Below are positions 1-28,101 of a DNA stretch of 28,101 nt, in pieces. Source of the stretch: a virus; the IMG/VR virus record IMGVR_UViG_3300028844_003356, positions 1 through 28,101 of that record; one strand, written 5' to 3'. Both the position numbers and the translations under genes were made by a program. Below the pieces are notes generated by a model that was not told the origin of the DNA, did no database searches, and was given only the letters and a program-made list of their open reading frames with translations. Within the stretch, counting starts at the first letter, position 1. The number at the start of each line of letters is the position of its first letter.

Positions 1-34
1 TAACCTTTAGACCACATTATGTTTATTACGATAT

Positions 35-42
35 TATTTATT
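35..42 (-). promoter_or_regulatory. possible late promoter element AATAAATA
   Basis: The minus strand reads AATAAATA here, a variant of the NNTAAATA late element found before most structural genes in this window. It would serve the gene downstream of the PAAR gene. An ATG at 17-15 on the minus strand could open that gene, but no Shine-Dalgarno site precedes it and only five codons lie in the window, so no CDS is called. Confidence 0.3.
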
Positions 43-49
43 GAGTGAA

Positions 50-334
50 TCAATCACCACAAAAAACATTTGGTGACCCTTCTGCAACACTTGAGCAACA
101 GTCTACAGGATCTCCAATACTGCCCATCTGAAGATTGTTGACATAGACTGTAGAAGAACCAGACGCTAGGTTGCCTCCATGACAAGAGACACAACAGTGT
201 ACCGCCCAATCGTCTGTTTCTCTATGAGTGGCAAGATCATTCGTAAATACGTCCTGTGACCCTTGTATTGATGGTCTCGGGGGCCAACACCCATGTCCAG
301 TACATATATCAGTTTTTCTTGTTACCGCTGGCAT
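50..334 (-). CDS. PAAR-type spike tip protein, T4 gp5.4-like
   Basis: This 94-residue protein is rich in Gly, His and Cys. It starts MPAVTRKTDICTGHGCWPPR and has spaced HCC, CHGG and DCC motifs, the pattern of PAAR-repeat proteins that fold into a cone capping the phage spike and bind a metal at the tip. T4 gp5.4 (97 residues) is the same size. It lies directly downstream of the gp5-like spike gene, as expected for the protein that sharpens that spike. AAAGAGGTAA sits just before the ATG. A terminator (411-445) separates it from the spike gene and a late element (369-376) gives it its own promoter. The PAAR family call is confident; the metal ligands are inferred from conserved His and Cys residues. 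Confidence 0.85.
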   Translation of the reverse strand: MPAVTRKTDICTGHGCWPPRPSIQGSQDVFTNDLATHRETDDWAVHCCVSCHGGNLASGSSTVYVNNLQMGSIGDPVDCCSSVAEGSPNVFCGD

Positions 335-368
335 AATATTTACCTCTTTACAATTTAATATTTTGTTA

Positions 369-376
369 TATTTAGG
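369..376 (-). promoter_or_regulatory. late promoter element CCTAAATA before the PAAR gene
   Basis: The minus strand reads CCTAAATA 35 bases upstream of the PAAR start codon and downstream of the terminator that closes the spike gene. The same octamer stands before the 749-residue tail gene (9504-9511). The match to the T4 late consensus TATAAATA is six of eight. Confidence 0.5.
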
Positions 377-410
377 GTTCCATGTACTGTAATTTCAGTG
401 TGACTCATAA

Positions 411-445
411 AAAAAAAACGGGATGATTACCATCCCGTTTTTTTT
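411..445 (-). terminator. intrinsic terminator after the spike gene
   Basis: A seven-pair GC-rich stem (CGGGATG 419-425 with CATCCCG 431-437, loop ATTAC) is flanked by eight A and eight T, so it could work in both directions. The spike stop codon (444-446) overlaps its outer edge. Confidence 0.85.
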
Positions 446-1778
446 ATGCATAATAGTTTGTGAGACCTTGTTTATATTTAGGTGATTTATTGGGGTGGTA
501 TGTAAGCGTCTGACCTCTCTGTGAACTTGTTCTGTCATAACTGATATGAAACCAGATTGACTTACCATGTTCAAGGATAAACTGGTCAAATTTGATATTT
601 TCTGCAACCCACTTAGCAGCCTCAGAATAATCAGAGTTACTGAAATTCGCCCATTGAATGTCAACGGCCATTCCCTTGTTGTGTTGGCTTGAACTTGAAC
701 CAGACCTGAAACCTGAATTTATTCTGAATCCTGGGTAAGCAGCTCTCAGCGGTTCAAGAACATTCTCACAAAGAGCTTTAAGATTACAAACTATCTCAAG
801 ATCAGAAAAACCATTTTGACCGGTGATGTAATGAGAAAACAGGGCACCGGATGAGACATCCTTCAACTTAAAATTCGGAGACAGATTCATCTCATAGTCA
901 ACCGAGGTAATATTGCCACATGCAACCGGAATATCCTGTGGCTGATCTTCTTCATCTTTCTCTTCTGGTTGTATTTCTTCCACGTCACCATCCTCTTGTA
1001 CTTCATCTGGCGGAAAACCTTGATTGATTAATGTCTGTAGATCACCGTTTGTATCAGGTGAGTCTACAAGTGCACTTGTACCTGTAACAGCAATAATAGC
1101 AGCAGCATTTGCGATTGAGTTTTGTTCATTCGGAGATACATTAAAAACGGGTTTATCGTAGTTAAGATCTATTCTTCTTGCTCGGTAATCAGCATGACCC
1201 ATTATGTATTCGTCTTTGTCACCTTTCACATACTCATACAGATTCCCATATACGATGCGAGTACAGTCACCAACAACACGTTCAATCATGTCACCATTGT
1301 CGAACATAATGATCTGTGTTCCGCTGTTGTGGCTGATTCTCACCTTCGTGTTCCCATCGGTATCATCAAGCTCAACAACATGACCCGATTTGGTTTTAAT
1401 CACATGGTTTTCTGGATATGTCGGGTCTCCCCTGTTGTCTGGAAAATATGCAGTTTTCCTTTCTTCTGGAAAGTGTGGATTTGCCGGTGCCCCACCAAGG
1501 CAAACAGGTTGCATGATGTCACCATTTTCAAAGAAAGCCCATACATGGGTTCCTTCATCTGGAACCCAACAACCACCAACATTCGGTGACCCACCCATGA
1601 AGGAATCATTCAAAGTGGCCCAAGGAAGATCCTTCTCGGGTATTGCATCGAACACGGAGAATACGTTTATTTTCACCCTACCTGCGTTCATCGGGTCTTT
1701 GTTATTTACAACCTGACCCCTGTATATACCATGAAACTTATATGAATCTTTTTCTTTGTCGAATTTGTAGTTGAACAC
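444..1778 (-). CDS. baseplate central spike, gp5-like OB domain with C-terminal M15 peptidase
   Basis: This 444-residue protein has three parts. Residues 15-125 form a gp5/VgrG-type OB domain (GIYRGQVVNNKDPMNAGRVK, later GTHVWAFFENGD). Residues 126-200 are short strands typical of a triple beta-helix needle (VVELDD, IIMFDNGD, YEYVKGDKDEYIMG). After an acidic linker (258-283), residues 298-425 form a Peptidase_M15_3-type domain with SGFRSGSSSSQH, AVDI and WFHISY; H366, D373 and H411 are the expected zinc ligands. Such peptidases cut peptidoglycan cross-links. T4 gp5 instead has a lysozyme domain placed before its needle. The start is GTG, immediately after the gp27-like stop (TAA then GTG), with GGGGGT upstream, so translation is probably coupled. 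Confidence 0.88.
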   Translation of the reverse strand: MFNYKFDKEKDSYKFHGIYRGQVVNNKDPMNAGRVKINVFSVFDAIPEKDLPWATLNDSFMGGSPNVGGCWVPDEGTHVWAFFENGDIMQPVCLGGAPANPHFPEERKTAYFPDNRGDPTYPENHVIKTKSGHVVELDDTDGNTKVRISHNSGTQIIMFDNGDMIERVVGDCTRIVYGNLYEYVKGDKDEYIMGHADYRARRIDLNYDKPVFNVSPNEQNSIANAAAIIAVTGTSALVDSPDTNGDLQTLINQGFPPDEVQEDGDVEEIQPEEKDEEDQPQDIPVACGNITSVDYEMNLSPNFKLKDVSSGALFSHYITGQNGFSDLEIVCNLKALCENVLEPLRAAYPGFRINSGFRSGSSSSQHNKGMAVDIQWANFSNSDYSEAAKWVAENIKFDQFILEHGKSIWFHISYDRTSSQRGQTLTYHPNKSPKYKQGLTNYYA

Positions 1779-3044
1779 TTATAGTTTACCCCCAGAACTC
1801 TTCACATGGTTCGGCTCTTTCCCATCAAATCCATGTCGCAGTAATCTTAATTTAGTGTTGAATCTACCTGTTCTAAAATCTATGGTATGTGTTACACCCG
1901 AGATAAGATAAAAACCACCATAGTCGATGCTATAGGGGTAATTATATTCAGCACAACGAGGGGATGGCATTAGGAGTTCAACGAGCATCCCTGTTTTTGC
2001 AGCATAAGTACCTTCTATCTGAATGCTGTATGAGTTATATCCGTTATGAATCTCAGCAATTCGTTTTTTCGCTTTATCGGGTGTTGTTGTGTCCCTTCCA
2101 CCAAAAAATCTACGCTGCTTGTTGTTATTCTGTTCTAGCAATGATGTCATTTTAGTCGTTGTCAGGAAGTTTGACCCGTCTGCTGATTCGTCAGAGATAT
2201 TATAAGAAGCGGATTCGAAATCATAATTCATAGCACGCAAACCACTACCACCTGCCACGGTTGCATTTGCATACGATGTATCTAATGAGAATGAATAAAA
2301 CGTCTTAGGGAACATGGCGTTCTCCTTGCGCTCTTCTTCCCTATAGATGGGGTCTTGGTCATCAAAAACCATTACGGGTATTTGTTTTTTCTTTGCAAGG
2401 GCACTCTGCTCTTCCAACATCATCGAAACAGTCTTGAACGTAAAAGACCCATCAATATGACCAACGAATTCATACTGATCATTATATTTCTCAGAAACAG
2501 CATTTTCTTGGATATACCGAAGCATTGAAACGTTGTTGATGTATGGTTGAATTATGGATGTTAGGGGAGTGCTTTGTTCTACAGCTATATTTTTGTAATT
2601 ACTCTCCCCCGCTATTTGGTCGGCAATATCACTCATTCTCGCATCAGACCAAGATCTGTTTGACACATGGTTTAGCATCGAGTCCCACCCATAATGAAAG
2701 AATGTCACTTTGAATGTCATGTTTTCGGACTTACCGACTGTCGTGTTAGCAGACTTTATTGAAACAATCTTCAGATTGAGACTTAGCAATTGGATGTTAT
2801 GTTTACCGAAAGACAGAGTGAATGTGTTTTCATGGCTCAACCTTTTTGCATTCAACAAAACACCACTAGCATCTGCAAACGTAAGCACACAGATGGGCAT
2901 TGAAACAGAGAACGATTCAGCAATATTGAAGTCGATGAGTTCAAGAGTCGATAGGGGACTAACGAAGTCACTCACCATCTTGACCTTCATCTTGTCTTCG
3001 TTCGTCCTACCGCCAATCTCTTTTACGAAGATTATATTTTCCAT
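1779..3044 (-). CDS. baseplate hub protein, T4 gp27-like
   Basis: This 421-residue protein sits directly upstream of the spike gene. It has the layout of gp27/gpD hub proteins, which form the trimeric collar joining spike to tail tube: an N-terminal beta-rich tube-like domain, a segment around residues 120-200 with RSWSDARMSDIADQIAGE and later YIQENAVSEKYNDQYEFVGH, and a C-terminal return to beta structure (TGMLVELLMPSP, YLISGVTHTIDFRTGRFNTK). T4 gp27 is 391 residues. The motif of a short helix followed by Y-I-x-E-N-A is common in hub proteins of this class. Its stop codon abuts the GTG of the spike gene and it follows the gp53-like gene by eight bases. The name rests on context, size and motif shape. 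Confidence 0.78.
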   Translation of the reverse strand: MENIIFVKEIGGRTNEDKMKVKMVSDFVSPLSTLELIDFNIAESFSVSMPICVLTFADASGVLLNAKRLSHENTFTLSFGKHNIQLLSLNLKIVSIKSANTTVGKSENMTFKVTFFHYGWDSMLNHVSNRSWSDARMSDIADQIAGESNYKNIAVEQSTPLTSIIQPYINNVSMLRYIQENAVSEKYNDQYEFVGHIDGSFTFKTVSMMLEEQSALAKKKQIPVMVFDDQDPIYREEERKENAMFPKTFYSFSLDTSYANATVAGGSGLRAMNYDFESASYNISDESADGSNFLTTTKMTSLLEQNNNKQRRFFGGRDTTTPDKAKKRIAEIHNGYNSYSIQIEGTYAAKTGMLVELLMPSPRCAEYNYPYSIDYGGFYLISGVTHTIDFRTGRFNTKLRLLRHGFDGKEPNHVKSSGGKL

Positions 3045-3052
3045 TATTGGCC

Positions 3053-3373
3053 TTAAACCTCAATCTCTCTTGTATAGAATCTCTGATATTCTTCAATGCT
3101 TGGTATTTTAACAAGGACACCGACCTCAAAATCGAAGATCGGGTCTAGGAAGTTGTTATAAAGAGCGATCAACCAACCAAGATGATATGTTCCATAATAT
3201 TTCAACGACAGTAAATCCGGTCTATATTTAACAGATTCCGGTATCCTTATTGTATCCGATGTTGTAAGATCCTCTACCTCTATCAACTGTTTTATTTTAG
3301 AATCAAGGTAGTCTAGTTCAGTGTTATCATTCACTGTCTTCTCTGCAAACAAACCTTTTTTATCTGTAATCAT
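3053..3373 (-). CDS. small baseplate protein, LysM/gp53-like
   Basis: This 106-residue protein has a C-terminal LysM-type module: YRPDLLSLKYYGTYHLGWLI, then ALYNNFLDPIFDFEVG and VLVKIPS. The pattern R-P-D-L-L-S-x-x-Y-Y-G, W-L-I-x-x-Y-N, D-P, G, I-P is typical of T4 gp53-like wedge proteins and of P2 gpX-like tail proteins, which clamp the base of the tail tube to the hub. Its ATG overlaps the stop of the preceding gene (ATGA), so the two are translationally coupled. Placement between the tube-junction protein and the hub agrees with gpX-like proteins in Mu- and P2-type tails. I cannot tell from sequence alone whether it is a wedge or a hub-collar protein. Confidence 0.65.
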   Translation of the reverse strand: MITDKKGLFAEKTVNDNTELDYLDSKIKQLIEVEDLTTSDTIRIPESVKYRPDLLSLKYYGTYHLGWLIALYNNFLDPIFDFEVGVLVKIPSIEEYQRFYTREIEV

Positions 3374-4092
3374 AAATTAGCTCCATACCAATCACCGGTC
3401 ACCGATTCAAGTGTTGGGACATTCTCTAGTGTCAATGTCACCGTAGCAACTGCCCTTAATGGGAAACCCTCACCATCAACTTTATTGGAGTAACGGACTG
3501 CCACACTTGACAGATAAACATCATATACTGTGTACAAGTCCCCAAAATAAACGTCAACTTTGTCCGGTCCTCTCACAAAGTTCAATATACTGAGTAGCTT
3601 GTTCCCATAAGAAGAAAAGTCAGAAGAGACTGTGATTTTTGGTTTTTCGTCATCGTCGTCTCTCAGACCGGCATCCACTGCAATGGCATTCAATTTTGCC
3701 AAAGCCCCATTGATCTGATCAACACCATCGTCAGTGTCCATGTGTGATGATAGAGCCATTGCTGACAACTTCAGTACTGGTGCCACAACCTCTTTCCGCG
3801 CCGAATAATATGCGACGAATTCAACATCAAAACTAATCTCTGTCGGTTCTGGGTGAATGAACATTTTTTTCATTGCTGCTCCGGGTTTTTGAGTAACACC
3901 GGCAAGAGCAAATCCCTTTGCAACTGTTTCATTCAGGCTCATCGTATCAAATGGTGTACTAAACACAGACCCGACGGTATAACCGAAGTCGTCCGGTAGT
4001 GGTGCTTCTACAACAAGCTCACCATTTGACCCATATGGTGCCTGCCTCTTTATCCTAATTTTAAACTTGTCATCGAGTTCATCCATTTTCAT
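3370..4092 (-). CDS. putative tail tube/baseplate junction protein
   Basis: This 240-residue protein is predicted beta-rich, with no signal peptide or membrane segment. Two stretches recall tube-initiator and baseplate proteins that cap the tube (T4 gp48/gp54, Bacillus XkdP class): HPEPTEISFDVEFVAYYSAR near residue 80 and GFPLRAVATVTLTLENV near the C-terminus, which is typical of a final strand packing against a neighbour. It stands between the tape measure and the LysM-like gene, the usual place for such proteins. AGGTAATGAC precedes the first ATG; a second in-frame ATG is two codons later. The family name is inference; involvement in the baseplate is better supported than the exact role. 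Confidence 0.5.
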   Translation of the reverse strand: MKMDELDDKFKIRIKRQAPYGSNGELVVEAPLPDDFGYTVGSVFSTPFDTMSLNETVAKGFALAGVTQKPGAAMKKMFIHPEPTEISFDVEFVAYYSARKEVVAPVLKLSAMALSSHMDTDDGVDQINGALAKLNAIAVDAGLRDDDDEKPKITVSSDFSSYGNKLLSILNFVRGPDKVDVYFGDLYTVYDVYLSSVAVRYSNKVDGEGFPLRAVATVTLTLENVPTLESVTGDWYGANL

Positions 4093-4098
4093 ATGTCA

Positions 4099-4845
4099 TT
4101 ACCTACCTGTCACGTTCATAAAATCATTTTCTTCAATAGTGTTTTCGAATTTGGAAACAACATTCTCACTTTGTTGATATGCAACCTGAGTGAACTGAAT
4201 AACAGCATTCTTTATATCGTCAACGGCTTTCGTTATGGTCTTATACGACTCGTTGAAAGTCTCACTCACAGTACCACCTTGGGTACTTGATATATCATGC
4301 TGGCGACTATCTTGTGTCATGCCCATTCTTTCTGGGACAAAGGATATTGATGACACATCACCGTTCATAGTTCTTAATGCATCTTTACCCGTTTGTGTGC
4401 TGTTTATTATCTGTGTCTCTCTGTTATTCCCAGACGTAATGACAGACAGTTCATTGGTAGACTTGTTAACGGTAAATTCAGGTGTTTCTTTATCATCATG
4501 GAACCAACGTTTTGCAGTATTCCACATATTTCCAGTAACGCCGCTAATCCAAGACGCAGCACTCTCAAACACACTTTTTATACCATCCCAAAGACGAGAA
4601 AAGAAACCTTCAGAGACCTCTTTAATCTCTTTCGGTACTTTTCGATACCTTGACATTGCTGTATCGTATTCGGCTTGGATTCGTTTAAGTTTTAACGAAT
4701 TTTCATCATCCTTCTCTTTCGAGAATTTGTCAATAATAGAAACAATTTTGTTGTGTCTTTCTACTGCTCCTTTGTAAACAATATCATCAACATCCCCATC
4801 AAACTGTGACGCAGAAACAAGTCCCGTTGTTTTATTTTTATCTCT
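4099..4845 (-). pseudogene. 3' part of the tape measure gene, displaced to another frame
   Basis: This 248-codon open frame has no stop from 4845 to its TAA at 4099-4101. It takes up the protein where the upstream tape measure frame turns into unrelated sequence. It reads DKNKTTGLVSASQFDGDVDD, then a charged coiled coil, then EGFFSRLWDGIKSVFESAAS, which echoes the EGFFS...W units of the tape measure repeats. The first ATG inside it is at 4656, but no Shine-Dalgarno site precedes that codon and the 62 codons before it are also open and protein-like, so I do not treat it as a separate gene. If joined at Arg781, the full tape measure would be 1028 residues. It could be a true frameshift mutation, a recoding product or a sequencing error. 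Confidence 0.7.
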
Positions 4846-7187
4846 CTATACCATTTTGTTACAGTACCAAACGCACTACTGAAAAATCCTTCTGACTTTT
4901 CTTTAAAGGTGTCCATTGACTCTGATAGGTTTTCTGTCTTTTCTTGTAGTTGATTTGATATTGTTTTTTCGTCATCATCAAACAAGAAACCTTTTGCATC
5001 TCTATACCATTTTGTTACAGTACCAAATGCGGTTGAGAAAAACCCTTCTGACTTTTCTTTAAAGGTGTCCATTGACTCTGATAGGTTTTCTGTCTTTTCT
5101 TGTAGTTGTTCCGTTATTGTCTTTTCGTCATCAAACAAGAAACTTTTTGCACCACTGTACCACTTAGAAACCGTATCAAATGTATCACTGAAAAACCCTG
5201 CTGATTTTTCTTTAAAGGCGTCCATCGATTCTGAGAGAGCATCGGTCTTTTCTTGTAGTTTGTCCCCAATAGTTTTTTCATCGTCACCGAAGAACCCAGA
5301 AACGAGACTGGATAACTTATCACCAACGAACTGTCCGATTTCAGAACCGGCAATGCCGCCAGCAACACTACCAACAACACCACCGATACCGGCTCCTATC
5401 GCTGTTCCAACTCCTGGACCGAAAAATGTGCCAATAGTAGCACCAACAGATGCTCCAGTAGATGCACCGGCATAAGCCCCAGCAAGACCCCCAAGACCAG
5501 ACCCAGCGGCATTCCCTGTCTTTTGTATGGTCTTCTGGGTGCTGTTTAAGTCATCTCTTTCTTCAAGTTCTGCTGCTTTTTCACTCCACCCTTCATAGGC
5601 GTATAGTCCAGCTGTTAAAACACCACCAGCTCTACCAAGAGAACTCATTTTCGGAGCGGCTTTCGTCGCTGTTCCGGCTGAAGCCGCTCCTGCTACAGAA
5701 GTTGCCGGTTTACCAAAAAACTTACCAATTACTGGTAGTTTCGAAAGAAGACCACTAAGAAGAGTGCCAATCTTTGCGAATCCGTCTTTTAGAATTTTCT
5801 TTATACCAAGAAATCCAGCAATAGCAGCAACAACGGTAGCAGCAGAAGATGTAATTGAGCTTACTATCTGGACACCGGTAGTAACCAAAGTAGAAACGAC
5901 ACCACCGAGAAAACCTAGGATGGTCTTTATTTGCATCAATCTTCTGGTTTTTATTTGCTCCTTAACAGAGCCCTTAGACCATTTCACGATATTTTTGTTC
6001 TGGTCATGAATATCTTCTTGCCGCGAATTCATTTCCTTCATGGTTTTGAAGGTTTTACCAGAATTTCTATCAACAGAAGACATTATCGTTTCTTGGGTTT
6101 CCCTGAACAGGGTTTCTTTTTGTTCTCTCTCAGAAACTTCATTGGCCTTTTGATTATCGACAACAACCGATGATCTTATGAAAGAACCAGTCATTATATC
6201 ATTCATTGTTGAAAAGAATGGTGGTCTTTCCATAGTCAATACACTTCTTTCCATGTTTGGTAGAATGGTATTGAGGTGTTCTAATGCCGTGTTTAACAAA
6301 GCCCCGTTGACATTCGTTCCATTGTTTGGTGCTATCTCATCTACACCATCCCCAACTTCTTTATACAGAGTGTCTTTTGATTTATTGATGAGATTTGACG
6401 CATAAAAGTTGTCAACAAGTTTACCCACAATGGAATTATCAACTTCCATCCCAAGTTCCCTTGCGTCTTTTCTGTTCTGTGCCTGCTCTTCACCACCAAG
6501 CATACCAGCAACACCACGGGCTGTGAGTTTAAGCAGACCTCCACGTCTGAAAGTCTCCCATACAGATTCCCTATCATCGACTTGACCATTGATAATCGCT
6601 TCTGTTACCCTGTCATTTGATCTAACGATTTTTTGGGTGTCTGAATCTCTGTCTTTACCAAACAACACACCCATAGTAGCACCGAACGTTTTAAGTGCTG
6701 TTAATCCTGGATGTTCTTTTATGAATCTGAGAGTGTTGAAAGTCTTACCAAAAAACCCGACAGAACTATCGAAGAATGTCACACTTTCGGATTTTAATTG
6801 GTTTAGGGCTATCAATACCCTGTCTAGGCGATCAACTATTACCCTTTTGGAGTCAAGCATTAGTTCAGAATCAGAATAGTTCAAATCCTCGAACTGCTCC
6901 ATCATCGGTCTCAATAGACCACTTACGAAGTTATTAACTTTAACATTCAGCGTGGTTGATTCCAATGTTCTGAACATATCGACCATGCGTTTGTCTGGGT
7001 CTTCATGAACCAACCCATCCCTAGAGACGATACCACCTGAACTTTCTTTTCTATCATTTTCTAAGAAAAAGCTGTCGAGGCTGTCGTTTATCTCATCAAT
7101 AGCATCTGATTGTTTTTGCATCAAAGACCCGAGTATACCAAGATTCTTGATATACTCACCATCTAAAACATTAGTGTTATCATCCAT
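4761..7187 (-). CDS. tape measure protein, frameshifted near its C-terminus
   Basis: This 808-residue frame follows the chaperone and the 749-residue gene, the position of tape measure proteins that set tail length and fill the tube lumen. Residues 1-420 are mostly helical and charged. Residues 420-500 are hydrophobic (ILGFLGGVVSTLVTTGVQIV). Residues 560-632 form a glycine-zipper stretch (ASVGATIGTFFGPGVGTAIG) of the kind thought to enter the host membrane. Residues 635-781 are three tandem 51-residue repeats (DDEKT...LQEKT...LSESMD.FKEKS.GFFS...W). After Tyr780-Arg781 the frame reads 27 residues that look like no tail protein, while the repeat sense continues in the next frame down to 4099. 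Start: GAGGCCGGTTT before ATG. T4 gp29 plays this role. Confidence 0.8.
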   Translation of the reverse strand: MDDNTNVLDGEYIKNLGILGSLMQKQSDAIDEINDSLDSFFLENDRKESSGGIVSRDGLVHEDPDKRMVDMFRTLESTTLNVKVNNFVSGLLRPMMEQFEDLNYSDSELMLDSKRVIVDRLDRVLIALNQLKSESVTFFDSSVGFFGKTFNTLRFIKEHPGLTALKTFGATMGVLFGKDRDSDTQKIVRSNDRVTEAIINGQVDDRESVWETFRRGGLLKLTARGVAGMLGGEEQAQNRKDARELGMEVDNSIVGKLVDNFYASNLINKSKDTLYKEVGDGVDEIAPNNGTNVNGALLNTALEHLNTILPNMERSVLTMERPPFFSTMNDIMTGSFIRSSVVVDNQKANEVSEREQKETLFRETQETIMSSVDRNSGKTFKTMKEMNSRQEDIHDQNKNIVKWSKGSVKEQIKTRRLMQIKTILGFLGGVVSTLVTTGVQIVSSITSSAATVVAAIAGFLGIKKILKDGFAKIGTLLSGLLSKLPVIGKFFGKPATSVAGAASAGTATKAAPKMSSLGRAGGVLTAGLYAYEGWSEKAAELEERDDLNSTQKTIQKTGNAAGSGLGGLAGAYAGASTGASVGATIGTFFGPGVGTAIGAGIGGVVGSVAGGIAGSEIGQFVGDKLSSLVSGFFGDDEKTIGDKLQEKTDALSESMDAFKEKSAGFFSDTFDTVSKWYSGAKSFLFDDEKTITEQLQEKTENLSESMDTFKEKSEGFFSTAFGTVTKWYRDAKGFLFDDDEKTISNQLQEKTENLSESMDTFKEKSEGFFSSAFGTVTKWYREIKIKQRDLFLRHSLMGMLMILFTKEQ
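4842..5285 (-). repeat. three tandem 153-bp coding repeats in the tape measure gene
   Basis: Units begin at 5285, 5132 and 4979 on the minus strand, each 153 bases (51 codons) long, the third interrupted by a GA insertion. Units 2 and 3 are nearly identical in protein sequence (ENLSESMDTFKEKSEGFFS) while unit 1 is more diverged, which suggests a recent duplication of unit 2 or 3. Confidence 0.9.
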
Positions 7188-7201
7188 AAACCGGCCTCAT
7201 A

Positions 7202-9451
7202 TTAGTTAACAGGTGCTATCTTGTTGATTGCAACCTGTACAGCATTTCTGTAATGCGGTAGATATTTTCTCAATAGTGTCTGAGACTCAATATCAAAAAC
7301 ATAGAAACTTGATATCATTTTTGGTACATCTGTATTTGCCCTGAACAGATCACTGAACTTCCATGAGTAGTTCGGGTTTGGTTCTGTGATATACCAAATT
7401 TCAATATTCGCCCTATTCTCAATAGAAAATCCGAGGATAAAGTCGGAAATATAACGTTTGCCTTGAACAAAGTTCCCTGCCTGTCTGAAGATATTCGGTT
7501 TATCGTTTGGCATTACGATCTTATCTTTTCTTCCTCGCAGTATATAGCGACCCCACCAACTGTTCATCCAGTTACGGTTTACCCTAGTCTGTCTATAAAC
7601 TTCGACAATTTCACCCATGACAGTATTCTTCAATGCTGCGGCAGTATATCTACTTGCTTCAGAACGTTTCCGTATTCCATCAACATGGGTTTTATACGAT
7701 GGATCATTACCAAGTCTTCTCACTTCTGTTTCCATGTCATTGAGAGCCATCTCATCTGGTATTTCCTCATCAACATTTTCACTACCGCCATCCTCAGATT
7801 CTTTTAAGTCGGACGGTTTAGGCAACTTATGCTCATCGTCAGATTTAAGTTTCGGGGTTGCCTCATCTTCCATGGCCTGCTTTCTCATTTGTTCTGCCGC
7901 AGCCAGCACAGCGTTTACATCACGGGCTCTCTTTTCTTCTTTTTGTCTTTTTTCAAATGCATCTGCACCGTCAGAAATACTCATTTTCTTAATATCAAGG
8001 TCGCCAACCAAGTCGTTAAATCTTGCTTCTGACTCAGCCCTCTCTTCACGTTGCTGCTTCTCCATCTCTTCTGCACGTCTCAGCTTCTCCTCACGCTCTT
8101 TTCGACGCCGCTCCATCTCTTCCCTAGCTTTATTGACGAACTCGTTCTGAGCCTTTTCTCGCTTACTCTCGGCATCATTGACACGTTCTTCTCTTTCGGC
8201 CTTCTCCCTTTCAAACTCGTTATCCTTCATCATGTCCCTGACTTTTCTACCGAGGTCTCTTGTTTTCTCTCGTGTATCTTTCACATCGCTGACAAACTGT
8301 ACTGTGTTATCAACACCACGAGAAACACTATCAATACCAGCGTCAACACGCTGTTTGAGTGTCCTCTTCTCTTTTTTAGCTCTCTCTTTTTCTTCTTTCC
8401 TTCTTTTCTTCTCTTCCTTGCGCTCACGAGCCATCATATCTTTCATACGGTCACTTTTTGAGAAGTCGTTAGAAAGTGTCCTACCAATCGATAGTGCGAT
8501 GTTATTGTCCACATTCGTCATAACATCTTGATCCGTTGAAGTTGAATGCTGGAATAGAAGTGAAAACATGTTTTTCATTGCTTCTTGGAGCGTTGGGTAT
8601 CTCCGTGTCATCTGGTTTCCACGATGATCATGTATACTGAAAGATGAATCAATACTGTTGTACCAGATCTCATATACCACACTGGGTTCTACCTGATACC
8701 CGATAAGAAACGTTTTCTTCCACTCTCTTCCGATCAGTGACTTGTCTTTCGGAAGACTGGTTTTTTCACGATCCCAGAAACGTAACCACCCAGCCCAACG
8801 CGTTTTCGGGATTCTTGACATGTTTGAATATAGTTCACCAGGAAGCAACTCTTTTTCATTAATCTTATCAACAGATCTACCAGCCCGACTGTTATCTCTT
8901 CCTCTGTGCCCGAAATCAATATCGTCCTTTGTTGGTGCTTCCTCTCTTCGCGGATCGTCAACAGAAAACTTTTCCTGACGCTGACGTTCACCAAAAACCT
9001 TGGCCCTGTTCGACCAAGTGACATGTTCATCAATGAATCCCTGATGATACGCATAATAAGATAGGTCGGTGAGGTCACTAACCATTGATCTCCGTGGGTC
9101 AGTCAGGTTACTGTTCAACCAGTGATCTGGGTGTACGCCTATTGCCGTCGCAACAGCGTCTGGTGTACTGAAACGCTCATAATCTTTCCAAACACGAGAA
9201 AATACATCCATTGAAACGTCAACACCTTTAATGTTGTAGTAATCTGGACCCAATTTACTGTTTGTTCGCGTTGGTTTTCTCGCTTCAAGGAGAATAGCTT
9301 CACCGTTCTCACGGTTTTCTTTTTCAATGAGAATATCGATGTTCGCTAGTGTTTTTCTGGCGAATCCTTCCGTGATCACTTCATGTTCCACAAGAGTGTC
9401 ATAAAGTACGCCACCTATGTTGAGTTGTTCTTTATCGATGAATTTTGACAT
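7202..9451 (-). CDS. unknown tail-module protein with a long charged coiled coil
   Basis: I do not recognise this 749-residue protein. Residues 340-530 are an extremely charged helix rich in Lys, Arg and Glu (ERKEEKKRRKEEKERAKKEK), almost surely a coiled coil. Two similar domains flank it. One at about 216-300 has TSLPKDKSLIGREWKKTFLI then EIWYNSIDSSFSIHD; one at about 629-715 has IVMPNDKPNI, FVQGKRYISDFILG and EIWYITEPNPNYSWKFSD. The N-terminal 150 residues form a further globular region (AVATAIGVHPDHWLNSNLTD). It lies between the chaperone and the tape measure gene, has its own late element, and is probably a virion or assembly component made with the tail. It could act with the tape measure; no enzymatic motif is visible. 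The start follows ATAGGTAATCGAAC. Confidence 0.8.
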   Translation of the reverse strand: MSKFIDKEQLNIGGVLYDTLVEHEVITEGFARKTLANIDILIEKENRENGEAILLEARKPTRTNSKLGPDYYNIKGVDVSMDVFSRVWKDYERFSTPDAVATAIGVHPDHWLNSNLTDPRRSMVSDLTDLSYYAYHQGFIDEHVTWSNRAKVFGERQRQEKFSVDDPRREEAPTKDDIDFGHRGRDNSRAGRSVDKINEKELLPGELYSNMSRIPKTRWAGWLRFWDREKTSLPKDKSLIGREWKKTFLIGYQVEPSVVYEIWYNSIDSSFSIHDHRGNQMTRRYPTLQEAMKNMFSLLFQHSTSTDQDVMTNVDNNIALSIGRTLSNDFSKSDRMKDMMARERKEEKKRRKEEKERAKKEKRTLKQRVDAGIDSVSRGVDNTVQFVSDVKDTREKTRDLGRKVRDMMKDNEFEREKAEREERVNDAESKREKAQNEFVNKAREEMERRRKEREEKLRRAEEMEKQQREERAESEARFNDLVGDLDIKKMSISDGADAFEKRQKEEKRARDVNAVLAAAEQMRKQAMEDEATPKLKSDDEHKLPKPSDLKESEDGGSENVDEEIPDEMALNDMETEVRRLGNDPSYKTHVDGIRKRSEASRYTAAALKNTVMGEIVEVYRQTRVNRNWMNSWWGRYILRGRKDKIVMPNDKPNIFRQAGNFVQGKRYISDFILGFSIENRANIEIWYITEPNPNYSWKFSDLFRANTDVPKMISSFYVFDIESQTLLRKYLPHYRNAVQVAINKIAPVN

Positions 9452-9503
9452 GTTCGATTACCTATCCTACTATTAGAATCTCAAATTCTTTATGGTCAGT
9501 AAG

Positions 9504-9511
9504 TATTTAGG
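9504..9511 (-). promoter_or_regulatory. late promoter element CCTAAATA before the 749-residue gene
   Basis: The minus strand reads CCTAAATA 53 bases upstream of the start codon, directly after the terminator that closes the chaperone unit. It is identical to the element before the PAAR gene. Confidence 0.5.
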
Positions 9512-9512
9512 C

Positions 9513-9549
9513 AAAAGAAAACTCTTCACCTTTTACAGGCGAAGAGTTT
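9513..9549 (-). terminator. intrinsic terminator closing the chaperone unit
   Basis: The minus-strand stem is AAACTCTTCGCC (9549-9538) with GGTGAAGAGTTT (9530-9519), 12 pairs including one G-T, with a seven-base loop and a TTTCTTTT tract. The stop codon of the +1-frame extension (9533-9535) lies in the loop. Confidence 0.85.
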
Positions 9550-9688
9550 GTGGGATTAGGAAGGGATCTTTTTCTTTTATGTCTTTGTCAATCCTCTCCA
9601 AGAATGTTCTGACATATGATATTGACATACCCCTGTAGTCTACAGGTGATATTCCTAGAATCTTACAAAGATCATAGGAATTCGTCAA
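9533..9688 (-). CDS. +1-frame C-terminal extension of the tail assembly chaperone
   Basis: The frame one base ahead of the gp26-like gene is open from above 9793 to a TAA at 9533 and overlaps the end of that gene (stop 9672-9674). The part past that stop looks like a real helical protein: NSYDLCKILGISPVDYRGMS then ISYVRTFLERIDKDIKEKD. It ends in the loop of the unit's terminator, so the mRNA surely covers it. The simplest reading is a fusion made by +1 (or -2) ribosomal frameshifting, as for lambda gpG/gpGT and comparable chaperones of other long-tailed phages. Alternatives are initiation at the TTG at 9688, giving 51 residues, or a one-base sequencing error. I see no classical slippery heptamer. 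Confidence 0.6.
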   Translation of the reverse strand: MTNSYDLCKILGISPVDYRGMSISYVRTFLERIDKDIKEKDPFLIPQTLRL

Positions 9689-10487
9689 TATCTGCCTGTA
9701 CGGTTGGGAAAATAATATCTTCTGTCTGAAAGGGAAAGTCACCAAAGAATTCACCTCCACACGCCTTACAGACGTACTTGACAGAAGGATCAATCCCGTA
9801 TTTCAGCGAAACATGGAATTTCTTAATTTTTGCCATCTCAGCACCAGTAACATTTTCAGCAACCCATTCGACTTTTGTCTTCAAAGGCATATTTACTGGA
9901 AGTTCAATCGAACGCACAAGCATCAGGTGATCAAAACGGGCATTTTTGTCATTAGCTATATATGTTTCAACAGCCATTTCGTCTGCTACTGTGTTTAGAC
10001 GGATTTTCACCTTATGGCCGCTTTTCAGATCCATCTCATAAAAACCTTTGAACTTCTTATTAAGATCACTTGTTTCTTGTTTCGTGAAATCCACAACCTG
10101 TTCATGCTTGTCTTTACAATGTGGACATTCAACTTCTACCCGTTTAGTTGGTGAATAGTTATTGGCCCACACCCAGACCAAGAAATAATCACGGTCATGA
10201 ATTGTCAATTTCTCAAAGAAATCACAATCATTTGCGATGGATTTTAACACTTTATTAAGTGTGCGTGTGTATGTTTTGGCTGTTGCACTCGCAAGTGTTT
10301 CCTCATCTTTGACAAGAATATCACGATATGAGATCGTTGACGGGTATCCAAGAAGACCACCAGACGGTAGATCCAGTGTGTTGAGGTCATCTTTAATCTC
10401 TACAATATCAGGATCTTTCTGTTCTTCCTGTTGTTTTTCAAGCAGTTCGTCTTCTTCAATTAGAATACTTTTTTTACGTGTTGCCAT
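9672..10487 (-). CDS. baseplate/tail assembly chaperone, T4 gp26-like zinc protein
   Basis: This 271-residue protein has two CxxC pairs, CPHC at 121-124 and CKAC at 240-243. They enclose a domain that begins with helix-rich sequence (SYRDILVKDEETLASATAKT) and contains HDRDYFLVWVWANNY. This matches the T4 gp26 family (PF12322), zinc-binding hub-assembly proteins that do the job of lambda-type tail chaperones and are not in the final virion. Its place between the tube genes and the tape measure is the classic chaperone position. The first 45 residues are a charged lead (LIEEDELLEKQQEEQKDPD). GAGGGAT precedes the ATG after a run of A. A second reading frame extends past its stop (9533-9688). Confidence 0.78.
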   Translation of the reverse strand: MATRKKSILIEEDELLEKQQEEQKDPDIVEIKDDLNTLDLPSGGLLGYPSTISYRDILVKDEETLASATAKTYTRTLNKVLKSIANDCDFFEKLTIHDRDYFLVWVWANNYSPTKRVEVECPHCKDKHEQVVDFTKQETSDLNKKFKGFYEMDLKSGHKVKIRLNTVADEMAVETYIANDKNARFDHLMLVRSIELPVNMPLKTKVEWVAENVTGAEMAKIKKFHVSLKYGIDPSVKYVCKACGGEFFGDFPFQTEDIIFPTVQADIDEFL

Positions 10488-10533
10488 TTTTTTTTATCCC
10501 TCAAGAATAAGTATTTGTATTAATCTATGAATA

Positions 10534-10541
10534 TATTTATG
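10534..10541 (-). promoter_or_regulatory. late promoter element CATAAATA before the chaperone gene
   Basis: The minus strand reads CATAAATA, seven of eight to the T4 late consensus, 47 bases upstream of the chaperone start and just past the stop of the preceding gene. Confidence 0.6.
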
Positions 10542-10545
10542 ACTA

Positions 10546-11226
10546 TTATTTTACCGCATCCAAAATATCTTGCCGTATTGTTGGTGCATCTTTGAACGTA
10601 TCATCTTTTTTTACTGTCCTCTCAACATCATCACCGGTCAACGTAACAGAATATTGAAGAACGTTAGAACCATCATACGACCATGAAACCGGAGTTATCT
10701 CGGTTGGGAAGTATCCTATAAATTTAGTCTCATGGGTTTTCTCACCACTACCATTCATGGCATAGTGCAGGATATTTCTCTTGTAAAGAGCAGGGGGATT
10801 GAAAGATCCATCAGCGTTCTCTATCAAATACATCCAGTCGGTGAAGTAGCGCAGTGTTGCACCATCTTCATACTCGTCAACTGTGAGAACAACAGAACCA
10901 ATATCACTACCAAGTGCCCCATACCAGAATGTGCCTTTATCAACGTTCTTGCTTGATTCGTAAGACGTGTTTGGTAATTCAACAGAATAAACACGATGGC
11001 TGATAACATTATGGTCATAGCCACCCATTGCTGCTTCAACCCACCCACCGGCATTAGATAATATTGCCTGTGCTCTCTCATCGGCAGATGCCACCACGTC
11101 TGCTCTATTTTGAATAGATATACCATCCATACTGAGACGAGGTAACTCAATAAGCCAATTGAAATCCATTTGAGGATTCTGTAGTTCTTTTAGAGCAAGA
11201 GCTTCTGTTATATCAGAAATAGCCAT
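10546..11226 (-). CDS. tail tube-like protein, 226 residues
   Basis: This is the third of three tandem tube-like genes. It shares the opening of its neighbours (NPQMDFNWLIELP, compare PQKSYNWVVEI and PQRAYEWEVEL). It also has an aromatic LRYFTDWMYL segment like the DVYNFFRDW of the tube, and a C-terminal beta hairpin FIGYFPTEITPVSWSYDGSN, which is typical of the gp19 tube fold. It is about 55 residues longer than the tube, with inserts near residues 40-75 and 150-170. In T4 the tube homologs gp48 and gp54 start the tube on the baseplate, and this protein may do the same. It follows the 172-residue gene by 11 bases with AAGAGG before its ATG, so the two are co-transcribed. Confidence 0.65.
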   Translation of the reverse strand: MAISDITEALALKELQNPQMDFNWLIELPRLSMDGISIQNRADVVASADERAQAILSNAGGWVEAAMGGYDHNVISHRVYSVELPNTSYESSKNVDKGTFWYGALGSDIGSVVLTVDEYEDGATLRYFTDWMYLIENADGSFNPPALYKRNILHYAMNGSGEKTHETKFIGYFPTEITPVSWSYDGSNVLQYSVTLTGDDVERTVKKDDTFKDAPTIRQDILDAVK

Positions 11227-11237
11227 TTTGTCCTCTT

Positions 11238-11756
11238 TTAAAAGTCAGAAAACTTTACAGTTTCAAGTGTGTCAAATGAGAGGCGAATGTCCACCGTCAT
11301 TTCGCTTGAGTCAGAGTATGATAGAGGGCTATCTCCAATTTCTGAAACGAAAGCACCGTGTAAGAAGTATGAACATGTGACAGTTTCACCATCATCCGAC
11401 AGAAGATGTACAGACACCTCTCTCTTGAAATCAATTGGTGCCTTACTCCTAATTGCAGCCGGTCCTTTACTGACCTCTGAATACCAATCATAGAAATAGT
11501 TATAGACATCAAGATTTTGATTATCCCAAAATGTTATAGAAAAAATATTCCCAGATGTGTCTTTCGTCGGTACATGATATTTCTTACCACAAAAGTATCT
11601 TTTCTGAACATCCATGGTCTTCGTTGGGATTGATGTTGTTTTTGCGTTCATGCTTATCTTTGAAAAAGATGAATCAGATGAATTTATTTCAACAACCCAA
11701 TTATATGACTTTTGTGGTTCCATTCTTCCTGTCAACTGATCAAATAAACCAGCCAT
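11238..11756 (-). CDS. tail tube-like protein, 172 residues
   Basis: This is a paralog of the tail tube protein encoded just upstream. The alignment by eye is clear at SYNWVVEI, SITFWDNQNLDVYNYFYDWY (tube: TVTFWDSESHDVYNFFRDW) and the C-terminal strand MTVDIRLSFD (tube: MTFDVTFSYD). Proteins of this family (T4 gp19, Pfam Phage_T4_gp19) polymerise as hexamer rings to form the inner tube. Having a second copy suggests a special ring at one end or a baseplate tube initiator. GAGAGGTGT precedes the ATG, and CATAAATA lies 30 bases upstream. It is the first gene of a two-gene unit. Confidence 0.72.
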   Translation of the reverse strand: MAGLFDQLTGRMEPQKSYNWVVEINSSDSSFSKISMNAKTTSIPTKTMDVQKRYFCGKKYHVPTKDTSGNIFSITFWDNQNLDVYNYFYDWYSEVSKGPAAIRSKAPIDFKREVSVHLLSDDGETVTCSYFLHGAFVSEIGDSPLSYSDSSEMTVDIRLSFDTLETVKFSDF

Positions 11757-11785
11757 ATCAATACACCTCTCATTCTTATATTCTT

Positions 11786-11793
11786 TATTTATG
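11786..11793 (-). promoter_or_regulatory. late promoter element CATAAATA before the tube-like pair
   Basis: The minus strand reads CATAAATA 30 bases upstream of the start of the 172-residue gene, directly after the U-tract of the tube gene terminator. Confidence 0.62.
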
Positions 11794-11795
11794 CA

Positions 11796-11825
11796 ATAAA
11801 AAAGCCACTCGTCGAAGAGTGGCTT
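11796..11825 (-). terminator. intrinsic terminator after the tail tube gene
   Basis: The minus strand forms AGCCACTC with GAGTGGCT (positions 11824-11817 and 11810-11803) around a UUCG-containing loop, followed by TTTTTT. It limits the tube transcript to a single gene, as expected for a highly made structural protein. Confidence 0.88.
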
Positions 11826-11851
11826 GAAAATGATGTATCATTTTTATTTTA

Positions 11852-12361
11852 TTAGCTTCCTTCGGAAACGTTCTCATCATAACTAAATGTTACGTCGAAT
11901 GTCATGTGTTCAGAACCTTCATAGTTGAGACTTACCTCACCCAGAGAGGTTGGGAAAACCTTCGTAAACACGTTCTTACCTGTTTCAGTTGTTGAATCAT
12001 GTGCAAACTTACGAATAATCATTTCAGCAGCATAAGAACCACGATCGTCACCACCACCCTGAAACGGATCACTGATACCAGCAATCCAATCACGGAAAAA
12101 GTTATAAACATCATGAGATTCCGAATCCCAGAAGGTCACAGTTACGGTATGCGGTGATGCATCACGACCTGCATATAGAGACTTACGAGACTTGTAATTT
12201 ATCTCGATAGTTTCTACAGAGATTTCTGGAATTGATACGTTCTGAGCACGCTGGGTCAGGATTGGAAGGTTACCGGAGGTTGAACCACCATTCAGCTCAA
12301 CTTCCCATTCATATGCACGCTGCGGTGTTTCTACGCTGCGAATGTCTTGGATACTAGCCAT
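11852..12361 (-). CDS. tail tube protein, T4 gp19-like
   Basis: This 169-residue protein has the gp19 tube signature: PQRAYEWEVELNG at the N-terminus, TVTFWDSESHDVYNFFRDW in the middle, and two C-terminal strands, VFPTSLGEVSLNYEGSEHMT and FDVTFSYDEN. T4 gp19 is 163 residues. Of the three tube-like genes, this one is nearest the sheath gene, has the exact late consensus TATAAATA upstream, and has its own terminator, so it is the best candidate for the main tube subunit. AGGAGTTTTAACAA precedes the ATG. In most myoviruses the tube gene follows the sheath gene directly; here two endonuclease genes on the other strand lie between them. Confidence 0.87.
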   Translation of the reverse strand: MASIQDIRSVETPQRAYEWEVELNGGSTSGNLPILTQRAQNVSIPEISVETIEINYKSRKSLYAGRDASPHTVTVTFWDSESHDVYNFFRDWIAGISDPFQGGGDDRGSYAAEMIIRKFAHDSTTETGKNVFTKVFPTSLGEVSLNYEGSEHMTFDVTFSYDENVSEGS

Positions 12362-12450
12362 TTGTTAAAACTCCTATTTTCATTTTGAGGGTTGAAATTT
12401 TTGAGAACCTGTGGTAATGTGATCTGTTAAATACACGAGTCTACATACAT

Positions 12451-12458
12451 TATTTATA
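12451..12458 (-). promoter_or_regulatory. late promoter TATAAATA before the tail tube gene
   Basis: This is an exact match to the T4 late consensus on the minus strand, 90 bases upstream of the tube start codon. It lies in the intergenic space created by the endonuclease genes. Confidence 0.72.
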
Positions 12459-12468
12459 CAGAAGGGGT

Positions 12469-14160
12469 ATGTTAGTGTTCATGACAAATGACAAAATCAT
12501 AAAATCCATTACAGACCACGGATTCCCAAAAGGGTTTGGCTTACGAAAATATTTATCAGAAAACCCAACAATCAAGAAATCCATATTAAACAACACCGCA
12601 TTCTTGGACGATGCTGGTGTCAAAAACATAGATCTTGCACTTCGCACACATTGCATAACTAACGGAATCACCGAAATCCCAAAGTGTCCAAACTGTGGTA
12701 GTAAAATTCTAAGAAAGAAGGCCAAAGCATGTGACCCCAACGGATACACCATGTTCTCTGAGTTCTGTTCTGCAAAGTGTGCTGCCGCAAGTGGCGTTCT
12801 TAAAGAAAGGATGGTGGAGACGAACCTAGAAAAATACGGTGTTGAGTTTGTAAGCCAGACAGATGCGTTTATACAGAAACGGAATGCAACAAATGCCGAA
12901 AGGTTTGATGGTGGTCATCCTATGAGGTCAGAACACCACAAAGAAAAGTTCAAGACCACCATGCTTGAAAAATATGGTGTTGAATATGCACAGCAATCAG
13001 AAGCCATAAAAGAAAAAACAAAAAAGTCAAACTTTGAGAAGTTTGGTTTTGACAACCCAATGAAAAATAAAGAAACAGCAGAAAAGGTATCCACCGCTTT
13101 GAGGCAACGTAACTTGGAAAAGGGTTTCAAAATGGGTGTTTTCGGGTTTTCTTCAAGTGCAGTTGACATACTATCAGACAAAGAGAAGCTTTCTGAGCTG
13201 TACAAAGAGGTTCCATCAACAACTGCGATTGCCACAATCATTGGAGTCTCCGCAGAGACTGTGAGAAGAAGAATTAATGAACATGGGATAGAGATTTCAC
13301 ACACATCGTCTGTAATGGAAACCGAGTTGTATGAATATATACGATCAATTTACAAAGGGACTATAATAAGAAACTCAAGAAAAATTATTGATGGGTATGA
13401 GATTGACATATTCTTACCAGAAGAAAAAATTGGTTTTGAGTTTAATGGAGTTTACTGGCATAGTTCAGTACATAAAGAAAAGTCATATCACCAAAAGAAA
13501 AGTCTGAAGTGTGCAGAAAATGGGATTTTACTTATACACGTTTGGGAAGACGATTGGGTACTCAAAAAAGAAGTCGTTAAGAACAAAATAAAAAGCAAGC
13601 TGTCTAAGCAAGAAGAAAGGGTATATGCAAGAAAAACTGTTGTAAAGGAAGTGGAGAGGTATGAGATAGAACACATTCTCGAAAATTATCACATACAGGG
13701 GAAAACGACTGCATCAAAATGGTATGCCCTGATGTATGATGGACAGCCTGTGGCAACCATTGGGATAAAGAATATTGGTGATGGTGTTTGGGATCTTGTT
13801 CGATTTGCAAGCAGTGTGTCTGTTGTCGGTGGTTTTAGTAAACTGTTGTCTCACTTTAAAAAGAGTAATGACTGGAGTGAGATAATAACATTCGCCCATA
13901 TGGACTATAGTGTCGGGGGTATGTATGAGAAATCTGGTTTTGAAAGACACTCTATTACTCAACCTGCTCTCTGGTATGTCAGGAGAGGTGTACGGCACAG
14001 GAGAGAGAAGTTTATGAAGCACAAGCTACCAGATATAATGGGAGACCTGTTTGATGAAACCATGACAGAATGGGAGAACATGCTAAAAATTGGGTATGTA
14101 AGATTGTTTGACGCAGGATCAATAAAATATGTTATGAAAAAAGAAAACCCGCTCAAATGA
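12469..14160 (+). CDS. Vsr-type homing endonuclease with GNAT-like C-terminal domain (copy 1)
   Basis: This 563-residue free-standing endonuclease has five parts: a CxxC...CxxxC zinc site (73-104, CPNCG and FCSAKCA); four EKYGVE-type repeats (about 115-200) of the kind used for DNA binding; a helix-turn-helix (TIIGVSAETVRRRINEHG, about 257-274); a Vsr/EDxHD nuclease core with YEIDIF (D313), FEFNGVYWH (E324, H331) and HVWEDDW (357-363); and a GNAT-like region (385-515) with YARK, YHIQGK and MYEKSGF. I-Bth0305I is a known relative of the nuclease core. Such genes spread by cutting alleles that lack them. The gene runs against its neighbours. GAAGGGG fits a GTG start at 12475 or the ATG at 12481 better than the ATG at 12469. 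Its stop lies inside a terminator. Confidence 0.8.
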   Translation: MLVFMTNDKIIKSITDHGFPKGFGLRKYLSENPTIKKSILNNTAFLDDAGVKNIDLALRTHCITNGITEIPKCPNCGSKILRKKAKACDPNGYTMFSEFCSAKCAAASGVLKERMVETNLEKYGVEFVSQTDAFIQKRNATNAERFDGGHPMRSEHHKEKFKTTMLEKYGVEYAQQSEAIKEKTKKSNFEKFGFDNPMKNKETAEKVSTALRQRNLEKGFKMGVFGFSSSAVDILSDKEKLSELYKEVPSTTAIATIIGVSAETVRRRINEHGIEISHTSSVMETELYEYIRSIYKGTIIRNSRKIIDGYEIDIFLPEEKIGFEFNGVYWHSSVHKEKSYHQKKSLKCAENGILLIHVWEDDWVLKKEVVKNKIKSKLSKQEERVYARKTVVKEVERYEIEHILENYHIQGKTTASKWYALMYDGQPVATIGIKNIGDGVWDLVRFASSVSVVGGFSKLLSHFKKSNDWSEIITFAHMDYSVGGMYEKSGFERHSITQPALWYVRRGVRHRREKFMKHKLPDIMGDLFDETMTEWENMLKIGYVRLFDAGSIKYVMKKENPLK

Positions 14161-14171
14161 GCGGGTTTTTT
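14144..14171 (+). terminator. terminator containing the stop codon of endonuclease copy 1
   Basis: CCCGCTCA (14148-14155) pairs with TGAGCGGG (14158-14165), flanked by AAAA and TTTTTT. The stop TGA (14158-14160) is the first part of the 3' arm, so the last codons (Asn-Pro-Leu-Lys) are the 5' arm. It can also stop minus-strand transcripts. Confidence 0.9.
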
Positions 14172-14190
14172 GTTGTTGGTCATTAAAAAT

Positions 14191-14221
14191 TTGACTTATT
14201 GTATATGGCATGGTATAAATA
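14191..14221 (+). promoter_or_regulatory. combined sigma70-type and late promoter for endonuclease copy 2
   Basis: TTGACT (14191-14196), a 17-base spacer and TATAAA (14214-14219) make a strong sigma70 promoter. The same -10 reads TATAAATA (14214-14221), the exact T4 late consensus. The start codon is 48 bases downstream. Confidence 0.75.
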
Positions 14222-14268
14222 GATACTACAACTTAAAGTGTCATTTGACCCCATATCAAGAGGAAACA

Positions 14269-16191
14269 ATGAAATCATACGAAGAACTCATGTCATATTA
14301 TGAAGAAGCAGGAAGACCGAGTGGATATGATCTAAACAAAAAGGAACACAGGGTCTTCAAAAAAGCACTCATCTCCTTTGTTGACAATCTCTTTATGAAA
14401 AATCTTAAAGGTGAAAAGAAGTTTGCTCTTTATTTGAAATGTCTCCTTGATAATATACAAGAACCACCCAAATGTGAAAACTGTGGGGCACCGGTATCGT
14501 CTGTTAGAAAAACCGAGTTCTCCACCTATTGCTCAAGGAAGTGTATGGGTGCCTCAACTATTAACAAGAGAAAAGAAACAATAAGAGAACGTTATGGTGT
14601 CGAACATCAGATGCACCTCGACGACGTTAAAGAAAAAGTAAAGCAGACAACAAAGCAAAACTTCGGTGTTGAGTACTCAATGCAGTCGGAAGAAGTAAAG
14701 GAAAAGTCAAGATCTACATGCATGGAGCGTTACGGGGTTCCATATTATGGAAGCACGGAAGAATCAATTCTTAGTCGAGCAGAAGGAATAAAAAACAACA
14801 AAGAATCCATCAGAGAGAAAACAACCCAAACAAATATGGAGAGATATGGTGTTCCATGCATTCTACAACTCCCGAGTGTGCGAAAGAACGCACTAAAAGC
14901 TATAAAGGAAAACAAAGAGGAAATAAGAGAAAAGATAAAGATCACATCATTGATAAGATATGGTGTTGATCATCCAGCAAAATCAGAAGAAGTCAAGAAT
15001 AAGTCAAAAGCATCTATCATGCAACGATATGGTGTTGAAAACATAATGCACGATCTTAATTCTGTTGAGAAGCTGAGGAAAACAAACCTAGAAAAATATG
15101 GGTCGGAAACAACAACACAGTTAAAATTTGTAAGAGAGGGATTGCAGAGATTTTATGACGAAAACCCATTTCACCGGTTAGGAGAAGAAAAAAGAGACAT
15201 CCTTCTCAACAGAAGAATATTGGAAGAACTTCATGAGAAGTACATCACATATTCAAACATCGCAAATATTATTGGTGTTTCTGTTGGTGTTATAAAAAGA
15301 GCATTTGAGTTTCATGGTATACACCATGAAAATACAAATGAATCTGGTTTCGAAAAATCCGTTAGCCTTTTTGTAGATTCTCTTGGTATCGAAAATATAA
15401 AGAGGAACGTTAGATTCGATGGATTGGAAGTTGATATTTATATAGAGCATCTTAAAATCGGAATTGAGTGTAATGGTATTTGGTGGCATTCAGAAGAATA
15501 TAAAGACAGGCTATACCACAAAGAAAAGACAACGAAACTTTTAAAAGAACATGATATAAGACTCATCCACGTCTGGGAAGACGATTGGTTGTTTAAGAAT
15601 GATATCGTAAAAGAGAAAATAAAAGCAAAACTCGGTGTCTCTGATAAGAAAAGAGTTTATGCAAGAAAATGCGAAATAAAAGAAGTTCCATCGAAAGACG
15701 CATTCACCTTCATGGAAATAAACCACATCCAAGGCAAAACATTTGGTTCTAAATGGGTGGGTCTATACTTTGAAGGATGCCTCGTTGCATGTGTTGGATA
15801 CAAGAACAAAGGCAATGGTGTTTATGACATAACACGTTATGCAACATCAGAAAATGTCATTGGAGGTTTTGGTAAATTGTTAAAACATCTCCAAAGAACA
15901 CTTGATTGGACTGAGTTCTTCACTTATGCATCTATGGACTATAGTGTTGGTGATGTTTATGAAAAGACTGGTTTTGTTTTGGAAAGAGTGACAGATCCAC
16001 AAATGTTTTATGTAAAAAATCAAAAAAGATATAGAAGAGAACAATTCATGAAACATAAACTTCCTGATATTTTTAATAATGTTGACATGAACAAAACGGA
16101 AAGAGAGATAATGAAAGAAAATGGTTATGTAAGATTATTTGACGCAGGATCAATAAAATATGTCATGAAAAAAGAAAACCCACTCAATTGA
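14269..16191 (+). CDS. Vsr-type homing endonuclease with GNAT-like C-terminal domain (copy 2)
   Basis: This 640-residue paralog of copy 1 has the same order: zinc site C69-C72...C88-C92, seven RYGVE-type repeats (near residues 108, 132, 154, 192, 230, 253 and 277), HTH NIIGVSVGVIKRAFEFHG, nuclease core LEVDIYIEHLKIGIECNGIW (D389, E400) with H407 and HVWEDDW (434-440), then a GNAT-like region (YARKCEIKEV, INHIQGK, VYEKTGF). The last 16 residues match copy 1 except the last (RLFDAGSIKYVMKKENPLN). The longer open frame from 14170 is rejected: it runs through the promoter, and GAGGAAAC before the ATG at 14269 sets the start. The nuclease should cut unoccupied alleles near the sheath/tube border. 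The GNAT assignment is inference from pattern. Confidence 0.82.
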   Translation: MKSYEELMSYYEEAGRPSGYDLNKKEHRVFKKALISFVDNLFMKNLKGEKKFALYLKCLLDNIQEPPKCENCGAPVSSVRKTEFSTYCSRKCMGASTINKRKETIRERYGVEHQMHLDDVKEKVKQTTKQNFGVEYSMQSEEVKEKSRSTCMERYGVPYYGSTEESILSRAEGIKNNKESIREKTTQTNMERYGVPCILQLPSVRKNALKAIKENKEEIREKIKITSLIRYGVDHPAKSEEVKNKSKASIMQRYGVENIMHDLNSVEKLRKTNLEKYGSETTTQLKFVREGLQRFYDENPFHRLGEEKRDILLNRRILEELHEKYITYSNIANIIGVSVGVIKRAFEFHGIHHENTNESGFEKSVSLFVDSLGIENIKRNVRFDGLEVDIYIEHLKIGIECNGIWWHSEEYKDRLYHKEKTTKLLKEHDIRLIHVWEDDWLFKNDIVKEKIKAKLGVSDKKRVYARKCEIKEVPSKDAFTFMEINHIQGKTFGSKWVGLYFEGCLVACVGYKNKGNGVYDITRYATSENVIGGFGKLLKHLQRTLDWTEFFTYASMDYSVGDVYEKTGFVLERVTDPQMFYVKNQKRYRREQFMKHKLPDIFNNVDMNKTEREIMKENGYVRLFDAGSIKYVMKKENPLN

Positions 16192-16200
16192 GTGGGTTTT
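16175..16200 (+). terminator. palindromic terminator containing the stop codon of endonuclease copy 2
   Basis: Positions 16175-16200 are a perfect 26-base palindrome (AAAACCCACTCAA and its complement). The stop TGA (16189-16191) lies in the 3' arm. On the minus strand it is followed by CTTTTTT, so it also ends the sheath transcript. Confidence 0.88.
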
Positions 16201-16223
16201 ATTGTTGACTATTTTAAACCAAA

Positions 16224-17705
16224 TTATACATCAAAAGTAACACCAGACGGTGTGACGATTGTGCTAATACGAATGAATTCAGCAGTACGGACAGGTTTAA
16301 TGTATACGTCAACCAGAAGCTGGTTATTGTCAATAACCTGCGGTGTATTAATTGTTGTAGAAGTATCTACAGCAAAATCATACAGACCACCACGCTGTTT
16401 GATGTTATCAAGGAAGCTGGTCAGGATATAATTAACGTTATTCCTAGTCACTTCGTTGTTAGGTTCAAACACGAACGGCTGAAGTGCTTCCTTCATTCTC
16501 TGATTCAACCACAGAACGGTATTAACAACATTCAGTCTGTCAAGAGCCGAAGCCTGAACCTGCTGTGTCTTTTGCCCCCAGATGATTGCAGCAGCACCGG
16601 CAAATGTGGTCACAGGGTTTACACCATTGGTATACAGTAGGTCACGTTCTCCTTCAGAGAAAACTTTAGTAACACCCAGTGCATTCGGAATGATACCCCG
16701 ACGAACACCTGCTGGAGCTTCCCAGTACTCATAGTCCTGAATTGTCACCACGGCAGCAGCAGCCACATCACCAGACGGTGGTACTTCTACTTCACGATCA
16801 CTGTACGGATCATACACGCGCAGCCAACCACCATACAGGGCACCGAAATAGCTGTTGATACCAAGAGTGTCACGGTATGTAACCATAGCATCGGCGTCAT
16901 CGTTATCAAGCTGCGGAACATCCAGAATTGCAACACAGTCCTTACGTGCCTGAGCAACAGCAACCATTTTCACCTGAATTTCTTCAACAGCGAAACCGGC
17001 ATTGATCAGGAATGTTGCAGGAACATCTTCAACATTCAAGAACTCATCCCATCCAAGAACGATATCACCGGATGTTGCCGGAGCGGTATCATCTGAACCA
17101 CCGGAAAGAGACACAGAACCGGACATGTCGTATGCAGCAGTAACGGCTGGGTAGTCAGTAACAGTAATGTAATCACTATTACCATTGATAACGTCTTCGA
17201 TGAACTGGTTCTGACCATAACCATTTTTTGCTTCTGTGTCACGAGAAACAACAAAACTCTCTACCTCAACACCATCTTCTTTAACTGTTACGGTGAACCG
17301 ACCAGTACCTTCTTTTGCAGAGGCATCAGCAAAAGACACAGTGATGTTGTTACCCCATGCACCTTCATTGGCAGCTTTGATATCAAGATGAGGAACCATA
17401 GTACCGTTACCGTCAGAGTCATGCTCAAGAGTACCAGATGCAGCTTCGGCGTCATTGATAACACGCAGGACGGTTAGGATACCAGCACGATTCAGGAAAC
17501 GCAGACCAGCATACAGAGATGGGTGGTCACGATCAGGTAGACCATAGGTATCAACAAATTCCCGTGCAGATGTAACAGTGTTAATAGTTGTTGGGCCACG
17601 ATCAGCAGATATAACGATAGCACCAGCAACAACACCACCGGCATTCACAACGAAAGATTTATCTACGATACGATCATAAACCCCAGCAGAATTAGGAAAA
17701 GACAT
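16224..17705 (-). CDS. tail sheath protein, T4 gp18-like
   Basis: This 493-residue protein has an N-terminal strand SAGVYDRIVDKSFVVNAGGV, an early domain with REFVDTYGLPDRDHPSLYAG, and the highly conserved sheath C-terminus: GVRRGIIPNALGVTKVFSEG, INPNGVNP-type loop YTNGVNPVTTF, IIWGQKTQ, NVVNTVLWLNQRMKEALQPF, RNNVNYILTSFLDNIKQRGG and IKPVRTAEFI. Sheath subunits stack around the tube and shorten to drive it through the host envelope. T4 gp18 is 659 residues, so this is a compact sheath with fewer outer domains. AAGGAGAAATAG gives a strong ribosome site. It follows the 74-residue gene by 13 bases and shares its late promoter. Confidence 0.95.
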   Translation of the reverse strand: MSFPNSAGVYDRIVDKSFVVNAGGVVAGAIVISADRGPTTINTVTSAREFVDTYGLPDRDHPSLYAGLRFLNRAGILTVLRVINDAEAASGTLEHDSDGNGTMVPHLDIKAANEGAWGNNITVSFADASAKEGTGRFTVTVKEDGVEVESFVVSRDTEAKNGYGQNQFIEDVINGNSDYITVTDYPAVTAAYDMSGSVSLSGGSDDTAPATSGDIVLGWDEFLNVEDVPATFLINAGFAVEEIQVKMVAVAQARKDCVAILDVPQLDNDDADAMVTYRDTLGINSYFGALYGGWLRVYDPYSDREVEVPPSGDVAAAAVVTIQDYEYWEAPAGVRRGIIPNALGVTKVFSEGERDLLYTNGVNPVTTFAGAAAIIWGQKTQQVQASALDRLNVVNTVLWLNQRMKEALQPFVFEPNNEVTRNNVNYILTSFLDNIKQRGGLYDFAVDTSTTINTPQVIDNNQLLVDVYIKPVRTAEFIRISTIVTPSGVTFDV

Positions 17706-17718
17706 ATTCTATTTCTCC

Positions 17719-17943
17719 TTATACTTTTTCAGCAGTGTTAGTGCTGGTGTCTGAATTCTTGCTCGCAGAAGACTGTTTATTAGCTTTCTGAGACGTTTTA
17801 ACAACAACCTCTACGATACCCTTATCTAAACGCTTAACGGTTTTATCCGTTTCGATGGACTGCCCACGTTTGAGGAAAACACCACTTCCGTCCTCAAAAT
17901 GAATGGTTGCCAGCCCACGACCATTGTTAGTAAATTTCTTCAT
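17719..17943 (-). CDS. small conserved-position protein upstream of the sheath
   Basis: This 74-residue protein starts MKKFTNNGRGLATIHFEDGS and then has GVFLKRGQSIETDKTVKRLD and a Ser/Lys/Asn-rich tail that is probably disordered. It looks like one small beta-rich domain. Small genes of this type stand directly before the sheath gene in Mu-like phages (DUF2635-type), and the placement suggests a role in tail or neck assembly, but I cannot prove homology. AGGAGAAATTCAAGA before the ATG and GATAAATA 45 bases upstream make it the first gene of the sheath unit. Confidence 0.75.
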   Translation of the reverse strand: MKKFTNNGRGLATIHFEDGSGVFLKRGQSIETDKTVKRLDKGIVEVVVKTSQKANKQSSASKNSDTSTNTAEKV

Positions 17944-17987
17944 TCTTGAATTTCTCCTATAAAATACTTACATAAAAGTTACATATC

Positions 17988-17995
17988 TATTTATC
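17988..17995 (-). promoter_or_regulatory. late promoter element GATAAATA for the sheath unit
   Basis: The minus strand reads GATAAATA, seven of eight to the T4 late consensus, 45 bases upstream of the 74-residue gene. GATAAATA also stands before the portal gene (25879-25886). Confidence 0.62.
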
Positions 17996-18034
17996 AGAAA
18001 CACCTAAAACTGATAACAACACAAAACAAATGAG

Positions 18035-18408
18035 AATGAGAATGAAACTCAATTACAATTGTAACAAAATGTAATAAAATCGTATTTTATTCGCACACAT
18101 ACAGTAATACATATATCTGTATGTGTGTGTCATAGACCCTATACAAATCAATGACTTACGTCACAATGAAAAATCACAGAAATTTACATCAAGATTGAAT
18201 TTTGATTCATCAATAAATGAAAACGATAATGAGAATGAAACTCAATTACAATTGTAACAAAATGTAATAAAATCGTATTTTCATTCGTCTGCATACAGAT
18301 ATACATATTACTGTATGTGAGCGTCATAGACCCTATACAAATCAATGACTTACGTTACATCCACATACATATCGATTTTGCAATCAAGATTGAGTTTTGA
18401 TTCATCAA
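18035..18408. repeat. duplicated ~180-bp intergenic element with hairpin
   Basis: Two direct copies, 18035-18213 and 18228-18408, are offset by 193 bases and lie in the 548-base non-coding divide between the sheath unit and the sigma factor gene. Each copy holds, in order, the palindrome TTACAATTGTAA, TAACAAAATGTAATAAAATC, an inverted repeat ending ACAG...CTGT with a 12-base loop, GTCATAGACCCTATACAAAT, CAATGACTTACGT, and a TTGATTCATCAA palindrome. Copies differ by substitutions and small indels, mostly in the hairpin stem and in the segment after ACTTACGT. I see no open frame. It may be a replication origin, a regulator-binding region or a structured leader; only the repeat itself is directly shown. 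Confidence 0.85.
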
Positions 18409-18423
18409 TTTTGTGTTATGTAT

Positions 18424-18452
18424 TTGACAAGTCTGTATATGTGAGCTATTAT
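18424..18452 (+). promoter_or_regulatory. sigma70-type early promoter for the sigma factor/recombination unit
   Basis: TTGACA (18424-18429), a 17-base spacer and TATTAT (18447-18452) form a near-consensus promoter 40 bases before the gp55-like start. No late element is near, so the unit should be read early by host polymerase. Confidence 0.75.
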
Positions 18453-18491
18453 TGTATAATTGATAATGACAAATATTAGAGGATCTATACA

Positions 18492-19049
18492 ATGAGCAAA
18501 GAAACACCACAACGTAAGAATTACATTGAACCATCAGAATTTTACAATGAGATGATGGTATGTTTGAAAGAAAACAAGATATCGAATAGACTCAGCTTCA
18601 TGTTTCAGAAGTTGGCAGAGAAGTATGCCAACCACCCGAAGTTTGTTCGATACTCCCATCTAAGAGAAGATCTGGTTGCAACTGCGCTCCTTTCGTGTGT
18701 AAAGAGTTTCCCTAAGTTCAGACCATACAAAGATCAACCATGGGACGGTGAGACGATTCGAGATTATCACTACACATATTGCAATAATCCGTTTGCATTT
18801 TTCACTACCTGCATTCACAATGACTTCCTACATCTACTCCGAAATGAGTACAAGCAGAGGAATATCGTCAATAAGATCCGTTTGGAAGAAGGACTTGAAG
18901 CTGATTATGGATATGTTGATATGATCAAAGACAAAGAGGAAGCAGAGCGGATGAACAGTGATGACCTAGACGGTGACAACGGAACATCAGATGAATATTA
19001 TTCAAAAGAAGATAAACCAGAAGAAACTGCTGGCGGAATCCAGTGGTAG
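18492..19049 (+). CDS. late-transcription sigma factor, T4 gp55-like
   Basis: This 185-residue protein is the same length as T4 gp55. The central segment, HLREDLVATALLSCVKSFPK then NPFAFFTTCIHNDFLHLLRN and EYKQRNIVNKIR, matches the sigma region 2-like core of gp55 (T4: [20 protein letters not shown], then ERKEVAKKYS). This is the part that binds core polymerase and reads the TATAAATA late promoter. The C-terminal 45 residues are acidic. T4 gp55 ends with a sliding-clamp-binding motif (SLDFLYE); here the end is EETAGGIQW, with no clear equivalent. TTAGAGGAT precedes the ATG. It heads the early unit with gp47 and gp46, as these genes also cluster in T4. Its expected targets, NNTAAATA elements, occur throughout this window. 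Confidence 0.85.
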   Translation: MSKETPQRKNYIEPSEFYNEMMVCLKENKISNRLSFMFQKLAEKYANHPKFVRYSHLREDLVATALLSCVKSFPKFRPYKDQPWDGETIRDYHYTYCNNPFAFFTTCIHNDFLHLLRNEYKQRNIVNKIRLEEGLEADYGYVDMIKDKEEAERMNSDDLDGDNGTSDEYYSKEDKPEETAGGIQW

Positions 19050-19060
19050 GGGATATTGAA

Positions 19061-20131
19061 ATGTCTAAATTTTTATTGATTGGTGACCTGCACTTCGGTG
19101 AAAAGTCAAATTCAGAGAAGTACAATAAACAGGTTCTCGACTTCATCGATTGGGTGTGTGGGGTCGGTGAAGAGAATGGTGTTGATGGTGTCGTCCAGTT
19201 GGGTGACTACTTTCATACCAGACATAAGATTGATGTATCTACTTTAAACTACGGACTGCAAGGGGCAGAGAGGCTGTCTGCGACGTTTTCTAAAGAGAAC
19301 GTGTGTGTCATCATAGGTAACCACGATCTCTACTATCTCGAACGATTAGATATGTCCAGTGTCAACTCATTGAAGCATCATGTCACTGTCGTTTCCAATG
19401 TGTCTGATATTGCCGAAATCAATCCTTCTTATAAAAAGGGTGAGGTGTTGTTGACTCCTTGGATTGTTGATGCAGAAATGTGGGATGATGTCGTTAATAA
19501 AAGTGCAGAATATCCATATATCATGGGACACTTTGAGTTTCAGGGTTTCGTGTTGAACGAAGGTTATGCTGTTGAACACGGTTGGACACACAAGAGTCTA
19601 AAAAGAGCCAAACGAGTTATTTCTGGACACTATCATAGCCCACAAGAGAAAGATAACGTTCTGTATGCGGGGACACCTTATCCTATCACGATGAATGAGG
19701 CCAACGAGGAACACGGGGTCTATATTCTTGATACAGATACCGGTGATATTGAGTTTATACGGTATGACGGTGTAAAGGTCATTTCTATTCCATATGACCA
19801 GTTTGATGAAGACTTGGTAGAGGCGTTGGACCCAGAGAATACGTCTATCCGAATCGAGTTCCCAGACGATCTTGATGATGAAACGATTATTGACGACTTT
19901 AAGGATGTTCTATCATCTATGAAGTTTAACGATGTCAAGATAAAACACACCAGTAAGGCCGTAACAAAGATTCTTGAGGCTGATGTTGGTGAGGTTGAAA
20001 GTGTCGAGAACGTTGACGAGGTTGTCATGAAATTCTTGACTGATGCAGTCGATATCGATGGAGTGGACAAAGAAATTCTCACAAAGTATTATCTTGAGGC
20101 TAAGAAGAGGGGAGAAGAAGAGAATGATTGA
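19061..20131 (+). CDS. 47: recombination nuclease subunit, T4 gp47/SbcD/Mre11-like
   Basis: This 356-residue metallophosphoesterase has all the motifs in order: GDLHFG (D9, H11), LGDYFH (D49), GNHD (87-89 NHD), GHFEF (H157) and SGHYH (H190, H192). These residues hold two metal ions for nuclease activity. With gp46 it forms the complex that trims DNA ends for recombination-dependent replication and host DNA breakdown. T4 gp47 is 339 residues. I take the ATG at 19061, because AGGGGATATTGAA stands before it and MSKFLLIGDLHFG is the normal N-terminus; an upstream in-frame start at 19043 lies inside the sigma factor gene. Its last eight bases overlap gp46, so the two subunits are translationally coupled. 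Confidence 0.93.
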   Translation: MSKFLLIGDLHFGEKSNSEKYNKQVLDFIDWVCGVGEENGVDGVVQLGDYFHTRHKIDVSTLNYGLQGAERLSATFSKENVCVIIGNHDLYYLERLDMSSVNSLKHHVTVVSNVSDIAEINPSYKKGEVLLTPWIVDAEMWDDVVNKSAEYPYIMGHFEFQGFVLNEGYAVEHGWTHKSLKRAKRVISGHYHSPQEKDNVLYAGTPYPITMNEANEEHGVYILDTDTGDIEFIRYDGVKVISIPYDQFDEDLVEALDPENTSIRIEFPDDLDDETIIDDFKDVLSSMKFNDVKIKHTSKAVTKILEADVGEVESVENVDEVVMKFLTDAVDIDGVDKEILTKYYLEAKKRGEEEND

Positions 20132-22322
20132 ATTTAAGACTGTCACGGTAAAGAATTTTCTATCGTTTGGTGGAAAACCTCAGACGTTTAATCTCGGTAG
20201 AGAAGAGGTGTGTCTGATTCTTGGTGACAATAAAGACGTTGGTGACAGAGGTGAATCCAGAAACGGTGCTGGCAAAACAACTATCATGAATGCTGTTCTT
20301 TTTGCATTGTATGGTAAGGGTATCGAAAGCATCAAGACAGACGAGTTCATCAACCTTACAAACGGGAAGGGTCTCGTCGTTGAGCTTGTTTTTGGTATCG
20401 GTGATGATGAGTATAAAATAACCAGAACAAGAAAACCTAACTCTTTGAAGTTCGAGCGAAATGGTGAGAGTCTGACCCTCGATGCTATGAAGAACACCGA
20501 TGATCTTATAACGAAAACAATCGGTTACGAATATGAGGTGTTCGTTCTACTGTTCTTCCTATCACCAACAAAGAAGTCTTTCATGGCTATGAGCGGTGCG
20601 GAACAGAGGACCATGATTGAACGACTTCTTGCCCTTGATACATTGGCAAAACGAGCAGAGACACTTAAAAGCATCGCAAGTGAGCTGAACTCTGATCTAA
20701 GGTTGGCTGAACGAGATCTTGAGAATGCAAAATCTCTTTTTGATAAAGAAAAAGCCAGATATGATCGTCTGATTGACCAATCAGAGGCTCTGCGATTGAG
20801 AAATGAACAAAAAATTGTTTCGCTCAGTACCGAACTTGAGGAACTGAAATCATTCGATTTCTCTATGGCGGAAGAAAGTAACAAGAAGAGAAAGGCCATA
20901 GAGGAGCAACTCTGTGGAGAAGAACAGAGAAAGATTGATCTTGAAAACAGACAGCAACGAATTTCTCAAGAAATTCAAAGACTTGCTAGAGAGATAGAAC
21001 TATATGAGGACAATGATGAGAAACGTAGAAACAATGCTTCTGTTGTTGAAGCAAAGATCGGTGATGTATTGGCAGATGTTGATACAATTGGAGATTTTGA
21101 TGAACTAGAGAAAACCATAACAGGGTTTGAGAATGATCAGAATCTTAAAGATGAGATCAGTTCTCTTGAAGCTGATATGGTTAATGTTGAGCGTGCGAGA
21201 GATGAAAACATCCGTGAAATTGATAGATTGAGTTATGAACTTGATTCTTTGAAAGATGGGAAGTGTCATACATGCGGCCAGCCTCATTATGATAAAGAAC
21301 GTGTTGCAGAACTTGAAAAGTTGATAGACGGTAAGACGCAGAGTGTCAAGGATCTTGGTGAGTCTATCAGCAGTATTGAGACTGAGATAAAAAATGTTGA
21401 ATCACGGTTAGTGGGGGTGACCCGACAACAGTTTAAAAAGGCAAATGAAGAAATCAACCGACTGGATGCTCTTATTAAAGATTTAGACAGGCTGGAAGCG
21501 GAGAAAGAAAAAAACCCATACGATGACACATATCCAACCACAAAAGCTGTCTACGACGAGAATAAGAGGCTTCTTGACGGTCTCATCGATGAGTCAGGTG
21601 ACCTTGTTGGGGAAATTGAAAGTGTTGAAAGTTCTATTGTGTCGATTGTTGATACCTTGTCCGAACTACCTAAGGCTATTTCTGATGAAACGATTGTACA
21701 GAAGCGAGCGAGAATCAAACAGATCGAAGGTGAGTTGGAAGCATTGGAACAGGAAGAAAACCCATATGAAGTTGAGGCTAATCTGGTGGAACTTCCTGAT
21801 GTTTCGGATTTTGAGAACGTGGTGAAAGACATTAAGAACCATGTCAAGCATGTCAAATATTTGACAAAACTGTTGACAGATAACAAGTCGTTCGTTCGCA
21901 AGAATATCGTGGATCTGTACATTCCGTATGTGAACAAGAAGATTGTTGAATATAGCCGCAGTCTTGATCTACCACATGTTGCGCAAATCAACAATGATAT
22001 GAGTGTAGACATTGAATACATGAACAAAAATGTGAGTTTCTACAACATGTCTGCTGGTGAACGTCTGAGGCTTAATATAGCGACGACTGCTGCGTTTAAA
22101 GACCTCGTTGGTACGTTGGGAAGGGGGTCTAACTTAATGCTCATAGACGAGCTGTTTGACGGGTCTCTGGACACTGGTGGAATGTTCAAGGCATTCAGGT
22201 TCATGAAAGAGGTATGCCCGAACATCCTCATGATCTCACACAGGGACGAGCTGAAAGGTGAGGTAGACACCACCATCCTGATAGAAAAAGAGAATGGGTT
22301 CTCAACCATAAAGGAAATTTAA
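20124..22322 (+). CDS. 46: recombination ATPase subunit, T4 gp46/SbcC/Rad50-like
   Basis: This 732-residue SMC-type ATPase has the N-terminal motif MIEFKTVTVKNFLSFGG, Walker A GESRNGAGKTT (43-53), and two long coiled-coil arms meeting at a zinc hook CHTC (381-384). It ends with the ABC signature SAGERLRLN (from 643), Walker B LMLIDE (D675, E676) and the H-loop ISHRDE. T4 gp46 is 560 residues, so the arms are longer here. ATP binding controls the gp47 nuclease on DNA ends. The ATG at 20124 fits the family N-terminus and overlaps the gp47 stop; the longer frame from 20043 is out-of-frame gp47 sequence. The loop before Walker A (GDNKDVGDR) is longer than usual. The gene is closed by the hairpin at 22331. 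Confidence 0.93.
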   Translation: MIEFKTVTVKNFLSFGGKPQTFNLGREEVCLILGDNKDVGDRGESRNGAGKTTIMNAVLFALYGKGIESIKTDEFINLTNGKGLVVELVFGIGDDEYKITRTRKPNSLKFERNGESLTLDAMKNTDDLITKTIGYEYEVFVLLFFLSPTKKSFMAMSGAEQRTMIERLLALDTLAKRAETLKSIASELNSDLRLAERDLENAKSLFDKEKARYDRLIDQSEALRLRNEQKIVSLSTELEELKSFDFSMAEESNKKRKAIEEQLCGEEQRKIDLENRQQRISQEIQRLAREIELYEDNDEKRRNNASVVEAKIGDVLADVDTIGDFDELEKTITGFENDQNLKDEISSLEADMVNVERARDENIREIDRLSYELDSLKDGKCHTCGQPHYDKERVAELEKLIDGKTQSVKDLGESISSIETEIKNVESRLVGVTRQQFKKANEEINRLDALIKDLDRLEAEKEKNPYDDTYPTTKAVYDENKRLLDGLIDESGDLVGEIESVESSIVSIVDTLSELPKAISDETIVQKRARIKQIEGELEALEQEENPYEVEANLVELPDVSDFENVVKDIKNHVKHVKYLTKLLTDNKSFVRKNIVDLYIPYVNKKIVEYSRSLDLPHVAQINNDMSVDIEYMNKNVSFYNMSAGERLRLNIATTAAFKDLVGTLGRGSNLMLIDELFDGSLDTGGMFKAFRFMKEVCPNILMISHRDELKGEVDTTILIEKENGFSTIKEI

Positions 22323-22330
22323 AATCATTA

Positions 22331-22368
22331 TCCCCTCATAAATAGAACTTTATGAGGGGATTTTTATG
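22331..22368 (+). promoter_or_regulatory. terminator/RBS-masking hairpin with embedded late promoter before the resolvase gene
   Basis: A perfect 12-pair stem (TCCCCTCATAAA 22331-22342 with TTTATGAGGGGA 22349-22360, loop TAGAAC) is followed by TTTTT and the ATG (22366). It reads as an intrinsic terminator for gp46. Its 3' arm also contains the resolvase Shine-Dalgarno (GAGGGGA), so any read-through mRNA would hide that site. CATAAATA (22337-22344) lies in the 5' arm and loop; a late transcript starting near 22350 would carry only the 3' arm, leaving the site free. Confidence 0.75.
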
Positions 22369-22866
22369 ATAGTTATGGGGCTTGATCAAAGCTATACATC
22401 AACAGGTGTGTGTGTATTCTCCGATGACGGGGAACTTATTCACCACTGTGTTATCAGATCAGAAAAGAATGAAGCAGTTGAACACGACAAGATCAGACGG
22501 GCTGTAGATATATCTGATGAAATAGCCAGGATTACCACTGATATGAATGTGGATGTGGTTTCTATCGAAGGATTGTCATTCGGTGGAAATGTCGGAAATA
22601 CGTCAAGAGATCTAGCGGGTCTTCAGTATCTTATTGTTTCTAAACTGTTAAACTGTGGGTGTGATGTCAAAATAACACCACCGAAACAGATTAAAAAGTT
22701 TGCCACAGGGTCTGGTAATGCTTCAAAGATCGAAATGTTTGAGGCATTACCAGAGAAAGTTAAGGAACGAATCGAAATATATAAGAAGACGAAGGGTAGG
22801 TATGATGTAACCGATGCCTATTGGATCGGAAAATATTGGTTTTCTTTGGAGAATGTGCATGTATGA
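22366..22866 (+). CDS. RuvC-like Holliday junction resolvase
   Basis: This 166-residue protein has the RuvC/RNase H-fold pattern: MGLDQSYTSTGV (D7) at the first strand, VVSIEGLSFGG (E68) after the second helix, LAGLQYLIVSKL helix, ITPPKQIKKFATGSGNASK (basic segment, K121), and YDVTDAYWIGKYW (D147, D150). These four acids would bind two magnesium ions. The size matches bacterial and phage RuvC-like resolvases. It would cut branched replicating DNA before packaging, the role of endonuclease VII (gp49) in T4. Its expression appears late, through the hairpin/promoter element directly before it. The last eight bases overlap the next gene. Confidence 0.85.
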   Translation: MIVMGLDQSYTSTGVCVFSDDGELIHHCVIRSEKNEAVEHDKIRRAVDISDEIARITTDMNVDVVSIEGLSFGGNVGNTSRDLAGLQYLIVSKLLNCGCDVKITPPKQIKKFATGSGNASKIEMFEALPEKVKERIEIYKKTKGRYDVTDAYWIGKYWFSLENVHV

Positions 22867-23182
22867 TGAAAAATTGGGATGGAGTGAAGTCGGTAGCGAT
22901 ATTTCGTTCAGTGCACTCGAAAATGAGATAGCAACCTTTTTCAAAGAGAATAAGAAGAAACCGATTGCTATTTTGATTTACGTCCTGAATCTTAGACATT
23001 CCGTAGACCAGTACACAAAACTTTGTGAAAATGAGAAAGAGCAAGTTTGCAACATGGCATGGAATGTGTTAGAATGGTTAAAGAGAAATACAAATTTAGG
23101 CTCTGGGTTGAAGAGTAACATACCACTGTGGTATTCTTCTGAGAGTGAGTGGAAATCGTTCAGAGACGGTTTCTTTAAGTAG
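22859..23182 (+). CDS. unknown small protein between resolvase and primase
   Basis: I do not recognise this 107-residue protein. It starts MYDEKLGWSEVGSDISFSAL and has a hydrophobic strand KPIAILIYVLNLRHS near residue 35, which is more likely a buried strand than a membrane helix because charged residues flank it closely. A Trp-rich end (MAWNVLEWLKR, PLWYSS, EWKSFRDGFF) suggests a compact soluble domain. The start at 22859 is chosen because GGAG ends seven bases before it and it overlaps the resolvase stop; ATG at 22853 is too close to that site. Coupling to the resolvase suggests a DNA-metabolism helper, but this is only context. Confidence 0.65.
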   Translation: MYDEKLGWSEVGSDISFSALENEIATFFKENKKKPIAILIYVLNLRHSVDQYTKLCENEKEQVCNMAWNVLEWLKRNTNLGSGLKSNIPLWYSSESEWKSFRDGFFK

Positions 23183-23199
23183 GATTGAGAGAGGACACA

Positions 23200-25320
23200 A
23201 TGACACAGCTTGACATTGCATTAAATTATGCCCGTAATGGTATTAAGATATTTCCTTGTACACAGCAGAAACGACCTGCGGTTCGTGGTGGTGATGGTTT
23301 TAAAGACGCCACAAACGACATTGAACAGGTGCGTGAATGGTGGGAGAAATACCCCAATGCCTTGGTTGGTGCACCCAATGATCAGTTTGTTGTCATTGAT
23401 GTTGACGTTGATGGGCTATGTGCGACCAACAAGTTGCTGGTGGAAACCGCCGTGAACGCTCTGAAGGCTAATGGTATCGTAACACCTGACTGTCTTGAGG
23501 TAACAACAAAATCTGGTGGAACCCATTTCTACTTCAAGAAAAACGAAAATGTAACCCGTCACATTTATTCACTACCTTCCATTGATCTCCTCTCCGATGG
23601 AGGGTATGTGATTCTTCCCGACCAAAGGGTTTACAAGTGCAAAACATCAAATACACCTTGGGATGCTATGGCGACCCTTCCCGCATTTGACCATGTGGCT
23701 TTCTGGGATCTTGCCTCTTCCATGGAAGAGGTAACAAAGACTTCCAAAAAACTAAAAAAAGAGTCAAAAGGTTCATGTAAGACTGCATATCGAAAAACCG
23801 CGAAGAAAAAAGACAAAGAAACGAGAGATCTTACGAGTATCCCAACACCAAAAAACGGTGAGGAGATTCTGACGACTGAAGAAGTTGACGAGCCTCGGAA
23901 GAACAGTATTAACTATAAAACCGGTGAAATTGAGTTTGAGCAAACTCCAGACATGTACAACGGTGTAAGTGAAGAAAAGAAGAAGACTGATTTTGTGGTT
24001 GAGTTTGATGACAACAACAGGCTGATACTGGACCGTCCAATTGACACATCAGTTATCAATGCCTTGTTTCATGATACACGGGTTCAAACCCGTCTCGGTC
24101 GTATGATGGGTCTGAACGTGCCTCGTGTCGGGGATACGAGCTTACAGAGATCAATAATCCCGACACACGTTGACAACAAACCTTCAATGGGTGTTCGTTG
24201 GAGTGGTGATAGAACTCATATCATAGTGCGTGATTTTTCTAACCATTTCTCAGACAAGTATAAGCAGGTTGATTACAATATTGTTCGCCTGTATGCAACT
24301 TGTAAATATAAGGCTCTTGTGCCACGGATGAAAAGCCCAGAGTTTACAATCTGGTTCATGAGGATGCTTGACGAAGCCGGTATCATCAACTGCACCGAGT
24401 TCGTCAAGTCTTACGGGTATACATACCAAGAACGGAACCTTTCCCCATCTGAGATAAAGGTTGCAGAAGGTCTTTTATACTTGGATGCCCTGAAGGAAAT
24501 GTATGATGGGTATTGCGGAACAACAACATACTCTGACAAATTCTGTGCCGCATGGTGTGGTATCGATCCATCCACTGGTAACAGAGCCAAGAACAAGCTG
24601 GTGGAACTTGGTTTCGCTAAAGTCGAAGGTATGTTTGATTGTTCTGGTGGCACACGAACAGATGGTTTTTTCGAGACTAGATTGTTGTCGGTTCGTACAA
24701 CAAAAATGAATTTGAAGTCTGCATTTCAGTTGAGAGATGAGTGTAAACAAAATGCAGAGAAAGAAGAGGAAGAAAAAATGGCAGAGCAGCAGCGACTGGT
24801 AACGTCTCTTGAGATGCGTGTATCACAAGAGGGATATCAGAAAATCATGAATTTTGCAATCGATCATGGTTTTGAAGACAAAGTACCTGAGAGGCGTAAC
24901 ATGTTCATCAACCTTGGTGGTTGTTATGGTATACATGAAATCAAAGAACCAGAGACGAATATGAATACTTTCTTCATGGGTGACCTGCGCATTGATAGGG
25001 TCACGGCTATGCAAGGTGACGGGGAGGTTCTGATCTTGGCCGGTGAGTCACCCTCAATCATGGAGTTTGCATCGTCTATTCAACGAGATAACGAACTTTA
25101 TAAAAAAGACCAATACACAGATGAACCTCTGATCGGTATTGTTATTTGTAACGACTTTAAACCAGAAGACGTTAAAACTGATTTTGTGTCTCTGGAGGCT
25201 AGGCTAAAAGAATACCTCGGGGGCGTTGTCTCCTTTGAGGATGTGAACATTCGGTACGAGAGTAGTGAAAACATGTTTAAGTACATCTATGACGGTCGTG
25301 AGGTTGATCTTGGGGAATGA
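23200..25320 (+). CDS. PrimPol-type DNA primase (bifunctional primase/polymerase domain)
   Basis: This 706-residue protein opens with a PrimPol domain (PF09250 type, about 1-175): YARNGIKIFPC, KDATND...VREWW, VVIDVDVDG (D67, D69), KSGGTHFYF (H109) and SIDLLSDGGYVILP (D129), the metal- and nucleotide-binding residues of archaeo-eukaryotic primases. A Lys-rich linker follows (about 175-260). A middle region has PTHVDNKPSMGVRWSGDRTH, which recalls the fold of CHC2 modules but without the cysteines. Then comes a winged-helix-like stretch (TYSDKFCAAWCGIDPSTGNR), as in replication initiators. No Walker motifs are visible, so it is not fused to a helicase. GAGAGGACACA before the ATG at 23200 rules out the upstream TTG at 23185. 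Confidence 0.82.
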   Translation: MTQLDIALNYARNGIKIFPCTQQKRPAVRGGDGFKDATNDIEQVREWWEKYPNALVGAPNDQFVVIDVDVDGLCATNKLLVETAVNALKANGIVTPDCLEVTTKSGGTHFYFKKNENVTRHIYSLPSIDLLSDGGYVILPDQRVYKCKTSNTPWDAMATLPAFDHVAFWDLASSMEEVTKTSKKLKKESKGSCKTAYRKTAKKKDKETRDLTSIPTPKNGEEILTTEEVDEPRKNSINYKTGEIEFEQTPDMYNGVSEEKKKTDFVVEFDDNNRLILDRPIDTSVINALFHDTRVQTRLGRMMGLNVPRVGDTSLQRSIIPTHVDNKPSMGVRWSGDRTHIIVRDFSNHFSDKYKQVDYNIVRLYATCKYKALVPRMKSPEFTIWFMRMLDEAGIINCTEFVKSYGYTYQERNLSPSEIKVAEGLLYLDALKEMYDGYCGTTTYSDKFCAAWCGIDPSTGNRAKNKLVELGFAKVEGMFDCSGGTRTDGFFETRLLSVRTTKMNLKSAFQLRDECKQNAEKEEEEKMAEQQRLVTSLEMRVSQEGYQKIMNFAIDHGFEDKVPERRNMFINLGGCYGIHEIKEPETNMNTFFMGDLRIDRVTAMQGDGEVLILAGESPSIMEFASSIQRDNELYKKDQYTDEPLIGIVICNDFKPEDVKTDFVSLEARLKEYLGGVVSFEDVNIRYESSENMFKYIYDGREVDLGE

Positions 25321-25327
25321 TGACTAT

Positions 25328-25347
25328 GAGGGGTTTTAACACCCCTC
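25328..25347. terminator. hairpin between converging primase and unknown genes
   Basis: GAGGGGT (25328-25334) pairs with ACCCCTC (25341-25347) around TTTAAC. It sits between two convergent stops. There is no adjacent U-tract (TTTTTT comes nine bases later on the plus strand), so termination is plausible but weaker than at the other hairpins. Confidence 0.5.
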
Positions 25348-25350
25348 GCA

Positions 25351-25866
25351 TTAACGTTTTTTGAACTTGGTATAGAACCCGTCGAAAGGTGTCTTTTTTG
25401 CAGCAACTTCAGGCCATTCATTGAGCTGAAACATTTTGACGGGGGAAAGACCAACAACCTTATACATCCTGACGAGGTATCTACTGTCTGGTATCGCTTT
25501 TTTGAGAGAATAGTAATCAATCATTATTGGGAGGTTTGATTTTATTCTGGCTCTATTTGTGTCGAGAACATATTTCAGTATTGCCTGTCTTAGACGGGGT
25601 GTGCCATATCGAAGGTTCAACCCAATGACCACGTTGTATGCGGGAATGTAGTTCATTGTCAATATAACAGGGTTCGGGTCGTTCTCGAAACCAGCATAGC
25701 GACATTCGCTAATACCACCAAGAGCGATGCTTTTTATCTTTTTCTTTTGGTAGGCTTTCGATGCATATGCGTTTGGGTTGATTAAACCCATACCCACTTT
25801 TTGCTCATCATACCCTTCGTATGAATCTAAAATATCTTTGTTTAACCCTTGTATGATATTTGGCAT
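25351..25866 (-). CDS. unknown late protein, 171 residues
   Basis: I do not recognise this protein with confidence. It begins MPNIIQGLNKDILDSYEGYD and then has KKKIKSIALGGISECRYAGF, a strand-rich core VILTMNYIPAYNVVIGLNLR, a helix TPRLRQAILKYVLDTNRARI, LPIMIDYYSLKKAIPDSRYL and VRMYKVVGLSPVKMFQLNEW. It is basic and looks soluble and compact, with no signal peptide or enzyme motif. A late-type element (25926-25933) and a place beside the portal gene suggest a structural or DNA-packaging role. CAAGGGT precedes the ATG by eight bases. It is the only minus-strand gene between the early unit and the portal. Confidence 0.75.
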   Translation of the reverse strand: MPNIIQGLNKDILDSYEGYDEQKVGMGLINPNAYASKAYQKKKIKSIALGGISECRYAGFENDPNPVILTMNYIPAYNVVIGLNLRYGTPRLRQAILKYVLDTNRARIKSNLPIMIDYYSLKKAIPDSRYLVRMYKVVGLSPVKMFQLNEWPEVAAKKTPFDGFYTKFKKR

Positions 25867-25878
25867 GTTGTAACCCTT

Positions 25879-25886
25879 GATAAATA
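25879..25886 (+). promoter_or_regulatory. late promoter element GATAAATA for the portal gene
   Basis: The plus strand reads GATAAATA 66 bases upstream of the portal start. It lies within the leader of the divergent 171-residue gene. Confidence 0.6.
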
Positions 25887-25900
25887 ACTAGAGAAAGTAT

Positions 25901-25916
25901 GAGGTAAAAATACCTC
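25901..25916. promoter_or_regulatory. symmetric hairpin in the shared leader of portal and unknown gene
   Basis: GAGGTA (25901-25906), AAAA, TACCTC (25911-25916) is a six-pair inverted repeat centred between two late elements that face each other. There is no U-tract, so it is more likely a 5' leader structure or a protein site than a terminator. Confidence 0.45.
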
Positions 25917-25925
25917 TGTTTAACT

Positions 25926-25933
25926 TATTTAGA
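25926..25933 (-). promoter_or_regulatory. late-type element TCTAAATA for the 171-residue gene
   Basis: The minus strand reads TCTAAATA, six of eight to the late consensus, 60 bases upstream of the start codon. Confidence 0.4.
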
Positions 25934-25951
25934 ATTTAGGAAAGCCTTATC

Positions 25952-27466
25952 ATGCCAGAATTAGTAGAAAACGTCTGGAACCCTGTTTCTCTTAAAAATG
26001 ACAAGGGTGGATATACAATATCAAACTATGCTGTGTCATCTAGCTGGTATAACAGGATCATCGACAACAGTGGGACTAGGTATACACGCCTCATGCGATA
26101 TGCAGAGGCTGACTGTGGTTCTGTGGAAATCGGTAGAGCGCTCGACGTTCTAGCAGAAGATATCTCATCTTGTAACGCAGATAACGAAGATGTATTTCTT
26201 ATCGAATATGAGGACGACTCAAAGATTAAGAAAACACAGATCAAGTTGCTGAACTCTGCTCTAGGTTTATGGGAAGACCGGACTGGAATGAAGAAAGATC
26301 TGTTCAACCATGTAAGAAGTGCACTGAAATATGGAATGAGAGCATTTCGTAAGTGTAAGGATGGTTCTCTTATGCTCATGCCTGCCGAGCGGTTTGTTGG
26401 TTATGTTCTGTCTGAAACCAATGAGGACGTGGTGACACACTATCTGTATGACCCGAATATCCAGCGCATTGACAGGAGAGGGGCATCAACATACAATAAT
26501 TACTCAAAGACCAATGCGGGGACTGGTTCAAAGGATTACGAAATAATCCCAGTTGATGAGCTTGTTGTTATGAAAGTAGGTGATGGTCCGTTTGGTGAAT
26601 CTGTAATCGAAAAGGTATACAAGACATATCGACAGTTGAGCCTTCTTGAAGATTCTGTTGTTATCTATCGAGTGGTTAGGGCACCTGAACGGAGATTGTA
26701 CTACATCGATGTTGGTAACTTACAAGGACCGAAGCGGGAACGAGCGATCGAACAGCAGCGTCTGAGACTGATGCAGAAACGTGTTTCAAAGAGTGGGCAG
26801 ATCGAAACCGATTATGACCCACATTCCACTGGGGAAGATATATTTATCCCGACGAACTCAACAGGTAAGGGCTCAAGGGTAGAGACACTACCGGCTGGGT
26901 CAAATCTTGGTGAATTGTCTGATCTCGAATGGTTCTATAAGAAGTTGGCTGCCGGACTTCGCATCCCGTCAAGTATGATCGACACACAGTCCCAAGAGCG
27001 TGATCAGTTCAGTGATATGCGAGTTGGTCAGATGTACCAAATCGAGATGAGGTACATGGGACATGTCAAGCGAATTAAAAACCAAATGACATATCCTCTT
27101 GTAGAAAATTTCGTTGAGTTTTGCCGTGAACGTGGTGTGAGTATACCGGAAGGGTTTACGTTCAGGATCAATGATTCTCAGTCATTTGCAACTTATAAAG
27201 AGATTGAGATTAACCAGACCCTGCTGAATGTATTCAACTCGACGCTTCAGATCAATCAATTATCCAAGAAGTATGCTCTTCAAAAATATCTGAATATGGA
27301 TATGGAAGAAATACGGGACAATGAAATCAATAAATTGCGTGAGCGTGGTGTTGATGATGAACAGATCAAGAAAATGCCAGAACATGTCATCGACAACATT
27401 GTTTATGGTGATGGTAGACTTGGATCTGAGTATGGTATAGAACCACAGGAACAAGGTAGATGGTAA
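25952..27466 (+). CDS. 20: portal protein, T4 gp20-like
   Basis: This 504-residue protein has the gp20 hallmark segment SVVIYRVVRAPERRLYYIDV then GNL. In T4 portals it is followed, as here, by a variable loop, RVETLPAGSNLGELSDLEWF and YKKLAAGLRIPSSMI. The N-terminal part has EIGRALDVLAEDI and a wing domain; the C-terminal part (YPLVENFVEFCRERG onward) gives stem and crown helices. The dodecameric portal sits at one head vertex, starts head assembly and is the DNA gate. T4 gp20 is 524 residues. AGGAAAG precedes the ATG at a rather long distance. A late element lies upstream and a bidirectional terminator ends it (27470-27496). Confidence 0.93.
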   Translation: MPELVENVWNPVSLKNDKGGYTISNYAVSSSWYNRIIDNSGTRYTRLMRYAEADCGSVEIGRALDVLAEDISSCNADNEDVFLIEYEDDSKIKKTQIKLLNSALGLWEDRTGMKKDLFNHVRSALKYGMRAFRKCKDGSLMLMPAERFVGYVLSETNEDVVTHYLYDPNIQRIDRRGASTYNNYSKTNAGTGSKDYEIIPVDELVVMKVGDGPFGESVIEKVYKTYRQLSLLEDSVVIYRVVRAPERRLYYIDVGNLQGPKRERAIEQQRLRLMQKRVSKSGQIETDYDPHSTGEDIFIPTNSTGKGSRVETLPAGSNLGELSDLEWFYKKLAAGLRIPSSMIDTQSQERDQFSDMRVGQMYQIEMRYMGHVKRIKNQMTYPLVENFVEFCRERGVSIPEGFTFRINDSQSFATYKEIEINQTLLNVFNSTLQINQLSKKYALQKYLNMDMEEIRDNEINKLRERGVDDEQIKKMPEHVIDNIVYGDGRLGSEYGIEPQEQGRW

Positions 27467-27469
27467 AAT

Positions 27470-27496
27470 AAAAGGGATCACAATGATCCCTTTTTT
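27470..27496. terminator. bidirectional terminator between portal and endonuclease copy 3
   Basis: AAAAGGGATCA (27470-27480) pairs with TGATCCCTTTT (27484-27494) around CAA, with TTTTTT at 27491-27496 on the plus strand and TTTTATTTT on the minus strand. The minus-strand stop TGA (27480-27478) of the endonuclease lies in the stem. Confidence 0.9.
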
Positions 27497-28101
27497 AATG
27501 AATATTTTATGAGTCCAGAGTCGAAGACCTGTAAAAACCCATTCTCTTCCATTATCTGTTTTTCCGTCTTTGTGTCACTATAGTTTGGTAGGTATTTTAA
27601 TTTTTTCTTCATAAACATTCCACGACCATATCTGATGCCGTCTTTTGTATAAAACATTGATGGTTGTGTTATTTTTATTTTATCGAAGCCGTTCTTTTCA
27701 TAAACACCACCACGACTTATTGACATATCTGCGTATGAAATGATTTCACACCACTCATTGGTTCTCATAAAAAACTTCAGCATTTTACTGAAACAACCGA
27801 CAACGAGACGATCTGTGCAGAATCTAACAAGTTCCCACACACCATTCTGTCTTTTTCTGAATATCATACAACCAACCATATCATCGCTATCGTTGTCGTA
27901 ACAACCAAGATATAGAGAACCAGTTGCACTACCTTGTATGTGGTTGACATTGAGTAGATTCTTTGTCGCTTTATGTGTCGTCTCTCTTACTGTTGTGTTT
28001 CTTGCATACACCCTTTTACCTTCATACAAGCCCAGTTCAATCCTTATTTTGTTTTTAATGATCTCTCTTTTTATTTCGTCATCCCATTGATCACTCCATA
28101 T
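27478..28101 (-). CDS. Vsr-type homing endonuclease, C-terminal part (copy 3, cut by window edge)
   Basis: This is a partial gene: 207 codons and the stop lie in the window and the 5' part is beyond the right edge. The first visible residues, IWSDQWDDEIKREIIKNKIR, align with the end of the nuclease core of copies 1 and 2 (HVWEDDW...VVKNKIK). The GNAT-like region follows with RVYARNTTV, VNHIQGSATGSLYLG, WELVRFC, YADMSISRGGVYEKNGFDKI and FMKKKL, and it ends VFDSGLIKYSLKKGSL. It is more diverged from the other two than they are from each other. A TTG at 28027-28029 could act as a start but is interior to the family. The gene converges on the portal gene. Confidence 0.82.
   Translation of the reverse strand: MWSDQWDDEIKREIIKNKIRIELGLYEGKRVYARNTTVRETTHKATKNLLNVNHIQGSATGSLYLGCYDNDSDDMVGCMIFRKRQNGVWELVRFCTDRLVVGCFSKMLKFFMRTNEWCEIISYADMSISRGGVYEKNGFDKIKITQPSMFYTKDGIRYGRGMFMKKKLKYLPNYSDTKTEKQIMEENGFLQVFDSGLIKYSLKKGSL

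Follow-up and report, generated by a model that had tools for sequence, protein, structure and literature searches.

The window, i.e. the complete stretch of 28,101 bases analyzed here, is an IMG/VR virus record and represents a fragment of a T4-like tailed phage. It encodes structural proteins (tail sheath, tail-tube-like, hub, baseplate lysozyme and portal) as well as homing endonucleases, and its + strand harbors an operon with the order gp55 (late sigma factor), gp47, gp46, RuvC, a small gene and prim-pol. Among named phages, the Alishewanella phages Slickus01 and Slicko01 are its nearest relatives; they share the gene order from tail sheath to portal with the window. A nucleotide search for relatives returned nothing, and neither did scans of IMG/VR with the single proteins RuvC or gp46. 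The main features of the operon are the following:

18424..18452, + strand: sigma-70-like promoter TTGACA-17-TATTAT, strong and a candidate early promoter as judged by consensus matches only (11/12); its RNA would extend into the resolvase
18492..19049, + strand: gp55-like late sigma factor that heads the operon (phrog_234, E 1e-17)
19043..20131, + strand: gp47-like (SbcD) subunit (phrog_100, E 3e-65)
20043..22322, + strand: gp46-like (SbcC) recombination nuclease subunit, upstream of the resolvase on the same strand (phrog_77, E 1e-92)
22366..22866, + strand: RuvC-family Holliday junction resolvase, 166 aa (phrog_159, E 7e-35; PF02075)
23185..25320, + strand: prim-pol type primase/polymerase, downstream gene that would be reached by read-through (PF09250, E 5e-23; phrog_5852)

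The original prediction, made from the letters of the sequence, had placed the nuclease in a RuvC-like family, and profile comparison confirmed this assignment with a PF02075 score of 32.2 bits (cut-off 22.2). The protein begins with MIVMGLDQS, a RuvC start, and the acidic RuvC-type residues D7, E68, D147 and D150 are invariant across relatives. Upstream of the resolvase, gp55, gp47 and gp46 are encoded on the same strand behind the sigma-70-like promoter at 18424, and this gene order together with the one promoter is the reason to expect early transcription of the region.

Besides the operon, several other elements of the window were recorded. Between the tail genes and gp55, the noncoding region at 18028-18409 carries two imperfect direct repeats with a spacing of about 194 bases, matching as 81 nt at 85%, 61 nt at 97% and 27 nt at 96%; it is possibly a replication origin or has a regulatory role. 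Three homing endonuclease genes of a single family (phrog_3339) are located at 12469-14160, 14269-16188 and 27478-28029. The palindromic terminators AAAACCCGCTCAAATGAGCGGGTTTT (14142-14171) and AAAACCCACTCAATTGAGTGGGTTTT (16175-16200) each end a gene of this family; since they are near-identical and their flanks are similar, duplication of the homing endonuclease unit as a whole, including its terminator, is suggested. On the minus strand, three tail-tube-like genes (phrog_45) lie in a row at 10546-12361, and two of the three have a late promoter core to themselves.

Hairpin and overlapping signals at the resolvase start

A stable hairpin is located between the gp46 stop codon UAA (22320-22322) and the resolvase ATG at 22366. 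Folding of 22320-22400 yielded -26 kcal/mol (z -4.5), and none of 200 shuffled sequences was equally stable. The stem is perfect, as originally predicted, but comprises 13 instead of 12 pairs. Several signals overlap with or adjoin this structure:

22330..22361, + strand: regulatory hairpin (predicted) with a 13-bp perfect stem (22330-22342 / 22349-22361) and the loop at 22343-22348, based on fold and shuffles
22324-22328 with 22366-22370, + strand: outer 5-bp helix pairing the resolvase start codon, based on the fold; an analogue over the AUG is predicted in L008
22354..22359, + strand: Shine-Dalgarno (SD) sequence GAGGGG within the 3' arm of the hairpin, based on sequence; anti-SD duplex -8.5 kcal/mol
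22337..22344, + strand: putative late promoter core CATAAATA, T4-type; the same core lies ahead of late genes of the window
22361..22365, + strand: U-run UUUUU after the stem, a possible (facultative) intrinsic terminator, based on a terminator-like score and found in few relatives
22352..22369, + strand: five-codon frame ATG AGG GGA TTT TTA TGA (M R G F L stop)

The loop reads TAGAAC. As had been proposed, the 3' arm doubles as the SD sequence of the resolvase, with a spacing of 6 nt to the ATG, and the promoter core spans the 5' arm and the loop. In the computed fold of the read-through RNA, both the SD sequence and the start codon are sequestered, in agreement with the opening costs given below. 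Rfam covariance models run over the window gave no match at the gathering score.

The hairpin had also been proposed to end gp46 transcription. This is plausible for the window, where a GC-rich 13-bp stem is followed by UUUUU, but the U-run is not conserved and occurs in few relatives. Likewise, the predicted five-codon frame at 22352 is present, with a TGA overlapping the resolvase ATG, but L008, L036 and T4 gene 49 either have no such frame or show it out of register. Because the relatives and gene 49 lack a counterpart, the frame was rejected as a functional feature and is probably due to chance.

Late promoter cores and modelled opening of the start site

The motif ATAAATA occurs 11 times in the window compared with 5.3 expected copies, a number reached by 1/100 shuffles. 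Seven of these 11 copies lie directly upstream of a gene, mostly a late structural one, namely two tail-tube-like genes, hub, a 74-aa gene, portal, a homing endonuclease and the resolvase itself; two of these are, like the core at the resolvase, C-first (10541 and 11793, both on the minus strand). Together with the gp55-like gene, these late-type motifs before late genes point to gp55-directed late transcription; gp33 and gp45 were not seen within the 28-kb fragment. In other phages, the reported late promoter is NATAAATA for the T4-like cyanophage S-PM2 and TATAAATA for T4 and KVP40 (PMC2984593).

Based on T4 spacing, the late RNA is predicted to start near 22350 (22350-22352), where the base at 22350 is a T and the more usual purine, A22352, follows two bases on. 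A start in this region appears well founded, because the core recurs before late genes and the phage encodes gp55. According to this predicted start, the placement of the promoter core would leave the late RNA without the 5' arm of the hairpin.

We then computed the opening cost, defined as the free energy required to keep the stretch spanning -15 to the start codon free of pairing. The read-through RNA of the window showed an opening cost of 16.9 kcal/mol (15-20 with upstream contexts of differing length) versus 1.2-3.0 kcal/mol for late RNAs starting 9 to 13 nt past the T of TAAATA. The idea that the read-through RNA is locked and the late RNA free is thereby borne out at the level of the model. 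For T4 gene 49, whose TAAATA is located 35 nt from the start, the same calculation resulted in 15.8 kcal/mol for the long and 2.9 kcal/mol for the short RNA; these matching energetics support the convergence with gene 49 that the original prediction had put forward.

Occurrence of the element in related phages

Profile scans led to 80-odd RuvC loci, from which 32 distinct RuvC genes downstream of gp46 on the same strand were retained after removal of near-duplicates, and 213 other genes from the same loci served as controls. No relative with a RuvC identity above 46% to that of the window came up. The count was limited to gp46-linked loci, and six loci picked with the promoter already seen were left out. 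A TAAATA motif 15-60 nt upstream was present in 23/32 gp46-linked RuvC genes compared with 50/213 controls (p 1e-7). As a joint criterion, we required a TAAATA late core together with a release of at least 8 kcal/mol when the RNA starts at the promoter. With this threshold, which was set after inspection of the first table, and with start codons chosen by rule, 18/32 gp46-linked RuvC genes but only 5/213 controls were positive (p 1e-14); when the window is excluded, 17/31 remain. The threshold-free comparison of opening costs (median 13.2 kcal/mol for gp46-linked RuvC genes and 5.0 kcal/mol for controls) is as strong as the thresholded count. In the 18 joint-positive genes, the distance from core to start is 23-44 nt, and promoter-to-start distances cluster at 23-34 nt. 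Six more RuvC genes, which show no gp46 linkage in the available sequence, were positive as well.

The remaining 14/32 genes fall below this threshold: nine of them lack TAAATA within range (e.g. L007, L039, L044 and L076), several still hiding the SD sequence, and the rest show less release. RuvC-like genes from named phages outside the group (rV5, Mosig, pYD6-A, 4L372D and PhAER-3) have no TAAATA and a mostly open start site, as expected if they are not under this control, while those of PhiW-14 and EspYZU12 display moderate structure with the core absent. A DNA pattern scan with ATAAATAG...TTATGAGGG yielded mostly unrelated matches in addition to the L008 contig (= L010); it also gave L019, L026 and L031, a group with the core ahead of a late-looking gene that has no strong lock.

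Some loci carry further arrangements. In L007 (3722-3990), gp46 and RuvC are separated by a small minus-strand gene with a CATAAATA late promoter that is directed antisense over the RuvC leader, where the + strand lock is missing; the gp46 gene of this locus (460-3744) contains an apparent intein-like insert of several hundred codons in the Walker A region (GAGKC...HNTT). Overlapping back-to-back late promoters, TAAATA and TATTTA, were found in L002 (9356-9419) and at divergent tail genes in L064 and L073. Each RNA from such overlapping opposite-strand promoters could self-fold, and these make up the majority of the strong control hits.

Conservation of base pairing in relatives had been named as a check on the original prediction, and the arms were compared accordingly. 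The stem sequences are unlike between most phages. Nevertheless, when the 5' segment of each phage was combined with the 3' segment of every phage, cognate segments paired with a mean of -12.4 kcal/mol versus -6.5 kcal/mol for swapped ones, and the cognate mean was matched by 0/50,000 permutations. The three most similar elements show covariation at a single pair: the core's first base lies in C22337-G22354 in the window, and the equivalent pair is U-A in L036 and U-G in L008, so that the promoter base and the SD-side base change together.

Alternative readings, the proposed switch and known systems

One explanation could be that the element primarily serves the gp55-gp47-gp46 operon as its intrinsic terminator, and that its overlap with the SD sequence and ATAAATA is an accident of a compact genome. 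The 13-bp stem followed by UUUUU, with its terminator-like score, fits this explanation, as do the U-runs directly after the lock stem in L036, L059 and L094. However, the majority of hairpin-bearing relatives have no U-run (L041, L056, L060, L051, L065, L105, L052 and L008), and the core inside the element is far more common than in control genes. Moreover, gp46 and RuvC are separated by 200 to 1,300 bases in L052, L055, L034, L063, L064 and L057, and the hairpin is nevertheless found at the RuvC start. This position despite intervening genes argues for a lock that goes with the resolvase rather than with the gp46 end. In Slickus01 (L002), the terminator hairpin AAAATGGACgaaaGTCCATTTTTT comes first and is followed by a separate lock AATATCTTCaaagaGAGGATATT ahead of the RuvC ATG, with GGTAAATA overlapping the 5' arm. 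We consider a mere terminator unlikely on these grounds. As the U-run adjoins the lock stem in the window, L036, L059 and L094, terminator and lock may be fused in these four. Termination is plausibly an optional addition to the lock, and partial at most here, because most relatives lack the U-run and the Slickus01 terminator is separate. Strong termination would also deprive the downstream prim-pol gene of read-through transcripts, which favors a translational lock with partial termination at best.

Stable intergenic hairpins often act as RNA 3'-end stabilisers or RNase III processing sites, and the element could in principle divide the gp46 mRNA from the downstream mRNA in this way, with an independent late promoter. 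Stems of 13-21 bp do occur (L060), but such a role accounts neither for the SD sequence within the 3' arm, nor for a core position from which the RNA would start past the 5' arm, nor for the persistence of the lock away from gp46, so that we regard it as very improbable. We see even less of a chance for translational coupling of the resolvase to gp46, in which ribosomes ending at UAA 22320-22322 would open the hairpin. The stem starts 7 nt past this stop codon and a terminating ribosome could touch its base, but it would cover just the first few pairs, and relatives have the same lock with 26 to 1,300 nt between it and the gp46 stop.

We favor, with a probability of roughly 0.86, the reading that 22324-22370 forms a stage switch for a RuvC-type resolvase, consisting of a lock in the read-through RNA that is released late. 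Our computations show the hairpin fold, promoter core and gp55 gene together with the conservation and arm co-variation in relatives. RNA made from the gp55-gp47-gp46 operon in the early or middle phase would carry both arms and fold, thereby burying the SD sequence and the start codon of the resolvase and preventing its translation; the same RNA may still continue to the downstream primase gene, with partial termination at the U-run as an optional extra in this phage. In the late phase, gp55-directed polymerase would start at CATAAATA inside the hairpin, near 22350, and the RNA without the 5' arm would leave the ribosome site free. For the infected cell, we infer an actual late start, early read-through and an effect on translation. 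The switch probably serves to shield replicating DNA from a branched-DNA nuclease until packaging.

EndoVII (PF02945) had no match in 9/10 tested genomes or records including Slickus01, some records possibly being incomplete, while gp55 was matched in 10/10. In these phages, RuvC thus appears to take the place of gp49; L073 is the one with EndoVII and has no promoter core at its RuvC gene. The best explanation would be that an early junction-cutting nuclease is costly and that both lineages put the same switch on unrelated nucleases. Because it sits on two unrelated resolvases with the same job, timing and not the enzyme is apparently under selection. With less certainty, we lean towards a broader view: in a deep, mostly uncultivated T4-like group lacking EndoVII, selection may have repeatedly rebuilt or kept a late-only RuvC lock on unrelated stems, T4-type replication and packaging would generally require late Holliday junction resolution irrespective of the enzyme, and the 38-base element of the window would fuse terminator, lock and promoter. 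The relatives provide dozens of natural promoter-in-hairpin variants, and the switch offers a direct way to ask what early production of a phage resolvase harms. In addition, late gene starts and resolvases become recognisable in uncultivated T4-like phages.

In the open-access literature searched, we found no description of such a switch on a RuvC gene, but related arrangements are known. For T4 e and soc, an RNA structure blocks early translation and has the late promoters in its 5' strand (PMC3014915), an arrangement like that proposed for the window. Their gene products are different, however, and both the blocking and the mapped late starts have been demonstrated experimentally for e. For I-TevI/II/III, segB and Aeh1 mobE, the late promoter is placed in such a way that the late RNA cannot form the SD-hiding hairpin (PMC2988022). 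The window would share this escape, but these genes encode mobile endonucleases and not a recombination resolvase. Unlike T4 homing endonucleases, the one at 14269 in the window has TATAAATA 53 nt upstream and no strong lock over its ribosome binding site. Slickus01 and Slicko01 show the same gp46-RuvC gene order and a lock hairpin with GGTAAATA over the 5' arm; they differ in the separate upstream terminator, in a RuvC that is 36-41% identical and in the first two bases of the core.

The closest parallel is T4 gene 49, which is listed among the inhibitory leader structures (PMC3014915) and was compared here on the basis of reviews and the T4 sequence. Both are Holliday junction resolvase genes with a hairpin hiding the SD sequence, a late promoter core on its 5' side and near-identical computed opening costs, and the early-transcribed surroundings of gene 49 would have their counterpart in the gp55-gp47-gp46 operon of the window. 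In contrast, gp49 is an EndoVII-type nuclease without the RuvC fold, the upstream gene is pin instead of gp46, and the stem has no unbroken U-run directly after it (GGGTTTATTATG). Altogether, sequence and modelling strongly support a T4-type switch on a non-homologous resolvase, in which the logic is shared and the gene is new.
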